This document shows, piece by piece, positions 1-64,000 of a stretch of DNA of 64,000 nt. The stretch is from the NCBI RefSeq assembly GCF_024298965.1, contig NZ_CP085193.1, positions 620,001-684,000 of the forward strand. The letters are read 5' to 3'. Each line of letters begins with the position of its first letter. Position 1 is the stretch's first letter. The notes under the pieces are model-generated. The model worked only from the letters and a program-made list of their open reading frames with translations. It had not been told where the DNA came from and searched no databases. The position numbers were made by a program, and so were the translations under genes. The stretch comes from Streptomyces rapamycinicus NRRL 5491. GTDB taxonomy: Bacteria; Actinomycetota; Actinomycetes; Streptomycetales; Streptomycetaceae.

Positions 1-1247
1 ACGCCGCCGGTCGGAGTGGCGTACGGGAAGTCCGCACTGCCCACGAGGTTGCGCTGCCGCAGTTCGACCGGGTCCAGGCCGCACACCCCGGCGATCTGGT
101 CCATCAGCCGCTCCAGGCCGAAGTACAGCTGCTGGCCGCCGAATCCGCGGTTGAGTCCGGTGGGCGTCTTGTTGGTCACGACCGCGCGGGAGCGGATCCG
201 CACGGCGTCGATCGTGTACGCGCCGGTGATGTTGCCGAAACAGCGGTACAGCGTGCTGGGCTCCGGCGGGCGGAGATACGCGCCGACGTTGTCCACCAGA
301 TCCGCGCGGAGTGCCCGCACCTCGCCGTCGGCGGAGACCGCGGCCTCGAACCACATCACGCGGTCGGATCCGGCGGAGCTCGCGAGCATGTGCTCGATAC
401 GGTCCTCGGTCCAGCGCACCGGGCGGCCGGCGTGCTTGCTGGCCAGCGCCATCAGGGCCACATAGGGGTAGATGCCGGCCTTGATGCCGAAGCTGCCGCC
501 GTTGTCGGCCGGGATCATCAGCCGGACGCGTGAGGCGGGTACGCCCAGCGCCCCGGCCAGGACCGGGACCATGGAGAACGGCCCGTGGAAGTTCGCCCAC
601 GCCTGAATGCCCGGTCCGTCGGCCTCGTCCTGCCAGTGGGCGACGACCGCGTAGCACTCCATCGGGGTGGAGGAGTACCGCGGGAAGGTGTACTTGCCCT
701 TCACCACGTGGTCGGCGGTGGCGAAGTGGCCGTCCACGTCGCCGAATTCGAAGGTCCGATCGGTCGCCACATTGCTGTCGGCGCCCTCGTGCAGTCGCGG
801 GGCGTCGGGCAGGAGGGCCTTCTCGACGTCGACCAGCGGGGGCAGCGGATCGTAGTCGATCTCGACGAGTTCGGCGGCGTCCTCCGCGAGGTAGCGGTCC
901 GCGGCCACCACCACGGCGACCGGTTCACCGACGAACCGGACCTTGTCGGTGCCCGTCGGGTAGTACGGCATGGGCGTCTTGAGGGAGAGCGGGAACGGCC
1001 GCAGTGTCGCGGCGACCTCATCGGGACCGATCACGGCGGCGACACCGGGGTGCCGCCGCGCCCGGTCGAGGCACACGCCGCGGATGCGGGCGTGCGGATG
1101 CGGGCTCCGGACGACCGCGGCGGTCAGGGTGCCCGGCAGCGGGTCGAGATCGTCGAGGAAGCGGCCCCGGCCGGTGAGCAGTGCGGGGTCCTCGATCCGT
1201 GCGGTCGGCCGCCCCGGCCGTTCCGTGGTCGCGGTCACGTGGTTCAC
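1..1247 (-). CDS. Molybdenum hydroxylase large subunit (xanthine/CO dehydrogenase family), partial
   Basis: About 415 N-terminal residues are present and the gene runs off the left edge. The reading frame shows the aldehyde oxidase/xanthine dehydrogenase a/b hammerhead fold (LTGRGRFLDDL, VRSPHPHARI, GEPVAVVVAADRYLAEDAA) and then the start of the molybdopterin-binding domain. The active-site loop reads GLNRGFGGQQ, close to the RGFGG loop of xanthine dehydrogenases and unlike the CO dehydrogenase loop. The chosen GTG start overlaps the stop of the upstream CoA ligase by 4 bases (GTGA), so the two are translationally coupled. The family hydroxylates aromatic or heterocyclic carbons with Mo-cofactor and partner FeS and FAD subunits, which would lie further left. 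The adjoining ligase suggests an acyl-CoA substrate, but this is inference. Confidence 0.85.
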   Translation of the reverse strand, partial: MNHVTATTERPGRPTARIEDPALLTGRGRFLDDLDPLPGTLTAAVVRSPHPHARIRGVCLDRARRHPGVAAVIGPDEVAATLRPFPLSLKTPMPYYPTGTDKVRFVGEPVAVVVAADRYLAEDAAELVEIDYDPLPPLVDVEKALLPDAPRLHEGADSNVATDRTFEFGDVDGHFATADHVVKGKYTFPRYSSTPMECYAVVAHWQDEADGPGIQAWANFHGPFSMVPVLAGALGVPASRVRLMIPADNGGSFGIKAGIYPYVALMALASKHAGRPVRWTEDRIEHMLASSAGSDRVMWFEAAVSADGEVRALRADLVDNVGAYLRPPEPSTLYRCFGNITGAYTIDAVRIRSRAVVTNKTPTGLNRGFGGQQLYFGLERLMDQIAGVCGLDPVELRQRNLVGSADFPYATPTGG

Positions 1248-2797
1248 CTGTCTGTCGCGGTGTCGCTGTCGGCCAGCGGGTGGTAGTCGCCGGAGCTCAG
1301 CCGGCGGCGGAGGATCTTGCCCGCCCCCGACTTCGGGATTTCCTCGACGGCGATGAGCCGCTTGGGGCGTTTGAGGGACGGCAGTCCGGAGCCCTCGCGC
1401 ACATAGGAGCGGAGCTCGGTCAGCGCGTGGTCGGGGGCCGTCCCGCTCTCGGGGACGAAGAAGGCGGTGGCGGCCTGCCCCCAGCGGTCGTCGGGGAGCC
1501 CGACGACCACGACCTCGCTGATCACCGGACAGCCGATCAGCTTGTCCTCGATCTCGTCCGGATAGATGTTCTCGCCCCCGGAGTTGATCATGTCGTCGAT
1601 GCGTCCGGTGACCCACAGGTCGCCGTCCTCGTCGGCGACGGCGAGGTCACCGGGGAAGTACCAGCCACCGCGGATCGACTTGGTGTTGGCGTCGGGCCGG
1701 TGCCAGTAGCCGGCGAAGGCGTCCGGGTTGCGCATGGAGACGGCGATCTGCCCCTGCTCGCCCGGCGCCACCTCGGCATCGGGCGGGGCGTCCGGGAACG
1801 GCTCCACCAGGCGGACCCGGGAGAAGACCCCCGCCCGGCCCGCGCATCCCGGCTTCGCGATGACGTCGGTCCCGACGGTGAAGGTGTAGATCTCGGTGGA
1901 TCCGAAGTGGTTGACGAAGGACTCCGGCCGCAGCGTGTCCACCAACCGCTTCACCAGCGTCGGAGTCATCGAAGCGCCCGCGTAGGCCAGCTTGCGCACG
2001 GATGTGGCCTCCCCCAGGCGGCCGGTGCGCAGCAGCGACCAGTAGACGGTGGGCACCAGGTAGAGCGAACTGATCTTCTCCTGGGCGATGAGGTCGAGCA
2101 TTTCCTCGGCGTCGAACTTCGTCTGGGGAACCCAGGTGCCCGCGGCGACGACGGTGGCGATGAGCGTGCGCAGTCCCATGGTGTGGAACAGCGGCATCAC
2201 GCCGAGCGTCGTGTCGAAAAGCGACTGTCCGCTCTGCAGCAGATGGGCGACCGAGGCGTGGAACTCGGCGCTGTGCGTGCGCGGCACACCCTTGGGCCGG
2301 CCCGTGGTCCCCGAGGTGTACAGCATGACGCTGATGTCCCGTTCGGACACCCGGACGTCGAGCGGTCCGTCCGGCTGGTCGCGCGCCAGGCGCTCGATGG
2401 TCGCATCGAGCGGGTCCCCCGAGCGGATCCACGGAACCGCCTCGACGGAAGCGAGCGCCTCCTGCGCGAGAGCCGAGGTGGAGTCGTCGGCGATCACCAG
2501 CGCCGGCTTCGCGTCGGATATGCAGTAGGCGAGTTCCGAGGGGCCGAGGCGGAAGGACAGGGGTACGGAAACGGCTCCCAGCTTCTGCGCCGCCAGATGG
2601 AGGCCGGCCAGTGGTTCGCCTCCGGTGCTCAGCAGCACCACCCGTTCCCGGGGACGGACACCGAGCTCGGCCATCGCCCGTGCCAGCTGATTGGTGTGGC
2701 CGTCCCACTGTCCGTACGTCATCGGGGTCCTGCCACCCACCGCCCGGCGACGCGGATGGCGCTCGGCTGTCCAGCGCAGAACCGTGCTCAGGTCCAT
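1244..2797 (-). CDS. Acyl-CoA ligase (AMP-binding superfamily)
   Basis: A 517-residue adenylate-forming ligase of normal length. It has the P-loop YTSGTTGRPKGVPRTH near residue 170, the A5-type GSTEIYTF, the hinge region with TGRIDDMINSGGENIYP, and the catalytic lysine motif SGAGKILRR near the C-terminus. The start at 2797 (MDLSTVLRW) is preceded by GGAGAGGA eight bases upstream; an in-frame ATG at 2812 lies inside that ribosome site and is less likely. It is coupled by a 4-base overlap to the Mo-hydroxylase large subunit. Ligase plus Mo-hydroxylase is the arrangement of 2-furoyl-CoA and 4-hydroxybenzoyl-CoA pathways (established for those families). The exact acid activated here cannot be read from sequence. 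Confidence 0.88.
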   Translation of the reverse strand: MDLSTVLRWTAERHPRRRAVGGRTPMTYGQWDGHTNQLARAMAELGVRPRERVVLLSTGGEPLAGLHLAAQKLGAVSVPLSFRLGPSELAYCISDAKPALVIADDSTSALAQEALASVEAVPWIRSGDPLDATIERLARDQPDGPLDVRVSERDISVMLYTSGTTGRPKGVPRTHSAEFHASVAHLLQSGQSLFDTTLGVMPLFHTMGLRTLIATVVAAGTWVPQTKFDAEEMLDLIAQEKISSLYLVPTVYWSLLRTGRLGEATSVRKLAYAGASMTPTLVKRLVDTLRPESFVNHFGSTEIYTFTVGTDVIAKPGCAGRAGVFSRVRLVEPFPDAPPDAEVAPGEQGQIAVSMRNPDAFAGYWHRPDANTKSIRGGWYFPGDLAVADEDGDLWVTGRIDDMINSGGENIYPDEIEDKLIGCPVISEVVVVGLPDDRWGQAATAFFVPESGTAPDHALTELRSYVREGSGLPSLKRPKRLIAVEEIPKSGAGKILRRRLSSGDYHPLADSDTATDR

Positions 2798-2985
2798 CGC
2801 GGTCCTCTCCATTCCACATGCGCCTGTCGGCGCCCGGCGGAAGCTTCCCGGCCGAATGGTGCGAGCTGCACCGTATGATTCAGACCATCGTGGGGTTGGA
2901 AGCTACGCCGACCTGAGGAAGGTGTCAACGGTCCGGAGACGACGACCGCGCCGCCCGGGCTTCCGGGCATGGCCGCACACAAGAA

Positions 2986-3013
2986 GCCGCCATGCCCCGC
3001 GGGGCATGGCGGC
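2986..3013 (-). terminator. Perfect 28-base palindrome after the PadR gene
   Basis: Two 14-base arms are exact reverse complements with no spacer. Read on the minus strand the hairpin starts 20 bases after the PadR stop codon and is followed by TTCTTGTG, so it fits a factor-independent terminator separating PadR from the ligase operon. A regulator operator is the alternative. Confidence 0.6.
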
Positions 3014-3032
3014 GTGTCACCGCGCGCCGGTC

Positions 3033-3608
3033 CTACCGGGTCGTCGGCCGCCTCTTCATGAACGAGAACTCACCGCGCTCGACGCGTTCCTGGACGCCGC
3101 GCCAGAACTCGCGCGCGGCGTATTCCATGCCCAGGCCCAGTTCGAGGGTGACCATACGGCTGGAGACCTCCTCGATCCCGCCGTAACGGCGCCGCATCTC
3201 CTCGTACTCCGCGATGCGCCGCTCGTGCTGCTCGATCTGGTCGCGGGCGAGGCGCGCCACGTCGTCCGGCTCCGCCAACTCGTTGAAGAAGAGCTTGATC
3301 TCCGCGATGTCGCGCAGTTCGAAGTGTTCCTTGACCGGCTCGGCCAGCCAGGCCCGCAGTGCGGCGTCGCCCGCCTCGGTGATCGTGTAGATCTTGCGCC
3401 GCCGCCCGGTGTCCTCCTCGTGCACGTCCAGAAACCCGGCCCCCTGAAGCCTTTTGGGCTCCGCGTACAGCTGAGCGTGCGGGAAGTTCCAGAAGTAGCC
3501 CACGGACCGGCCGATCGCGCGCTTGAGGTCGTAGGGGGTGGACGGGCCACGCATGGCGATCATCCCGAGAACCACGTACGACGTCGTCGAGAGCCGGAAT
3601 GCTGACAT
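3033..3608 (-). CDS. PadR family transcriptional regulator
   Basis: 191 residues. The N-terminal winged helix (VLGMIAMRGPSTPYDLKR, FPHAQLYAEPKRLQ, then a basic wing GRRRKIYTIT) is typical PadR. It is followed by the long acidic/basic helical C-terminal domain (PF10400 type; FELRDIAEIKLFFNEL) that dimerises. The ATG at 3608 gives the standard family length, although the frame stays open upstream to 3866. PadR proteins are usually repressors released by small aromatic acids. Position upstream of and parallel to the CoA ligase/Mo-hydroxylase pair suggests it controls that pathway (inference). Confidence 0.9.
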   Translation of the reverse strand: MSAFRLSTTSYVVLGMIAMRGPSTPYDLKRAIGRSVGYFWNFPHAQLYAEPKRLQGAGFLDVHEEDTGRRRKIYTITEAGDAALRAWLAEPVKEHFELRDIAEIKLFFNELAEPDDVARLARDQIEQHERRIAEYEEMRRRYGGIEEVSSRMVTLELGLGMEYAAREFWRGVQERVERGEFSFMKRRPTTR

Positions 3609-3798
3609 GGTCCGAAGCGTACCGTGGCGCCCAGGGCCCTTTTGCCTCGGTGCGGGAAAGCGGCAGTTCACCACCAGCGCCCCGCCATGTTCGCCCGGCA
3701 CCGCCGCCTTCGAAAGACGGGCGGGCACCGGCATGGCGGGGCGCGGGGGTCGGGCGGTGTGCGGTGCCGGGGCGGCAGGAGCGCGGCTCGCCGCCGGC

Positions 3799-5229
3799 TC
3801 AGCTCCCGGGTGTGAGCTCGAGGGTGTCGAGCACTCCGTACACCCCGAGGAAGGCGATCGCCACACTGCTGAGGACGAGGGCGGCGGTCAGCCAGGGGTT
3901 GGCGCGGAAGCGGGGCGGGACACCGGTGTAGCGCAGGCGCCAGACCGCGACCACGACCGCGAGCAGGAAGACGCCACCGCCGATGCCGCCGATCTGCACC
4001 ATCAGGACCGGGGACTGGACCCACAGGAAGATGCACATCCACACCGGGGGCAGACAGCAGGTGAGGATGCGGATGGTGCGCGTGCGGACGCGCATGTCGT
4101 GCCAGTCGACCACTCCGAGCAGCCCGAGGGTGTTGGTCCACAGGCGGGGAACGCTGGCCGACGAGGCGACGGTGACCGAGAAGAGGACGGCGATCGCGCC
4201 GCCCAGGAACAGGTACTCCGCCCAGGGGCCGAGCGTGTCGGTGTAGATGTGCGACAGCGTGGTGATCATTTCGTTGCCCTCGGGCACCAGGCCCTGCGGA
4301 TGGAGCACCGAGGCGCCGATCACGTAGAAGGACAGGGTGCAGATGGTGCACACGACCCAGGAGACGCCCACGTCGAGCCGCATGACCTTGAGCCAGCCCT
4401 CGGCCCGCCGGGCGCGCTGCTCGCTGCCGTCGTCGGGGCCGGTCCAGCGGGCGTAGCCCTTCTCCAGACACCAGTAGGTGTACGTCGTCATCTCGTCGGC
4501 GCCGACACCGGTGATGCCGAACATGGCGAGCGCGATGCCGACCGTGCCCGCGGGGATCTGGAAGCTCAGTCCGTCGGCGAACTGCTCGGGGCCGTATCCG
4601 AAGGCGGTGAACGGCAGGGCGAGGGCCAGGCCGAAGGTGATGATCGTCTTGAGCGTGATGCCGACGATCTCGACCCGCTCGACGACGGGGTACTTGCCCG
4701 TCTGCAGGATGAGGATGGCGGCGCCGGTCACGATGAGGGCCCAGATCGTCAGCGACGATGTGCTCAGCGACCCGCCGTGGATCGGCAGCAGGATCGAGCA
4801 GGCGGCCGCGGTGCCGCCGATGATGCCACCGCGCTGGAACATCTTGGCGAAGTCCATGCCGATCCAGAGCCAGTTGATCCAGCTCAGCCGGCCGATCCGG
4901 GGGCCGACGTCGCGGAAGCCGTCGAGCGCGGGCCGTCCGTTGAGGATGGTCCAGCGGGCCAGCTCCATCTGCACCCACACCTTGACCGCGGTCGAGACGA
5001 TCACCAGCCACAGCAGGGCGAACCCGGCCTTCGCGCCGAGCGAGGTGGTGGTGATCAGCTCACCGGAGCCGACGACGGCGGCGGACAGCACGAGCCCGGG
5101 GCCGAGGTGGCGCAGCCGGCCGCGGAAGGCCTCGGGCGCCGGGCGGGCGTCCTCGGCGCGCAGCGCGTACGGATCGGTCTGCGCGGCGGGTGGCGGCGCC
5201 GCCGTGGCGCCGTCGGTCGTGGTGGACAT
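3799..5229 (-). CDS. Nramp-family membrane transporter lacking the metal-site motifs
   Basis: 476 residues, about eleven hydrophobic segments, SLC11/Nramp fold. The N-terminal soluble stretch is Pro/Ala-rich. In true Nramp metal carriers the unwound helix 1 carries DPGN and helix 6 carries MPH. Here helix 1 reads VVGSGELI and the helix 6 region reads GADEMTTYTYWCLEKG, so the metal-coordinating Asp, Asn and Met are absent at those places. It is first named an Nramp protein by overall similarity (GPGLVLSAAVVGSGE, WVQMELARWT, GGAIAVLFS); the substrate may be a different cation or an organic solute. It follows the dehydrogenase and aldolase genes on the same strand with a 97-base gap, suggesting uptake for that pathway. 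Confidence 0.75.
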   Translation of the reverse strand: MSTTTDGATAAPPPAAQTDPYALRAEDARPAPEAFRGRLRHLGPGLVLSAAVVGSGELITTTSLGAKAGFALLWLVIVSTAVKVWVQMELARWTILNGRPALDGFRDVGPRIGRLSWINWLWIGMDFAKMFQRGGIIGGTAAACSILLPIHGGSLSTSSLTIWALIVTGAAILILQTGKYPVVERVEIVGITLKTIITFGLALALPFTAFGYGPEQFADGLSFQIPAGTVGIALAMFGITGVGADEMTTYTYWCLEKGYARWTGPDDGSEQRARRAEGWLKVMRLDVGVSWVVCTICTLSFYVIGASVLHPQGLVPEGNEMITTLSHIYTDTLGPWAEYLFLGGAIAVLFSVTVASSASVPRLWTNTLGLLGVVDWHDMRVRTRTIRILTCCLPPVWMCIFLWVQSPVLMVQIGGIGGGVFLLAVVVAVWRLRYTGVPPRFRANPWLTAALVLSSVAIAFLGVYGVLDTLELTPGS

Positions 5230-5326
5230 AGCGGGTCCTTAGAGGATCTTCCGGCGCCGTCGCCGGTATCCGGAATGGGGACAGGGTGGTGTGGGGGCGT
5301 TTCGTGGCGCCGTGTGCCGCCGGGCC

Positions 5327-6280
5327 TCAGCGCGCCGGGTGGTGCGGCTCCGCACCCGCCAGTACGCGGACGACGTCCTCGGCCACCATCGCGCCCATGG
5401 CCTGGTTGGCCTCGGGCGTGCAGGCGGCCATGTGCGAGGTGAGGACGGTGCGCGGGGCCTCGCGCAGCGGATGGTCTTCGGGCAGCGGCTCGGTGCTGAA
5501 CGCGTCGAGGGCCGCGGCTCCGAGGTGCCCGGAGCCGAGCAGGTCGGCGAGCGCGCGTTCGTCGACGAGGCCGCCGCGCGCGGCGTTGACCACGATCGCG
5601 CCCGGCCTCATCGCCGCCAGGCGGGAGCGGTCGAGCAGCGGAGTGCCGGACGGGTCGGGCGGAGTGTGCAGGCTGACTGCGTCGGCACGCGCCAGCAGGG
5701 CGTCGAGCGCGGCCGGTTCGGCACCGTGCGCGCGGACGTCGGCCTCGGGGACGTACGGGTCGTGGGCGAGCAGGTCCATCCCGAAGGCGCGGGCGTAGCC
5801 GGCCAGCAGACGGCCGATGCGGCCGAAGCCGACGATGCCCAGCGTCCTGCCGTGCAGTTCGGGGCCGAACAGCTTCGGCCAGCCGCCCGCCGCCACCGCG
5901 GTGTGCGAGGCGGTCAGGGAGCGGGCCGCGGACAGCAGCAGACCGAAGGTGTACTCCGCCACCGCACGCGAGTTGCTGCCCGGCGCGCACACCACCGGGA
6001 TCGCGCGCGCGTGGGCGGCGGCCACGTCGATGGTGTCGACGCCGACACCGTGCTTGGCGATCACCTTGAGGCGGGGTGCGGCGTCCATCACCTCGGCGGT
6101 GATCGGGTCCATGCCGACGATCAGCGCATCCGCTTCGGCCGCGTGCGACAGGAGTTCGGCGGTGGGCAGCGCCGTGTCCTCGCGGGGGCGCAGGGGACCC
6201 GCTCCGGCCTCCTCCAGGATCTGCCAGGGCCGCGCCGAATGCCGGGCGAAGGTGGGTGTGGTGATGAGCGTGGTCGGCAT
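5327..6280 (-). CDS. D-isomer-specific 2-hydroxyacid dehydrogenase (phosphoglycerate dehydrogenase-like)
   Basis: 317 residues. A Rossmann NAD(P) site is visible as GFGRIGRL near residue 153. The catalytic Arg sits in NAARGGLVDE and the His/acid dyad in LTSHMAACTPEA. The N-terminal half has the flanking catalytic domain with KHGVGVDTIDV and AVAEYTFGLLL. The enzyme should interconvert a 2-keto acid and a D-2-hydroxy acid. Its ATG shares bases with the stop of the upstream aldolase gene (TGATG), so the two are coupled. The pairing suggests the aldolase product or substrate is a 2-keto or 2-hydroxy acid. Confidence 0.88.
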   Translation of the reverse strand: MPTTLITTPTFARHSARPWQILEEAGAGPLRPREDTALPTAELLSHAAEADALIVGMDPITAEVMDAAPRLKVIAKHGVGVDTIDVAAAHARAIPVVCAPGSNSRAVAEYTFGLLLSAARSLTASHTAVAAGGWPKLFGPELHGRTLGIVGFGRIGRLLAGYARAFGMDLLAHDPYVPEADVRAHGAEPAALDALLARADAVSLHTPPDPSGTPLLDRSRLAAMRPGAIVVNAARGGLVDERALADLLGSGHLGAAALDAFSTEPLPEDHPLREAPRTVLTSHMAACTPEANQAMGAMVAEDVVRVLAGAEPHHPAR

Positions 6281-7065
6281 CAGCGGGCCTCGCCGCGTGC
6301 CGCCCGGAGGTGGGACGTCGCGATCTGCTGGAGGTGCACGACGTCGGCCGCGACCGTCGCGAACGTGAAGCCTTCGGCGAGGCGACGGGCGGCGCTCTCG
6401 CCGTCGGCGTTGTGGATGCCGGCCGCGATGCCCACCGCCTCGGCCGCCTTGCGGACGCGGGCGAGGGCCTGCTCGAACTCGTCCTGCACGGCGGGGTCGG
6501 TGGACGTCGCGCCGCCGATGGCCAGGCGCAGATCGGACGGGCCGACGTAGACGCCGTCCAGGCCGGGGGTCGCGCAGATCTCCTCGAGGTTGGCCAGGCC
6601 GTCGGCCGTCTCGATCATCGCGAGGACGGCGGTCTGGTCGTGCGCGTCGGCCGGGTTCGGGCCGATGCGGAGCTGGGCGCGCATCGGACCGTACGAGCGC
6701 CGGCCCAGCGGCGGGTAGCGGACGGCGGCCACGGCGTCGGCGGCGTCCTGGGCGTTGTCGATCATCGGGACGATCACGGCGCTCGCTCCCGCGTCCAGCG
6801 CCTTGCCGATGTAGGTGAGGTCATTGGCCTCGACGCGCACCATGCCGACGGCGGTGCTGCCCTTGGTGTCGGTGGCGAGGAGGTTGTTCAGCATGCCCTG
6901 GTAGCCGAAGAGGCCGTGCTGGGCGTCGAAGGCCAGGTAGTCGTAGCCGACGCGGGCGAGGCGCTCGGCGGCGACCGGCGAATCGAGCAGGGACCAGTAG
7001 CCGATGAGCTGCTCACGATCGCGCAGTGCGGCGATGAACTGGGCGGAGGTGCGGCCGGTGGCCAT
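6280..7065 (-). CDS. HpcH/HpaI family aldolase
   Basis: 261 residues, class II pyruvate-type aldolase of the HpcH/HpaI TIM-barrel family. Visible motifs are DAQHG (active-site His region), RVEAND (substrate Arg), MIET (metal Glu), and GPSDLRLAIGG (metal Asp region). The enzyme cleaves or forms a C-C bond between a 2-keto acid such as pyruvate and an aldehyde. It sits in a minus-strand set with a 2-hydroxyacid dehydrogenase, an Nramp-like carrier and an aldo/keto reductase, and near a divergent PdxA-family enzyme. This suggests catabolism of a 4- to 7-carbon hydroxy acid; the substrate is unknown. Confidence 0.88.
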   Translation of the reverse strand: MATGRTSAQFIAALRDREQLIGYWSLLDSPVAAERLARVGYDYLAFDAQHGLFGYQGMLNNLLATDTKGSTAVGMVRVEANDLTYIGKALDAGASAVIVPMIDNAQDAADAVAAVRYPPLGRRSYGPMRAQLRIGPNPADAHDQTAVLAMIETADGLANLEEICATPGLDGVYVGPSDLRLAIGGATSTDPAVQDEFEQALARVRKAAEAVGIAAGIHNADGESAARRLAEGFTFATVAADVVHLQQIATSHLRAARGEAR

Positions 7066-7105
7066 GTGTGTCTCCCTTGCGACGTTGCGAGGTGGGCGGG
7101 CGGGG

Positions 7106-8086
7106 TCAGCGGTTGTAGGCGGGCATCGGCCCGCGCAGCCGGGCGCCGACCTCGTCGCAGGCGGTCAGGACGTCCGCGGGCAGCGGGCCCGCGGACGCGG
7201 CGGCGATGTTGGCCTTCAGGTGCTCGACCTTGGAGCCGCCGAGCAGCAGCGCGTCGGTGGAGGGCCGGGACAGCAGCCAGCGCAGGGCCAGGTCGGTCAG
7301 CGGCAGACCCGCCTCGGAGGCGATGCGGGTGAGGTCGGTGACGGCGTGGAACACCTCCTCGTTCCAGTACCGCTCGCGGTACATCGCGGCCACCTTGGAG
7401 TCACCGAAACGCCCGCTGTCCGGGACCTGATCGAAGCGGTGGCGGCCGGTGAGCAGCCCGCCGCCGAGCGGGTTGTAGACCACTGTGCGCAGTCCTGTAC
7501 TGGCGGCGAATTCGACGTACTCCTCCTCGACGCGGCGCGCGAGGAGGTTGTGGAGCTGCTGGGCGACGACGGGGCGGGGGGCACCGGCCTCGTCGGCCAC
7601 CCGGTTCAGCTCGGCGATCTGCCAGGCGGCGAAGTTGGAGACGCCGAGGGCGCGGACCTTGCCCGCCCGTACGAACTCGGCGACGGTCGCAAGGGTCGCG
7701 GAGAGCGGTGTCCGGCGGTCCGGCTGGTGCAGATAGAAGAGGTCGACGTGGTCGGTGCCCAGGCGCTTGAGGCTCCCGTCGAGCGCGGCCCGCAGACCCT
7801 CGGGTGAGAGCGGCGCGTGCTCGCCCTGGTCGGGGTGCGGGATACCGGCCTTGGTGGCCAGGACGATCCGGTCGCGGCGGCCCGGCAGCAGCTCGGCGAG
7901 GATGCGCTCGCTCTCACCGCCCGCGTAGCCGTTGGCGGTGTCCACGCCGGTGATGCCCGCGTCGAGCGCGGCGTCCACCATCGCGGCGGCCGTCGCGCGG
8001 TCGGCGGTGTCGCCGAAGGTCATCGTCCCGAGGACGAGCGGGGACAACGGGACGGGCACATGCGGGAGTGCGAGGCCGACGGTCAC
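7106..8086 (-). CDS. Aldo/keto reductase
   Basis: 326 residues using the GTG at 8086, which has AAGGA eight bases upstream; the frame is open to an ATG at 8179, but the extra residues are a low-complexity Thr/Ser/Arg stretch. The catalytic tetrad of the superfamily is present: Asp in GVDTANGY, Tyr in NGYAGGESE, Lys in LATKAG, His in YLHQPD. The NADPH-binding C-terminal loop is visible as LLLGGSKVEHL. It probably reduces the aldehyde handled by the neighbouring aldolase. The 40-base gap to the aldolase gene fits a common minus-strand operon. Confidence 0.86.
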   Translation of the reverse strand: MTVGLALPHVPVPLSPLVLGTMTFGDTADRATAAAMVDAALDAGITGVDTANGYAGGESERILAELLPGRRDRIVLATKAGIPHPDQGEHAPLSPEGLRAALDGSLKRLGTDHVDLFYLHQPDRRTPLSATLATVAEFVRAGKVRALGVSNFAAWQIAELNRVADEAGAPRPVVAQQLHNLLARRVEEEYVEFAASTGLRTVVYNPLGGGLLTGRHRFDQVPDSGRFGDSKVAAMYRERYWNEEVFHAVTDLTRIASEAGLPLTDLALRWLLSRPSTDALLLGGSKVEHLKANIAAASAGPLPADVLTACDEVGARLRGPMPAYNR

Positions 8087-8562
8087 GGGCGGATTCCTTC
8101 CGAGGCGGGTGGTGCTGGTGATGCGGGTGTTGCTGATGGTGTCGGTGGTGCGTGGTGCGGATGGTGCGGTCGTACTCATAGGCGATCACATGCGTGATGT
8201 GCGCATCGCACATGGCGCCGGGTGGCTCCGCGGCCCCGACCGGTCGCCGCGGTGGCTCCCGGTGACGCATCGCGCGACGGCCGAGTGCGGTGCGATGCGA
8301 TCTGCTGGGTAAGCCGGTCCGCCCCGCGTCCACGACGGCGACACGGTCCATGGGTGACGGCCGTCGGCGCCATGGGAACGCTCGCACGGTTGCGTAAATC
8401 ACGCAAGATGTATCGCGCAGTTCACGCAGCCTATGCCATGATCCTCACTGGGCTCGACCGTGTTGTCCATCGACGGGGCCGGGCACTCGCCGCCGCGCAT
8501 CGCCGTCGCGCACCGGCCCGTCCGCCCGGCCCCGCCTCGCCTCCCGCCTAGGAGTTGTCCCC
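8087..8562. promoter_or_regulatory. Divergent control region with several dyads between the reductase and the PdxA-like gene
   Basis: No gene that I can support lies here. Dyads seen directly: ATCAC-4-GTGAT at 8185-8198, TGTGCG-3-CGCACA at 8198-8212, and TTGCGT-5-ACGCAA at 8390-8406, with a further TTCACGCA half site at about 8420. The recurring TCACGCA/TGCGTGA core suggests one regulator acting at both promoters. No regulator gene is adjacent, so the factor is encoded elsewhere. Confidence 0.5.
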
Positions 8563-9576
8563 ATGCCCACCCCCCTCCCCCTCATCGCCGTCACCATGGG
8601 CGACGGTGCCGGTATCGGCCCCGAGGTCGTCGTCGCGGCCCTGCTCGACGACGCCGTGCTGACCCGCTGCCGCCCCGTCGTCATCGGTGACGCGCGGCGG
8701 CTGCGCGAGGCCGCCCGCGTCCTCGGCCTGGACTGCGAGATCGCCGCCGTAGACCATCCGCGCGACGCGGAGTTCACCCCCGGCCGCGTCAACGTGGTCG
8801 ACCTCGGACTGCTCCCCGTCGAGCTGCCCTGGGGCAAGCTGTCGCGATTCGCGGGAGACGCCGCGTACGCGTACATCAGGCGCGCCGCCGAACTCGCCGT
8901 GGCGGGCGAGGTGCACGCCATCTGCACCGCACCGCTCAACAAGGAGGCCCTGCACGCCGCGGGCCACCTCTATCCCGGCCACACCGAACTCCTCGCCCAT
9001 CTGACCGGGACCGAGGAGGTCTCGATGATGCTCTCCACCGAGAAGGTGAAGGTCATCCATGTCACCACGCACATCGGCCTGATCGACGCCGTCCACCGCA
9101 TCGAGCCGGGCCTCGTCGAGCGCACCGTGCGCCGCGGCCACGAGGCGATGGTCCGCGCCGGCACCCCGAACCCCGTCATCGGTGTCTGCGGCATCAACCC
9201 GCACGCGGGCGAGAACGGTCTGTTCGGCTACGGCGAGGAGGACGAGAAGATCGTTCCGGCCCTGGAGAAGCTGCGCGCCGACGGCGTCGACGCCCGGGGT
9301 CCGCTCCCCGCCGACACCGCCTTCTTCCTCGCGTCACGCGGCGACTACGACCTGATCGTGGCGATGTACCACGATCAGGGCCACGGCCCGGTCAAGGTCC
9401 TGGGCATCGAGGCGGGTGTCAACCTCACCGTGGGCCTGCCCGTCATCCGTACCTCCGTCGACCACGGCACCGCCTTCGACATCGCCGGAACGGGCACGGC
9501 GGAACCGGGCAGCATGGTCGAGGCGCTGCGCCAGGCGGCCGGGATGGCCACGGTGCCGATCTCCCCGGCGGCCTGA
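8563..9576 (+). CDS. PdxA family 4-phosphohydroxy-acid dehydrogenase/decarboxylase
   Basis: 337 residues and full family length. Motifs are TMGDGAGIGPEVV at the N-terminus, CTAPLNKEALHAAG, the metal-binding His in YPGHTELLAHL, HVTTHIGL, CGINPHAGENGLFG, and MYHDQGHGPVK. PdxA oxidises and decarboxylates 4-phosphohydroxy-L-threonine; PdxA2-type paralogues act on 4-phospho-D-threonate or -erythronate. Actinobacteria normally make vitamin B6 with PdxS/PdxT, and the neighbours are an aldolase, a hydroxyacid dehydrogenase and a carrier. A catabolic PdxA2-like role is therefore more likely than B6 synthesis (inference). I see no DUF1537 kinase in the window. An AGGAG ribosome site precedes the ATG. 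Confidence 0.85.
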   Translation: MPTPLPLIAVTMGDGAGIGPEVVVAALLDDAVLTRCRPVVIGDARRLREAARVLGLDCEIAAVDHPRDAEFTPGRVNVVDLGLLPVELPWGKLSRFAGDAAYAYIRRAAELAVAGEVHAICTAPLNKEALHAAGHLYPGHTELLAHLTGTEEVSMMLSTEKVKVIHVTTHIGLIDAVHRIEPGLVERTVRRGHEAMVRAGTPNPVIGVCGINPHAGENGLFGYGEEDEKIVPALEKLRADGVDARGPLPADTAFFLASRGDYDLIVAMYHDQGHGPVKVLGIEAGVNLTVGLPVIRTSVDHGTAFDIAGTGTAEPGSMVEALRQAAGMATVPISPAA

Positions 9577-9597
9577 CGTGGTTGTCTCCCCCGGTTG

Positions 9598-10335
9598 TCA
9601 GGCTTGCACGGTGGGCCGGACGACGACCTCGCTGATGTCGACGCCGACGGGCTGCTCGATCGCGTAGCCGATCGCGGACGCGATGGCGGAGGGCGGGATG
9701 GCGATCTCGTCGCGCTGCCGGGCAGCCGCCGCCGCTGCCTCGGGACTCGCCCCCTTGCCCACCCCCTCGGTGTTGGTGAACCCGGGCGAGACCAGAGTGA
9801 CGCGCAGATGGGGTCCCGACTCCTGCCGCAGTCCCTCGGTCAGCACCTTCACCGCCGTCTTGGTGGCCGCGTAGACGGCCTGCGGGGATTTCACGACGTA
9901 GGCCGCGGTGGAGGCGATGTTGACGAACTGGCCGGAGCGCTGCCGCCGGAAGACGGGAAGTGCCGCCCCGATACCGTTCAGCAGGCCGGTGATGTGCGTC
10001 GCGACCATCGCGTCCCAGTCGTCCTGGCGCAGTTCGTCGAACGGTGACACCGCCATCGTGCCGGCGTTGGAGACCAGGACATCGAGTCGGCCGAACCGGT
10101 CGACCGCCACGTCCGTCAGCCGCTTGAGGTCCTCGCGGCGCGTCACGTCGATGACGGTCCCGACGGCCGAGCCGCCCCCCGCCGTGATCTGGTCCACCAC
10201 CGCGTGCAACCGGTCCTCCCGCCGGGCCCCGAGCACGAGCCGGGCGCCCCTCTCGGCGAGGTGGGTCGCCGTCGCCGCTCCGATGCCGCTGCTGGCACCT
10301 GTGATCGCTACGACCTTGCCTTCGACACCTGACAT
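9598..10335 (-). CDS. SDR family oxidoreductase
   Basis: 245 residues, classical short-chain dehydrogenase. The cofactor site TGASSGIG is at residues 11-18, NAG appears in LVSNAGTM, and the catalytic Ser-Tyr-Lys is in NIASTAAY and VYAATKTAV. The ATG at 10335 is chosen because GGAAGGA lies eight bases upstream; the frame is open to 10404 without a ribosome site. It is divergent from a TetR gene and shares a palindromic control region with it, the usual arrangement of a TetR repressor and its target. The substrate is not evident. Confidence 0.88.
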   Translation of the reverse strand: MSGVEGKVVAITGASSGIGAATATHLAERGARLVLGARREDRLHAVVDQITAGGGSAVGTVIDVTRREDLKRLTDVAVDRFGRLDVLVSNAGTMAVSPFDELRQDDWDAMVATHITGLLNGIGAALPVFRRQRSGQFVNIASTAAYVVKSPQAVYAATKTAVKVLTEGLRQESGPHLRVTLVSPGFTNTEGVGKGASPEAAAAAARQRDEIAIPPSAIASAIGYAIEQPVGVDISEVVVRPTVQA

Positions 10336-10386
10336 CACCAATGTCCTTCCAAGGGATATGCGCAGGTCAGACCACGACCTACAGTG

Positions 10387-10406
10387 AATTGGGGGCGCCA
10401 CCAATT
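10387..10406. promoter_or_regulatory. Near-perfect 20-base palindrome, likely TetR operator
   Basis: AATTGG and CCAATT arms flank a GGCGCC core; nine of ten base pairs match. It lies 51 bases before the SDR start and 70 bases before the TetR start, well placed to control both. Confidence 0.65.
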
Positions 10407-10476
10407 ACCTCAGACTAAGTGGGCGCGTCCCCGTTTAGCAAGGCGGACGGGATCCGGAGAGGTATGGCGACCGCTG

Positions 10477-11049
10477 ATGGCCGACAGTGCACAACGCCCG
10501 TTGCGAGCTGACGCGCGGCGCAACAGAGACAAGATCCTCGCGGCCGCGGTGCGCGTGTTCGCAGAAGAGGGGCTGGACGCGCACCTGGAACGCATCGCCA
10601 AGGAGGCGGGCGTGGGCAGCGCGACGCTGTACCGGAACTTCGCCACCCGTGAGGCGCTGATCGAGGCGGTCTACCGCAACGAGGTGGCTCAGCTGTGTGA
10701 CGCCGTCCCCGATCTGCTCGACGAGCGGCCGCCCTACGAGGCCCTGCGCACCTGGACACGTCTCTTCCTGGACTACGTCACCGCGAAATTCGGCATGGCC
10801 GACGCCCTGCGTGCCATCGCCGCCGCGGGAAACAACCCCTATGGCCAGAGCCGGGACATGATCCAGGCCGCCATCACCGTCCTGATGGACGCGTGTGCGG
10901 CCGCCGGGACGATTCGCACCGACATCAGCCCCACCGACATGGGTGCCGCCCTCGAAGGCATCGCCCTCACTTCACCCAAGCCCGAACACCGGGAACGGGC
11001 CGAACGCCTGCTCGACCTCACCCTGGACGGTCTGAAGGCCCGTTCGTGA
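10477..11049 (+). CDS. TetR/AcrR family transcriptional regulator
   Basis: 190 residues. The N-terminal helix-turn-helix is clear (DKILAAAVRVFAEEGLDAHL, then IAKEAGVGSATLYRNFATR). The C-terminal ligand domain resembles the SACE_7040-type C-terminal domain (YVTAKFGMADALR, GIRTD-like region TIRTDISPTDMG). The ATG at 10477 is the first good start near the domain; a purine-rich GGAGAGG lies 14 bases upstream, a long spacing. It most likely represses the divergent SDR gene through the 10387 palindrome and is released by a small hydrophobic ligand. Confidence 0.87.
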   Translation: MADSAQRPLRADARRNRDKILAAAVRVFAEEGLDAHLERIAKEAGVGSATLYRNFATREALIEAVYRNEVAQLCDAVPDLLDERPPYEALRTWTRLFLDYVTAKFGMADALRAIAAAGNNPYGQSRDMIQAAITVLMDACAAAGTIRTDISPTDMGAALEGIALTSPKPEHRERAERLLDLTLDGLKARS

Positions 11050-11147
11050 CGCCGTGAGCGGGCCGGGCGCCCCGGGCCGGCCGAACGGCGGGCGCTTCCG
11101 GTCCGGCCACGTCGACGGCCCGGGACCCGGCGTTCAAGACGACGACC

Positions 11148-13534
11148 CTATCGAGCGGCTCCGTCGGAAGTCGACACCGTGTTCTGCCCCGGGGAGGAGC
11201 GGCGCCGGGTGAACCGCGACGGCCGCGACGCCTTCCGGTGCGGGTGCAGTTCGATGGTGAGTGAGGCGGCGGTGAAGACGGAGGAGTAGGTGCCGACCGC
11301 CAGGCCGATCAGCAGGGCGAGGGCGAAGTCGGCGAGGGTGTCGTCGGCGAGGACGGCGAGGGCGGTGAGGATGAAGGCCGCACCCATGCCGGTGTTGACG
11401 GTACGGGGCAGGGTCTGCAGGATCGCCCGGTTGGTCAGGCGGGGAAACGGTGTGGTGCGGTCGCGGCCGAGCAGTTCGCGGACGCGGTCGAAGAGGACGA
11501 CGGAGTCATTGACCGAGTAGCCGATGACGGTCAGCAGGGCGGCCAGGAAGACCCCGTCGATGGGCTTGCCCAGCCAGGCGAAGGCGCCGATGAGGATCAC
11601 CGCGTCATGGGCGAGCGCGACGACGGCCGCCGTCCCGAAGAACCAGCGGAAGCGGACCGCGAGATACAGCAGTTGGGCGCCCAGTGCGAGGGAGAGGGCG
11701 ATGAGCGCGTTGCGACGCAGTTCGTCGCCCATACTGGGGCCGATCAGCTCGTCGCGGACCTTCTTCGTCTCGCCGCCGAGGGCGCTCACGGTTTCGGTGA
11801 CGGTGGCCTCGTCGGAGTTGGTCAGGTTCTCCGCGCGCACCGTGAGCCCGGTGTCGCCGGAGGACTGCACGACCGCGCGGGGGAACCCGGCGTCGGTGAG
11901 GGCGGTGCGGGCCCGGTCGGGGTCGACGGGGGTGCTGGTGGCGTACTCGATCAGGCGGCCGCCGGTGAACTCGATGCCGAAGTCCAGGCCGCGTACGAGG
12001 ATGCCCGACGCGGCCAGGACGGCGAGTGCGGCGGAGGCGGCCAGCCAGCGGCGGGGATGGCGCATCAGGAACGGGTCGCGGCGCAACAGCCGGTCGCGGA
12101 CCCAGCCGGTGCCCGCGATGCCGGTGACGCGGGGCCGGCGGAAGACCGCGGGGCGGCCCACCGCGTACTCGGCGAGCACCCGGCTGATCAGCAGGGCGCT
12201 GACCATCGAGGCGAGGACGCCGATGGCCAGGGTGATGCCGAAGCCGCGCACCGGGCCGGAGGCGAAGGCGAACATGAGGCCCGCGGCGATCAGTGTCGTG
12301 AGGTTGGAGTCGGCGATCGCGCTGAGGGCACCGCGGAACCCGGCCGTCAGTGCCGAGCGGGGGCTGGGGCGGCTGCGGGCCGCGTACTCTTCGCGGGCCC
12401 GTTCGAAGACCAGGACGTTGGCGTCCACGGCCATGCCGATCGCCAGGACGAATCCGGCGAGGCCCGGCAGGGTCAATGTGGCGCCGAGCGCGGCCAGGGC
12501 GGCGTAGGAGATGAGGCCGTAGCAGGCCAGGGCCGCGGTCGCGAGCAGGCCCAGGAGCCGGTAGACGGCGATGATGAACAGCGCGGTCAGGGCGGTGCCG
12601 ATGACGGCGGCCAGGCCGCGGCCTCGATCGCCGCGTCGCCGAGCGTGGCGCCGATGGTGCGCTGTTCGACGGTCTCGACCGGTACGGGCAGGGCGCCGCC
12701 GGAGATGAGCAGGGCCAGTTCGCGGGCTTCGGTGTCGTCGAAGGACCCGGTGATCTGGGTGGTGCCGCCCGGGATGCCGGTCCCGCACGGTACGGAGGGG
12801 TCGACCTGCGGCGCGGAGATGATCTTGTTGTCGAGGACGATGGCGACCCGGCGCTGCGGATCGCCGGCCGGATGACAGGCGGCCCGTGCGGTGACCTGCC
12901 GCCATCGGTCCTGACCGGTCTTGGAGAAGTCGACCGTGACATGCCAGCCGGCACCGCCCTGCTGGTCGAAGCGGGCGTCGGCGCCCTCGACGTCCCGTCC
13001 GGTCAGATCGGCGGCACGCAGTCGCAGGGGCTGTCCGGACTCGTCCGGCAGCACGCGCCCTTCGGCCGGATCGGCCGGCGGGGAGGTGGCGCCGTCGGCG
13101 GTCCCGGCCGGGCCGAGGACCGCGTGGACGGTGAGCTGCGCGGTGCGGCCCAGCACATCGGCGGCCTTCTTCGGGTCGGACACGCCGGGCAGCTCGACGA
13201 GGATGCGGTGGTCGCCGGAGCGGACGAGGGTCGGTTCGGCGACGCCGAGCGCGTCGATGCGGCCACGCAGCACCTCCACGGTGCGGTCGGTGGCCGCGGA
13301 GTCGGCGTCGGCGGTGGGGGTGGAGCGGGTTTCCAGCATGATCTGGGTGCCGCCGCGCAGATCGAGGCCGAGACGGACCGGTGTGGTGAGGGCGATGGCC
13401 AGCGATCCGGCGATCACGGCGAGGGCGAGCAGCGCACGCATACGCAGGGATTTCCGATGCGCATTCCGCTGGTTCCGGCTATTCCGCTGGTTCCGGCTAT
13501 TCCGCTTGTTCCATTGATCGCGGCGTTTCAACAC
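11148..13534 (-). pseudogene. secDF: Fused SecDF translocase subunit, interrupted by a frameshift
   Basis: The SecD half reads from about 13534 to 12620: DLRGGTQIMLETR, the P1 domain, then GGALPVPVETVEQRTIGATLG. It should continue into the SecD membrane segments, but that frame ends at 12587. The continuation (GLAAVIGTALTALFIIAVYR, GMAVDANVLVFERA, then the SecF half with GLDFGIEFTGGRL and VIGYSVNDSVVLFDRVRE) is in the -1 frame and ends at 11148. The switch falls at about 12612-12625 and is explained by one missing base. SecDF uses proton flow to pull exported proteins out of SecYEG. Streptomyces carry a separate secD and secF pair, and this fused copy corresponds to the SCO6160 type, so loss could be tolerated. 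A sequencing error is the main alternative. GTG at 13534 or TTG at 13531 follows a GGAGG site. Confidence 0.75.
13463..13512 (-). repeat. Tandem 18-base repeat in the SecD N-terminus
   Basis: The unit ATTCCGCTGGTTCCGGCT occurs twice exactly (13463-13480, 13481-13498) and then partially. It encodes an Asn/Arg-rich repeat (SRNQRN) in the cytoplasmic tail before the first membrane segment of SecD, so copy-number change would alter only that tail. Confidence 0.7.
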
Positions 13535-13603
13535 GAGCCTCCGGCAGGCACGTCGCGGCGGCGGCACGCGCGGCCGCGACGGGAGAAAGGGTGATGGGTG
13601 GCG

Positions 13604-14029
13604 TCAGGTACCTGCGGCCGCCGGAGGGGCCCGGCCGCGGTCGTGGGCCGATCGGCCGGGAGAGACGGGTACGCACGCGGAGGGCGCTGAACCACGGGTG
13701 CCGAAAGCCGGGTCGGCATCCGCGTCGCGGGGGTCGGTGGCGTGGTGATCCGGTGGGCACGGGCGCTCACCGAGGTGGTCGTGGCGGACCCTGGCCTGGG
13801 CCGCGCACCCGGCGGCACACGGGTCATCCGCGCGGGGACCGGTGTCCGGGCGCTCGGCGCCCGTGGCCGCCGGGGCAGGATTGGCCGCCGAGGCCGGATG
13901 GGGCACCGGGCCGGAAGCGGCGAGCGGGGCATCGGCGGGAACCAGCGCCAGCAGGACGGCGAGGAGCGCGATGAGCGTTCCCGCGAGCCGGTGACCGGTG
14001 GCCGGGATGGTGCGGGGTGCTGGGCGCAT
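13604..14029 (-). CDS. Small secreted or membrane-anchored hypothetical protein
   Basis: 141 residues, unrecognised. The N-terminus has basic residues followed by a hydrophobic run (LAGTLIALLAVLLALV) ending in ADAPLAASG, which looks like a signal peptide. The rest is low complexity, rich in Ala, Pro, Asp and His, with two close Cys residues (PCAAGCAA) and a third and fourth further on. GAAAGGGA lies upstream of the ATG. It sits just ahead of secDF on the same strand and is probably in its operon. GC-rich low-complexity ORFs can be spurious, so confidence is moderate. Confidence 0.5.
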   Translation of the reverse strand: MRPAPRTIPATGHRLAGTLIALLAVLLALVPADAPLAASGPVPHPASAANPAPAATGAERPDTGPRADDPCAAGCAAQARVRHDHLGERPCPPDHHATDPRDADADPAFGTRGSAPSACVPVSPGRSAHDRGRAPPAAAGT

Positions 14030-14104
14030 GCACCGTCCCTTTCCTGCTGGGTGCTCGGTTTCCCGCCTGGTGCTCGACGCGGGCTGGTCAGGGGCGGGCG
14101 GGCG

Positions 14105-14836
14105 TCAGGGCTCGATGAGACCGGCGCGGATGGCGTAGCGGGTCAGCTCCAGCCGGTCGTGCAGACCGAGTTTGTGCAGGAGGTTGGCCCGGTGACGGTG
14201 CACGGTCTTGACGCTGATGAACAGGATCTCGGCGATCTCCTTGGAGGAGTGCCCTTCGGCGACGAGTTTGAGGACTTCCTCCTCGCGGGGGGTGAGGAGC
14301 TGGTCGGGGTCTTCCTCGCCGTGGCGGACGCGGTCCAGGTAGTTGCGGATGAGGGCGGTGACCGCGCCGGGGTAGAGGAACGGCTCGTTGCGCATCGCGG
14401 CGCGGCAGGCGGCGACCAGATCGCGGTCGGCGACCGACTTCAGCACATAGCCACAGGCCCCGGCCTTGAGCGCCTGGAACAGGTACTGCTCGTTGTCGTG
14501 CATCGTCAGCATCAGGACGCGCAGGCCCGGTTTGAGCGCCACCAGCTCGCGGGTGGCCTGGAGGCCGGTCAGGCGCGGCATGGCGATGTCGAGCACGGCC
14601 AGGTCGATCTCCTGGTTCCGGGCCGCTTCGATGGCCTCGGCGCCGTCCCCGGCCTCGGCGACGACCTCCAGATCGGGTTCCCGGTCGAGGATCAGGCGTA
14701 CGCCGCGGCGTACGAGGGCGTGGTCGTCGGCGAGCAGGATGCGGATCGGCGTCGCGTTCGTGGGAGAGGCCAAGGGAGAGGCCGTGGGACACGGTGTCGA
14801 GGCCGTGCTGGGCCCGGGCGGGGTCGGATCGGGCAT
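14105..14836 (-). CDS. NarL/LuxR-type response regulator
   Basis: 243 residues. After a 28-residue Pro/Ser/Thr-rich leader comes a receiver domain (RILLADDHALVRRGV, phospho-acceptor Asp in AVLDIAMPRLTG, MLTMHDNE, conserved Lys in YVLKSV). The C-terminus is a GerE helix-turn-helix (LTPREEEVLKLVAEGHSSKE, VKTVHRHRANL). It starts two bases after the stop of the sensor kinase, so the pair is co-translated. The block's synteny with SCO6162/SCO6163 and the nearby Rv1733c-type gene suggest a stress or hypoxia-type role, but no target sites were confirmed. Confidence 0.92.
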   Translation of the reverse strand: MPDPTPPGPSTASTPCPTASPLASPTNATPIRILLADDHALVRRGVRLILDREPDLEVVAEAGDGAEAIEAARNQEIDLAVLDIAMPRLTGLQATRELVALKPGLRVLMLTMHDNEQYLFQALKAGACGYVLKSVADRDLVAACRAAMRNEPFLYPGAVTALIRNYLDRVRHGEEDPDQLLTPREEEVLKLVAEGHSSKEIAEILFISVKTVHRHRANLLHKLGLHDRLELTRYAIRAGLIEP

Positions 14837-14838
14837 GG

Positions 14839-15801
14839 TCAGAGCTGCTTCCTGGGAGCGGGTGTGATGAGGCGGATCCGGGTGCCGGTGCCGGGCGTCG
14901 AGGTGATGTCCAGGGTGGCCCCGGCGAGCAGGGCCCGTTCGCGCATGCCGCGGATCCCGGCGCCTTCGCAGGCGGCCTCGATACCGCGGCCGTCGTCGGC
15001 GATCTCCAGCACCACCGCCTCGCCGACGCGGTGCAGGCTCACCTCGACCTGCCGCGCGTCCGCATGGCGGGCCGCGTTGGTCAGGCTCTCCTGAGCCACC
15101 CGGTACAGCACGAGCTCGCTCTCCTGGTCGAGGGTGGGCAGGTCGGCGTCGAGGCGGCGCACGACACGCAGCCCGGTGTGGGTGGCGAAGTCCTGCGTGA
15201 GCGAGGTCAGCGCGCTGACCAGGCCCAGGTCGTCCAGGACGCCGGGCCGCAGGCGGCGCACCAGGCGGCGGACCTCGTCCAGGCTCTCCCGGGTGATCTC
15301 CTGGGCCTGCTGGAGGTCCTCGCGCAGCGGCTCGGGGGCGTCGTCCGCGGCACGCTTGAGCACCAGCAGGATCGCGGTCATGCTCTGCCCGACCTCGTCG
15401 TGCAGTTCCTGGGCGATGCGGCGCCGCTCGGCCTCCTGAGCGAGCAGCGCCCGGGCGCTGGACGTGGCGCGTTCGTGCTCCAGCCGGTCGAGCATGGCGT
15501 TGAAGGTGCGGATCAGCTCGGACACCTCGCTACCGCCGCCGGCGCCGGGCACGGGCAGCCGCTGGCCCGGGCGCAGCAGGTCGACGGTGGTCATCAGCCT
15601 GGTCAGCCGGTCCAGCGGGGCCAGGCCCCAGCGCAGCAGGGTGCCGTTCGCGACCAGCATGACGGCGAGACCGCCGACCAGGATGATCGCCTCGGTCAGC
15701 AGCACCGGTACGGAGACGGTCACCGGCGCCCACAGCAGCAGCGCCGTGGCGGTGCCCAGCACCAGGGCGTTGAGTCCGAAGATCCGCCAGAACAGCGACA
15801 C
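14839..15801 (-). CDS. Sensor histidine kinase (HisKA_3 type)
   Basis: 320 residues from the GTG at 15801, which has GGAGG ten bases upstream; an alternative ATG lies at 15858. Two hydrophobic segments occupy about residues 5-26 and 30-50 with almost no extracytoplasmic loop. They are followed by a HAMP-like region, the HisKA_3 dimerisation helix with phospho-acceptor His in RRIAQELHDEVGQ, and an HATPase domain (N-box QESLTNAARHA, G1 DDGRGIE, G2 GIRGMRERA). Lack of a large sensor domain suggests it senses a membrane or redox state. The cognate regulator is the next gene. Confidence 0.9.
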   Translation of the reverse strand: MSLFWRIFGLNALVLGTATALLLWAPVTVSVPVLLTEAIILVGGLAVMLVANGTLLRWGLAPLDRLTRLMTTVDLLRPGQRLPVPGAGGGSEVSELIRTFNAMLDRLEHERATSSARALLAQEAERRRIAQELHDEVGQSMTAILLVLKRAADDAPEPLREDLQQAQEITRESLDEVRRLVRRLRPGVLDDLGLVSALTSLTQDFATHTGLRVVRRLDADLPTLDQESELVLYRVAQESLTNAARHADARQVEVSLHRVGEAVVLEIADDGRGIEAACEGAGIRGMRERALLAGATLDITSTPGTGTRIRLITPAPRKQL

Positions 15802-16176
15802 CGGGGAAACTCCTCCTTCCGCGCTCCGCGGGTGATCATCTCTACTGTCGCTCATCATCCCCGGGCGGAGCCGCGACGACTGATCACGACCGAGCCTGAC
15901 ACAGCCTGCCTCCCGCACCGCGCGCGGTCGATGGGGTCCGTCCCCCATATCCGGGGTCATCGGGTACCCATGCGCCGTTCCCCGCCATAGCCCCGTGGTC
16001 ACCGCTGTCCCGGGCAAATGGGGTCCGCGCCCGATGGGCTTCCGACGCCGAGTCGAGCAGAGTCGAAGAAGATCGAGCCGTCCGGTACGGCCGGTGCTCG
16101 CGGTCGTGGAGACCGCGGCCGGCGTAACCGGGCGGCCGCTGCTGCGCGTAGCGCGCTTTGGAGAAAGGACCTCACC
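15802..16176. promoter_or_regulatory. Divergent intergenic region between sensor kinase and DksA-like gene
   Basis: 375 bases without a supported gene. It must hold promoters for both directions. A GGGTACCC palindrome lies at 15962-15969 and an imperfect CCCCC/GGGG dyad around 15943-15957. Neither could be matched to a known box by eye. Confidence 0.35.
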
Positions 16177-16506
16177 GTGCCGCTCGACACCGCCCAGACC
16201 GGTCCCCGCCCCGGCCGGCTGACCTCTCATGAGGCCCGCCAGCGCCTGGAACACGCCCGCAACAGCCGCCTGGCCCAGCTGCGCGCCCTCGACGAGGGCG
16301 TGCAGAGCACGGACGCGCATCTGGTGTCCGCACAGACGGAGGCGATCCAGCGGGTCCTCACCGAGATCGACGAGGCATTCGCCCGCGTCGACGACGGCGT
16401 CTACGGCACCTGCCAGGGCTGCGCCAAGCCCGTCCCCGCCGAACGCCTGGAGATCCTCCCCTACACCCGGTACTGCGTCGCCTGCCAGGGCCGCGCCACC
16501 GCCTGA
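16177..16506 (+). CDS. TraR/DksA family zinc-finger protein
   Basis: 109 residues from a GTG with GAAAGGA seven bases upstream. An N-terminal coiled-coil region (EARQRLEHARNSRLAQLRAL) precedes a C4 zinc finger of DksA type: CQGC, 17 residues, CVAC. DksA-family proteins enter the RNA polymerase secondary channel and modulate initiation, often with ppGpp. Here the coiled-coil is short, nearer TraR/YbiI length than DksA. It is followed by a second, related gene, matching the SCO6164/SCO6165 pair as I remember it. Confidence 0.85.
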   Translation: MPLDTAQTGPRPGRLTSHEARQRLEHARNSRLAQLRALDEGVQSTDAHLVSAQTEAIQRVLTEIDEAFARVDDGVYGTCQGCAKPVPAERLEILPYTRYCVACQGRATA

Positions 16507-16558
16507 CCCGCCCCATCCGACCCGTCTTCGTCTCCGCCCTGCTCAAAGGGGTGAAGTG

Positions 16559-16924
16559 GTGAACCACCAGACCATCGGCAGCTCTGCCACGCACCTGTCG
16601 CCCGAGGATCTTGCCGCGCTGCGGGAGAGCCTCCATGAACAGCGCCTGTTCCGCCAGGAACAACTGCGGCAGATCGCCGCGCCGCCCCGCGCCGAGGACC
16701 TGCTCCGGCGCCGCTCCGCGGCACAGGCCGAAGTGCACGTCAAAGTCGCCGCCTCCGCGCGCATGGTCCTCGCCGACGTGGAGGCGGCGCTGCGGCGCAT
16801 GGCCGAGGGCCGCTACGGCAGCTGCCACCTGTGCCATCGCCCGGTCGAACGCGAACGACTGATGATCGTTCCGCAGGCCCGCTACTGCGCACGGTGCCAG
16901 CAGGTGCGGGAGGCCGGACGATGA
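16559..16924 (+). CDS. Second TraR/DksA family zinc-finger protein
   Basis: 121 residues; GTG at 16559 (or 16556) behind an AAGGGG ribosome site. It has a longer helical N-terminal part (LHEQRLFRQEQLRQ, SARMVLADVEAALRRM) and a zinc finger CHLC...CARC that matches the first gene's finger (GRYGSCHLC against GVYGTCQGC). It probably arose by duplication and acts on RNA polymerase. Its stop overlaps the start of the MreB-like gene by 4 bases (ATGA), so an actin-like protein and a polymerase factor are translationally coupled. Confidence 0.83.
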   Translation: MNHQTIGSSATHLSPEDLAALRESLHEQRLFRQEQLRQIAAPPRAEDLLRRRSAAQAEVHVKVAASARMVLADVEAALRRMAEGRYGSCHLCHRPVERERLMIVPQARYCARCQQVREAGR

Positions 16925-17739
16925 CCGTCCTCCGCCGCTTCCGGACCGGCTCCCCCGCCGGGCACCGGCACCGGCCCTGGCCGTCGTGCCGGCACTGCTG
17001 CGGCCTCGCCCTCGACCTGGGCAGCGCCCGCACCCGCGCCTGGGTCGCCGGCCGCGGCCTGATCCTCGACGTACCCACCGTCACCTTCCCCGGCGCCGGG
17101 GCGGTGTACCCGATCCAGCGCGGCGCCATCGTCGACGTTCCGGGAACGGCCCGGATGCTCGACCGGCTGCTCAGCCATCGCCTGCCCCGCCTCACCCGCC
17201 CGCTGGTGGTGGTCACCGCGCCCGTGCTGGACGGCCCCGCCTACCGGGAACGGGCCCGCACCGCCGTGGAGGTGCTGCGCCCGCGTGCGGTCCTGACCGT
17301 CCCCACCGCACGCGCCATCGCCCTGGCCGCGGGCGCCGACCTCGCCCTGCCGCTGCTCGTGGTGGACATCGGCGCCCACCTCACCGAAGTGGTCCTCCTC
17401 CTCGACGGCCTCGTCTTCGACGCCCGCCGCACCGCCCTGGGCACCGCCGACCTCGCCGGTGCCGGCGCCACGGCGGAGATCAGCGAAGCCATCACCACCA
17501 TGATCACCTCAATGCTCCGGCAGGACCGCACGTCCCTCACCGCCGAGGCCCTGACCCGGGGAGCCCTGCTGGCCGGGGGCGGCGCCCTGCGCCCCGACCT
17601 CACTCGCCGGCTCATCGGCGGTACGCACGCGCCGCTGCGGGCGGTTCCCGCACCGCACACCGCGGCGATCCGCGGCGCCGTCAAGTTCCTTCAGGCCGCG
17701 CACGGACATCCGTCGGCCAGTGGTACGTCCCCGCCCTGA
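16921..17739 (+). CDS. Short MreB/actin-like ATPase
   Basis: 272 residues against about 340 for MreB. The phosphate-1 loop LALDLGSARTRAWV, VPTVTFPG, GAIVDVPGTARMLDRLL and the phosphate-2 region LVVDIGAHLTEVVLL align with MreB landmarks. In MreB the second loop is DIGGGTTEV, so the Gly pair is replaced by Ala-His. The length deficit fits loss of subdomains IB and IIB, as described for S. coelicolor SCO6166. It may bind nucleotide weakly and not polymerise normally (inference). It is coupled to the upstream zinc-finger gene by ATGA. Confidence 0.75.
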   Translation: MTVLRRFRTGSPAGHRHRPWPSCRHCCGLALDLGSARTRAWVAGRGLILDVPTVTFPGAGAVYPIQRGAIVDVPGTARMLDRLLSHRLPRLTRPLVVVTAPVLDGPAYRERARTAVEVLRPRAVLTVPTARAIALAAGADLALPLLVVDIGAHLTEVVLLLDGLVFDARRTALGTADLAGAGATAEISEAITTMITSMLRQDRTSLTAEALTRGALLAGGGALRPDLTRRLIGGTHAPLRAVPAPHTAAIRGAVKFLQAAHGHPSASGTSPP

Positions 17740-17825
17740 CCTGGCCCGCTCTTGCGCCGACCCCGCCGCCCCACCGGCCGGGGTCTCCGGTACGCCATCC
17801 CCCCGACCTTGGAAGGAGAACCACC

Positions 17826-18464
17826 GTGTCCGGCGTGATACCCCCCGCGCAGCCGCCTCCCGACCCCCCGCACCACGGGCTCGTGCATCCCCTGTCGCTG
17901 TGGCGCTGGCGGCACAATCCGCTGTACCGGTGCACCGACCGTCTTCAGGGCCGGATCGCACTGGCGTTGTTGCTGCTCGTGCCGATCCTGGGGCTCGGTG
18001 CCACGTTCGCCATCGGTGACGCCGCCCACCGCCACTACCGCGCGGCCGCCGAGCACCAGCGCCAGGCCCTGCACCGCACCACCGCCGTCCTCATCCACGA
18101 CGCCCCGGGGCATCCGGAACCCGGCTCTGCGGAGGCGAGGGAGAACCGCTACCCGGCCACGGTCCGCTTCACCGACCCGGACGGACGGACCCGCACCGCC
18201 GAGGCCGACGTCCTGCCCGGGCTGGACGCGGGCAACTCCGTCCGCGTGTGGGTCGACGCGGACGGAGCGGTCGCCGAGCCGCCCATGACCACCGAACAGA
18301 TCCGCAGCCGCACCATGGGCTGGGCGCTCGTCGCCTTCCTGACCGTGCTCCTCGCCGGTGCCGCCGCCTACCGCTGCGCCGCCGTGGTCCTGCGCCGTCG
18401 CAATCTCGCCGAGTGGGACACCGAGTGGGCCGAGACCGCGCCACGCTGGACCACGTCCCCCTGA
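17826..18464 (+). CDS. Rv1733c-type membrane protein
   Basis: 212 residues from GTG with GGAAGGAG seven bases upstream. Two hydrophobic segments (IALALLLLVPILGLGATFAIG near residue 50, WALVAFLTVLLAGAAAY near 170) flank an extracytoplasmic domain of about 100 residues with TVRFTDPDGRTRTAEADV. A conserved N-terminal LWRWRHNPLYRCTDRLQG fits the Rv1733c family. The M. tuberculosis member belongs to the DosR hypoxia regulon, but its molecular function is unknown. It ends the plus-strand operon that starts with the two DksA-like genes. Confidence 0.78.
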   Translation: MSGVIPPAQPPPDPPHHGLVHPLSLWRWRHNPLYRCTDRLQGRIALALLLLVPILGLGATFAIGDAAHRHYRAAAEHQRQALHRTTAVLIHDAPGHPEPGSAEARENRYPATVRFTDPDGRTRTAEADVLPGLDAGNSVRVWVDADGAVAEPPMTTEQIRSRTMGWALVAFLTVLLAGAAAYRCAAVVLRRRNLAEWDTEWAETAPRWTTSP

Positions 18465-18480
18465 GCCGCGGCCGACAGCA

Positions 18481-18528
18481 GCCGCGCCCCCGGCTCAGGA
18501 AGCCTTGACGATGGGCCGGGGGCGCGGC
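18481..18528. terminator. Bidirectional hairpin between Rv1733c-type and collagenase genes
   Basis: Perfect 14-base arms (18481-18494 and 18515-18528) around a 20-base loop, between convergent genes. The very GC-rich stem without a T tract is normal for Streptomyces terminators. Confidence 0.7.
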
Positions 18529-18558
18529 CTCGATGCTGGTGCCGGTGCTGGTGACAGA

Positions 18559-20910
18559 TCAGCCGCGGAGGGGGCCCTCGCAGGTGTAGTCCGACGTGCC
18601 CGCGCGCTGGTCGGACCAGATGTCCACCTCACCGAACCAGCAGTTCATATCGGTCAAGTTGTTGTCGCCGCCCGCGGCCCGGTCGAGGATGAAGTAGTCG
18701 ACCGTCCCGGACATGTCCTCGAAGACCGCGTCCGTGTCCCCGGCATCGGTCAGGTTCGCGGTGATCCGGCCGGTGCAGACGAACCGGGGACGCTCCGGCG
18801 CTCCGGTGGCACGGCAGTTCGGGTCGGACGCGGTCGTCGCGGTGAAGGAGGAGCGGATCTGGTCGGCCGAGGTGTCACGGAGCTCGCCCGGGGGCGTGTA
18901 GGTGGTGTGGGGCACGTACAAGTCGCCGACGTGGGCGATCTGTTCGTCGAGGAAGCGGTCGTACGCGCTCTGCAGCCCCGCGTCCCCGCCGAGCCGGCCG
19001 CGCCAGGCGTCGAAGGCCGCCGGGTCGTCGGAGCGCAGGTCGCGGTACATCTCCCGCAAGAGGGAGGGGTGTTCGGTCCACAGGAACTCGAAGAACGTGC
19101 CCGCGTAGTCGTAGAAGCGGAAGCCGTCGCCGTCGTACGTCGCGTGCAGGAGCTGGTTCACGGTCATGCGCGGCCCGCCGCCTGCCGTGTCGTCGATGAT
19201 CCCCTGGACCAGGGACTTGCGGACCCGGATGCCGTCGCCGCGGGTGGCGCCGTCGAAGAACTCGGCAGTGCCCTCGTCCATCGCGGTGGTCCGGTCGCCC
19301 TCGTACCAGGGGCCCTCGCCGAAGAGTCCGGGCACCGCCCAGCGACCGTTGAGGTAGTGGGTGTACTCGTGGCGGAACAGCTCCTCCAGGGTCAGTGAGG
19401 AGTCCTGCGGGACGCGGCGCTGGTACGTGTAGAAGGTCGCCCCCCGCTCGATGTAGACGCCGCCGTTGTTGGTGTCCATGCCGGTGAGCAGCGGGTGGAA
19501 GTTCTCGTAGTCGGCGCGGGAGCCGTACAGGACGACGTGCAGTGTGGTGTTGGTGTCGCCCGCGAGGGGCGCATCCGTGCCGAGCACACGGTGGAACTGC
19601 GCCTTGACCTGCTTGCTCGCGTAGTACAGCTGGTCGACCGTGTCCCGGTCGAGGGCGGTGCGGACCTGGATGCCGTCGGTGCCGTCGGCGCCGTAGACGT
19701 ACGTGTACGGGAAGAGACGCTTCTCGATGTCGTCCTTGCACACGTGGTACGGGGCGCAGGCTTCGAACACCCCCAGCCAGGTGGCGACCTTCGCCCAGGG
19801 GGCGCTGCTGTCCCCGAAGTTGTGGGCGGTGGTGTCCAGGAGGTCGCCGAGGCCGGAGACGATCTCGTCGCGGAGCCCTTCGATCTGGCCGAAGCGGCCG
19901 TACTCGCTGAGGGCGTCGCGTATCACCCAGGCGTTGGGCCCGTCCTTGAGGTGGGTGTAGCCGGCGAAGGAGCTGAAGGTGGCCCGGTATGAGGGGTCGG
20001 CGGTCACCGCGGCGTGGAAGTCGGCGTCCTTGTTGCCGGGGTACACCCCGAGGTAGTTCACGGTGAGCGCCGCGAGGGCGGCACCGGCCCAGGAGGTGTC
20101 CTGGGCGGTTTCGGGGTGCTGGGCGTCCATGGTGGCCAGCACCCGCTTGATCAGGGGCAGTTGGTGCTGGCGCAGGCCGGGGGCGGAGGCCGCGTCGAGG
20201 GCTTCGCGCAGGGTCTCGGCGTTGGGCCGGGTGACGTCGAAGGTACGGGCGGCCGAGCCGAAGGCGTCGACGGCCCCGCGCATGGCGTTGACGGTCGGCG
20301 CGTCGGTGATGTCGATCTCGTCGTGCGAGAAGTCCTGGTACGCCACCGCGTGCAGGTAGGTGAACATCTCCAGCAGATGGCTGCCGTCCTTGCCGTCGTG
20401 GGAGGCGGCGAGTTGGCCGATGCGGCGGGAGACGGCCTGGACATGGTCGTCCGACATGACGGGGACGAGCCGCTGGTCCCAGGTCCAAAGGATCGAGCGC
20501 AGACAGCCGTCGGCGGTGACGGCGGGGTCGGCCAGGAAGTCGGCGAACCCCTCCGGGGGCAGGCCGGTGACGCCGTCGAGCGTGCAGGGCACGGATGCCT
20601 TGCCGAGTGTGGCGTGCGGAGTGACGGCGCTGCCCCGGCTCTTCGGCTCGGGCGTCCGGGTTCCGGGGACACCGCCACCGGTGAGGCCGCCGGGGGCGGG
20701 GACCTTACGTACCTGGCCGGGCGCCTTGGCCAGGCGGTCGGCCCTGTCGAAGGGGTCGGGCGAGGCGGCCGGCCGTAACGCCGAAGGCCGCGCGGGAGCG
20801 GGGACGGCCGCGTGTCCGGACGGGGTCGCCGTCACGCAGAGCGTCACCGCCGCCAAGGCCGTGAGCAGACTTCCGCGCGTGGATCCGCGCAGGTTTCTCA
20901 ACTGGAACAC
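18559..20910 (-). CDS. Secreted microbial collagenase (peptidase M9)
   Basis: 783 residues from GTG at 20910 with AGGAG six bases upstream. A signal peptide is visible (RGSLLTALAAVTLCVTATPSGHAAV). An M9N-type activator domain follows (residues about 90-400, GLPPEGFADFLAD, MFTYLHAVAYQDF). The catalytic domain carries the zinc motif HEYTHYL and the downstream Glu region MDEGTAEFFDG. The C-terminal 110 residues with two Cys pairs resemble a binding or pre-peptidase-type domain. It should cut collagen or gelatin outside the cell. The divergent aminopeptidase P and the GntR gene suggest a proline-rich peptide utilisation set. Confidence 0.9.
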   Translation of the reverse strand: MFQLRNLRGSTRGSLLTALAAVTLCVTATPSGHAAVPAPARPSALRPAASPDPFDRADRLAKAPGQVRKVPAPGGLTGGGVPGTRTPEPKSRGSAVTPHATLGKASVPCTLDGVTGLPPEGFADFLADPAVTADGCLRSILWTWDQRLVPVMSDDHVQAVSRRIGQLAASHDGKDGSHLLEMFTYLHAVAYQDFSHDEIDITDAPTVNAMRGAVDAFGSAARTFDVTRPNAETLREALDAASAPGLRQHQLPLIKRVLATMDAQHPETAQDTSWAGAALAALTVNYLGVYPGNKDADFHAAVTADPSYRATFSSFAGYTHLKDGPNAWVIRDALSEYGRFGQIEGLRDEIVSGLGDLLDTTAHNFGDSSAPWAKVATWLGVFEACAPYHVCKDDIEKRLFPYTYVYGADGTDGIQVRTALDRDTVDQLYYASKQVKAQFHRVLGTDAPLAGDTNTTLHVVLYGSRADYENFHPLLTGMDTNNGGVYIERGATFYTYQRRVPQDSSLTLEELFRHEYTHYLNGRWAVPGLFGEGPWYEGDRTTAMDEGTAEFFDGATRGDGIRVRKSLVQGIIDDTAGGGPRMTVNQLLHATYDGDGFRFYDYAGTFFEFLWTEHPSLLREMYRDLRSDDPAAFDAWRGRLGGDAGLQSAYDRFLDEQIAHVGDLYVPHTTYTPPGELRDTSADQIRSSFTATTASDPNCRATGAPERPRFVCTGRITANLTDAGDTDAVFEDMSGTVDYFILDRAAGGDNNLTDMNCWFGEVDIWSDQRAGTSDYTCEGPLRG

Positions 20911-21031
20911 CGTTGGCTCCTGTGGGGGAGGCGGCAAGGGCTATTGGGGCAGCGCCGCTTCAGGGCCTGAATCGCCCTGTGCGGGGCCGCACATGAGAGC
21001 GCGTGGTGCCATGTGATGCGTAACGTAATAA

Positions 21032-21045
21032 TGTGAAATTGCACA
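21032..21045. promoter_or_regulatory. TGTG-6-CACA dyad in the collagenase/aminopeptidase divergent promoter
   Basis: A 14-base dyad with 12 of 14 positions symmetric, 66 bases before the aminopeptidase start and 122 bases before the collagenase start. It could bind a CRP-like or GntR-like factor; the GntR gene two genes away is a candidate. Confidence 0.4.
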
Positions 21046-21110
21046 GAGTGCAAGGCCCTCGACGCGACGGATCGCGGCGAGCTCGTCAACGTACGGATCA
21101 AGGAGGACCG

Positions 21111-22484
21111 ATGCATGATCCCCTGACCGGCGCACCTCGGACGGCCGGCCATGACCTCCCCGTCTCACCGGAGTTCGAAGTCTTCATGGCGGGCGGCTGG
21201 GCGCCGATCCCGCTGCCCGCGGACATCCGGCCGGCCGCCGCCGACTTCACCGCCGCTCGCCGCGCCCGGCTGTCCGCCCGCTTCCCGGGCGAGCGGCTGA
21301 TCATCCCCGCGGGAGAGCTGAAGGTCCGCTCGAACGACTGCGACCACCGCTTCCGGCCGTACAGCGGGTACGCCTGGCTCACCGGTCTGACCGGCGAAGA
21401 GCAGGCCGGGCACGTCCTGGTCCTGGAGCCGGACGGGCCGCACCGGCACGAGGCGGTCCTGTACGCGCGGCCCCGCTCGCCGCGCACCGATGACGGCTTC
21501 TACCGGGACCGGCGCTACGGCGAGTTCTGGGTCGGCCGGCGCCCCGACCTCGACGAGACCACGCGCATGACCGGCATCCGCTGTGCCGTCATCGGCGACC
21601 GGGCGGGGCTGCCGCCGGGCCGCGACGCCACGGCCGACGCCGAACTGTCCGCGGCCTTGAGCGAGTTGAGGCTGATCAAGGATGCCTGGGAAGTGGGGCA
21701 GCTGCAGCTCGCCGTGGACCACACGGCCGCCGGTTTCGAAGACGTCGTACGCGCCCTGCCCCGCGCCCTCGCCCATCCACGCGGCGAGCGCTGGATCGAG
21801 GGCGTCTTCGGCCTGCGCGCCCGCGCGGAGGGCAACGGCACCGGCTACGAGACCATCGTGGCGTCCGGTGCCCACGCCTGCGTCCTGCACTGGATACGGA
21901 ACGACGGGCCCCTGGACGCACGGCGGTTGCTGCTTCTGGATGCGGGCGTGGAGACGGACAGCCTCTACACCGCCGACATCACCCGCACCCTCCCGCTCTC
22001 CGGTCGGTTCTCCCCCGTGCAGCGGCAGGTGTACGACCTCGTGCTCGCCGCCCAGGACGCGGGCATTGCGGCGCTCAGGCCGGGCGCGAGCTTCCGGGAT
22101 TTCCACCGGGCCGCGATGCGCGTGATCGCGGAAGGGCTCACGGACTGGGGTGTGCTCAAAAGCCCCGAGGGCGACTTCCACCGTCGCTACACCCTGTGCA
22201 GCAGCGGACATATGCTCGGACTCGACGTCCACGACTGCGCGCAGGCACGGGCGGAAACCTATCTGGACGGGGTGCTGGCGGAGGGTCAGGTGCTGACGGT
22301 CGAGCCCGGACTCTACCTCCAGGCCGACGACGAGACGCTCCCGGACGAACTGCGGGGCATCGGGGTGCGCATCGAGGACGACCTGGTCATCACCGCCGGA
22401 GGAGCACGGCTGATGTCAGGTGCCCTGCCACGCACCCCGGACGCGATCGAGACGTGGATGGGAGAGCTGATCGAGAGTCGCTGA
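21111..22484 (+). CDS. pepP: Aminopeptidase P family (Xaa-Pro) metallopeptidase
   Basis: 457 residues; ATG preceded by AGGAGG. The N-terminal domain (FTAARRARLSARFPGERLII, YLTGLTG-type AWLTGLTGEEQ) and the pita-bread catalytic domain are both present. Metal ligands appear in order: Asp in LLLDAGVETDSLY, Asp in TADITRTLP, His in SSGHMLGLDVHD, Glu in TVEPGLYL, Glu in VRIEDDLV. The enzyme removes an N-terminal residue before proline. Divergent from a secreted collagenase, it likely finishes digestion of proline-rich peptides in the cytoplasm. Confidence 0.9.
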   Translation: MHDPLTGAPRTAGHDLPVSPEFEVFMAGGWAPIPLPADIRPAAADFTAARRARLSARFPGERLIIPAGELKVRSNDCDHRFRPYSGYAWLTGLTGEEQAGHVLVLEPDGPHRHEAVLYARPRSPRTDDGFYRDRRYGEFWVGRRPDLDETTRMTGIRCAVIGDRAGLPPGRDATADAELSAALSELRLIKDAWEVGQLQLAVDHTAAGFEDVVRALPRALAHPRGERWIEGVFGLRARAEGNGTGYETIVASGAHACVLHWIRNDGPLDARRLLLLDAGVETDSLYTADITRTLPLSGRFSPVQRQVYDLVLAAQDAGIAALRPGASFRDFHRAAMRVIAEGLTDWGVLKSPEGDFHRRYTLCSSGHMLGLDVHDCAQARAETYLDGVLAEGQVLTVEPGLYLQADDETLPDELRGIGVRIEDDLVITAGGARLMSGALPRTPDAIETWMGELIESR

Positions 22485-22613
22485 ATCGGCAGCGGCAGCC
22501 GCATCCGCACACGGGCACCCGCGAGAACAAGGCCCGCGAGAACAACATGACATTGTACTCTGGTGATCCTCTCGGCCGTGAAGGCACGGGGCACGAAGGG
22601 AACACCAACCGTC

Positions 22614-23300
22614 ATGGGCCACCTCAGGCAGCGCAACCTCATCACCACCAGGGAGCGGCTGCGCGACCAGGTGGCCCATGCCCTGCGCGCCGCGCTGATA
22701 TCCGGCGAACTGCGCCCCGGCGAGGTCTACTCGGCACCCGGCCTGGCCGAGGACTTCGGCATCTCCGCGACGCCGGTGCGCGAGGCGATGCTCGACCTGA
22801 CCCGCGAGGGCCTCGTCGAACCGGTACGCAACAAGGGCTTCCGCGTCACCGAGGTCAACGAACGCGACCTCGACCAGTACACCGAGATCCGCGCCCTGAT
22901 CGAGGTCCCCATGATCGGCCGGATCACCCGCGGCGCCGCCCGCGAGGACCTGGAAGCGCTGCGCCCGGTGGCGGAGGAGATCGTGCGCGCCGCGCGCGAG
23001 CACGACCTCATCGGCTATCTGGAGGCCGACCGTCAGTTCCATCTCTCCCTGCTCGCGCTCGCCGGAAACGACCGGCTCGTCGAAACCGTCGGCGACCTGC
23101 GGAAACGCTCACGCCTGTACGGACTGACCACACTGGACGAGCGCGACCAGCTGATCCCGTCCGCCGAAGAGCACATCGAGCTCCTCGATCTGATGGCCGC
23201 GGGTGACGTGACGGGCGCCGAGGCGTGCATGGCCCGCCACCTCGGCCATGTGCGCTCGCTGTGGGCCAAGCCGGGTCGTCCCCAGCCGCAGGGCGGATGA
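22614..23300 (+). CDS. GntR family regulator, FCD subfamily
   Basis: 228 residues from ATG 22614; a GTG at 22563 is an alternative start. The N-terminal winged helix (RDQVAHALRAALISGELRPGEVYS, LAEDFGISATPVREAML) is GntR. The C-terminal all-helical FCD domain carries the metal/ligand residues in YLEADRQFHLSLL and the final HIELLDLMAAGD, MARHLGHV. FCD regulators usually sense carboxylates or amino acids. It follows the aminopeptidase gene by 129 bases and may control the peptide-utilisation set. Confidence 0.87.
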   Translation: MGHLRQRNLITTRERLRDQVAHALRAALISGELRPGEVYSAPGLAEDFGISATPVREAMLDLTREGLVEPVRNKGFRVTEVNERDLDQYTEIRALIEVPMIGRITRGAAREDLEALRPVAEEIVRAAREHDLIGYLEADRQFHLSLLALAGNDRLVETVGDLRKRSRLYGLTTLDERDQLIPSAEEHIELLDLMAAGDVTGAEACMARHLGHVRSLWAKPGRPQPQGG

Positions 23301-23366
23301 CCGGGCCGGTGGCGGTCTGCCCACAACAGCCGCGGCCACCGGGCCGCGACCGTTGTCATCGCCGGG

Positions 23367-24992
23367 TCAGTCGTGCGGTGTGGTTTCGGCTCGCCGCCCG
23401 GGAGCGGGAATGGCCGTCGGCTTCTTGTGCGGGCTGAACAGGAAGCAGCACAGGGCGGCGGCCACCAGGGCCACGGCGCATGCCACGAGGGCGGTCTGCA
23501 TGGCGTTGACGAAGCCGGTGGCGAACGTGTCAGCGGTGACGCGTTCGTACAGGCCGGCCGTGGCGGGGTTCAGACCACCCGGTGGCGTGGGCGGACGGTA
23601 GTCATGTGCCGCGGCGGTGCTGCGGTCGATGAACTGGGCGCGCAGATCCTCCGGTAGCCGGCCGGCCCGCCTCTCGGCCTCGCCGCGCAGGGTCGAGGAG
23701 AGGCGGGCCGACAGCAGGGCGCCCAGCACGGCGGTGCCGAGGACACCGCCGATCTGCCGGGTGGTGCTGGAGACTCCGGAGGCCGCTCCGGCCAGCCGGG
23801 GATCGACACCGTCCATGGTGGCCTGCTGCAGTGGTGCGAACGTGGCGCCGCCGGCGATCCCGATGATGGTCAAACCGGGCAGCAGGCTCCATGCGCCGCT
23901 GCCGGGGCCGACCATGGCGACCAGCACCAGCAGGCCGACGGCCAGCAGTGTCATCCCCGCCAGCAGGATGTACTTGCCGCCGAACGTGTCCGACAGCCGC
24001 CCGGCGTACATCGAGCCGGCGGCGGTGAGCACGGCGTTCGGCAGAACCACCAGACCGGTCTCCAGTGCCGAGTACCCGCGTGCCATCTGCAGGTACAGCA
24101 CCAGCACGAACATGATGCCGATCATGCCCAGTTGGAAGACGAACCCGACCCAGTTGCCGACCGCGAAGTTGCGCGCGCGGAACAGGGCCAGTGGCATCAG
24201 GGGCTCGTCCCGCTGCCGGTGCTGCCGCAGGACGAACACCGCCAGCAGCGCGACACCGGCGACGATGACCGAGGTGATGCTGATCGGTCCGGTGATGGTG
24301 CCCCAGTCGTAGCGTTCTCCCTCGATCAGGCCGAACACGATGCCGCTCAGCCCGGCGGTGGCCAGCGCGACGCCGAGCAGGTCGAGTCGGTGGCGGCGTT
24401 CCGAGCGCATGGGCGGGGCGAACGTCCAAGCCAGCACGGCGGTGGCGATCCCGATCGGAACGTTGGTGAAGAAGATCCAGCGCCAGCTGAGGTGGGCGAG
24501 CAGGAAGCCACCGAGGACCGGGCCGACGATCGGCGCGAAGCCGACGATCGCACCGAACAGGCCGAACGCCCTGCCCCGCAGATGCGGTGGAAAGATCGTC
24601 AGGATCGACGAGATGACCTGCGGGAACAGCAGCGCGCCGCCCACTCCCTGCACCAGCCGGGCGGCCAGCAGCTGGGGCGGTGAACCGGCCAGCCCGCACA
24701 GCGCCGAGGCGATGGTGAAGACGATGACGCCGAGCACGTACAGCCGCCGGTATCCGAAGATGTCACCCAGCCGCCCGGTGGTGATCAGCAGTACCGAGAA
24801 GAGGAGCAGATAGCCGTCGATGACCCACAGCACCTGGTCGTAGGTGGCGTCCATGCTGTGGATCAGTGTGGGGACGGCTACGTTGACGATGGATCCGTCG
24901 AGCAACGACATGAAGAAGCCGATGCACATGATCGCGAGAACCAGCCACGGACGCCGCGTGGCGGGTTGCTCGGGGGATTTGACTTCCGGCAC
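23367..24992 (-). CDS. MFS drug-resistance transporter (DHA2/EmrB-QacA type)
   Basis: 541 residues from GTG 24992, preceded by AGGGAGG at eight bases; the frame is open to 25145. Fourteen hydrophobic segments can be counted. DHA2 signatures are LLDGSIVNVAVPTL in helix 1, motif A GRLGDIFGYRR after helix 2 and motif C AIVGFAPIVGPVLGG in helix 5. It probably exports toxic or hydrophobic compounds by proton antiport. No dedicated regulator is adjacent; the flanking SDR/TetR pair points the other way. Confidence 0.88.
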   Translation of the reverse strand: MPEVKSPEQPATRRPWLVLAIMCIGFFMSLLDGSIVNVAVPTLIHSMDATYDQVLWVIDGYLLLFSVLLITTGRLGDIFGYRRLYVLGVIVFTIASALCGLAGSPPQLLAARLVQGVGGALLFPQVISSILTIFPPHLRGRAFGLFGAIVGFAPIVGPVLGGFLLAHLSWRWIFFTNVPIGIATAVLAWTFAPPMRSERRHRLDLLGVALATAGLSGIVFGLIEGERYDWGTITGPISITSVIVAGVALLAVFVLRQHRQRDEPLMPLALFRARNFAVGNWVGFVFQLGMIGIMFVLVLYLQMARGYSALETGLVVLPNAVLTAAGSMYAGRLSDTFGGKYILLAGMTLLAVGLLVLVAMVGPGSGAWSLLPGLTIIGIAGGATFAPLQQATMDGVDPRLAGAASGVSSTTRQIGGVLGTAVLGALLSARLSSTLRGEAERRAGRLPEDLRAQFIDRSTAAAHDYRPPTPPGGLNPATAGLYERVTADTFATGFVNAMQTALVACAVALVAAALCCFLFSPHKKPTAIPAPGRRAETTPHD

Positions 24993-25340
24993 TCCGGAGA
25001 CCTCCCTGAGGGGAACCGTCTGCGGGGCGGTGACACGGACCAGGCCGCCGATGCCGGAATGGCGATATGGCTGGAACACGGACCCGGGCAGATCCCCCGG
25101 GGCTCGGAAGGAACCAGAAGGGCCGACACGCGTCGCCACCATCACAGAACACCCTTTTCCAGGATGTGATGAGTGACTTCCACCTTCCCCGTGTCATCGG
25201 GACCCGGGTGAAGCTGGTTGGCGAGGCGGAATGCCCAACGGTGAGAAGCCGGTTGGGAGCCTAGCACGCCGTATTCGGCCCGCACGCACGGGAGATGACC
25301 CGTCCGGCGATGCGCTTGAGCCCTGCGTGGCGGACGTGGG

Positions 25341-26264
25341 TCAGGCGGGGGTGGCGGGGACTCGGAAGTAATGGCCCTTGTCGAGGTCTTCGAGGAGGCC
25401 GGGGTGGGTCGGCCGCCAATCCAGCCATTCGCGGGTCAGGGCGTTCGACGCCGGGAGGTCCTGGCCGAGGAAACCGCCGAGCCAGGCGAAGTGCCCGGCC
25501 GCGTCCTCGGTGGCCACGGAGGTCACCGGTACCTCGAGGTGACGGCCGATCACCTCGGCGATGTCCCGGATCGGGACGCCCTCCTCCGCGACGCCGTGCA
25601 GCACGGATCCCGCCGGGGCCTTCTCGGCCGCCAGCCGGAACAGCCGTGCGGCGTCGAGGCGGTGGACGGCCGGCCAGCGGTTGGCGCCGTCCCCGATGTG
25701 GCCGGAGACGCCCTTTTCCCGGGCGATGGCGACCAGGGCCGCCATAAAGCCGTTGTCCCCGTCACCGTGGCAGGTCGGAGACAGCCGCACCACGGACGAG
25801 CGCACGCCGCGCGAGGCGAGTGCGAGCACCGCCTGGGCGGTGGCCGGGCGGACCGAGACCGGCGAACCGTCGATCGTGGGCGTGTCCCGCTCGGTCGCCA
25901 CACGCCCGGGCGCGAGGCCGACCAGACCGGAGGCGAGGACGAAGGGGCGACCGGTACCGGAGAGCGCGTCGCCGAAGGTGTCGACGGCGCGGCGGTCGGC
26001 CTCGGCAGCACCCTGGAAGTCGCCGGTGAAGGCGATGTCGTGCTTGAAGGCGAGATGGATCACACCGTCCGACGCGGCGGCGGCGCTCCCCAGGACGTCG
26101 AGGTCGTCAACGGTGCCGCGGACCACTTCCACCCCGGCGGCGGTGAGGGCGGCGGCGGAGGCGTCGGAGCGGGCGAGCCCGACGACCTGGTGCCCCGAGC
26201 CGATGAGCTCGGGAACGACGGCGGAGCCGATCCAACCGGACGCACCGGTCACGAAGACGCGCAT
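25341..26264 (-). CDS. NAD-dependent epimerase/dehydratase-type SDR
   Basis: 307 residues, ATG 26264 with GGAGT eight bases upstream. Extended-SDR nucleotide site MRVFVTGASGWIGSAV; ligand residues in GVIHLAFKHD; the usual YxxxK pair is replaced by a region reading SPVSVRPATAQAVL, so this is the atypical branch common beside TetR genes in Streptomyces. It is divergent from a TetR gene whose two operators overlap its promoter, so it is probably induced by the TetR ligand. The substrate is unknown. Confidence 0.85.
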   Translation of the reverse strand: MRVFVTGASGWIGSAVVPELIGSGHQVVGLARSDASAAALTAAGVEVVRGTVDDLDVLGSAAAASDGVIHLAFKHDIAFTGDFQGAAEADRRAVDTFGDALSGTGRPFVLASGLVGLAPGRVATERDTPTIDGSPVSVRPATAQAVLALASRGVRSSVVRLSPTCHGDGDNGFMAALVAIAREKGVSGHIGDGANRWPAVHRLDAARLFRLAAEKAPAGSVLHGVAEEGVPIRDIAEVIGRHLEVPVTSVATEDAAGHFAWLGGFLGQDLPASNALTREWLDWRPTHPGLLEDLDKGHYFRVPATPA

Positions 26265-26285
26265 GAGAGATACTCCAGAATCATC

Positions 26286-26337
26286 GATGTCAGCGACTGT
26301 CATCAGACTTTAGCACCTGATGTCAGTCACTGCCATC
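26286..26337. promoter_or_regulatory. Two tandem TetR-type operators
   Basis: Two 19-base dyads of form GATGnCAG-3-CTGnCATC lie at 26286-26304 and 26319-26337. They differ at only three positions and are 33 bases apart centre to centre, three helical turns, on the same face. They span the divergent SDR and TetR promoters. Confidence 0.75.
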
Positions 26338-26352
26338 GCGTAGGATCTGAGC

Positions 26353-26919
26353 ATGGGCAGATGGGAGCCGAACGCGCGGGGACGGCTGGCGAAGGCGGCG
26401 TTGGAGCTCTACGGCGAGCTCGGCTACGAACAGACCACGGTGGCGGAGATCGCCAAACGGGCCGGCCTCACCGAGCGGACCTTCTTCCGGCACTACGCGG
26501 ACAAGCGCGAGGTGTTGTTCGACGGATCGAGCGCGCTGCAGGAGCTGTTTGTGACCGCGGTCGCCGAGGCGCCGGAGTCCGCGGCACCGATCGACGCGCT
26601 AACGGCGGGGCTCGAGGCGGTCTCCGCGGTCTTCGAGGGTCGGCGCGAGCACGCCCGGCAGCGCCAGGCCGTCATCGTGGCGAACGCGGAACTCCGGGAG
26701 CGCGAGCTGATCAAGCTCGCCTCGATGTCGACCGCGCTCGCCGACGCCCTGCGCCGACGCGGTGTCGCGGACCCGGCCGCGAGCCTGACCGCCGAGGCCG
26801 GGATCGCCGTCTTCAAGGTCGGCTTCGAACTCTGGCTGACGGCACCGGAGGAGCGTGAGATGTCGCGGTTGATGCGGGAATCGCTGGCCGAACTCCAGGC
26901 CGTGACCGCGCGCGGCTAG
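26353..26919 (+). CDS. TetR family transcriptional regulator
   Basis: 188 residues. The helix-turn-helix is strong (AALELYGELGYEQTTVAEIA, RAGLTERTFFRHYADKREVL). The ligand domain is all helical with an acyl-like pocket. The ATG lies 16 bases after the second operator dyad, implying autorepression. The divergent SDR is the likely target. The SDR/TetR arrangement repeats that at 9.6-11.0 kb, but the two TetR proteins belong to different subgroups. Confidence 0.9.
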   Translation: MGRWEPNARGRLAKAALELYGELGYEQTTVAEIAKRAGLTERTFFRHYADKREVLFDGSSALQELFVTAVAEAPESAAPIDALTAGLEAVSAVFEGRREHARQRQAVIVANAELRERELIKLASMSTALADALRRRGVADPAASLTAEAGIAVFKVGFELWLTAPEEREMSRLMRESLAELQAVTARG

Positions 26920-26966
26920 CCATCGCCTAGCTCGCGCACCATGTCGTCGCCGCACACCCCTCCCCC

Positions 26967-27167
26967 GTGCCGGACGCCACGGTCATACGTGTCGGCCGCA
27001 GCAGCGCCCTGGCCGGACTCCCCTGCTCCATCGACCGCGACGACCCGCTCCCGTGGAGCCTGGTCCGCGATGAGGAACCGCTCCACCCGGGCCTCCCCCG
27101 CCTGCGCCACCGTGTCACCCTCACCCGCGTCGCCGGCGGCCCGCCCACTCCCACCTCGGAAAGGTAA
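26967..27167 (+). pseudogene. Short ORF, possible tail of a lost biosynthetic enzyme
   Basis: 66 codons ending seven bases before the thioesterase start and immediately upstream of an AAAGG ribosome site. The ending LRHRVTLTRVAG could be a final strand of a larger enzyme, but I do not recognise the family. It may be the 3' end of a truncated gene that once preceded the thioesterase, or chance. Confidence 0.2.
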
Positions 27168-27173
27168 GCCCCC

Positions 27174-27652
27174 ATGCCTGTCGCACTCTTGTGCATTCCC
27201 TATGCCGGAGCCGGCGCCAGCCTCTTCCGCCGGTGGAAACGTCACCCCCTCCAGCAGTTGGAAGTGGATCCGGTCCAACTCCCCGGCCGGGAAGAACTGT
27301 TCGCCGCCGAACCCCGCACCACCATGGCCGAGGTCGTCGACCTGTGCGTCGACCGGATCCGGAAGATGCCCCAGGACGCGCCGTTCGCCCTCTTCGGACA
27401 CAGCTTCGGCGCGCTCGTCACCTACGAGACGGCACAGCGCCTGGCCGCCGAAGGGCCGCGCCTGCCCGAACGCGTGATCGTGAGCGGCGCGGCCGCACCC
27501 TGGCTGCCCAGGCCGGTCACCGGAAGCGGCTCGCTGACCGACGACGAATCCCTCGCGCGAGTCCGCGAGGTCGTGGGATCATGTACTTCTCGCTGGACCC
27601 GAAGCCGCTGCTCACCGCACTCGACGCGCTCTTCGTCCCTCCCTCCGGCTGA
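27174..27652 (+). pseudogene. Type II thioesterase relic
   Basis: The first 125 codons read as a genuine external thioesterase of NRPS/PKS clusters: LLCIPYAGAGASLFRRW, VQLPGREELF, nucleophile elbow FGHSFGALVTYE, RVIVSGAAAP. After LARVREVVG the homology stops; the region with the catalytic Asp and His is gone. A short different-frame sequence ending FVPPSG reaches a stop at 27652. Such enzymes remove misprimed acyl groups from carrier proteins. No NRPS or PKS gene is beside it, so this looks like the scrap of a deleted biosynthetic cluster. Confidence 0.65.
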
Positions 27653-27661
27653 GCGACGGCG

Positions 27662-27690
27662 GCGGGGCGCCGCTTCCCTCGGCGCCCCGC
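27662..27690. terminator. Bidirectional hairpin between thioesterase relic and LysR gene
   Basis: Perfect 11-base arms (27662-27672 and 27680-27690) with a 7-base loop between convergent reading frames. Confidence 0.7.
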
Positions 27691-27712
27691 ACCCAGCGGC
27701 ACCCCAGGTGAG

Positions 27713-28633
27713 TCAGATGAGCTTGTCGTCGATGTCGAGCGAGCCGACGATCGACCGCAGGCTCGCCACGAGCGCCACGACGGAACTGGTGCGGGCCTCG
27801 GCGCGGCTGATCGCGCAGATCCGGACACCGTCGGAGGCGTCGGCGATCCGGCGGAACACGACAGCGGGCAGGGAGCTGGTCAACGCGATCGGCCCGGCGT
27901 GGACACCCACGTGGCCACGCGTGGCCACGTGCACGGCCAGCTCGTCGTAGCGCCCCACCTCCTCGATGTGTGTACGGGGGATGCCGGCCCGGATGATGTC
28001 CGCCTGCAACTGGCTTTCGAGATAGGGGTTGTCGGCACGCGGCGTGATCAGGATCTGACGGGTGCGGAGGTCGGTGAGCGCCACCTCGTGGCGGCTCGCC
28101 AGCGGGTCCGCCGCCCGCAACACGGCGACCAGCGGGAACGAGCCGAGTACGGCACTGGCGATCCCGGGTTGCTCGGGAACCGACCAGCACAGGCCCACGT
28201 CCACCTCGCCCTCCGCCACGGCGGCGAGCTGCTCGGGGGTGTGCATCGGGACCGGACGCCAGCGGCCCCGGGCCTCGTCGTCAGCGACTGCGCCGGGCCA
28301 CGCGTCGACCAGTCCCGGCAGGATCAGCTGCCCCAGCTCCGGGGTGTGGGCGACGACGAGGTCACGGTGGCGCGCCGAGCGCAGGCGGGCGGCCCGGTGG
28401 GCCTGGTGCAGCGCCTCGATGGGCTGCCGGATCGCGGCGGCGAACTCGGCGCCGAAGGGCGTCAGTCGCACCCGTCGGCTCGTACGCTCGACCAGTCGGC
28501 TGCCGAGGCTGCGTTCCAGACCGGCGACGGCCTCGCTGACACTGGGCGGAGCCAGCCGCAGACGGTCGGCGGCCCGCCGGAAGTGCAGTTCGTCCGCGAC
28601 GGCGAGGAAGCACTCCATCTGGCGCAGGTTCAC
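27713..28633 (-). CDS. LysR family transcriptional regulator
   Basis: 306 residues from the GTG at 28633. N-terminal helix-turn-helix MECFLAVADELHFRRAADRL, APPSVSEAVAGLERSLGSRL, then two Rossmann-like effector subdomains (DLVVAHTPELGQLILPGL, VDVGLCWSVPE). The longer upstream frame overlaps the divergent PucR gene and is not real. Divergent arrangement with a PucR regulator around a 25-base palindrome suggests mutual or shared control. The nearest metabolic genes are the flavin monooxygenase set at 30.3-35.5 kb. Confidence 0.88.
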   Translation of the reverse strand: MNLRQMECFLAVADELHFRRAADRLRLAPPSVSEAVAGLERSLGSRLVERTSRRVRLTPFGAEFAAAIRQPIEALHQAHRAARLRSARHRDLVVAHTPELGQLILPGLVDAWPGAVADDEARGRWRPVPMHTPEQLAAVAEGEVDVGLCWSVPEQPGIASAVLGSFPLVAVLRAADPLASRHEVALTDLRTRQILITPRADNPYLESQLQADIIRAGIPRTHIEEVGRYDELAVHVATRGHVGVHAGPIALTSSLPAVVFRRIADASDGVRICAISRAEARTSSVVALVASLRSIVGSLDIDDKLI

Positions 28634-28694
28634 TGCCGTTCTCCCGTCACTCCATAGTGTAAGAACCACGACGAGCAGCCAGGCTCTTCTACCA

Positions 28695-28719
28695 CATCGT
28701 TCGGTTTCGCCGAACGATG
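28695..28719. promoter_or_regulatory. Perfect 10-base inverted repeat between LysR and PucR genes
   Basis: CATCGTTCGG, five-base TTTCG centre, CCGAACGATG. It lies 62 bases from the LysR start and 54 bases from the PucR start, suited to regulate both. A LysR-type T-n11-A reading is possible but the length and symmetry exceed it. Confidence 0.6.
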
Positions 28720-28772
28720 GCTTCGGCAATCCCCAGTTGATCAGCCCCTCGGATCGGACCGAGTATGGCAAG

Positions 28773-30161
28773 GTGAGCGAGACCGGTGGGCGGCTGCGAC
28801 GGGCCTGGATCGCACGGCTGGGCCCGCGTGGCGAGGTCGGCCTCGACCAGGCGGCGAGCCCGCGCGCGATCGTCGAGGACGCCGTGGCGCGCGTCGGCGC
28901 GGACCCCGTGCGCTGGGCGATCGAGCTGAATTCCGTGGTCTTGCGGCGGATCGTCGGCGAGGTGCCGGTCCTCGGCGGCAGTCCGGCCGCGGTCGAGATG
29001 CTCAGGCGGGGCAATGAAGCCACCACCCTGCGGGCGCTGTTCACCCTGGTGGAGGGCCCGGCGGCCGCCCCGCCCACCGGCGAGGCGATCCTGGAGGGCA
29101 TCCGCGAGTTCGTGCACCGGGCCATACCGCTCGAGCGGGTGTTGCACGGCGTCCGGGTCGGACACGCCGCGACGACCGAGGCGTTCCTGCGGGCCTGTGC
29201 CGAACTGGTCGACCCGGAGGAGGCGGTCGACGAGGTCACGGCGATCTCCCGCGAGCTGTTCTCCTACGTCGATGAGCTTTCCGACACCATGATCCGCACC
29301 TACCTCGTGGAGCACGAGGTGTGGAGCACCAGCGCGGCCGCGGCACGGGCCGACCTCGTACGTTCCCTGCTGAGGGATGCCGCGGCGGCGGATGTCGACG
29401 AGGCGTCGGGTGTCCTCGGCTACAACCTGCGGCGGACCCACATGGCGGTGGTGGTGTGGTCGGACTCGCCGAAGGGCGGCGCCACGCTGCAGGCGGCGGC
29501 GATCGAGGTGCTGCGGGCCCGTGGCGCCACCACGACGCTGGTCGTCCCCGTGGCCTCGGGCCGGTTGTGGGCGTGGGGCACCGTACCTCCGGACGGGACG
29601 GACAGGACGGAAGGGTTGGAAGGGGTGGACGGGACGGACGGGGCGCGCCCACCCGGTTCATGGCAGACCATCACGGAGGCACTGTCCCGGCAGCGGATGC
29701 AGGCGGCCTTCGGGACCCCGGGTTCCGGCGTCGCGGGCTTCCGCCGCTCCCACCGCGAGGCCGAGCGCGGGGAGCGGATCGAGCGGCTGCGGCGCGCGGC
29801 GGGACGCGTTCCGAGGTACGCGACCGGCTACGCCGACGTCGCCGCCATCGCGCTGCTGGCCACCGATCTCGACGCGGCCGGTGACTTCGTACGACGTGAA
29901 CTCGGCGGGCTCGCCGCCCGCGGCGCGCCGATGGAGGCACTGCGGACCACGCTCTACCACTACCTCGGCGCCGAGCGCAGCCTCGTGGATGTCGCCCGGC
30001 GCCTGCACGTGGCCAGGGGGACCGTGACCTACCGCGTGAAGCGGGCCCAGGAGGTGCTGGGACACGACCTCGACGACCGCCGCTTCGCCCTCCACACCGC
30101 CCTGGCACTCGCCGAGGAACTGGGGGACGCGGTGCTCCTGCCGCGCGACGTCGAGCGGTGA
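28773..30161 (+). CDS. PucR/CdaR-type transcriptional regulator
   Basis: 462 residues from GTG 28773; no strong ribosome site is visible, so the start is uncertain. The N-terminal half resembles the RsbT co-antagonist-like helical domain seen in actinobacterial PucR proteins (RGNEATTLRALFTLVEG, IPLERVLHGVRVGH). A GGDEF-like middle domain follows. The C-terminus is the HTH_30 domain (RSLVDVARRLHVARGTVTYR, VKRAQEVLG). A low-complexity Gly/Thr/Asp insert (PPDGTDRTEGLEG region, codons at 29586-29652) is likely a loop. PucR types often activate catabolic genes; the flavin reductase gene starts 173 bases downstream on the same strand. Confidence 0.85.
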   Translation: MSETGGRLRRAWIARLGPRGEVGLDQAASPRAIVEDAVARVGADPVRWAIELNSVVLRRIVGEVPVLGGSPAAVEMLRRGNEATTLRALFTLVEGPAAAPPTGEAILEGIREFVHRAIPLERVLHGVRVGHAATTEAFLRACAELVDPEEAVDEVTAISRELFSYVDELSDTMIRTYLVEHEVWSTSAAAARADLVRSLLRDAAAADVDEASGVLGYNLRRTHMAVVVWSDSPKGGATLQAAAIEVLRARGATTTLVVPVASGRLWAWGTVPPDGTDRTEGLEGVDGTDGARPPGSWQTITEALSRQRMQAAFGTPGSGVAGFRRSHREAERGERIERLRRAAGRVPRYATGYADVAAIALLATDLDAAGDFVRRELGGLAARGAPMEALRTTLYHYLGAERSLVDVARRLHVARGTVTYRVKRAQEVLGHDLDDRRFALHTALALAEELGDAVLLPRDVER

Positions 30162-30334
30162 GCCCGATGTACCGGACACGGCCCGGCCCGGCAGACCAAT
30201 GGGAGACCGGAATCCTGAGCCGGCGGACCAAGCGGCCGCCCCGGGAGCCGGAGTCTACTTCCTGATGTCGGACGCGGTGACCCACCAGGCCGCGCATCCC
30301 GACAGACGGATTCCAGCCCAACGGGAGGCCCGCG

Positions 30335-30826
30335 ATGATCGACCGTAAGACCTTTACCGAGCTGATGAGCGGGGTGTGTGCCCCGGTCACCGTGGTCACG
30401 GCGACTGCCGCCGACGGGCGGCCGCACGGCAGTACCGTGTCGAGCTTCGCCTCGCTCTCGCTCGACCCGCCGCTGGTGAGCTTCGCCCTTGACCGCGCCT
30501 CGGGGCTGCTGGCCCACCTCCAGCCGGGTGACCGGGTGGGGGTGAACATCCTCGGCGCCCACCAGCGGGAGGTGGCGTCGGCGTTCGCCCGCCGCCGGGG
30601 ACCGGGCTCGAAGTTCGACGGCGTCACCTGGACCGTCCGCGCCGGACTCCCCTACCTGCCCGAGTCCGCCGGCTGGACGGCGGGACGCGTCGAACGCCAT
30701 GTGGACGGCGGTGACCACGTCCTGCTCCTCGTGTGCCTGGAGGAGGCCGAGTCGACCTCCGCGGCCCCGTTGATCTACGCGCGCCGGATCTTCGGCACCC
30801 ACGCCCCGCTCGCGGTCGCGAGCTGA
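30335..30826 (+). CDS. Flavin reductase (HpaC-like)
   Basis: 163 residues, FMN-binding split-barrel. Family landmarks: GVCAPVTVVTATAADGRPHGSTVSSFASLSLDPPLVSF, then VGVNILGAHQREVASAF, and FDGVTW. Such proteins supply reduced FMN or FAD to a partner oxygenase. The partner is the next gene, 39 bases downstream on the same strand. A GGGAGG site precedes the ATG. Confidence 0.9.
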   Translation: MIDRKTFTELMSGVCAPVTVVTATAADGRPHGSTVSSFASLSLDPPLVSFALDRASGLLAHLQPGDRVGVNILGAHQREVASAFARRRGPGSKFDGVTWTVRAGLPYLPESAGWTAGRVERHVDGGDHVLLLVCLEEAESTSAAPLIYARRIFGTHAPLAVAS

Positions 30827-30865
30827 CCCGTACCCCGGATGATCCCTGACACCGAAGTGACGACG

Positions 30866-32080
30866 ATGAACATGACCATGGACGTTCCCCGCACAACTGA
30901 CGCCGCGCGCACGTTGCGGGCCGACCTCGTCGAGCGCGCCGCCACACTGCGGCCGCTGCTCTCCGGCAACGCCGATCCGGCCGACCGCGAGCGCGGAGTG
31001 CCCGCCGAGAACATCGGCGCCCTGGCGGAGGCCGGTCTGCTCTCGCTGATGCGGCCCGCCCGTTACGGCGGTCTGCAGACCGACCACCGCACACTGCTGG
31101 AGGTCGGCCGCGAGGTCGGGCGCGCCTGTGGCTCCACCGCCTGGGTGACCTCACTGCTCAACGCCAACGCGTGGTTCGTCGGGCTCTTCCCCGCCCGGGC
31201 CCAGGACGACGTCTGGGCCCACACGCCGCACGCCCGAGTCGCGGGCGTCGTGACCCCCTCGGGTACCGCGCGCGTGGTCGAGGGCGGGTACCGGGTGAGC
31301 GGGCGCTGGACCCCGGCGTCCGGTTGCGCTCACGCCGACTGGGCGGTCCTCGGGGTCACCCGGCCGGACGCCGAGGGCACGTCGGACGCCGTCGGCATCG
31401 TGCTCGCGCCGATGTCGGAGCTGACCATCGAGGACACCTGGTTCGTGGCGGGCATGCGCGGGACCGCGTCGAACACCCTCGTCGGCGAGGACCTCTTCGT
31501 GCCCGCACACCGCTTCCACTCCGTCCCAGACGCCATCGAGGGCCGCTACGCCACACCCTTCACCGACGAGGCGCTCTACCGGGCGCCGTTCGTGCCGACC
31601 GCCGCGCTGGTGCTGACCGGGCCCCAGCTGGGGCTGGCCGCGGCCGCTGTCGATCTCCTGGTGGAGAGGGCCCCGGGGCGAGCGTTGGCCCTGACGGGCT
31701 ACACCTCCCAGGCCGAGGCACCCACCGTCCAACTCGCCGCCGCGCACGCGGCGTCGCTCGCCGACTCCGCCCGGCTGCACGCCTACCGTGCGGCCGCTGA
31801 CATCGACGAGGCCGCACGGGCCGGGGTGTTCCCCGATTACGACGCCCGGGCACGGATGCGGATGGACGCGGGAATGGCGGCGGTCCACGCGCGTGAGGCG
31901 GTCCGCATCGTGTGCTCGGCCCAGGGTGCTTCGAGCTTCGGCGAGTCCAACCCGCTGCAGCGCGTCTGGCGCGACATCGAGACCGGGAGCCGACACGCCG
32001 TCCTCAACCCCGAAGTGGCCGCCGAGATCTACGGGAAGTCGCTGTTCGGCATCCGGGGCACGGTGTCCGTGATGGTGTAG
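30866..32080 (+). CDS. Flavin-dependent monooxygenase, acyl-CoA dehydrogenase fold (HsaA/HpaH-like)
   Basis: 404 residues from the ATG at 30866; an ATG at 30839 is also open. The protein has the acyl-CoA dehydrogenase N-terminal helical domain (IGALAEAGLLSLMRPARYGG), middle beta domain (VTPSGTARVVEGGYRVSGRW, ASGCAHADWAVLG) and a C-terminal domain of the oxygenase type (IVCSAQGASSFGESNPLQRVWRD). The conserved base of true acyl-CoA dehydrogenases is not evident. With the upstream flavin reductase it forms a two-component oxygenase that hydroxylates an aromatic or related substrate. Confidence 0.88.
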   Translation: MNMTMDVPRTTDAARTLRADLVERAATLRPLLSGNADPADRERGVPAENIGALAEAGLLSLMRPARYGGLQTDHRTLLEVGREVGRACGSTAWVTSLLNANAWFVGLFPARAQDDVWAHTPHARVAGVVTPSGTARVVEGGYRVSGRWTPASGCAHADWAVLGVTRPDAEGTSDAVGIVLAPMSELTIEDTWFVAGMRGTASNTLVGEDLFVPAHRFHSVPDAIEGRYATPFTDEALYRAPFVPTAALVLTGPQLGLAAAAVDLLVERAPGRALALTGYTSQAEAPTVQLAAAHAASLADSARLHAYRAAADIDEAARAGVFPDYDARARMRMDAGMAAVHAREAVRIVCSAQGASSFGESNPLQRVWRDIETGSRHAVLNPEVAAEIYGKSLFGIRGTVSVMV

Positions 32081-32119
32081 GACGAAGTACGCCGGCGGCC
32101 GCGGGCGACACGTCCGCCA

Positions 32120-32165
32120 CGAGGCGGTGCCCCGGGAGCGTCCCCGCCCCCGGGGCACCGCCTCG
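32120..32165. terminator. Strong bidirectional terminator hairpin
   Basis: Perfect 17-base arms (32120-32136 and 32149-32165) with a 12-base loop, between the convergent monooxygenase and DUF3500 genes. It is the strongest hairpin I found in the window. Confidence 0.8.
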
Positions 32166-32177
32166 TCATACGACGGG

Positions 32178-33415
32178 TCAGCCGGCTCCATGACCTCCGT
32201 GGTGGAGCCGGTAGTGCTGGGCGAGGAGATCACGTCCGTAGTCGTTGCCGTTGGGCGCCCGCACGATGGTGTGGACGTGGAAGCGGGCGGGCTCGGGATT
32301 GGTGAGGAAGACACCCGGATGGTTGTCGTACTCCACCAGCAGCACGGGTGAGTGGATCCGGTAGTAGAAGGCGCACTCGTCGTCGTGGCCGCCGCGCCAG
32401 GCGAACCGCGTCTCGTCGAAGTGCTCGCGGACGAGTGCCAGGGTGCGCTCGGCCTGTGCCGGGGGGAGGCGGTCGAGGTAGATCCGGATCAGCTCCACCA
32501 GACCGTCACGCTGGTCGGCCGGCAGGGTCGCCGCGACGATCCCCTCGGGGGCAGGACGAGGTTGTCACCGCCCGCACCGGCGAGATGCCGTCCGTTCCAT
32601 GGCCCGGCGAGCTCGGGCGGAAGGTCCTCCGCGCGCAGCGACGGCCCCATCAGGAACTCGTCCTCCCGGCCCGGGTCCAGCGTGCGGCGGAACGCCAGGG
32701 CGACCTCGGTCTCGTCGCCGAGGGCGTGGACGCCCTCGAACCGCCCCGTCCCGGTCGTCGGTTCGGCGCCGAGGAACACGGGGGCGAGAACCACCTGCCC
32801 GCCGACGAAGACACAGTGCAGGTCGACATGATGGCCCATCAGCTGCCATCCCCACGGGGAGTCGCCGGAGGGAGTCCCGAAGACGGTGAACCAGTAGGCG
32901 AACTCCGTGAGGGTGTCCCGGTAGTCGTCGATGAGCTCGCCCAGGTTCTCGTTGAGTGCCATCACCGCTCGTACCTGGGCGTAGCCGGCCGGGCTGAGAC
33001 TCGCCTCGATGACGGCGAGTGCGCGGTCGCGGTCGCCGTCGGCGAGCCGTTCCAGGCGCATGCCCTTCGGGTGCCAGGTCGGGATCGCGTTCGTCCACAA
33101 CCGCCACTCCGGGGCGTCCATGGGCAGGGCCGCGACCACCCGCTGGTGGGGCGCCAGCCCTTCGAGATAGGCCCGGGCCGCCGCGACGGCGGCGCTCGGG
33201 GAGGTGCCCGCACCGTCAAGGCGGTAGAGGCCCCGGCGCGGCGTGCCGTCGTCGGTGATGCCGACGTAGGGCTCGCGATGACGGCGCAGACCGGCGGTCA
33301 GCTCGTAGGCCGCCTCCGGGGGGAGCAGGTCGTCGAACAGGTGGGAGTCGACGATCGGCAGCTGGCCTCGAGTGGCCGGCAGGGGGAAATCTCCCGGGTG
33401 CCGCTGGTGGGACAT
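32178..33415 (-). pseudogene. DUF3500 protein, split by a one-base deletion
   Basis: The N-terminal 290 residues (LFDDLLPPEAAYELTAGLRR, HHVDLHCVFVGGQVVLAPVF, GDETEVALAFRRTLD) read from 33415 with AAGGAG at the start, then run into nonsense and stop at 32489. The C-terminal part (FAWRGGHDDECAFYYRIHSP, VLLVEYDNHPGVFL, ARFHVHTIVRAPNGNDYG) is in the next frame and ends at 32178. The switch is at a run of five G (plus strand 32547-32551); six would restore LPPEGIVAATLP. DUF3500 function is unknown. The intact gene would start a minus-strand set with the NTF2-like, aldolase and cupin genes. Confidence 0.75.
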
Positions 33416-33423
33416 CGGTCTCC

Positions 33424-33915
33424 TTACTCGGTGGGAACGGCGAGGACGTCACCCGGCATGAGGAAGCGGTTCTCGATCCGCCGGGAGGCGATGAGCCACC
33501 GGCGAGCCGCCCCGTCCGGCTCGCCGACCCGGACGAAACGGTCGAACACGTCGGCGACCAGCACCGGAACGGTCGTCGGGATGGGTGGCTCGCCGTCCCG
33601 CGCGTAGAGCACCAGGGCGGAGACGGCCTCGACGAGGTCGGTCTCATGACGGAGGACATGGAAGTTGGACATCAGGTGCCGCGAGACCCGTGGTCCTCGC
33701 GCGGCGCGGTCGCCGTACACGCCGTTGATCTCGTCGGTGCCGCGGAAGGTCCGGCGCGAGAACGTCAACTCGGCGTCGGCGGTGAAGAAGCCGGAGGCTG
33801 CCGAGCCATCGCCGTGGTCGATCTCGAACCACAGCGCCGTCACCAGCGTCGACAGATCGGTGTGCACGAGGGCGAGGGCCGGACCGCCGACGCCCCGAGT
33901 GTCACCGGCGGTCAT
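33424..33915 (-). CDS. Nuclear transport factor 2-like (SnoaL-type) protein
   Basis: 163 residues with the cone-shaped alpha+beta fold pattern: helical start (LSTLVTALWFEIDHGDG), ASGFFTADAELTFSRRTFRGTDEI, then long strands (VSRHLMSNFHVLRHE, VADVFDRFVRVGE, WLIASRRIENRFL). This fold serves as small hydrolase, isomerase or hydroxylase helper in catabolic and polyketide pathways. Its start overlaps the aldolase stop by 4 bases (ATGA) and the DUF3500 gene follows after 8 bases, so all belong to one operon. Confidence 0.8.
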   Translation of the reverse strand: MTAGDTRGVGGPALALVHTDLSTLVTALWFEIDHGDGSAASGFFTADAELTFSRRTFRGTDEINGVYGDRAARGPRVSRHLMSNFHVLRHETDLVEAVSALVLYARDGEPPIPTTVPVLVADVFDRFVRVGEPDGAARRWLIASRRIENRFLMPGDVLAVPTE

Positions 33916-34664
33916 GGGCCGGCCTCCGTCGCGGCGGGACGTGCACCGCTCACCAGCGTGTGTGCGCCCTGGCGCAGCATCGTGGTGTCGGCTCCCAGGA
34001 CGAGGAAGTCGTACCCACGGCGGTCCAGCAGTTCCGGCGCGTTGCCCGCGGCCGTGGCCCCGAGGGTGATGCCGTGGTCGGCACAGCGCCGTTCGGCCGC
34101 GGCGACGAGGTCCGCCAGTCTGCCGTCACCCTCGCGGAACCGGTCGGCGACCGCGAGATCGGTCGGGCCGATGAATACCGCGTCGACACCGGTGACTTCG
34201 CCGATCTCGACGATCGCCGAGAGGGCTCCCACGCTCTCGGCCTGGACGACGAGGCGGACCTCGTCATTGCCGGAGCGCAGATAGTCGCCGAGGGCCGCCA
34301 GCCCCCACCGGCCGGCTCGTCCGGAGGTGCTGGCCCCGCGTCGGCCGAGCGGCGGGAACCGTGTCGCCCGCACGGCGTCGCGCGCCCGGGCGGCGTCGTC
34401 GACCTGCGGGACGAACAGCCCGGCCGCACCCGCGTCGAGCGGGACCTGGACGTCGCGTGGTGCGGTGCCGGCGACCCGGACGAAGGGCGCGATCCCGCAG
34501 CCACGGGCCAGCCCGATCATGGTCGATGCCGTACGGCTGTCGATCGCGCCGTGCTCGGCGTCGATCACGGCGAAGTCGAACCCGGCGAGTGCGAGCAGTT
34601 CGACGCTCTCCGGGGCCGGGAGCTTGACCCAGGCTCCGAGCCGGGGAAACGCGTCGCCCGTCAC
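33912..34664 (-). CDS. HpcH/HpaI family aldolase (second copy)
   Basis: 250 residues. GAWVKLPAPESVELLALAGF, VIDAEHGAI (active-site His region), PFVRVAGTAPRDVQ, VPQVDDAARARDAV, VQAESVGAL (metal Glu) and FIGPTDLAVAD (metal Asp). It resembles the 4-hydroxy-2-oxovalerate/2-keto-3-deoxy acid class II aldolases. It differs clearly from the 6.3 kb aldolase, so they serve separate pathways. It overlaps both neighbours by 4 bases (cupin upstream, NTF2-like downstream). Confidence 0.88.
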   Translation of the reverse strand: MTGDAFPRLGAWVKLPAPESVELLALAGFDFAVIDAEHGAIDSRTASTMIGLARGCGIAPFVRVAGTAPRDVQVPLDAGAAGLFVPQVDDAARARDAVRATRFPPLGRRGASTSGRAGRWGLAALGDYLRSGNDEVRLVVQAESVGALSAIVEIGEVTGVDAVFIGPTDLAVADRFREGDGRLADLVAAAERRCADHGITLGATAAGNAPELLDRRGYDFLVLGADTTMLRQGAHTLVSGARPAATEAGP

Positions 34665-35509
34665 CGCTGGGCTCCCCGGTATTCGCCGGCGTTGAGCACC
34701 CAGCCGTTCGCGAGGAAGTCCTCGCGCGGCGGGGCGAAGACGTCGATGAGCGTATGCGGGCCCGCGCCCACGGCCCGGGTGGTGTGCACGACGGTCGGCG
34801 GGATCAGTGTCATCGAGGGGCTGCCGACCCGGACGTGCTCATCGTCGCGCCACTCACTCATCCGGCCGGTCCACGGAACCCGGAGGTGATGGGCGTAGTT
34901 TCCGGCGAGGGTCACCGACATCTGCTCGAAGTCCTCGTGGGAATGCGGTGAGAGCCGTTCGGTGTCGCGGGGCCCCTCGTGCACCGGAAACCAGTTCACC
35001 ATCAGCGACGCCGTCCGGAAGATCCGGCCGAGGCGTCCATCCTCCTCGGGTATGTCACGCAGCCGGTGTATCCGGATCCCGGCACGGCCGGTCTCGGTGG
35101 GTTCCGGTAGCGGTGCGGTCCGCGGGTCGGCCCCGGCGGCATGGTTGACGGCCCGTCTCATCTGCTCGTCGCAGCGGGCGGTGAACACCCGCGCCACCGT
35201 CGTCGGCGACGCCGCACGGACAGTGCTCGTGCCGGCCGGTACGACGACGAGGGCGGGCTCGGACACGGACACACCTGCCCGGCCGCCGTGCTCCACGCCC
35301 ACCACCGCGTCGTCCTGCACGAGCAGCACGTATTCGTCGGGCAGGTCGTGCTCGGTGAGGCGGTCATCCGCTTCGAGCTCGGTGATCGCCACCACGAAGT
35401 TCCGGCCGCATACCGACCAGGTCCGGCTGCCACCGGCGGAGACCAGGTCCGGATCTCGCTCCGAGATCTCGTCGACGACGGAGGTTCCTGCGATTGCGGC
35501 GATGGTCAT
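34661..35509 (-). CDS. Bicupin protein
   Basis: 282 residues with two cupin barrels. The N-terminal barrel has degenerate metal ligands (PDEYVLLVQDDAVVGVEHGG). The second carries a full-looking set: LSPHSHEDFEQMSVTLAG supplies His, His and Glu/Gln and TLIPPTVVHTTRA the last His. It could be a metal-dependent oxygenase, isomerase or a sensor-like binding protein. It is the first gene of the minus-strand operon and is 111 bases from the MarR gene end. Its aldolase neighbour suggests it acts on an oxygenated ring-fission product (inference). Confidence 0.78.
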   Translation of the reverse strand: MTIAAIAGTSVVDEISERDPDLVSAGGSRTWSVCGRNFVVAITELEADDRLTEHDLPDEYVLLVQDDAVVGVEHGGRAGVSVSEPALVVVPAGTSTVRAASPTTVARVFTARCDEQMRRAVNHAAGADPRTAPLPEPTETGRAGIRIHRLRDIPEEDGRLGRIFRTASLMVNWFPVHEGPRDTERLSPHSHEDFEQMSVTLAGNYAHHLRVPWTGRMSEWRDDEHVRVGSPSMTLIPPTVVHTTRAVGAGPHTLIDVFAPPREDFLANGWVLNAGEYRGAQR

Positions 35510-35620
35510 CGGCCCTCTCCTCTATGCGCTGCGGGGACGACATGAGCTTCACGCCGGCCCGGCCGGGGAACAATCGCGAGTTTCCGAGCGCACCGGTCGA
35601 CCGAACCGAACCATCGGCAC

Positions 35621-36103
35621 TCACCCTCCTTCGAGTTCCCGGCGCACGGTGGCCGCGATGCGGGTGAGCGCGGCGCCGAGGTGGCGGCGTTGAGCGGCGC
35701 TGAGGGGGTCGAACACGAGTCGCCTCACCTGCGCGACGTGTTCCGGTGCGCTCGCGACGACCTTCTGCCGCCCGGTGTCGGTCAGGGTGGCGAGGGTGTA
35801 CCGGCCGTCAGTGGGATCGGGCCGTCGCACGACCCAGTCGCGGGCCTCGAAGCGGTCCATCACCTTCGACAGGCGAGGCTGGGTGCTGTCGCATTCCCGG
35901 GCCAGGTCGCTGAGTCGCATCGTGGCCTCGTCGGTCATGGACAGCCGGGCCAGAACGCCGTACTCGAAGTTGGAGATGCCGGCATCTCGTTGCAGCTGGC
36001 GGTCGAGGGCCGCCGGGAGTGCGATGACGACGGTGAGCAGTGCCTGCCACACGTCTTGCTGATCGTCGTCGAGCCAGGGTGATGGAGTGTCCATGAGCCC
36101 CAT
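35621..36103 (-). CDS. MarR family transcriptional regulator
   Basis: 160 residues from ATG 36103 (36094 is an alternative). Winged helix in the middle: ISNFEYGVLARLSMTDEATM, LSDLARECDSTQPRLSKVMD, DPTDGRYTLATLTDTGRQ wing. It is divergent from the quinone oxidoreductase gene. Three matching palindromes fill the gap, the first ending only four bases upstream of this start, so strong autoregulation is expected. Neither start has a clear ribosome site; a leaderless transcript is possible. Confidence 0.88.
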   Translation of the reverse strand: MGLMDTPSPWLDDDQQDVWQALLTVVIALPAALDRQLQRDAGISNFEYGVLARLSMTDEATMRLSDLARECDSTQPRLSKVMDRFEARDWVVRRPDPTDGRYTLATLTDTGRQKVVASAPEHVAQVRRLVFDPLSAAQRRHLGAALTRIAATVRRELEGG

Positions 36104-36106
36104 CGT

Positions 36107-36178
36107 ACTTGCCCGGGCAACTCGAATGACTTGCCTGGGCAAGTCTTGAGGGTTACTTTCTGAGTTGCCCAGGCAAGT
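36107..36178. promoter_or_regulatory. Three MarR operator palindromes
   Basis: ACTTGCCCGGGCAACT at 36107-36122, ACTTGCCTGGGCAAGT at 36129-36144 and AGTTGCCCAGGCAAGT at 36163-36178 share an a(c/g)TTGCC-GGCAA consensus. Centres are 22 and 34 bases apart. They sit between the divergent MarR and oxidoreductase starts and very likely bind the MarR protein. Confidence 0.85.
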
Positions 36179-36210
36179 GAAAATGGGCATACACACTGGA
36201 GGAAAGTGCC

Positions 36211-37146
36211 ATGAAGGCAGTGCGTTACCACGGCTTCGGCGGCAGCGAGGTCCTGCGTTACGAGGACATCGAGCGTCCGGTCCCCGGGACCGGGCAGGTA
36301 CTGGTGCGGGTGGCGGCCACATCGTTCAACCCGGTCGACGATCACATCCGCGCCGGTGTGCTGGCCGAGATGATCCCGGTCGCGCTCCCGTATGTGCCCG
36401 GGATCGATCTGGCGGGCACCGTCGCCGAACTCGGCGCGGAGGTGACGGGCCTGGAGGCCGGTGACCGGGTCGTGGCGATGCTGCCCCTCAACGCCGCCGG
36501 TGCGGCCGCCGAGTACGTGCTCGCCCCGGCCGAGGCCCTGGTCGCGGCGCCCCGGACGATCGAGCTGGCCGACGCCGCGGCGCTGCCCCTGACCGGTCTG
36601 GCCGCCTGGCAGGCGTTGTTCGAGCTCGCCGAGCTGAAGCCCGGACAGACCGTCCTGGTCAACGGGGCGGGGGGTGCGGTGGGCGGCCTCGCGGTCCAGC
36701 TCGCCGTCGACGCGGGGGCGCAGGTGACCGCGGCGGCCGGTCCGCTCCACGCCGAGCGCCTGCGGAGCTACGGAGCGGCCCGGGTCGTCGGCCACCTCGA
36801 TCCCGCCGAGGGCCCGGCCGCCGTGAGTGGCCCGTTCGATGTCCTGCTGAACCTGGTGCGCGTCACACCGGACGAGGCCGCGCGGCTGTCGCGCTACGTC
36901 GCCGACGGCGGGGTCGCCGCGAGCGCGGCCGGCCCGATTCCCGAGGAACCCGCCCGGTCGGTGCGTGCCGCGAACCTGTTCGTCCGCGGCGACGCCGCCC
37001 AGCTGACCGAGCTGGTCGCCAGGGTCGATGGCGGCCGGCTCCGGATCCACGTCGCCGCCCGCCGCCCGGTGGCCGAGTCACGCGCGGTGCACGAGGACGC
37101 CGCCGCCGGGCGGCTGCCCGGCAAGACCGTCCTGACCGCGCCCTGA
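36211..37146 (+). CDS. NADP-dependent zinc-type alcohol dehydrogenase/quinone oxidoreductase
   Basis: 311 residues, medium-chain dehydrogenase without zinc ligands. N-terminal GroES-like fold (MKAVRYHGFGGSEVLRYED, VPGIDLAGTVAELG, GDRVVAML), nucleotide site VNGAGGAVGGLAVQLA. The family reduces quinones or enones with NADPH. GGAGGAAAG lies just before the ATG. It is controlled by the divergent MarR through three operators, suggesting induction by phenolic or electrophilic compounds. Confidence 0.9.
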   Translation: MKAVRYHGFGGSEVLRYEDIERPVPGTGQVLVRVAATSFNPVDDHIRAGVLAEMIPVALPYVPGIDLAGTVAELGAEVTGLEAGDRVVAMLPLNAAGAAAEYVLAPAEALVAAPRTIELADAAALPLTGLAAWQALFELAELKPGQTVLVNGAGGAVGGLAVQLAVDAGAQVTAAAGPLHAERLRSYGAARVVGHLDPAEGPAAVSGPFDVLLNLVRVTPDEAARLSRYVADGGVAASAAGPIPEEPARSVRAANLFVRGDAAQLTELVARVDGGRLRIHVAARRPVAESRAVHEDAAAGRLPGKTVLTAP

Positions 37147-37165
37147 TCGCCCGGCCGGGACGCAC

Positions 37166-38119
37166 TCACGGATGAGCGGCGTTCGCCGCGACGCTCGGCT
37201 CGCGCCGTCCGGCGGGGCCGGGCTGGTCCCGGATGAGCGTGCGCAGCAGGTCCGCCACCAACGCCGCGGCCTCCGAAAGGGGCTGCACCTCGGGGGTGCA
37301 CAGGGACATCGCGGTGTGGAGCTGGGCATCCGCGAAACGGTAGGCGCGGACCTCGTCGGGGGCGAAGTGGGCTCGGGTCGCCGTGAGCGGCAGGACGGTC
37401 ACCCCGAGCCCGCTCACCACCGCGTCCCGCAGCACCATGCCCGGCTCGATCTCGGCGACGACCGAACAGTGCAGCCCCGCGGCGTGGAAGGCGGCGTCGG
37501 TGATCCGCCGCACGGTGTGCACCTCGCTCGGCAGGATGAAGCCCAGCCGGCTCGCCTCCTTGAGCGTGATGGTGTCGCCACGGTTGGTGACGGGCGGGAG
37601 CCTCGCACTGGAGATCAGACAGAAGTCCTCTTCCAGGACGTGCTCGAACACGACCCCCTTCACATAGCCGGGATCGTAGATGAGCGCCATGTCCACCTGT
37701 CCGAGCAGCACGGCCTGGCTCATCACCACCGTCAGGTTCTGGATCAGCTGCAGCTGGATGTTCGGATACCGTTCCCGCACCGCCCGCAGCAGTGGTACGG
37801 CCAGGCCGGGCGCCATGCTGTACGAGGCGAGGCCGACGGTCACCAGGCCGGCCGGAGTGTCGCCACCGGCGCGCAGGTCGATGCGGGCGGCCTTCTCCAG
37901 CCGGAGAATGCCCTGTGCGTAGCGGTAGAGGGAGCGCCCGGACGCCGTGGCCACCACACCGCGGCCGGTGCGTGTCAGCAAACGCGTCTTGACGTCGTGT
38001 TCCAGTGCGGAGATGTGCTGGCTGAGCGCCGATTGCGTGATGTGCAGCGAGTCCGCGGCCCTGGTGATGTTGCCGACGTCGACCACTCTGACGAAGTAAC
38101 CGAGCCTGCGGGTGTCCAT
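37166..38119 (-). CDS. LysR family transcriptional regulator
   Basis: 317 residues from ATG 38119 with GAGGAGG upstream. Helix-turn-helix LGYFVRVVDVGNITRAADSL, HITQSALSQHISALEHDVKT, then the effector domain (GLVTVGLASYSMAPGLAVPL, VDMALIYDPGY, GLGVTVLPLT). It resembles Nac/Cbl-like regulators in the first 60 residues. It is convergent with the quinone oxidoreductase and divergent from a subtilase relic, so its original target may be gone. Confidence 0.88.
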   Translation of the reverse strand: MDTRRLGYFVRVVDVGNITRAADSLHITQSALSQHISALEHDVKTRLLTRTGRGVVATASGRSLYRYAQGILRLEKAARIDLRAGGDTPAGLVTVGLASYSMAPGLAVPLLRAVRERYPNIQLQLIQNLTVVMSQAVLLGQVDMALIYDPGYVKGVVFEHVLEEDFCLISSARLPPVTNRGDTITLKEASRLGFILPSEVHTVRRITDAAFHAAGLHCSVVAEIEPGMVLRDAVVSGLGVTVLPLTATRAHFAPDEVRAYRFADAQLHTAMSLCTPEVQPLSEAAALVADLLRTLIRDQPGPAGRREPSVAANAAHP

Positions 38120-38408
38120 CGCGCTCCTCCTCGGAGTTGTCGTCCCGGCGGCCCGGCGCCGCTGCGTGCGGTGGCGTGGTCCTGAACCGGGGCGGCACCG
38201 GCCGACGGGCACGAGGCACGCAGGTGAACGTACCCCTCGTGGCCCGCCGGCGGAACAGGGGCGCGGGCGGGCGCGGGCGGGCCACCAGCCGGGGGTCCCG
38301 GTCGTGGCGGCCCGCACCCCGTTCACCCGGGCGGTGGCTCACCGCCTCCTCCCGGTGAGAGAACCTCGTAAACGGCGGAATGGTCCTCGCCACCGAGCCC
38401 GCGACCGA

Positions 38409-39077
38409 GTCGACTTCGTGGACAACGACACCACGGCGCAGGACGGCTACGGCCACGGCACGCACGTCGCCACGACCGTCGCCGGCACCACCTACGGCGT
38501 GGCCAAGAAGGCGAAGATCGTGGCGGTCCGGGTGCTCGGCGATGACGGGTCCGGCACCACTGCCGGTGTCATCGCGGGCGTGGACTGGATCACCGCCAAC
38601 CACTCCGGCCCGTCCGTCGCCAACGTATCGCTCGGCGGCGGCGCCAGTACCTCCCTCGACAACGCGGTGACCAAGTCGATCGCGTCCGGGGTGACCTACT
38701 CCATCGCGGCCGGCAATTCCAACGCCAACGCCGCGAACTACTCCCCCGCCCGGGTGCCGACCGCCCTCACCGTCGGCGCCACCACCAACACCGACGCGCG
38801 GGCGAGCTACTCCAACTACGGCTCGACCGTGGACCTCTTCGCCCCGGGCTCGAACATCACGGCCGGCTGGAACACCTCCGACACCGCCACCTACACGGGC
38901 TCCGGGACCTCCTTCGCCGCCCCGCACGTCTCGGGCGCCGCGGCGATCTACCTCTCCGGCCACACCGCCGCCTCCCCGTCCGAGGTGGGGAGCGCGCTGG
39001 TGGACGGGGCCACGTCGGGGGCGCTCTCCGGCATCGGTTCGGGCTCGCCCAACAAACTGCTCAAGATCGTGGAGTGA
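38409..39077 (+). pseudogene. Headless S8 subtilisin-like protease
   Basis: About 222 codons of the catalytic domain remain: catalytic His in DGYGHGTHVATTVAG, oxyanion Asn in SIAAGNSNANA, catalytic Ser in SGTSFAAPHVSGAA, ending in KLLKIVE at a natural stop. The signal peptide, propeptide and the catalytic Asp region (VIDTG-type motif) are missing. The upstream in-frame 99 codons are Arg-rich nonsense. In complete streptomycete homologues the homology would begin about 180 residues earlier. The 289 bases between it and the LysR gene hold GC-rich sequence and no gene. Confidence 0.75.
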
Positions 39078-39116
39078 CACCCTGATCGGCGCACCGGACC
39101 TCCGCTGATCACACCC

Positions 39117-39147
39117 GCCGCCTGCCGGGTCCCACCCGGCGGGCGGC
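39117..39147 (+). terminator. Hairpin after the subtilase relic
   Basis: Fourteen-base arms (39117-39130, 39134-39147) with one T-G wobble and a CCC loop, 39 bases after the stop codon. Confidence 0.65.
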
Positions 39148-39220
39148 ACTCCGCTGTACGGACCAGACTGTCAACCGACCGATATCCACGGCCCGCACCG
39201 GGCCTCACTCAGGCGGAGCC

Positions 39221-40648
39221 ATGACTCTTCACGAATCCCTGCTCGACGCTGTCGGCGACACCCCGCTGGTCAGACTCACGAGGATCGCCTCCGGGGTGCC
39301 CGCGCCCGTCTACGCCAAGGTGGAGTTCTTCAACCCCGCCGGCAGCGTCAAGGACCGGGCGGCGCTGGGCATGGTCCTGGCGGCGGAGAAGTCCGGGGCA
39401 CTGGCGCCCGGCGGTGTCATCGTCGAGGGGACCTCCGGCAACACCGGGATGGCGCTGGCCATGATCGCCGCTCAGCGGGGCTACCGGTCGATCGTCGTCG
39501 TCCCGGACCGTACGAGCCCCGAGAAGATCAAGACGCTCAAGGCATACGGCGCCGAGGTGGTCGTCACCACGGGGGCGCTCCCGCGTGAGCATCCGGAACA
39601 CGTTCGCAACGTCGCCGCGCGCCTGGCCGCGCGGACACCTGGTGCCTGGTACGCCAACCAGTACGACAACCCGGCCAATCCGGAGGCCCACCGGACCACG
39701 ACCGGCCCCGAGATCTGGGCCGCGACCGGCGGCCGGATCACCCACTTCGTCGTCGGCGTCGGCACGGGCGGAACGGTCACCGGGACCGGCGGCTTCCTCA
39801 AGGAGGCCAGCGGCGGCCAGGTCCGGGTGATCGGCGCCGATCCGCTGACGTCCACGTACTCCGGCGGCGACGGAAGTCCGTACTACGTGGAGAGCATCGG
39901 CCACTACCTCCACCCGCAGACCGCGGAGGACGAGTACCCGGAGTCGTACGACCAGTCCGTGGTGGACCGGTTCGAGCGGATCGGAGACCGTGAGTCGATC
40001 ACGATGGTGCGCAGACTGGCCCGCGAGGAGGGCATCCTCGCGGGCGGCTCGGCGGGCACGGCGGTGGCCGCGGCGCTGCGGGTGGCCGCCACCCTCACCC
40101 CGGACGACCTGGTGGTGGTCCTGCTCCCGGACTCGGGCCGGGGATATCTGTCGAAGTACTTCGACGACGACTGGCTGCGGCGCTTCGGCTTCCTGGAGGA
40201 CCTCCCGGGAACGCCGACCGTCGCCGACGCCCTCGGCGACCGCCCGGCCCCCCTCACCGCCCTTCCTTCCACGGCCACCGTGGCCGACGCGCTCACCGCC
40301 GCCGGAGCGCTCGTCCCGGTGCGCCTCCCCCGCTCCGGAGACAACGCGACGACGGATGTCTCCGAGGTCATCGGCGCCGTCCGGCCCGATGCGCTCCGCG
40401 CCCTGGTGGCGAGGGATCCCTCGGCGTCCGCCGCCCCGCTCCACGACCATCTCCTCCCCTCGCCCCCGGCCGTGGGCATCGGCGAACCCGTCGACGAGGC
40501 CGCCGCCCGGCTCGCCACGGGCACCGGCACCGCCTGGGTCCTCATCGACGGCCGTGTGTCCGGCACCGTCACCCACGACGCACTGCGGCGGACCACCGGC
40601 CACGTCCCCCCTGCCCGCGCCGCGGGACCGGCGAGCCGGGCGACCTGA
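39221..40648 (+). CDS. PLP-dependent cystathionine beta-synthase/cysteine synthase-like enzyme
   Basis: 475 residues. Fold-type II PLP domain: LLDAVGDTPLVRLTRIASG, PLP lysine in NPAGSVKDRAALGM, substrate loop VEGTSGNTGMALA, phosphate loop VGVGTGGTVTGTGG, and Ser near the end in GILAGGSAGTAVAAAL. About 150 C-terminal residues replace the usual paired CBS domains and look degenerate (TVADALGDRPAPLTALP, VSGTVTHDALRR). It makes cystathionine or cysteine from serine or acetylserine. It heads the sulfur-metabolism region. Confidence 0.88.
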   Translation: MTLHESLLDAVGDTPLVRLTRIASGVPAPVYAKVEFFNPAGSVKDRAALGMVLAAEKSGALAPGGVIVEGTSGNTGMALAMIAAQRGYRSIVVVPDRTSPEKIKTLKAYGAEVVVTTGALPREHPEHVRNVAARLAARTPGAWYANQYDNPANPEAHRTTTGPEIWAATGGRITHFVVGVGTGGTVTGTGGFLKEASGGQVRVIGADPLTSTYSGGDGSPYYVESIGHYLHPQTAEDEYPESYDQSVVDRFERIGDRESITMVRRLAREEGILAGGSAGTAVAAALRVAATLTPDDLVVVLLPDSGRGYLSKYFDDDWLRRFGFLEDLPGTPTVADALGDRPAPLTALPSTATVADALTAAGALVPVRLPRSGDNATTDVSEVIGAVRPDALRALVARDPSASAAPLHDHLLPSPPAVGIGEPVDEAAARLATGTGTAWVLIDGRVSGTVTHDALRRTTGHVPPARAAGPASRAT

Positions 40649-40670
40649 GAACGCGTGGTCAGGCGCTTCG

Positions 40671-41081
40671 TCAGGCGCTTCGGACGCGGCGGATGAGCAA
40701 GTACATCTCGCAACCGAGGCAGTAGCCGAAAGCCGCGTTGAGGAAGGCCGCGGCGAGGGCGAGCGCGGTCGCGGCCAGGCCCAGCCAGTGGACGCCGGTG
40801 AGGTAGCCGACGGTGCCGACCAGGCCGAAGCCGAGGCCGACGGCCTGCGCGAAGCGGGGTGGCCGGGCGTCCTCCAGCTCACTGGGCGGAGAAAGCCTGG
40901 GCCGAACGGCCACTTGGTACAGCCGGCCGTACGGGGAGTACCGCAAGCCGGCGAACGCGCCGAGGGCGAAGACCACGGTCTGCACGGCGAGCAGGGCACC
41001 GCTGTCGGCTATCAGTACCGCGGCAAGGACGAGTGTGGTGAGCACGGCGGCGAACCGCTGGCCGCGCGGGTCGATCTGCAT
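40671..41081 (-). CDS. DUF4395 membrane protein
   Basis: 136 residues with four hydrophobic segments and a conserved C-terminal GYCLGCEMYLLIRR with a CxxC pair close to the membrane. GGAG lies eight bases before the ATG. DUF4395 proteins often neighbour thioredoxins and rhodanese-like sulfurtransferases, as here. It probably takes part in sulfur or disulfide chemistry at the membrane; function is unproven. A Cys-rich leader peptide lies 48 bases upstream and likely attenuates it. Confidence 0.85.
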   Translation of the reverse strand: MQIDPRGQRFAAVLTTLVLAAVLIADSGALLAVQTVVFALGAFAGLRYSPYGRLYQVAVRPRLSPPSELEDARPPRFAQAVGLGFGLVGTVGYLTGVHWLGLAATALALAAAFLNAAFGYCLGCEMYLLIRRVRSA

Positions 41082-41129
41082 GAGCAGGACTCCGGGAGGA
41101 GGGAGGGCGGGCGATGACCGGTGCGGGTG

Positions 41130-41210
41130 TCAGCGACAGCGGGAGGCCGTGGCCCGGCAGAGGTCGACCACACGGCGGCTGGTCAGCCGCGGCGAACGGG
41201 GGGAGTCCAT
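41130..41210 (-). CDS. Putative sulfur-regulon leader peptide upstream of DUF4395
   Basis: 26 residues (29 if the ATG at 41219 is used): it contains SPRLTSRRVVDLCR and ends ATASRCR. The LTSRR-xVDLxR core followed by Cys-Arg at the end is the actinobacterial leader-peptide type found ahead of cysteine and sulfonate genes. Two Cys codons near the stop fit ribosome stalling at low cysteine. It is too short to be a normal gene product and lies 48 bases before the DUF4395 start. Confidence 0.8.
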   Translation of the reverse strand: MDSPRSPRLTSRRVVDLCRATASRCR

Positions 41211-41275
41211 GGCGGTCATGCTAGTGCAGCGGTGTCGACGGACGACGGCCGGTTGCCCGGGAAGGGGCCCTGTGG

Positions 41276-41725
41276 ATGCAGACTGGTGGCGTGACCGGTC
41301 TGGTGGTGTGTGCCGCGGCGCTCCTTCTGGCGAGCGCCTTCGGAGTCGTGCGTGCGACGCGCGGCGGAAGACTCCGGGCGCGGCCGCGCGATGGCGCGGT
41401 GCGTCTGTCGGCGGCGGAGCTCGGGGCCGAGTTGGGGGACCGGGCCACACTGGTCCAGTTCTCCACCGCCTTCTGCCAACCCTGCCGGGCGACGCGGCGG
41501 TTGCTGGCGGAGATCGCCGGGACGATGCCGGGTACGGCGCATGTGGAGATCGACGCGGAGGACCGGCTCGAGCTGGTCAGGCGGCTGGGAATCCTGCGGA
41601 CGCCGACCGTGCTGGTGCTCGACCGGGCCGGCCGGGTCGTCGGCAGGGCATCCGGGCAGCCCCGGCGCGCGGAGGTGCTGGCGGCCATCGGCGAGGCGAC
41701 CGGGGCCACCACTCCCCCGCCGTGA
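41276..41725 (+). CDS. Thioredoxin-family protein with N-terminal membrane anchor
   Basis: 149 residues. One hydrophobic N-terminal segment (VTGLVVCAAALLLASAF) is followed by a thioredoxin fold: LVQFSTAFCQPCRATRRLL with the redox CQPC, VEIDAEDRLELVRRLGI, cis-Pro in LRTPTVLVLD. It should reduce or transfer disulfides at the membrane. Divergent from the DUF4395 gene and its leader with a short gap, it is probably part of the same sulfur or redox unit. Confidence 0.87.
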   Translation: MQTGGVTGLVVCAAALLLASAFGVVRATRGGRLRARPRDGAVRLSAAELGAELGDRATLVQFSTAFCQPCRATRRLLAEIAGTMPGTAHVEIDAEDRLELVRRLGILRTPTVLVLDRAGRVVGRASGQPRRAEVLAAIGEATGATTPPP

Positions 41726-41761
41726 TTGACATTCTCAACGCTCACGCAGAAACTCGATCAC

Positions 41762-41833
41762 ATGTATGAGGTCCCGCTCCTTACCAGCGAGCGCTGCGTC
41801 GACCTCGTTCGCGTGTCCAGCGCACAGTGTTGA
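41762..41833 (+). CDS. Putative sulfur-regulon leader peptide upstream of the SsuD-like gene
   Basis: 23 residues: MYEVPLLTSERCVDLVRVSS then Ala-Gln-Cys and stop. The LTSxxxVDLVRVSSAxC form is the actinobacterial leader-peptide consensus. Two Cys codons, one directly before the stop, fit cysteine-sensing attenuation. The 325 bases between it and the monooxygenase start hold no other gene; a GGCCCGC/GCGGGCC hairpin at 42032-42050 could be part of the switch. Confidence 0.82.
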   Translation: MYEVPLLTSERCVDLVRVSSAQC

Positions 41834-42031
41834 TCCTCCACTCGGATCCGCCGCGCCGCCCCGTCATCCGGACACGATTCAACGCCTCGGTCGCGTTCCA
41901 CGATGTTCGCCTTGACCTGCGAGGGCCTTCGCCCGCCCCGCTCCGTGAAGCGGCACGTCGCCACTCGGTCCGGTTGTCGCACCCATAACCTCCGGGCGCA
42001 TGAGAGGCCGCGGACGGCCGGCGACGTGTCC

Positions 42032-42050
42032 GGCCCGCTGTGTGCGGGCC
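42032..42050 (+). terminator. Candidate attenuator hairpin
   Basis: Perfect 7-base arms around TGTGT in the long leader between the Cys-rich peptide and the SsuD-like gene. No T tract follows, so it is a candidate only. Confidence 0.35.
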
Positions 42051-42158
42051 ACGCGCTCCCGCGACGGGTGGCGGTTCGGCGGCGCCGTCTCCACCACCCT
42101 CCATGACCGGCCCGGCTCATGTCGTGCCGACACCGGCCACGCAGCGATCGGAACCATC

Positions 42159-43268
42159 ATGAGCCTGGAATTTCTCTGGTACATACCCAACACCGTCGAA
42201 CCGGGCCACCGCGGCGACGACACGACAACCGGCTGGGGGTCCATCGAGTACTCGACCGAGCTTGCCCGATCGGCAGAGGACCACGGCTGGAACGGAGCCC
42301 TGCTCGGCACCGGATGGGGGCGCCCGGACACCTTCACCGTCGCCACGGCGCTGGCCGCCCGGACCACGACGTTCAAACCCCTGATCGCGATCCGCCCCGG
42401 CTACTGGCATCCGGCGAACTTCGCCAGTGCGGCGGCCACGCTCGACCAGCTCAGCCGGGGACGCGTCCTCGTCAACATCGTCAGCGGGCTGGACAACCCG
42501 GCCGCCTACGGCGACACCAATGTCGAACCCCCGCAACGGTACGCCCGCACGCAGGAGTTCCTGCATCTCCTGCGGCGCCTGTGGACCGAGGAGGACGTCA
42601 CCTTCCGCGGCGAGCAGTTCCAGGTCACCGGCTCAACCGTCGCTCCACGCCCGTACCCCACCGGCGGGCGGACGCATCCGACGCTCTACTTCGGCGGCGC
42701 GTCCTCGGCCGCCGAACGGGTGTCGGCGGCCGAGGCCGATGTGCAGCTCTTCTGGGGAGAACCACTCGACGGGCTCGCCGAACGCATCGACCGGCTCAAG
42801 GCACTGAGCGAGCAGGTGGGCCGACGGCACAAGCCGCTGGAGTTCGGGCTGCGGATCACGACGCTGGTGCGCGACACCACCGAGGAGGCATGGCGTGCCG
42901 CCGAGGAGAAGGTGGCGAAGATGGCATCCGCCGCGGGCGACACCACATGGACGGGGAACCGCAGGACGGCGGTCGGGCAGCAGCGGCTCTTCGATCTCGC
43001 CCAGCGCGGAGAGGTGCTCGACACCTGCCTGTACACCACCCCGGGCACGTTCGGCGGTGGCGGAGCGGGGACCACCTGGCTGGTCGGCTCCGCCGACGAC
43101 GTCGCCCGGGCGCTGCACGGCTACCGCAGGCTCGGCATCACCCACTTCGTCCTGTCCGACACGCCCTACCAGCGGGAGATCAGCCGGATCGGCGACCAAC
43201 TGCTTCCCCTGCTGGGCGCTTCCGCCCCGGCTCAGCGGCGTTGCCACTCCTCGGCGAGCAGTTCGTAG
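42159..43268 (+). CDS. ssuD: FMNH2-dependent alkanesulfonate monooxygenase (SsuD-like, LLM class)
   Basis: 369 residues, bacterial-luciferase fold. It opens MSLEFLWYIPN, as E. coli SsuD opens MSLNMFWFLP, and shares ATLDQLSRGRVLVNIVSG, PTLYFGGASSAAERVSA, AVGQQRLFDLAQRGE and ITHFVLSDTPYQRE. The enzyme uses reduced FMN and O2 to release sulfite from alkanesulfonates. The C-terminal 15 residues are Ser/Arg-rich and overlap a small minus-strand gene by 37 bases. The preceding Cys leader peptide suggests it is expressed when sulfur is limiting. Confidence 0.88.
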   Translation: MSLEFLWYIPNTVEPGHRGDDTTTGWGSIEYSTELARSAEDHGWNGALLGTGWGRPDTFTVATALAARTTTFKPLIAIRPGYWHPANFASAAATLDQLSRGRVLVNIVSGLDNPAAYGDTNVEPPQRYARTQEFLHLLRRLWTEEDVTFRGEQFQVTGSTVAPRPYPTGGRTHPTLYFGGASSAAERVSAAEADVQLFWGEPLDGLAERIDRLKALSEQVGRRHKPLEFGLRITTLVRDTTEEAWRAAEEKVAKMASAAGDTTWTGNRRTAVGQQRLFDLAQRGEVLDTCLYTTPGTFGGGGAGTTWLVGSADDVARALHGYRRLGITHFVLSDTPYQREISRIGDQLLPLLGASAPAQRRCHSSASSS

Positions 43269-43360
43269 GAGATGTCGTCGATCTGTTCGCCGTAGTCCCG
43301 CGCTTCCGCGCCCGGCTGCTGGAGGAGTCGCCGCTGGAGGGTGACGGCCGGGAACCTCAT
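43232..43360 (-). CDS. Small translationally coupled protein of 42 residues
   Basis: Starts with ATGA overlap on the stop of the NtaA-like gene 43357-44733, so it is coupled to it. The product is charged (MRFPAVTLQRRLLQ..., ending ISYELLAEEWQRR) with a likely C-terminal helix and no membrane segment. I do not recognise a family. It overlaps the 3' end of the convergent SsuD-like gene by 37 bases. It could be a helper peptide or the remaining N-terminus or tail of a lost gene. Confidence 0.5.
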   Translation of the reverse strand: MRFPAVTLQRRLLQQPGAEARDYGEQIDDISYELLAEEWQRR

Positions 43361-44733
43361 GACGCGGCCCGTTCCCGGTGCGTCTCGGTGCCGGGGTGGG
43401 CAAGGCCGAGGTGGTCGCGCAGGGTCGTGCCCTCGTACTCGGTGCGGAACACACCGCGCTCCTGCAGCAGCGGGACGACGGTGTCCGCGAAGACGTCCAG
43501 CCCGCCGGGGGTGATGTGCGGTACCAGGATGAAGCCGTCGCCGGCATCGGCCTGGACGAAGGAGTTGATGGTCTCGGCGACCGTGGCCGGGGAGCCGATG
43601 AACGACTGGCGGTTGCCGGTCTCGATGACCAGGTCACGGATGGACCACTTGTTCGCCGCCGCCAGCTCCCGCCACTCCCGGGCGACGGCCAGCGGATCGC
43701 GGTACATCCGCACCTGGGCGCGGCCGCGGGCGACGGTGTGTTCACCGGGGTCCGGATCGATGTCGGGGAGCGGGCCGTCGGGGTCGTACGCGGACAGGTC
43801 GCGGTTCCAGACGAACTCCAGGTGTTTGATCGCGGTGGCGCCGCTGACCTGCTGGCGGCGTACGTCGTGGGCCAGCTCCCGCGCCTCGGCGTCGGTGTCG
43901 CCGAGGACGAACGTGGCGGCGGGCAGGATCAGCAGCTGGTCGTGGGTGCGGCCATGACGGGCGAGGCGGCCCTTGACGTCCGTGTAGAACGCCTGCCCCT
44001 CCTCGAGGGTGCTGTACCGGCTGAAGATGGCGTCGGCGCCGGCCGCGGCGAACTCCCTGCCTTCCTCGGAGTCACCGGCCTGGAAGATCACGGGGCGGCC
44101 CTGTGGGCTGCGCGGGACGTTGAACTGCCCGGCGATGTCGAAGTGCTGTCCCTGATGGGCGAAGGCGCCGGCCCGCGCGTCGCCGAGGAAAGTGCCGGAT
44201 GCCTGGTCGGCGACGATCTCGTCACCCTGCCAGGAGTCGAACAGCTCGGTGGCGGTGGCCAGGAACTCCTTGGCCCGGGAATACCGTTCGTCCTGCGGGA
44301 GGAAGCCGCCGCGGCGGAAGTTCTCCCCGGTGAAGGCGTCCCACGAGGTGACGACGTTCCACGCGGCGCGCCCGCCCGACAGATGGTCGAGGCTGGCGAA
44401 CTGGCGGGCCACCTCGTAGGGCTCGTTGAAGGTGGAGTTGATGGTGCCGGTCAGGCCGAGGCGGTCGGTGACGGCGGCGAGCGCGGACAGGACGGTGAAG
44501 GTGTCCGGCCGCCCCACCACGTCCAAGTCGTAGATCTCCCCGCCCTGTTCGCGCAGCCGCAGCCCTTCGGCGAGGAACAGGAAGTCGAATTTGGCGCGCT
44601 CGGCGGTGCGCGCGAAGTGGGCGAACGAGCTGAACTCGATATGGCTGCCCGCCTCCGGATCACTCCACACCGTGGTGTTGTTGACGCCGGGGAAGTGGGC
44701 CGCCAGGTGGATCTGCTTGAGCGGTGTGCTCAT
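43357..44733 (-). CDS. NtaA/SnaA/DszA-type FMN-dependent monooxygenase (LLM class)
   Basis: 458 residues. Typical landmarks are HFPGVNNTTVWSDPEAGSHI, FDFLFLAEGLRLRE, FASLDHLSGGRAAWNVVTSW, RPVIFQAGDSEEGREFAAAG, and the C-terminal TEYEGTTLRDHLGLAHP. The family oxidises sulfur- or nitrogen-containing organics such as dibenzothiophene sulfone or nitrilotriacetate with FMNH2 from a separate reductase. It is about two-thirds identical by eye to the 47105-48457 paralogue in shared blocks. It lies in a minus-strand operon with the LLM gene upstream and a 42-residue ORF downstream. Confidence 0.88.
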   Translation of the reverse strand: MSTPLKQIHLAAHFPGVNNTTVWSDPEAGSHIEFSSFAHFARTAERAKFDFLFLAEGLRLREQGGEIYDLDVVGRPDTFTVLSALAAVTDRLGLTGTINSTFNEPYEVARQFASLDHLSGGRAAWNVVTSWDAFTGENFRRGGFLPQDERYSRAKEFLATATELFDSWQGDEIVADQASGTFLGDARAGAFAHQGQHFDIAGQFNVPRSPQGRPVIFQAGDSEEGREFAAAGADAIFSRYSTLEEGQAFYTDVKGRLARHGRTHDQLLILPAATFVLGDTDAEARELAHDVRRQQVSGATAIKHLEFVWNRDLSAYDPDGPLPDIDPDPGEHTVARGRAQVRMYRDPLAVAREWRELAAANKWSIRDLVIETGNRQSFIGSPATVAETINSFVQADAGDGFILVPHITPGGLDVFADTVVPLLQERGVFRTEYEGTTLRDHLGLAHPGTETHRERAAS

Positions 44734-44752
44734 GGTCGGTGGTCCCTCCGGC

Positions 44753-45970
44753 TCAGGCGGTGGCGTAGCGGTTGGCGGGGTGGGCGAGGCCCAGCAGCCC
44801 GCGCAGGGTGTCGGCCTCGTAGGACCGGCGGAAGGCGCCGCGGCGCTGGAGTTCGGGCACCACGCCGCGGGTGATCGCCGCGAGGTCGTGGCCGATCACA
44901 CCGGGGCGCAGCCGGAAGCCCGACAGTCCGGTCCGCTGCCAGGTCAGCAGCAGATCCGCGAGCTGTGCGGGGGTACCGGTGAACACCTTGGCGTCGCTGG
45001 TGTACGGGGTGTACGGATGGCCCGCGAGGGCGTCCAGGCGCTCCCGCCGGGCGGCCGCGGCACCCGGTTCGTCGTCGAGGAACACCACCAGGTCGCCGAA
45101 GACGTGCAGGGGCTCCGCCGCGCGGCCCGCCGCGGCCTGGGCGGCGCGGATCTCGGCGACGGTGGCGCGGGATTGGTCCGTGTCGTGCGGGGTGATGTAA
45201 CCGATGTCGGTGGAGCGGGCCACCAGCCGGTAGGGCACGCTCTGATGGGCCAGTGCGCTGACGACCGGCTGTCCCTGGGGTGGCCTGGGGGTGATCGAGG
45301 GGCCCTTGACGCTGAAGTGCCTGCCCTCGAAGTCGATGTAGTGCAGCTTGTCGCGGTCGATGAAGCGTCCGGTGGCGACGTCCCGGATCTCGGCGTCGTC
45401 CTCCCAGCTGTCCCAGAGGCGGCGTACCACCTCGATGTAGTCGGCGGCCTCCTCGAAGAGGTCCGCGGTCAGCTCCCGGACCGCCGGGGTGTCCAGATCC
45501 CCGGGGCCGAAGCGCGGAAGGGTGCGGCGGCCGAAGTGTTCCGCCTCGTGGCGCCGCCTGGACACCCGGATCCGCAGCCCCGCGCGGCCGGTGCTGACGT
45601 AGTCCAGGGTGGCGATCGCCTTGGAGATGTGGAACGGCTCGGTGTGGGTGGCGACGACGGTCGGCACCAGCCCGATGTGCCGGGTCAGCGGTGCGACCCG
45701 GGAGGCGATGAGCACCGCGTCCAGCCGCCCGCGCACCTGGTCGGTGCGGCCGTCGGGCTCGGTGCGGTGCGAGGACTGGAGCGAGAGCCCGTCCTCGAAG
45801 GTCACGAAGTCGAGCAGCCCGCGTTCGGCCTCGGTGACGACGTCGGTCCAGTACGCCGGGTCGAACAGCTCCCGGGGCCGGGCCTCCGGCTCGCGCCATG
45901 CGGCCGGATGCCAGCCCGCCCCGTCGAGGGCGACGGCGAGGTGCAAGGGGGTGGATGAGGAATCGGACAC
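44753..45970 (-). CDS. LLM class flavin-dependent oxidoreductase
   Basis: 405 residues from GTG 45970 with GGGAGG eight bases upstream; the frame is open to 46015. The luciferase-like barrel is seen in LDFVTFEDGLSLQ, GLVPTVVATHTEPFHISKAI, ATLDYVSTGRAGLRIRVSR and GQPVVSALAHQSVPYRLVAR. It lacks the NtaA C-terminal block except LRGLLGLAHPAN. It probably oxidises another organosulfur substrate. It follows the 46048 leader peptide by 77 bases, so it should share cysteine-responsive control, and it leads the NtaA-like gene by 19 bases. Confidence 0.87.
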   Translation of the reverse strand: MSDSSSTPLHLAVALDGAGWHPAAWREPEARPRELFDPAYWTDVVTEAERGLLDFVTFEDGLSLQSSHRTEPDGRTDQVRGRLDAVLIASRVAPLTRHIGLVPTVVATHTEPFHISKAIATLDYVSTGRAGLRIRVSRRRHEAEHFGRRTLPRFGPGDLDTPAVRELTADLFEEAADYIEVVRRLWDSWEDDAEIRDVATGRFIDRDKLHYIDFEGRHFSVKGPSITPRPPQGQPVVSALAHQSVPYRLVARSTDIGYITPHDTDQSRATVAEIRAAQAAAGRAAEPLHVFGDLVVFLDDEPGAAAARRERLDALAGHPYTPYTSDAKVFTGTPAQLADLLLTWQRTGLSGFRLRPGVIGHDLAAITRGVVPELQRRGAFRRSYEADTLRGLLGLAHPANRYATA

Positions 45971-46047
45971 GAAGGGTGCCTCCCTGGTCGGCCATGGGTG
46001 ATCACCGCGCCTCATCGGGAGGGCACGGTGTCCTCGAGGTGATCAGG

Positions 46048-46155
46048 TCAGCGGCGACAGAGCGCGCCCGCGACGCGCAGCAGGTCGATGTGGTGCCGGG
46101 AGTACAGGTGGACGCCCCGGCCCAGGGCCGGAGTCGGCGCGGGCGGGCTGGTCAT
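46048..46155 (-). CDS. Putative sulfur-regulon leader peptide upstream of the LLM operon
   Basis: 35 residues (40 if ATG 46170 is used, which follows a GGGAGG). It ends YSRHHIDLLRVAGALCRR, an almost ideal match to the actinobacterial leader consensus (RxHIDLLRVxxALC). A single Cys codon lies three codons before the stop. It sits 77 bases upstream of the first LLM monooxygenase gene of the minus-strand operon. Confidence 0.85.
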   Translation of the reverse strand: MTSPPAPTPALGRGVHLYSRHHIDLLRVAGALCRR

Positions 46156-46363
46156 CGGCCGCGACACCATCGCCTCCCGTTCCCGTTCCCGACGGGCCTT
46201 CGGGCCCTGGCTGATATCTCGGAACGCTACGTGAGGCCGGTGACCTCACGCAATCGTGAACTCGGACGGGGTCGCGGCATATTCCCCGACGTCCATGGGT
46301 AACCCGACAAAAGTGCGGGCGACCCCGCTGACGCGCTCCACCCCGACGACGGGATCGGTGGAG

Positions 46364-46516
46364 ATGTCCCGGACTGACGGCACGTGGGCACGGGCCCGTC
46401 GGCATTCGCGCCCGACGCACCCGCTCCGGCCTCGCCCCCTGACCAGGCGGCTGCACATCGACCTGCTGCGGATCTCCAGTTCCTACCGCCCAGCGGGCCT
46501 TCAGAGCACCCTCTGA
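46364..46516 (+). pseudogene. Degenerate leader peptide on the plus strand
   Basis: 50 codons that include PLTRRLHIDLLRISSSYR, the leader-peptide core, but the expected Cys is replaced by Tyr and the frame reads on seven codons past it to its stop. No plus-strand gene follows; the next genes face the other way. It looks like the control element of an operon that was lost or inverted. The rest of 46171-46547 holds no other supported gene. Confidence 0.55.
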
Positions 46517-46547
46517 TCGCCACCGTTCGGAGGGCGCGGCCATCGCC

Positions 46548-47108
46548 TCAGGGGCCCGTGGCGCATTCAGCCACGGGCCCCGTCCACCGTCCGGTACCGG
46601 GCTTCGAGCCGCCGGGGCCCCGCCACGCGCCTGGAGAGTCATGCCGGTGCCGGTTCTCGCGCTCTTCACGGGCGTACTGACGGATGAAGCCGAGCCGCTG
46701 GTAGACGCGCTGGGAGACGACGTTGTCCCAGCCGGTGTCCAGGACCAGGGCGCGCATGCCCCAGCATCGGGCGCGCCCGATGCCCTCGAGGAGAAGCGCA
46801 CCGCCGGCTCCGCGGCCACGGTGTTCGGGCAGGACGGCCAGCAGGCGCAGTTCCGCCTCGCCGGGCAGGGCGAGGCGGGCGTACGCGGTGCCGGGGCGCA
46901 GCGGACTCGCGGTGCCGATCAGTGTGCCGTTCGGTTCGTCCACGGCCACCAGCAGGTCTCCGGCGGCGGCGCGGCCGGGTGTGTCGCGCAGCAGCGCCAG
47001 CCGTTCGGGGCGGGGTGCGCTGTTGCGGCCGCGGAAGCCGTCGACGGTGACGGCCGCGACCCGTTCGTGCTCATGGGCGCGGGCGGTGCGGATGCGGATG
47101 TCGCTCAT
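46548..47108 (-). CDS. GNAT family N-acetyltransferase
   Basis: 186 residues. GNAT core: IRIRTARAHEHERVAAVTVD, AELRLLAVLPEHRGRGAGGAL with the acetyl-CoA loop RGRGAG, and ALVLDTGWDNVVSQRVYQRLGF. The ATG overlaps the stop of the upstream NtaA-like gene by 4 bases (ATGA). The last 30 residues are low complexity and overlap a terminator hairpin. It probably acetylates a product or toxic analogue handled by the sulfur operon; the substrate is unknown. Confidence 0.85.
   Translation of the reverse strand: MSDIRIRTARAHEHERVAAVTVDGFRGRNSAPRPERLALLRDTPGRAAAGDLLVAVDEPNGTLIGTASPLRPGTAYARLALPGEAELRLLAVLPEHRGRGAGGALLLEGIGRARCWGMRALVLDTGWDNVVSQRVYQRLGFIRQYAREERENRHRHDSPGAWRGPGGSKPGTGRWTGPVAECATGP
46551..46581 (-). 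terminator. Hairpin at the end of the acetyltransferase gene
   Basis: Perfect 12-base arms (46551-46562, 46570-46581) with a 7-base loop. It overlaps the last codons of the acetyltransferase on the minus strand and probably ends that operon. Confidence 0.65.
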
Positions 47109-48457
47109 CGGACCGGGGCCTGGGCGTGCCCGAGGCCGAGGTGATCGCGCAGAGTGGTGCCGTGGTACTCCGAGCGGAACACCCCGCGTTCCTGGAGTTC
47201 GGGAATCACGGTGTCGACGAACTCGTCCAGTCCGGTGGGGGTGAGGTGCCCGGAGACGATGAACCCGTCGCAGGCGTCGCTCTGCACATGGGTGTTGATC
47301 TCTTCGGCCACCTGCGCCGGTGTGCCGACGAAGGCGTGGCGGCCCGTCACCTCGATGACCAGGTCGCGGATGCTCAGCTGCTTCGCCACGGCGACCTGAC
47401 GCCAGTGGCGTGCCACCGCGAGGGGGTCGCGGTGGTGACGTGCCCGGCCGCGGGTGACACCGGCGGCGTCGGCCAGTGGTTCGACGTCGGGCAGCGGTCC
47501 GTCGGGGTCGTAGCCGGACAGGTCGCGTCCCCATACCTGTTCGAGCTGCGCGATCGCTCCCTGCGGGGAAACCTGCTGGAGGCGGATGTGGCGGGCGCGC
47601 TCGCGTGCCTCCTCCTGGGTGTCACCCAGCACGAAGGTGGCCTGGGGCAGGATCTTCAGATCTCCGGGAGCACGGCCGTACGCGGCGAGCCGGCCCTTGA
47701 CGTCGGCGTAGAAGGCCTGACCCATCGCCAGTTCGGCGTGGATGGTGTAGATCGCGTCGGCGGTCGCGGCGGCGAACTCCCGGCCGTCGCCGGAGTTTCC
47801 GGCCTGGATCAGCACCGGGTGGCGCTGGGGGCCGTGCGGCACCGTCGGACGCGCGGCGATGTCGAACTGCGGGCCCCGGTGGCGAACCTCGGCGATGGCC
47901 CCGTCCTTGACGAAGAGCCCGGCGGCGGGGTCGGCGACCACCGCGTCCGGGGTCCAGGCGTCCCACAGCTCGCGGGCGACCTCGACGAACTCCGCGGCGC
48001 GGGTGTACCGGTCGGCGTGGTCCAGGAAGCCGCCGCGGCGGAAGTTCGCGCCGGTGAAGGCGTCCGAGGAGGTGACCACGTTCCATGCGGCGCGCCCGCC
48101 GGAGAGGTGGTCAAGCGTCGCGAACTGCCGGGCGAGTTCAAAGGGTTCGTTGAACGTGGCGTTGACGGTCCCGGCCAGGCCGACGCGGTCGGTGACGGCC
48201 GCCAGCGCGCTCAGCACGGGCAGGGTGTCGGGTCTGCCGACCACGTCCAGATCGAAGATCTCCCCGCGGTGCTCGCGCAGCCGGAGCCCCTCGGCGAGGA
48301 AGAAGAAGTCGAACTTTCCGCGCTCGGCGGTCCGCGCGAGATGGCGGAAGGAGGAGAAGTCGATCTGACTGCCCGAGCGTGGATCGCTCCAGACGGTGTG
48401 GCTGTTCACCCCGGGGAAGGCCGCCCCGAGGTGTACCTGCTTGGCGGGTTCGCTCAT
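47105..48457 (-). CDS. NtaA/SnaA/DszA-type FMN-dependent monooxygenase, second paralogue
   Basis: 450 residues from ATG 48457. Matches the 43357-44733 protein block for block: AFPGVNSHTVWSDPRSGSQI, FDFFFLAEGLRLREHRGEIF, FATLDHLSGGRAAWNVVTSS, HPVLIQAGNSGDGREFAAAT, SEYHGTTLRDHLGLGHA. It therefore arose by duplication within the region and may act on a different organosulfur compound. It is coupled by ATGA to the downstream acetyltransferase. The 170 bases upstream, to the other acetyltransferase, show no leader peptide that I can support. Confidence 0.88.
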   Translation of the reverse strand: MSEPAKQVHLGAAFPGVNSHTVWSDPRSGSQIDFSSFRHLARTAERGKFDFFFLAEGLRLREHRGEIFDLDVVGRPDTLPVLSALAAVTDRVGLAGTVNATFNEPFELARQFATLDHLSGGRAAWNVVTSSDAFTGANFRRGGFLDHADRYTRAAEFVEVARELWDAWTPDAVVADPAAGLFVKDGAIAEVRHRGPQFDIAARPTVPHGPQRHPVLIQAGNSGDGREFAAATADAIYTIHAELAMGQAFYADVKGRLAAYGRAPGDLKILPQATFVLGDTQEEARERARHIRLQQVSPQGAIAQLEQVWGRDLSGYDPDGPLPDVEPLADAAGVTRGRARHHRDPLAVARHWRQVAVAKQLSIRDLVIEVTGRHAFVGTPAQVAEEINTHVQSDACDGFIVSGHLTPTGLDEFVDTVIPELQERGVFRSEYHGTTLRDHLGLGHAQAPVR

Positions 48458-48628
48458 GCCGGACTCCCGGTGATGACGAGACGGAGAGCGCGCGCGGCGG
48501 GCGCGGGCGTGGCCGTCGATGGTGAACGAGCCGGTGCCGACGAGGCCGAGGCGCGGGGTCCCGAGCCGGTGGGGGCACATCGGGCCAGGAGCCGCGGGGC
48601 GGTCAGGACGGCGGCGAGACGCCGGGGG

Positions 48629-49198
48629 TCAGGCATGGCCGCCCCGCTCCGCACGGCCGGTGGCGGGCAGCCACTTGGCGAAGCAGACGCTGTACGGGTC
48701 GCGGGAGTAGGGCGGATAGGGAGGGATGCGGTACCAGCCCTCGCGTGCGTAGAGGGCGGCGGCCTCCGGCTGCCGGACACCCGTCTGCAACATCAGCTCC
48801 GCGACGCCCCGTTCGGCCGCGGACGCCTCGACGGCGGCCAGGGCCGCCGCGGCCAGCCCCCGGCCACGGTGTCCGGCCCGGACGAAGACGCGCTTGATCT
48901 CCCACCGGTCGCCGGGCAGCGCGCGCAGTGAGGCGGTGGCGACGGGTTCGCCGGAGCCGGTGAAGGCGACCCAGGTGACGGCCATCTCGCCGGCGGTGGG
49001 CGGAGGCGGCAGATGCGGACGCGGCCCGAAGGCCGCGTAGCGGGGCTTGATCTCCGTGTCCATCAGTGCCCGCAGCTCGGCGGCGGCGGGGTCGTCCCAG
49101 CCCACGGCCGCCCATCGGACCCGGTTGGGCGAAGTGGGCGCCGGGTGGGAGGCGGGATTCCCGGTGGGGGATGCGGTCACGTGCGTCGTGTTGGTCAC
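48629..49198 (-). CDS. GNAT family N-acetyltransferase
   Basis: 189 residues from GTG 49198, with GAGGAAA six bases upstream; the frame is open to 49264. Core motifs are AVTWVAFTGSGEPVATASLR, IKRVFVRAGHRGRGLAAAAL with the acetyl-CoA loop, and LMLQTGVRQPEAAALYAREG. It precedes the second NtaA-like monooxygenase on the same strand. Two acetyltransferases flanking monooxygenases of one family suggest a matched function, perhaps detoxification of the sulfur-bearing amine. Confidence 0.85.
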   Translation of the reverse strand: MTNTTHVTASPTGNPASHPAPTSPNRVRWAAVGWDDPAAAELRALMDTEIKPRYAAFGPRPHLPPPPTAGEMAVTWVAFTGSGEPVATASLRALPGDRWEIKRVFVRAGHRGRGLAAAALAAVEASAAERGVAELMLQTGVRQPEAAALYAREGWYRIPPYPPYSRDPYSVCFAKWLPATGRAERGGHA

Positions 49199-49728
49199 GG
49201 TGGTTTCCTCATGGGAGGCGTGGGGCTCCTCGGAGCCGACGCAGACAAGTTGACGCGCCGTCATGCCTCATGGCGCACGGGAGTGCGGCCTCTTACGGGC
49301 AGACGGATCACACGCGAAGAAACAGCTGGGATAAGGCGCCCCGGCGGGCAGCCGTCAATGCCTCAACAACACTGCGCGCTCACCACTCGACCGAGGTCGA
49401 CGTGGTGGCGGGACACCAGAAGCGTGGAGGCCATGGGCGTCACCCAACACCGGCGTTCGTGTGCTGGTCAAGCGGCGACCAGCATACGGAACGGCACCCG
49501 GCGGCCGGGCACACCGCGCATCTCACCATGCGGTCCGCTGTTGACCTCGGCGGACGGCGTGTGAGCGTCCCATCCCATGTCGCGGACTCTTCTCTGCACG
49601 CGCCGCCGCACGGTCGATCACATGGTGATCACCAGCGCCGCCTGTTTCTCTCACTGACCTCATTCCCGCTCGGGGCCGGCCCGCCTCCTTCCTTCGGCGC
49701 GCCCGCCCGCGGCCACCGCTCGGTCGTC
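49199..49728 (+). other. 530-base gap with eroded control sequence
   Basis: No intact gene is visible. A plus-strand ATG at 49358 opens MPQQHCALTTRP, like the start of a sulfur leader peptide. The next codons fit the usual EVDxV core only in the following frame, as if one base changed. A bare LLM C-terminus starts at 49729, so this stretch probably held the leader and first two-thirds of a lost monooxygenase gene. Confidence 0.35.
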
Positions 49729-49980
49729 GGCACCCAGGAACGGATCGCGGACGACATCACCGGCTGGTGGTCGGCCGGTCTGGTGGACGGCTTCACCCTG
49801 CTGCCCGACGCGCTGCCCGACGGCCTGGACACCTTCGTCGACCACGTCGTGCCGATCCTGCGGAAACGCGGCGTCTTCCGCCACGGCTACACGGGCACCA
49901 CCCTCCGCGACCACCTGGGGCTCCCCGTACCGGCGTCGTCCTACGAGCCCTCCGGGCAGAAGGGGGCCACGGCCCGATGA
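49729..49980 (+). pseudogene. C-terminal fragment of an NtaA-type monooxygenase
   Basis: 84 codons: GTQERIADDITGWWSAGLVD, GFTLLPDALPDGLDTFVDHV, VPILRKRGVFRHGYTGTTLR and DHLGLPVPAS match the C-termini of both NtaA-like paralogues in this window (for example RGVFRTEYEGTTLRDHLGL). Everything N-terminal is missing and the upstream frame is nonsense. It is a third family copy, reduced to a scrap, on the opposite strand from the intact ones. Confidence 0.8.
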
Positions 49981-51071
49981 ACACCACCACGGCCCGTCGG
50001 GCCGTCTCGGTACGGGATTGTCCTCGACCGCGTACCGGAGCTGACCGCCTCCCTCCCCGCCGACACGGCGCGCCGCGAGGCCGAGCGGGAGCTGCCGTAC
50101 GGGTCCAATGTGGCACAGGCGCTCCGGCCGCACTTCGGGTTCGTCGAGAAGCTCATCAGCGACAGTGGGAAGGAGGACCGCGAGCGGTGGTTCGCGGCGG
50201 CGCTGGCGGGCGAGCTCTTCGGCAACGCCACCGGGGAGGCCACCGCCAAGCACCCCGGCGACATCCACACCGCGCTGGTGCCCGACGGCGACCGCTACCG
50301 GCTGAGCGGCACGAAGTACCACAGCACCGGCAGCCTGTTCGCCGACTGGGTGGTCATCGCCGCGAAGGACCACCTCGACCGGCGGGTCCGCGTGGTGCTC
50401 CCCCGCGGCCGCCCCGGGCTTCGGCTGATCGACGACTGGGACGGCATGGGCCAGCGCATGACGGCGAGCGGCACCACGGAGCTGGACGACGTGGCGGTGC
50501 ACCCGCACGAGGTGGTCGTGGACGAGGCCGTGGGGGTGCGCCGGACCCATCTCGGCGCGTACCACCAGCTCTTCCTCGCCGCCGTGGAGACCGGCATCGC
50601 CAAGAACGCGGTGCGCGACGCGGTAGGCTACGCCCGCGACCGGGTCCGCGCGGTCCGCCACAGCGGCGTCGACCACGCGGTCCAGGACCCGTTCGTGCAG
50701 CACACCGTGGGCGAGATGGCGGCGCTCGGGTACGGGGCCGAGGCCACCGTGGAGCGCGCGGCCGCGGCCATCGACCGCGCTCTCGCCGGCCCCACGGCGA
50801 GGACGGTGTGGCGGGCGGTGAACCGGCGCTCGCCGAGGCGGCCACCGAGGTGGCGCAGGCGCAGGTGGTGGCCGCCCAGGCGGCCCTGCGGGCGGCGGAG
50901 CGGCTGTACGACGTGGGCGGGGCCTCGGCCACCCGGCGCGAGTTCAACTTCGACCGCCACTGGCGCAACGCGCGCACCCTGGTCAGCCACAATCCGATCG
51001 CCCACAAGGCACGTGTGGTGGGCGACTACCTCCTCAACGCCGAACCCCCGCCGCTGACGGGGTTCTTCTGA
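49979..51071 (+). pseudogene. SfnB/DszC-like acyl-CoA dehydrogenase-fold monooxygenase with two frameshifts
   Basis: The gene starts at ATG 49979 (MNTTTARRAVSVR), changes frame near 50010-50022, continues IVLDRVPELTASLPADTARR, PHFGFVEKLISDSGKEDRER, LSGTKYHSTGSLFADWVVIA, VQDPFVQHTVGEMAALGYGA, then changes frame again near 50805-50825 to EPALAEAATEVAQAQVVAAQ and ends LTGFF at 51071. Intact homologues use FMNH2 to oxidise dimethylsulfone or dibenzothiophene. Each switch needs one base. Its ATG overlaps the stop of the monooxygenase scrap, showing the former operon order. Confidence 0.75.
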
Positions 51072-51102
51072 CGATGTCCAAGAGAAGGAAGACACTGAAG
51101 AC

Positions 51103-51851
51103 ATGACCACGTACCGCACCCTCGGCCGTACCGGCGTGAAGGTCAGCCCCCTGACGCTCGGCGCGATGAACTTCGGCGCCTGGGCCAACCGTGACCACGA
51201 CGACGCCGTCCAGATCATTCACCGGGCCCTCGACGCGGGCATCAACGTCATCGACACCGCCGATGTGTACTCCCAGGGCGAGAACGAGGAGATCGTCGGC
51301 AAGGCGCTGGCGGCCGGCCGCCGCAACGAGGTGTTCCTCGCGACCAAGTTCCACGGCCAGCCCGGGCGGCGGAGCGGGCGGTGCTGCCCGTCGCCGAGCG
51401 GTACGGACTGGGTGTCCTGCCGTGGAGCCCGCTGGCCGGTGGCTGGCTGTCCGGTCGCTACCGCAAGGGGGACACGGCACACCCCGTGTCCAGCCGTCTG
51501 GAGCGCCAGCCGCACCGGCACGACCCGGAGCTGGCCGCCAACAAGCGCAAGCGGGAGGCGGCGGAGCAGCTCGCCGAGCTGGCCGACGAGGCGGGCCTGT
51601 CGCTGATCCACCTGTCGCTGGCGTTCGTGCTGGAGCACCCGGCCGTCTCGACGGTGATCATCGGCCCGCGCACCCAGGAGCACCTGACGAGCCAGCTCGG
51701 CGCCGTCGACGTCCGTCTCTCGCGGGACGTGCTCGACCGGATCGACGAGATCGTGCCGCCCGGCACCACGATCAGCCCGGCCGACGAGGGCTACCAGCCG
51801 CCGTCGCTCACCGACCCGGCCGCCCGCCGCCGCCCGGCCGTGCGCGACTGA
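51103..51851 (+). pseudogene. Aldo/keto reductase with an internal deletion
   Basis: The first 84 codons are normal ([46 protein letters not shown] with the catalytic Lys). At about 51365 the sequence jumps to [20 protein letters not shown] in another frame and continues to QPPSLTDP and the stop. About 120 residues, including the catalytic His and barrel strands 4-6, are gone. The deletion changes the frame, so this cannot be a simple base-call error. The 31-base gap after the SfnB-like gene fits the same dead operon. Confidence 0.75.
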
Positions 51852-51959
51852 CGCGGACCGCCGACCAGGGCTCAGCTCAGGAGCTCAGGAGGTGACCGGA
51901 GGCGCGCGGTGCGCACGCGACCACCTCCTTGCCGACGTTCTCGGCCGTCAGCCGGTGTC

Positions 51960-52716
51960 CTAGCGCTCGTTGGCCACGTCCACGCCCAGCCGGGCGAGCA
52001 GTCGCTCGCGCAGCGCGGCGTACTCGGCACCCGCGGGGCGGCGCGGCGCCGGAACCTCCACGGCGAGGTCGGCGGCGATCCGGCCCCCGTCCAGGACCAC
52101 GATCCGGTCGGCGAGCGCGATGGCCTCGTCCACGTCGTGCGTGACCGGCAGCACGGCGGGACGGTGCCGTTCGTACAGGCGGGCCAGAAGTGCGTGCATA
52201 CGGGTCCTGGTGAGCGCGTCGAGCGCGCCGAACGGCTCGTCCGCGAGCAGCAGTTCGGGCTCGCGCACCAGGGAGCGGACCAGCGAGACCCGCTGCTGTT
52301 CGCCGCCCGACAGCTCCACCGGCCGGGCGTCCTCCCGCCCGGCCAGGCCCACCTCGGCGAGCGCGGTGCGTGCCCGCTCCTCGGCGTCCCCGCCCGTGAG
52401 CCCCAGTGCCACATTGGCCAGCACCCGTTTCCACGGCAGGAGCCTGGCGTCCTGGAAGACGACCGACACATGGGCGGGCGCGCTCAGTACGCCTTCGCCA
52501 CCGGCGTCGTGGTCGACTCCGGCGAGCGCCCGCAGCACGGTGCTCTTGCCGGAGCCACTGCGGCCGAGCATGGCCACGAACTCCCCGGCGCGCAGGCTCA
52601 GTTCGAGCCCGTCCAGCACCTTGCGCCCCGCCGAAGTCAAGTACGAGCCCTTCGATGCGGACGGCCGTCCCGGCCTCCGGGGCGGTGGCCGTCAGCCCGC
52701 CAGTGTGCGTCGCCAT
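51960..52716 (-). pseudogene. ssuB: SsuB-like sulfonate ABC transporter ATPase with a frameshift
   Basis: ATG 52716 with GGAAGG upstream opens MATHTGG and runs to RIEGLVLDFGG. The rest (KVLDGLELSLRAGEFVAMLG, Walker A GRSGSGKST, Q-loop VVFQDARLLPW, signature ELSGGEQQRVSLVRSL, Walker B LLLADEPFGALD, VTHDVDEAIALADRI) is in another frame ending at 51960. Removing one G from the run at about 52640-52645 joins them. No SsuA or SsuC gene is adjacent, so the importer is incomplete even apart from the frameshift. Confidence 0.75.
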
Positions 52717-52821
52717 GACAGGACCTTCCTCTCCACGAGCGGCCACCTCACGGGTGCCGCGCGGGCCGGGGCTCCTCCGCCGTCGCGGGGCCGGGCCCCG
52801 GGGTGGCCCGGCCGCGCCCGG

Positions 52822-53742
52822 TCAGTCGGCGGCCAGTCCGGTCCGCCAGCTGGGTATCGAGGGCTTCCAGTCGAGCGCCTGGCGTATGCGGTCGTTGGAC
52901 GCGCCGCGCATGGCGGTCAGCTGGTGGGCGGTGAGCCAGCCCAGCAGCCGCTCGGCCAGTGGCGCCGGCACCGTACGGGGCGGGAGCCCTCCGAGCAGCC
53001 GGGCGTACTCGGGCAGCCAGACCGCGGCCTCCGCCGGGTCGTCGTCGGCCACGTTGAACACACCGTCGGCATCCGCCTCGACGGCACGGACCGCGGCCCG
53101 TGCGGCGTCCTCGACATGGAGGAACGAGGTGACGCCGGTGGCGGACTCGGGCAGTGGCAGCCTGCCGCGCGCCACCGCGCCGCGGATCGCGCCGTCCCGG
53201 TGGTAGAGCGTGCCCGGCCCGTACAGGGTCCCGTGGCGCAGCACGATGCCGGAGAGGTTCGCGGCGCCCAGTACCCGGCGCTCCAGTTCGCTGATCGCGC
53301 GGGCGGTGAGCGCCCAGCCCGGATCCGGTGCGTCGACATGGAGCGGCGCGTCCTCGGTGAGCACCGGCCCGCCGCGGGGGGCCGTGGCGAACGCGATGCT
53401 CTGGGCCACCATCCGTCGTGCTCCCGCCGCCTCGGCGGCGGCGATCAGATGCGCGGTGCCTTCGGTGCGCAGCCGGGCGGTGCGCTCCAGGCCCTCCGCG
53501 GTGGGCCCGCGCAGCGCGGTCAGCTGATGCACCACCACCTCGGGCCGGGCCGAGACCACCGCCGCGCGCACCGCCTCGGGGTCCAGTGCGTCGGCCACCA
53601 CGACGCCGTCCAGGCCCGGCCCGGCCGCCCCGGACACCTCACGTACCAGCGCGGTCACATGGTGGCCGCGGGCGCTGAGCAGCGGGACCAGCGCCCGGCC
53701 GATCACACCGGTGGCCCCGGCGACGAGGACCCGTGCCGTCAT
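52822..53742 (-). CDS. NAD-dependent epimerase/dehydratase-type reductase in the biosynthetic cluster
   Basis: 306 residues from ATG 53742, which overlaps the stop of the V4R-like gene by 4 bases. Nucleotide site VLVAGATGVIGRALVPLL, VVVHQLTALRG, GIVLRHGTLYGPGT, SFLHVEDAARA, GVFNVADDDPAE. The classical YxxxK is not clear in the central part. It may reduce a keto group of the cluster product or an aldehyde. It is the last gene of the biosynthetic operon before the dead sulfonate genes. Confidence 0.83.
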   Translation of the reverse strand: MTARVLVAGATGVIGRALVPLLSARGHHVTALVREVSGAAGPGLDGVVVADALDPEAVRAAVVSARPEVVVHQLTALRGPTAEGLERTARLRTEGTAHLIAAAEAAGARRMVAQSIAFATAPRGGPVLTEDAPLHVDAPDPGWALTARAISELERRVLGAANLSGIVLRHGTLYGPGTLYHRDGAIRGAVARGRLPLPESATGVTSFLHVEDAARAAVRAVEADADGVFNVADDDPAEAAVWLPEYARLLGGLPPRTVPAPLAERLLGWLTAHQLTAMRGASNDRIRQALDWKPSIPSWRTGLAAD

Positions 53743-54326
53743 GCCGCACCTCCCCCGGCTCGCATCAGCAGTCGGCAGGCGGGATCGCCGTCCCGCAGAC
53801 ACGCGGTGGCACAGTTACGGGTGAGTTCGACCCCGAGCCCCTCCGACCAGCCGGCGTGGATGTCGGTGCACGGGCACTCGTAGCCGTCGAGCGAACCGGC
53901 CATCCGGACCATGGTCACGGCGAAGTTCTGCCGCATGGTCAGCTCGATATCGCCGTCCGGGAGCACCGCGGTCCCCCCGTCGCGCAGTTCGTTCGGGAAC
54001 ATCCACTCGGAGCAGGCGTCGTACCGGCGGCGGAGTTCCTCGAGGTCGGCGGCCGGTTTTCCGCCGAACTGACGGCGGATCCGCTTGCCCACCTGGACGG
54101 CCACATACCGCAGCGCCTCGGCGTTGATCTCATTCGCCACGTCGTGTCCGAACCTCTTCGCCACGCCCTGGTACCAGCGCGCGTCGTGCAGCCACCACTG
54201 CCGGTACACGTCCATGGTCCTCGGGCGGGGGCCCGTGCCGGGGCTCGTGCCAGGGCTCGTGCCGGAGCCCGTGCCGGAGCCCGTGCCGGGGCTCGTGCCG
54301 GGGCTCGTATGGTCGAGCGCGGTCAT
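53739..54326 (-). CDS. Cys-rich V4R/ATC-hydrolase-like protein
   Basis: 195 residues. The first 30 are a Gly/Thr/Ser/Pro repeat. The folded part starts YRQWWLHDARWYQGVAKRFG and ends with two Cys clusters: YECPCTDIHAGWSEG and RNCATACLRDGDPACRLLM. The final GDPxC pattern resembles V4R and L-2-amino-thiazoline-4-carboxylate hydrolase families, which bind a ligand or metal by such Cys residues. The assignment is tentative. It is overlapped by 4 bases on both sides by the ligase and reductase genes, so it belongs to the pathway and could carry out a cyclisation or hydrolysis step. Confidence 0.5.
   Translation of the reverse strand: MTALDHTSPGTSPGTGSGTGSGTSPGTSPGTGPRPRTMDVYRQWWLHDARWYQGVAKRFGHDVANEINAEALRYVAVQVGKRIRRQFGGKPAADLEELRRRYDACSEWMFPNELRDGGTAVLPDGDIELTMRQNFAVTMVRMAGSLDGYECPCTDIHAGWSEGLGVELTRNCATACLRDGDPACRLLMRAGGGAA
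54227..54309 (-). repeat. 12-base tandem repeat in the V4R-like gene
   Basis: About seven copies of a 12-base unit of form GTGCCGGGGCTC/GTGCCGGAGCCC. They encode alternating SPGT and GSGT units at the N-terminus of the protein, a flexible linker. Copy number could vary between strains. Confidence 0.8.
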
Positions 54327-56029
54327 CGCACCTTCCCGTCCAGTTCGCCGTCGGCCACCCGGGCCCGGAACCGCTCGCGCATCTCCCGCTTGAGCACCTT
54401 GCCGGTGGCTCCCTTCACCACCTCGCTCGCGTCCATCCGGAGCGCACCGGTCAGCTGCGGGAAGCCTTCGGCGGCCAGCACCCGGTTGACGTCGGCCGTC
54501 CACCGGGCGTCGTCCCTGTCCGCGTCCCCCACGTCCGCCGCGTCCGCGCGCACCTGCAGCAGGGCGTAGGCGTCGGCGGTCCCGTCGCCGTCCCAGTCCG
54601 CGCTCACGCCCTCGGGCGCGACCGCCACCACCGTGCAGTCCTCGAGCCCGGGCAGCTCGCGCAGCAGCAACTCCTCGGTGCGGGTGCTGAACACGATGCC
54701 CGCGGCGGTGCGGATCGCGTCCGGCACGCGGTCCAGGTGGTAGAAGTTTCCCTCCTCGTCCCGGTAGGACAGATCACCGGTGAGCCAGTAGCCACCGAGC
54801 CGCAGCCGGTGGAAGGTCAGCGAGTCGTTCCAGTATCCGGGGGTGAGCGTGGGTGAGCGCACACCGAGGCGGCCGACCTCGCCGGGCGGCAGCGGTGTGC
54901 CGTCCTCGGAGAGCACCGCCGCCTCGGCGAAACTCATCGGTTTGCCGACGCAGCGGGAGAACGACGACTTGCCGGGCCGGTGTCCGTTGTGGAAGAGCGA
55001 GTAGCCGGTCTCGGAGGAGCCGAGTCCGTCGGTGAAGACGGATCCGGAGACCCGGCGGCGCTTCAGGTCCCGGCCGACCGTGTCATGGCTGCCCTGCTCG
55101 ATCAGCGCCCTGATATGGGTCTCGTGCGCCGCGTCCCCGGTGTTGTACCACGCCTCCACGCTGGACAGATCGCGCACGGAGAGATCCTGGGCGGCCATCT
55201 CCCCGTAGGTTCCGGCGAACGCGAACACCGTGGTGGGGCGGAACGACTCCATGGCGTCCAGGACGTCGACCCCTCGCTGGCTGGACAGCATGCGGACGGG
55301 CGAGCGCAGCAGGAAGCCGAACAACATGACCGAGATGGCTGCGTTGTGCGAGCCGGGCAGCGCGACCAGCAGCCTGCCCATCGCGGAGCCGACGGACAGC
55401 TTCAGCCGGTGCAACTGCGCGTACAGCAGGGTTTCGTGGGTGTGCGGTACGGCCTTGGGCATACCGGTGGTGCCCGAGGAGTGGGAGATGATGATCGGGT
55501 CGGTGGCGTGGTGGGCGTACGGGTAGCCCGTGGGGAGGGCTTCGCGGTGCTCAGCGCGGATGTCGGCCGCCGTGACGCAGAAGCCGAGGCCCAGTTCGGC
55601 CCGGTCGCGGGCCAGGACCGCGTGGTGGGCCTGGTCGGTGATGGCGCCGACCGCGCCCTGGCGCCGTACGTACTCGCGGGCGATCTCCGGGCGGAGGTTG
55701 CCGTTGACGAAGGAGGGGATCGCGCCGAGGGAGGTGAGGGCGAGGAAGTTGATGGCGAACTCGGTGCTGGACCAGGTCTGGATTGCCACCGGGTCACGGG
55801 GCCCGACACCCTGAGCGTGGTACCAGCTCGCGTAGATCTCCACGGCCTCGTGCAGCTCGCCCAGGGTCAGTACCTCGGGGTGGCCGCCGTCCGGGGCCTG
55901 CCAGGTGGCGTCGGTCCACAGGACCTGCTCGTCGAACGATCTGCCGTACGCCTTCAGCCGGTGGATCACGTTCCCGGCCCCCAGGGCGGCGTCCTCGCTG
56001 ATCCGCGCGCGTTCCTGCTTGGTGATCAT
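54323..56029 (-). CDS. AMP-dependent acyl ligase of the biosynthetic cluster
   Basis: 568 residues. P-loop ISHSSGTTGMPKAVPHTHE, GLGSSETGYSLF, YWLTGDLSYRDEEGNFYHLD, and the catalytic Lys region VVKGATGKVLKREMRE. The N-terminal part (LKAYGRSFDEQVLWTDATW) is not that of standard acyl-CoA synthetases. It should adenylate a carboxylic acid and pass it to CoA, a carrier protein or an amine. A GGTAGGA ribosome site is intact. The IS110 element lies directly upstream and separates it from the rest of the operon, so its expression may be altered. Confidence 0.86.
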   Translation of the reverse strand: MITKQERARISEDAALGAGNVIHRLKAYGRSFDEQVLWTDATWQAPDGGHPEVLTLGELHEAVEIYASWYHAQGVGPRDPVAIQTWSSTEFAINFLALTSLGAIPSFVNGNLRPEIAREYVRRQGAVGAITDQAHHAVLARDRAELGLGFCVTAADIRAEHREALPTGYPYAHHATDPIIISHSSGTTGMPKAVPHTHETLLYAQLHRLKLSVGSAMGRLLVALPGSHNAAISVMLFGFLLRSPVRMLSSQRGVDVLDAMESFRPTTVFAFAGTYGEMAAQDLSVRDLSSVEAWYNTGDAAHETHIRALIEQGSHDTVGRDLKRRRVSGSVFTDGLGSSETGYSLFHNGHRPGKSSFSRCVGKPMSFAEAAVLSEDGTPLPPGEVGRLGVRSPTLTPGYWNDSLTFHRLRLGGYWLTGDLSYRDEEGNFYHLDRVPDAIRTAAGIVFSTRTEELLLRELPGLEDCTVVAVAPEGVSADWDGDGTADAYALLQVRADAADVGDADRDDARWTADVNRVLAAEGFPQLTGALRMDASEVVKGATGKVLKREMRERFRARVADGELDGKVR

Positions 56030-56045
56030 GGTGTGGTCCTACCTT

Positions 56046-57482
56046 TCAGATGTGGGTCTGACCTGGTCGTTCGTAAGATCGGAGGGCCCAGGGGTTCTGG
56101 GTATGGCTGGCATGGTGGAGACCGTTCGATGGCTCGAGGAACTTGGCCGCCCGGAGCCCCGCGACGACTCGACCGCCAATTGGGAGATGCGACTCCGATC
56201 GCTGCTGTAGGACAACGTCGGCGAGGTCGTCGGTGGGATCGATGTACGACGAGCTGGCGGAGGGGAACGTGCCCGAGATCTGGGCCGGAGTGGACATCGG
56301 CAAGACCCATCACCATGCGGTGGTGATCAACGCGGAGGGCAAGCGTCTGCTGTCCCGCCGAGTCCAGAACGACGAGACCGAGCTCCTCGCTCTGATCGGC
56401 GACGTCCTGGAGATATCGCGGGATGTGCTGTGGGCGGTGGATCTCAACCATGGTGGTGCCGCGCTGCTGATCGGCCTGCTGATCAGCCACGGCCAGCCGG
56501 TCGCCTACCTCACCGGCCTGGCGGTCCACCGTGCTTCCGCCACCTACCGCGGCGAGGGCAAGACGGACGCGAAGGACGCCTTCGTCATCGCCGACCAGGC
56601 TCGCGTTCGCCGTGACCTCGGCCTGCTGAGGCCCGGCGACGAGATCGCCGTCGACCTGCGCACCCTGACTACCCGTCGTCTGGACGCAGTCTTCGACCGC
56701 ACTCGCCAGATCAACCGCCTGCGTGCCCAACTCCTGGAGATCTTCCCTGCGTTGGAGCGGTCCTTGGAGCTGACGAACCACGGTCCGGTGGTGCTGCTGA
56801 CCGGCTTCCAGACCCCGGCGGCGATCCGTCGTGCGGGCGTGAACCGGATCGAGACGTGGCTTAAGAACCGCAGGGTCCGAGGTGCCGCCGCACTGGCGAA
56901 GACGGTGGTGGAGGCCGCCCAGGCTCAGCACACCGCGCTCCCCGGCGAGAAGCTGGCCGCTGCCATGGTGGTCCGCCTCGCGAAGGGGGTGATGGCCCTC
57001 GACGAGGAGATCTCCGAGCTCAACGCCCTCATCGAGGGCCGGTTTCGCGAGCATCCGCACGCCGAGGTGATCCGCAGCCTGCCCGGCATGGGGACCAAGC
57101 TCGCCGCAGAGTTCATCGCCGCGACCGGCGGCGACATGGACGCCTTCGCCAGCTCCGACCGCCTGGCCGGCTTCGCCGGCCTGGCCCCCAGGCCCCGCGA
57201 CTCCGGCCGCGTCAGCGGCAACATGCGCAGACCCCGGCGCTATCACCGCGGGCTGCTGAGAACTATGTACCTGTCCGCGATGGTCAGCCTTCGATGCTGC
57301 CCCGCCTCCAAGGCGTACTACGACCGGAAGCGGAACGAGGGCAAGGGGCACAAGCAGGCGCTGCTGGCCCTCGCGCGCCGACGCCTCAACGTTCTGTGGG
57401 CGATGATCCGTGACGGAGAGTGCTTTCACGCTTCACCTCCCGTCACGGGAGCAGCTTGACAACATGATTGGGAAGTTCCTTG
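56046..57482 (+). mobile_element. IS110-family insertion element
   Basis: Contains one intact transposase gene plus about 195 bases left of it and 23 right. Ends are estimated: the left one from the intact ribosome site of the ligase gene, the right one from the point where the chain-length-factor-like frame loses homology. No inverted terminal repeats are visible, as usual for IS110. It interrupts the end of the chain-length-factor-like gene and splits the biosynthetic operon. Confidence 0.7.
56242..57459 (+). CDS. IS110-family transposase
   Basis: 405 residues from ATG 56242. The N-terminal RuvC-like DEDD domain is seen in IWAGVDIGKTHHHAVVINAE, LTGLAVHRASATYRGEGKTD and AKDAFVIADQAR. The C-terminal transposase_20 domain has VIRSLPGMGTKLAAEFIAAT, LAGFAGLAPRPRDSG and a Ser region in RVSGNMRRPRRYHRGLLRTM. 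No frameshift or stop is visible, so the element may be active or recent. IS110 enzymes use a bridge RNA from the element's non-coding end; the region left of the gene is the place to look. Confidence 0.93.
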   Translation: MYDELAEGNVPEIWAGVDIGKTHHHAVVINAEGKRLLSRRVQNDETELLALIGDVLEISRDVLWAVDLNHGGAALLIGLLISHGQPVAYLTGLAVHRASATYRGEGKTDAKDAFVIADQARVRRDLGLLRPGDEIAVDLRTLTTRRLDAVFDRTRQINRLRAQLLEIFPALERSLELTNHGPVVLLTGFQTPAAIRRAGVNRIETWLKNRRVRGAAALAKTVVEAAQAQHTALPGEKLAAAMVVRLAKGVMALDEEISELNALIEGRFREHPHAEVIRSLPGMGTKLAAEFIAATGGDMDAFASSDRLAGFAGLAPRPRDSGRVSGNMRRPRRYHRGLLRTMYLSAMVSLRCCPASKAYYDRKRNEGKGHKQALLALARRRLNVLWAMIRDGECFHASPPVTGAA

Positions 57483-58067
57483 GATTCGGGCGGCCAGCTC
57501 GACCAGGCCGCGAAGGGTGCCGTACTCCCCCGAGGGGGTGGGCGGGATGTCGGACGGCGGGCGCGGGAGGGGATCGTCCCGGTCCAGCACGAGGGCCACG
57601 GCCAGGTCCGCGGCGGGCGGGCCGGTACGAAGCTCGCGGTACGCCGCCGTGGTGCGCTCGGAGCCGGTCAGCTCGACCCCGATCAGCACGACGCGGTCCA
57701 GCTCCTCGTCCTCCAGCAGCAGTTCCGCGGCGGCCAGCAGCTCATCGGCCGGGTCCGCCACGGTGGACAGGCAGAGCAGCGGCCCGGTGATGGCGAACTC
57801 CCGGCTGAGCCGGCCCAGGACCGCGTTGGCGGTGGACTGCATGAACAACAGCGGATTGTGCACCTGCCCGGCCACCAGCAGACGGCTGCCGAGGTCGAGG
57901 GTGGCGGCGTCCCCCATCGTGCTGGCCAGGGCCATGGCGGTACGGGCGCCGTCGCCCGGCCGGGCGGTCAGGCACCGCTCGACGGCCTGGTACACCATCG
58001 GGTTGAAGGCGGACTCCACGAAACCGGCGACCGGCGGCGCGGAGGGGCCGGACATCGCGGCGATCAT
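57426..58067 (-). CDS. Short chain-length-factor-like ketosynthase partner, 3' end altered by IS110
   Basis: 213 residues. VAGFVESAFNPMVYQAVERC, TAMALASTMGDAATLDLGSR, HNPLLFMQSTANAVLGRLSR and LCLSTVADPADELLAAAELL resemble the short N-terminal-type beta-ketoacyl synthase partner (PF13723) of aryl polyene systems. No catalytic Cys is seen at the expected place (QSTANAV). Up to LRGLVELAARI the sequence is native; the last 18 residues (starting QGTSQSCCQ) come from the IS end. The ATG overlaps the ketosynthase stop by 4 bases. It should pair with that ketosynthase to set chain length, if the tail change is tolerated. Confidence 0.7.
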   Translation of the reverse strand: MIAAMSGPSAPPVAGFVESAFNPMVYQAVERCLTARPGDGARTAMALASTMGDAATLDLGSRLLVAGQVHNPLLFMQSTANAVLGRLSREFAITGPLLCLSTVADPADELLAAAELLLEDEELDRVVLIGVELTGSERTTAAYRELRTGPPAADLAVALVLDRDDPLPRPPSDIPPTPSGEYGTLRGLVELAARIQGTSQSCCQAAPVTGGEA

Positions 58068-59275
58068 GCTCGCTCCAGTACCAGCGCGGTGTTGGCGCCG
58101 CCGAACGCGGCGTTGACGGTGAGGGCACGCCGGAGCTCGGCCTTGTGGGGGCGGTTGGGCACATAGTCGAGGTCGCAGTGCGGATCCGGTTCGGTGAACC
58201 CGGCGGTGGGCGGCAGCACCCCGTCCCGCAGCGCGAGCAGGGTGATCACGAGTTCCACGACTCCGGACGCCTCCAGCAGATGTCCGGTGGTGCTCTTCGT
58301 CGAGCTCACCGGCGTCCGGGCGGCCGCCGCGCCGAAGAGCGTGCGCAAGCCCCGGGTCTCGGCGGGGTCGTTGTACCGGGTGGCGGTGCCATGCGCGTTC
58401 ACATAGTCGATCCGCGGGCCGCCCGCACGCCGCAGGGCCCGGCCGGCGGCCATGGCCAGCCCGGCGCCTTCCGGATGGGGCCGGGCGACGTGGTGGGCGT
58501 CGCCCGCGGCGCCCCAGCCGGTCAGCGCGCCGAGCGCACGCGCTCCCCGGCGCCGGGCGCTCTCGGCGGATTCGAGCACGACGGCGCCGGCTCCGTCCCC
58601 GAGTAGCAGACCGCTGCGGTCGGCGCAGAACGGACGCACCATCCCGTCCCGGGAAAGGGCGAATCCCGAGTCGAACTTGGCCAGGTTCTCCTCCTCCACC
58701 AGATACGCCCCGGCGCAGATCGCGGTGTCGGCCCAGCCGGAGGCGATGAGCCGGCAGGCGTGCGTGATCGCGGTGGCAGAGGCGACGCACGCGCTGGTGA
58801 ACGCCAGCCGGGGGCCGCGCAGGCCGAGGGTGTCCGCGAGGGTCTCGGCCTGCCACGCGGGCACGGTCTCCGCGGCGCCGCCGGAGTCCACCGCGCCGGG
58901 AGAGCCGGAAGACCCGGGAGAGCCGGAAGACTCAGAAGAGCCGGCAGCGCCAGGTGCGCCGGGTGCGTGCGCGGCGCGCCAGAAGCGGGTCAGACCGGTG
59001 AAGTCACCCGCGGTCCCCACCAGGACGGCGGCCTCGGCACCCGTCGGCAGCCCCGCCATGGCGACCGCCGCCCCGGCGACCTCGGCCAGCACCTCCCGCA
59101 GCGGAGCGGCCGGGCCGCCGGTGGCGGCCAGGCCCGTTCGGTACGGGCCGGTGTCGAAGCGGGTGATCGGTGCGAAGGCGGGCCGCCCGTCGAACACGCC
59201 CTCCCGCACGGCGTCCGCCCCGGTGCCGAAGGCCGTGCGCACCCCGAACCCGGTCAGCAGCACCTCACGGTCCAT
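58064..59275 (-). CDS. Beta-ketoacyl synthase (FabF-type, type II PKS)
   Basis: 403 residues with the full triad: Cys in FTSACVASATAITHACR, His in YVNAHGTATRYND, His in SSTKSTTGHLLEASG. Other landmarks: MDREVLLTGFGVRTAFGTG and LTVNAAFGGANTALVLERA. A Ser/Gly/Pro repeat of about 25 residues is inserted near residue 115. It condenses a malonyl-carrier extender with a starter. Its order (two carrier proteins, ketosynthase, short partner) is that of a small type II PKS. It overlaps the second carrier-protein gene by 11 bases. Confidence 0.9.
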   Translation of the reverse strand: MDREVLLTGFGVRTAFGTGADAVREGVFDGRPAFAPITRFDTGPYRTGLAATGGPAAPLREVLAEVAGAAVAMAGLPTGAEAAVLVGTAGDFTGLTRFWRAAHAPGAPGAAGSSESSGSPGSSGSPGAVDSGGAAETVPAWQAETLADTLGLRGPRLAFTSACVASATAITHACRLIASGWADTAICAGAYLVEEENLAKFDSGFALSRDGMVRPFCADRSGLLLGDGAGAVVLESAESARRRGARALGALTGWGAAGDAHHVARPHPEGAGLAMAAGRALRRAGGPRIDYVNAHGTATRYNDPAETRGLRTLFGAAAARTPVSSTKSTTGHLLEASGVVELVITLLALRDGVLPPTAGFTEPDPHCDLDYVPNRPHKAELRRALTVNAAFGGANTALVLERA

Positions 59276-59528
59276 GAACGCCCGCCAGGTAGTCGGTGAT
59301 CCGGCGGATCGAGGTGAATTCGGCGAGGAACGCGTCGGCCGGCTCGATCTCCAGGCCGTAGCGCAGCTCCAGTTGGTGCAGGAACCACACCAGCCCCAAC
59401 GAGTCCAGGGCGAGTTCGGCGTCGTCGTCCAGGCCGGGTGGCAGATCGGCGAAGATCTTGGGGTCGGACAGCAGTTCCCGGACGGCGTCGGTGGTGATCC
59501 TCGGCCGGGCTTCGGATTCCGCGGTCAT
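59265..59528 (-). CDS. Acyl carrier protein
   Basis: 87 residues. The phosphopantetheine attachment Ser is in LALDSLGLVWFLHQLE, the usual DSL motif. DDDAELALDSLGL and FTSIRRITDYLAG are helix II and IV landmarks. It is one of two adjacent carriers with different sequences (the other has DIDSLGLIEL), so they may hold starter and extender separately. It overlaps the other carrier gene by 4 bases and the ketosynthase by 11. Confidence 0.9.
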   Translation of the reverse strand: MTAESEARPRITTDAVRELLSDPKIFADLPPGLDDDAELALDSLGLVWFLHQLELRYGLEIEPADAFLAEFTSIRRITDYLAGVHGP

Positions 59529-59803
59529 GCCGTGGCGCCCCGCTCCACGACATCGTTGATCAGGTCGCCCAGGTTCATCGCGCCGGCCTGCTCGATGTCG
59601 CTGTCGGGGAACTTCACATCGAACCGGCGCTCCAGGCGCAGGAGCAGTTCGATCAGGCCCAGTGAGTCGATGTCGATTCCACCGGTGCCCATGGGGCTGT
59701 CATCGCTGATCTCGTCCGCGGCGAGCGGATGGTTCATCTCCTCGCTGATCGTGCTGAGCACGAAATCGCGGATCTCCTTCTGCAAGGCCGTCTGCGTCTC
59801 CAT
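59525..59803 (-). CDS. Acyl carrier protein
   Basis: 92 residues from ATG 59803 with AAAGG nine bases upstream. METQTALQKEIRDFVLSTIS, attachment Ser in GGIDIDSLGLIELLLRLE, MNLGDLINDVVERG. It is closer to classical FabC/AcpP than its neighbour. Position directly after the adenylating ligase gene suggests it could receive the activated aminohydroxybenzoate. Confidence 0.9.
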   Translation of the reverse strand: METQTALQKEIRDFVLSTISEEMNHPLAADEISDDSPMGTGGIDIDSLGLIELLLRLERRFDVKFPDSDIEQAGAMNLGDLINDVVERGATA

Positions 59804-59869
59804 GGTGCGCAACCTTTCTGTGCCACAGGGGGTCGATGCGGGGTGGTCGGCAAGGGGCGGTCAGCCGGG

Positions 59870-61255
59870 TCAGCGGTCGGGAGCGCGGGCGAGCAGGGCT
59901 TCGCGGCGCCTGACCAGCTTGCCGTTGGAGGTGCGGGGCAGATCCGCCAGGACGTGCACGACGCGGGGCACCTTGTAGTCGGCCAGCCGGTCCCGGCACC
60001 AGCGCAGCAACTCCCCCGCCGAGGGGCCGTCCGCCGCGGCCGAGACATAGGCTTCGGTGGCACCGGCGTGCACGACCACGGCCCCGCTGACCCCGGGGTG
60101 GCGGCGCAGTACGGCCTCCACCTCGGTCAGGTCGACCTTGAGGCCGCCGATGACCACCAGGGAGTCGCCACGGCCCAGCAGCCGTACGGCGCCGGAGGGA
60201 TCGAGCTCGGCCCGGTCATGGGTGCGCAGCCAGCCGTCGGCGAACCGGTCGCCGCCGGAAGCGTGCAGATACGGTGAGCCGTCCGGCAGCCGGACGTCCA
60301 GTTCGCCCTCGTGGATCCTCAAGAGCACACCGGGCGCCGCCGGGCCGACCGAGGGCCTCGAGGCGCCGCTCACCTCCATCGCGATGACGCCCGTCTCGGT
60401 GGTCCCGTACGACTCGCCGACCCCGGTGCCGAACCGTTCGGCAAACCGCGCGGCGGTCTGCGGCGGCATGATCTCCCCACCGGAGACCGCCGCGCGCAGC
60501 GCGGGCAGGGCGGGCAGGTCCCGGGCGGTGCTCAGGAGTTCGTAGTGGAACGGGGTACCGAAGATCACGTGGACGTCGTGGCGCGCGGCGGCGCCGAGGA
60601 TGTCCTTGGCCGACACCCGTGGCGCGAAGACCGCCGAGACGCCCGCGGCGAGGGAGTGCAGCACCCCGGCGATCAGGCCGAAACTGTGCGCGGTCGAGCT
60701 CAGCAGCAGCACCCGCTCGCCCAGGACCGGCATCCCCTCGATCCGGGTGAACCGCTCGATCTCGGCCGACAGGGAGGCCGCGGTCCGCCCGATCACCTTG
60801 GGCAGCCCGGTGGAACCCGAGCTGAACTGCACCAGCCGGTGCCCGGTCGTCGCCGGTCGGCCGTCCGGGTACCGGGAGGTGACCACCTCGTACCTGGGCT
60901 CGAACTTGAGCGGTGAGCGGCCCGCCGTACCCGCGGCGACCAGGAACTGCGGGTGGCACAGCGAGCGCAGGGCGTCCACTTCGGACGGTTTGAGCCGGTG
61001 GTCGACCAGCATCACCTGGGCGCCCAGCCGCCACAGCGCGAGCAGCACCTCTATCTGGGTGCAGCTCGGCGGGCTCTGGAGCATCACCGTATGCCCCTCG
61101 CCGATGCCGTGCCCGGCGAAGACCGCCGCCTCCATGTCCACGGCGGCCCGGACCTCGCCACGGCTCACCGGATGGTCGCCGTGGACGAGGTAGGGCAGCT
61201 CGTCGGGATGGGCGTCGAACAGCGTGTCGAGGAGCTCCCGCATCCGTGCGCTCAT
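59870..61255 (-). CDS. AMP-dependent ligase, probable 3-amino-4-hydroxybenzoate-activating enzyme
   Basis: 461 residues, shorter than usual. P-loop VQFSSGSTGLPKVIGRTAAS, AVSGGEIMPPQTAARF, SYGTTETGVIAMEV, LLGRGDSLVVIGGLKVDLTE and the catalytic Lys near the end in LPRTSNGKLVRRREAL. Its ATG shares bases with the stop of the GriH-like gene (TGATG). Direct coupling to the two aminohydroxybenzoate-forming enzymes suggests it activates that acid and loads a carrier protein (inference). Confidence 0.87.
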   Translation of the reverse strand: MSARMRELLDTLFDAHPDELPYLVHGDHPVSRGEVRAAVDMEAAVFAGHGIGEGHTVMLQSPPSCTQIEVLLALWRLGAQVMLVDHRLKPSEVDALRSLCHPQFLVAAGTAGRSPLKFEPRYEVVTSRYPDGRPATTGHRLVQFSSGSTGLPKVIGRTAASLSAEIERFTRIEGMPVLGERVLLLSSTAHSFGLIAGVLHSLAAGVSAVFAPRVSAKDILGAAARHDVHVIFGTPFHYELLSTARDLPALPALRAAVSGGEIMPPQTAARFAERFGTGVGESYGTTETGVIAMEVSGASRPSVGPAAPGVLLRIHEGELDVRLPDGSPYLHASGGDRFADGWLRTHDRAELDPSGAVRLLGRGDSLVVIGGLKVDLTEVEAVLRRHPGVSGAVVVHAGATEAYVSAAADGPSAGELLRWCRDRLADYKVPRVVHVLADLPRTSNGKLVRRREALLARAPDR

Positions 61256-62292
61256 CAGTGTTCCTTGCAGAACTCGCCGATGGGGAAGCCCACATGACGC
61301 TGGTCCGTGGCCAGGTAGCCGAGCAGCTCGTCGCCGCGGCGCAGCTCGGTGACGTTGTGGACCTTGCCGCCGGGCCCGAGCACCCGCACATGCCAGTCGT
61401 CCTGGACGGTCAGGCTCACCACGGTGTCGTCGGCGGCCCGCGCGGTGATGGTCAGCAGCGGACGGGACTCCAGCTTGGCCCGGCCGACCGTGACCGGCCG
61501 GGTCCGGCCCTCGGAGTTGACGGCCAGGGTCGTGCTGCCCGAGCCCAGCTCGCTCAGGTAGTTGGTCCGGTTCTCCGGGCCGAGCACATAGGAGTGCAGG
61601 GCGCCGGCGTTGACCCGGAACGGGCGGGTCGGCATGTACGGCAGCGGATGGGTCTCGCTGCAGCACAGGATGAAGCCGGTCGAGTACGAGCCGACCAGGA
61701 TGCCCTCGTCCTCGGCGAAGTGGGTGCAGGTGTCCACGCACACCCGGTCGCCGAGCCCGTGGTGCTCGATGCCGTCGACGGTCAGCGTGGTCAGCTCCAG
61801 CGGGGAGGTTCCGGCCTCCAGCAGCCGGGCCAGCGCGAACACCTCACCGGCGTCGGAGGGCGCCAACAGGACTCCGTCCGAGCCGCGTTCGAGCACGTCC
61901 AGCACGGTGGCGGCCTCGTCCAGGTCCGCGCAGACGGTGATCAGCTTTCCGGCGGAGCGGTCCGCGGCGGCGAGCACGATCTCCAGGGGGATCTTGGTCG
62001 GGTCGGCGAAGCGGACCACGGTGTGGGGCAGCGCGACCGCCGCCGCGCACGCCAGCCGCAGCGACGGTTCGTCGTGCACATCGACCCAGGCCGCGTCGGC
62101 GTCGAGGTTGTACAGCTGCTTCTCCTCGGTCACCGCCGCGGTGGTGACGGCGGTGACGGTGGGGGGCAGCGCCTTGAGGACGGATTCGTCATCGCAGAGC
62201 ACGCCCTGCATCCGGGTGTGGATGGCGGCGTCCACGACGGACTCGAGCCGGGCCTGCGGAACGGTGCGGAGGTCGATCCATGCGAACTTCAT
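61255..62292 (-). CDS. griH: 3-Amino-4-hydroxybenzoate synthase (GriH-like, dehydroquinate synthase II family)
   Basis: 345 residues. [11 protein letters not shown] at the N-terminus, then DGVLLAPSDAGEVFALARLL, GLGDRVCVDTCTHFAEDEGI, LVGSYSTGFILCCSETHPLP, RPFRVNAGALHSYVLGPENR and TNYLSELGSGSTTLAVNSEG are characteristic of the archaeal-type dehydroquinate synthase II family. In S. griseus GriH closes a C7 precursor to 3-amino-4-hydroxybenzoate. The adjacent GriI-like gene, overlapped by 4 bases, supports this over shikimate synthesis, since Streptomyces already use the ordinary route. Confidence 0.9.
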   Translation of the reverse strand: MKFAWIDLRTVPQARLESVVDAAIHTRMQGVLCDDESVLKALPPTVTAVTTAAVTEEKQLYNLDADAAWVDVHDEPSLRLACAAAVALPHTVVRFADPTKIPLEIVLAAADRSAGKLITVCADLDEAATVLDVLERGSDGVLLAPSDAGEVFALARLLEAGTSPLELTTLTVDGIEHHGLGDRVCVDTCTHFAEDEGILVGSYSTGFILCCSETHPLPYMPTRPFRVNAGALHSYVLGPENRTNYLSELGSGSTTLAVNSEGRTRPVTVGRAKLESRPLLTITARAADDTVVSLTVQDDWHVRVLGPGGKVHNVTELRRGDELLGYLATDQRHVGFPIGEFCKEH

Positions 62293-63095
62293 GCGGCTCC
62301 TGTCGCGATCGTCGAGGGGTGGGGGGTCGTTCCGGCTTCGGCGGCGTGCACCACGGCGGCGAGCCGTGCCACCAGCGAGGAGGGTGAGGGCGAGGAGAAG
62401 ATCCGGCGGCCCACCGCGAGGCCCCGGCAGCCCGCGAGCATCAATGACGTCCCATGGCTGACCAGGTCCGAGCCGTCGGGCGGGCCACCGGCGGCGAGGA
62501 TCGGCAGCGGACAGCTGTTCACCACCTCGGCCATCCGCTCCATCGGCAGGGCGACCGAGGTCTTCACGAGGTCGGCGCCGAGATCCGCGGCGATGTTGAC
62601 GGCATGGGCGAGCAGCGCCGGGTCGTGCGGATCGGCGATCCGCGGCCCCCTCGGGTAGATCATCGCGAGCAGCGGCATGTTCCAGAGGTCGCACGAGGCC
62701 GCGACGGTCCCGAGGTCCTTCAGTTGCCGGTGCTCGGTGTCCGAGCCGAGGTTCACATGCACGCTCACCGCGTCCGCGCCCAGCCGTACGGCCTCTTCCA
62801 CGTCGCCGACGAGCACCTTGGCGTCGGTGTCGGCCGCGTGCACGGTGCCCGCGCTCAAGTGAACCACCAGGGCGCAGTGGCGCAGGATGTCCGGCGCGAT
62901 CGCCCGCGCCCGGCCCTTGTGGACGACGACCGCGTCCGCGCCGCCGTCCACCAGTGCCCGGAGCAGCCCGTTCCAGCGGGCCTGGGACACCACCGGCCCA
63001 TCGGACACACTGTGGTCGAGCGGGACGAAAAGATATCTTCCGTCCCCCGCGACCGAGAGCCTCCGCATCCGGAATGATTTACCAATATCGGTCAT
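62289..63095 (-). CDS. griI: GriI-like aldolase (C7N backbone formation)
   Basis: 268 residues from ATG 63095. Class I aldolase barrel of the DhnA/LsrF group: [87 protein letters not shown] with the Schiff-base Lys in [17 protein letters not shown]. GriI condenses aspartate semialdehyde with dihydroxyacetone phosphate. It leads the biosynthetic operon. Two dyads lie in its divergent promoter. Confidence 0.9.
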
Positions 63096-63296
63096 GTGCC
63101 AGGCACACCTCTCCCAAGGGGGCGAACCACGCAGAGGATTGCGGAGACAGAATGGCACGGCTATGCAATAGCGAGCGGATATCGAATCTCCATAACTCTG
63201 CGGTTATGCGGCTCTGAGGAATTTCTGAGAATGCTCTGACAGGCTGTCCGACGGCTATTCCGCCGGAGCCGAAACCGCGTTTTCCAGGAGGCTGGT
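63096..63296. promoter_or_regulatory. Divergent promoter of the biosynthetic cluster
   Basis: 201 bases, locally less GC-rich than the flanks. Two perfect dyads are visible: GCTAT-3-ATAGC at 63160-63172 and CATAAC-6-GTTATG at 63191-63208. They are placed to control both the GriI operon and the flavodoxin/exporter genes. No regulator gene is visible in the window part of the cluster. Confidence 0.55.
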
Positions 63297-63902
63297 TTGA
63301 CCGCCTTGACCGACCCGGTTCGCATCTCGATCGCCTGTCACGGCGGACGTGGTCACACCGCCAGGCTGGGTGAGGCCGTACGGACCGGCGCCAGCCGGGT
63401 TCCGCACACCGAGGTCACCTCTGTCCAGGTCGACCGGATCACCGATCAGGAATGGCATCGGCTGGACGACGCCGACGCGATCATCTTCGGTGCCCCGACC
63501 TATATGGGCACGGCCTCATCGGCCTTCCACACCTTCGCGGAGGCGAGCGCCAGGCGCTGGCTCACCCGCCGCTGGCAGGACAAACTGGCCGCCGGATTCA
63601 CCAACTCCGGCTCGATGGCCGGGGACAAGGCCGGCACCCTGGGCTATTTCGCCACCTTCGCCGCCCAGCACGGCATGCTCTGGGTCAGCCTCGGCCTGGC
63701 ACCCGGCTGGAACTCCTCCTCCGGCAGCGAGTTCGACCTGAACCGGCTCGGTTTCCACCAGGGCGCCGCCGCGCAGTCCCCCGTGGACGACAGAACGGGG
63801 ACGGTGCACAAATCCGACCTCGCCACCGCGGAACACCTCGGGCACCGGGTCGCGGAGCTCACCCGGACCGTCGTCGCGGGCAGACGAGCGCTGGAGTCGT
63901 GA
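63297..63902 (+). CDS. Flavodoxin-like (WrbA-type) NAD(P)H oxidoreductase
   Basis: 201 residues from TTG 63297, placed five bases after GGAGG. Flavodoxin fold: VRISIACHGGRGHTARLGEAV with an FMN-phosphate loop, AIIFGAPTYMGTASSAFHTF, WQDKLAAGFTNSGSMAGDKA and QHGMLWVSLGLAPGW. It probably reduces a quinone, quinone-imine or nitroso group. Aminohydroxybenzoate derivatives oxidise to quinone imines, so it may protect the cell or take part in tailoring (inference). The exporter gene overlaps its stop by 4 bases. Confidence 0.85.
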   Translation: MTALTDPVRISIACHGGRGHTARLGEAVRTGASRVPHTEVTSVQVDRITDQEWHRLDDADAIIFGAPTYMGTASSAFHTFAEASARRWLTRRWQDKLAAGFTNSGSMAGDKAGTLGYFATFAAQHGMLWVSLGLAPGWNSSSGSEFDLNRLGFHQGAAAQSPVDDRTGTVHKSDLATAEHLGHRVAELTRTVVAGRRALES

Positions 63903-64000
63903 GCCACCGGCCCGCCGCGCCGACCGCGGCCGGGGACGAGGACCGTGCCGTGGCGGCCCCCGCCCGGCAGTGGTGGACCGTGGCCGTGGCGGTCCTGGCG
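63899..64000 (+). CDS. Start of a membrane transporter (probable MFS), partial
   Basis: GTG at 63899 overlaps the flavodoxin-like stop (GTGA). Thirty-four codons are present: a hydrophilic Pro/Ala/Arg head, then RQWWTVAVAVLA, the start of a first membrane helix, and the frame runs off the right edge. The type is a guess from this pattern; it would be the exporter of the cluster product. Confidence 0.5.
   Translation, partial: MSHRPAAPTAAGDEDRAVAAPARQWWTVAVAVLA

Follow-up and report, generated by a model that had tools for sequence, protein, structure and literature searches.

We found that the operon near the right-hand end of the window, the 64,000-nucleotide stretch of DNA analysed here (G000:C1:620001-684000), is very probably a cma-type gene cluster of the ava/cma family (avenalumic and p-coumaric acid). 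The host genome, that of Streptomyces rapamycinicus NRRL 5491 (G000), is 12.47 Mb in one contig. Judged by homology and gene order, on which its expected chemistry is also based, the cluster would be a further member of a kind already described. Two features are particular to this strain: an insertion sequence (IS) lies between A5 and A6, and a nitrosuccinate lyase is not recognised in the genome. Among the papers listed by literature searches, none dealt with the S. rapamycinicus cluster or with the fold of its protein B; the published family is taken below as described in PMC10777205.

Open reading frames and family scans place the genes on the minus strand, from right to left, as I, H, A1 to A5, A6, B and A7, with a plus-strand IS110-type transposase between A5 and A6. 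Every gene named in an earlier sequence-only reading of this DNA was found at its position. I (62289-63095), a GriI/AvaI/CmaI-like aldolase, scores 302.6 bits on NF005556 (cut-off 241), and H (61255-62292), a GriH/AvaH/CmaH-like synthase with PF01959 (E 1.3e-107), scores 498.8 bits on NF002625 (cut-off 375), bearing out by analogy the claim that such enzymes make 3-amino-4-hydroxybenzoate (3,4-AHBA). The adenylating ligase A1 (59870-61255; PF00501 and PF13193) occupies the position of CmaA1 and by homology would load 3,4-AHBA onto A3. Both carriers match PF00550; by position and signature A2 (59525-59803; DSL without the W/H signature) appears to be of the extender (malonyl) type and A3 (59265-59528; DSL with Trp48/His51) of the starter type, the latter residues being spaced as Trp38/His41 of CmaA3 (PMC10777205). 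A4 (58064-59275; PF00109/PF02801) is a FabF-type ketosynthase with the Cys-His-His motifs TSAC, HGTAT and GHLLEASG. A5 (57426-58067) is a short ketosynthase-like putative chain length factor, so assigned with the help of A5 lengths in relatives, and its C-terminal end is altered by the IS. Ketosynthase motifs and carrier signatures are intact. There follow A6 (54323-56029), by family an ATP-dependent diazotase acting on nitrite and an aryl amine; B (53739-54326), a small Cys-rich protein; and A7 (52822-53742), by family an NAD(P)-dependent diazo-to-hydride reductase.

G and F are transcribed divergently from this operon, in agreement with the flavodoxin-like gene and exporter described before. 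The cmaG-like G (63297-63902, plus strand) resembles WrbA-like FMN-dependent oxidoreductases (PF03358, E 6.8e-8; PDB 3d7n, 142.6 bits). The cmaF-like exporter F, classed as MFS by eye and by its similarity to F of the family, begins on the plus strand at about 63899 (start codon chosen by eye), so that the window holds only its start (63899-64000); it continues to L001:15506. A cmaR-like LysR regulator gene, R (L001:15463-16368; family scans), follows outside the window. The idea of one overlapping operon holds for most of the junctions, where adjoining genes overlap by 1-11 bases; it fails at A1/A2, with a gap of 66 bases for the chosen start codon, and at A5/A6, where the IS lies.

Gene order and strand equal those of the published cma table, cmaR-F-G<>I-H-A1-A2-A3-A4-A5-A6-B-A7, minus cmaE and cmaD. 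The assertion that no described cluster has exactly this set is thereby overturned: the p-coumaric acid cluster cma of Kutzneria albida has R, F and G likewise divergent from an identical series of genes, with cmaE/D in addition (PMC10777205), and the supposed new chemistry is struck from the list. The features by which PMC10777205 defines the family are found here: AvaH and AvaI homologues above the cut-offs given above, a KS-CLF pair (A4 and the altered A5), and an A6 diazotase homologue (NF058622, 1112 bits against a cut-off of 975). Those of the cma subtype are found as well, with a cmaG-like gene in the window, a cmaR-like LysR gene beside it, and avaA8 and avaC counted absent; no A8-type gene was seen among the cluster's open reading frames read by eye in the window. 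The ava cluster of Streptomyces sp. RI-77 (avenalumic acid) shares homologues of I, H, A1-A7, B and F, but has a FabG-type A8 and the transporter C and no G, so that the content here follows the cma table at G and R, where ava has avaA8 and avaC. According to PMC10777205, cmaG likewise occurs without avaA8/avaC in most members of four groups that together comprise about 40 clusters. E and D, which mark cma proper, are absent beside A7; this is no bar to family membership, since 72 of the 134 family clusters counted in PMC10777205 lack these nitrite (ANS) genes. The crx, grixazone, bagremycin and ferroverdin clusters share 3,4-AHBA from GriI/GriH-type enzymes; I and H of the window reach 280.8 and 392.8 bits on the exception models for BagB/FevI and BagC/FevH, respectively, short of the 500 and 750 required.

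A non-exhaustive pattern scan retrieved 41 loci with A6, the second ligase of the sequence-only reading. The operon is present in 37 of them, with L007 and L011 showing just a part of it because their contigs are short, indicating that the gene set is not a chance assembly; the other four hold A6 relatives of 36-37% identity without the operon. The nearest relatives, L003 (Streptomyces iranensis), L004, L005 and L038 (S. violaceusniger), with A6 identities of 94-97%, share the complete gene set, R and F included. The A4 and A6 of L038 (S. violaceusniger NBRC 13459) match only partly as single segments, suggesting frame breaks or sequencing errors. A G homologue on the strand opposite to I occurs in 19 of the 37 loci, and tblastn of the fetched stretches found an avaA8-type ketoreductase in none of these 19. 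E and D accompany seven of them and are missing from 12, two of which (L003 and L036) end too soon to judge. F adjoins G in most G-bearing relatives; tblastn did not find it in L015, L018 and L036.

By homology and gene order, on which each step below is modelled, I and H would make 3,4-AHBA, A1 would load it onto A3, and A4/A5 would extend this starter, probably once, using malonyl carried by A2. Ketoreduction is tentatively assigned to G, and completion of 3-aminocoumaric acid to a fatty-acid dehydratase and a thioesterase. A6 would then diazotize the amino group using ATP and nitrite, A7 would exchange N2 for hydride to give p-coumaric acid, and F would export this product under the control of R. 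In PMC10777205, loading of A3 by A1, diazotization by A6 and the kinetics of AvaA7 are experimental results, and the cma cluster gave p-coumarate in a heterologous host. The proposal that the first ligase puts the acid on a carrier for extension is thus supported by analogy with cma.

The role given to the second ligase did not survive. It had been proposed to couple the extended acid with another acid or an amine, and A6 is indeed an adenylate-forming enzyme (PF00501). However, A6 scores 1112 bits on NF058622, the NCBIfam equivalog for AvaA6 (3-aminoavenalumate diazotase), against only 142 bits on the next-best NCBIfam family; its best solved relative, PDB 8ztz (894.5 bits), is probably CmaA6; and the last operon gene, formerly just a reductase, is the matching AvaA7-type partner, scoring 511.5 bits on NF058621 (3-diazoavenalumate denitrifying reductase, diazo to hydride; cut-off 400). 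We therefore regard coupling by A6 as highly improbable, and diazotization by the AvaA6/CmaA6 family as its expected function. A6 passes the cut-off in all seven Kutzneria genomes searched. Sampling 392 Streptomyces genomes evenly across the genus, G000 included, gave 25 with A6 above cut-off; 24 of these have A7 above cut-off, the exception being G187, which has a nitrosuccinate lyase. A7 is absent from the locus in five of the 37 operon loci (L006, L009, L010, L016 and L039). Genome-wide, L006 and L016 show a match below cut-off and L039 one above it elsewhere, while the L009 (S. himastatinicus) and L010 (S. typhae) genomes give no A7 match at E 1e-20; a diazo or amino end product may therefore occur in such strains.

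Chain length is linked to A5 in PMC10777205, which distinguishes three clades of A5, the product of one being unknown, and describes a one-extension product for cma. The earlier suggestion of a PF13723-like partner stands in so far as a short ketosynthase-like gene is present; PF13723 itself found no match in A5 or, at E 0.001, in the genome, and PF00109 matched weakly, below cut-off, although some A5 homologues do carry PF13723. With starts set by script, A5 measures 172-207 aa in all but one of the 19 G-bearing loci (the exception, L016, has 313 aa) and 263-325 aa in 16 loci without G, L007 and L011 aside. A FastTree phylogeny of 38 A5 sequences splits the G-bearing ones, including that of the window, from the ava-type with support 1.000; the A5s of L007 and L011, both from short contigs on which no G is present, likewise group with the G-bearing ones. 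The split is kept (0.999) in a tree of 45 sequences to which seven Kutzneria A5s, cut by script, were added. Among these, L108 is near CmaA5, its neighbouring A6 being 99.5% identical to the 8ztz protein over 200 residues. The window A5 falls on the L108 side against the ava-type A5s, yet in a separate Streptomyces subclade apart from Kutzneria, a further difference from cma, so that its chain length is not certain. A longer chain, whether from two extensions as in avenalumic acid or of some other length, would be compatible with the third clade of unknown product and with the 53% identity of the window A5 to L108 against 50% to the ava-type L022, values by which identity alone hardly separates the A5 types. 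It is nevertheless unlikely in our estimation, as G is present and avaA8 absent, as in the cma subtype, and both trees set the window apart from the ava-type A5s. One extension is the default expectation.

Next, we examined the IS110-type element (about 56041-57474, plus strand; transposase 56218-57459; PF01548 and PF02371), which is antisense to the operon and separates the PKS half from A6-B-A7. DNA common to six relatives extends as far as about 57475 and is picked up again at about 56040, and the 1.4-kb inserted stretch is absent from the A5/A6 site in all six. Compared with L003 and L004, A5 has its last two residues changed and 13 added (213 aa here vs 200 aa), and the A6 start codon and the 11 bases ahead of it are kept beside the IS. 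A polar effect on A6-B-A7 is likely; a scan for the sigma-70 consensus, the only promoter type sought, found no promoter-like site near the IS. Against L003, L004, L005 and L008, dN/dS is below 0.5 for all 11 genes tested (A6 0.19-0.26, A7 0.22-0.31), which gives no sign of decay, and the insertion may be young. Elsewhere the genome has eight or more further full-length copies at 86%, with none identical among 40 scored of 361 candidates. In Lentzea aerocolonigenes (L015:11663-13037), about 1.4 kb lies between A6 and B, where other loci have little or nothing, possibly another insertion.

The source of nitrite when the ANS genes are missing, a point left open for the published family, is sharpened by the present genome. 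No nitrosuccinate lyase above the cut-off of 650 bits was found in G000. Its best match, 536 bits, belongs to an apparent pca operon and scores above the cut-off for pcaB, which identifies it as a pcaB paralogue, and an E-like gene stands alone 7.5 Mb from the cluster (58-60% identity in two pieces). Similar 58-60% matches occur in G001, G002 and G003, and L060:9085-11055 encodes a solitary CmaE-like FAD protein that has no lyase beside it. E- and D-like fragments of 34-50% identity lie side by side in the S. iranensis genome (L074:12348-13750), near a very long open reading frame, and may be a remnant. No narG was found in G000 at E 1e-50; it exceeds its cut-off in four of the seven other genomes of the same search. 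The lyase exceeds its cut-off in seven of 15 genomes; the L019 and L032 genomes, with a match of 624 bits, may have it too, because the L020 genome, whose cluster includes D, scores 627. Among the 25 sampled genomes with A6, 15 have a lyase match of at least 648 bits (14 above cut-off; nine near A6 by coordinates and six elsewhere). In the remaining 10, G000 among them and five of them in 80 to 1010 contigs, the match never exceeds 585 bits; that such low matches are pcaB paralogues was checked in G000 alone.

With no lyase recognised in G000, either the nitrite has an origin other than the ANS pathway or synthesis in this strain halts at the amino acid. The latter reading, in which 3-aminocoumaric acid or its N-acetyl derivative is the end product unless environmental nitrite is met, is a sizeable possibility, though not the one we favour. 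Apart from the missing lyase and narG, it accords with the antisense IS ahead of A6-B-A7 and with the N-acetyl-3-aminocoumarate that the cma host also made (PMC10777205). Against it, A6 and A7 are under purifying selection relative to L003, L004, L005 and L008, genomes likewise without a lyase above cut-off, and all 10 lyase-less genomes of the sample keep A7 above cut-off.

Protein B, whose stimulating role is termed unknown in PMC10777205, has a predicted V4R/TRAPP/H-NOX fold. This prediction agrees with its earlier description as a V4R-like Cys-rich protein and provides a structural lead; Pfam gave that description no support, as V4R (PF02830) matched at E 0.01 none of the 31 B homologues scanned and DUF6125 fell just under cut-off for B. 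A profile comparison with the sensory domains of MopR/PoxR/DmpR and with TRAPP Bet3 reached E 0.18, no better than a control (E 0.11). Unlike these proteins, B stands alone, without an ATPase or DNA-binding part. It is conceivable, though we think it improbable, that the lyase-less clusters form a 'nitrite-gated' branch, yielding aminocoumarate without nitrite and p-coumarate with outside nitrite, in which B would be a stand-alone phenol-binding V4R-fold protein holding a phenolic intermediate for the PKS. The IS would then be a second break separating the two halves.

Further genes of the window were named by eye. The ABC transporter adjoining A7 (51960-52760) is missing about 2.6 kb, the part that contains the binding protein and permease genes in L004, and its ATPase frame also differs at the start. 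Acyl-CoA dehydrogenase-like and aldo/keto reductase-like genes (49700-51860) are fragmentary, the latter being one 348-aa open reading frame in L005. Multiple bacterial-luciferase-like flavin monooxygenase and acetyltransferase-like genes (44002-48580) are partly conserved in L004 and L005.
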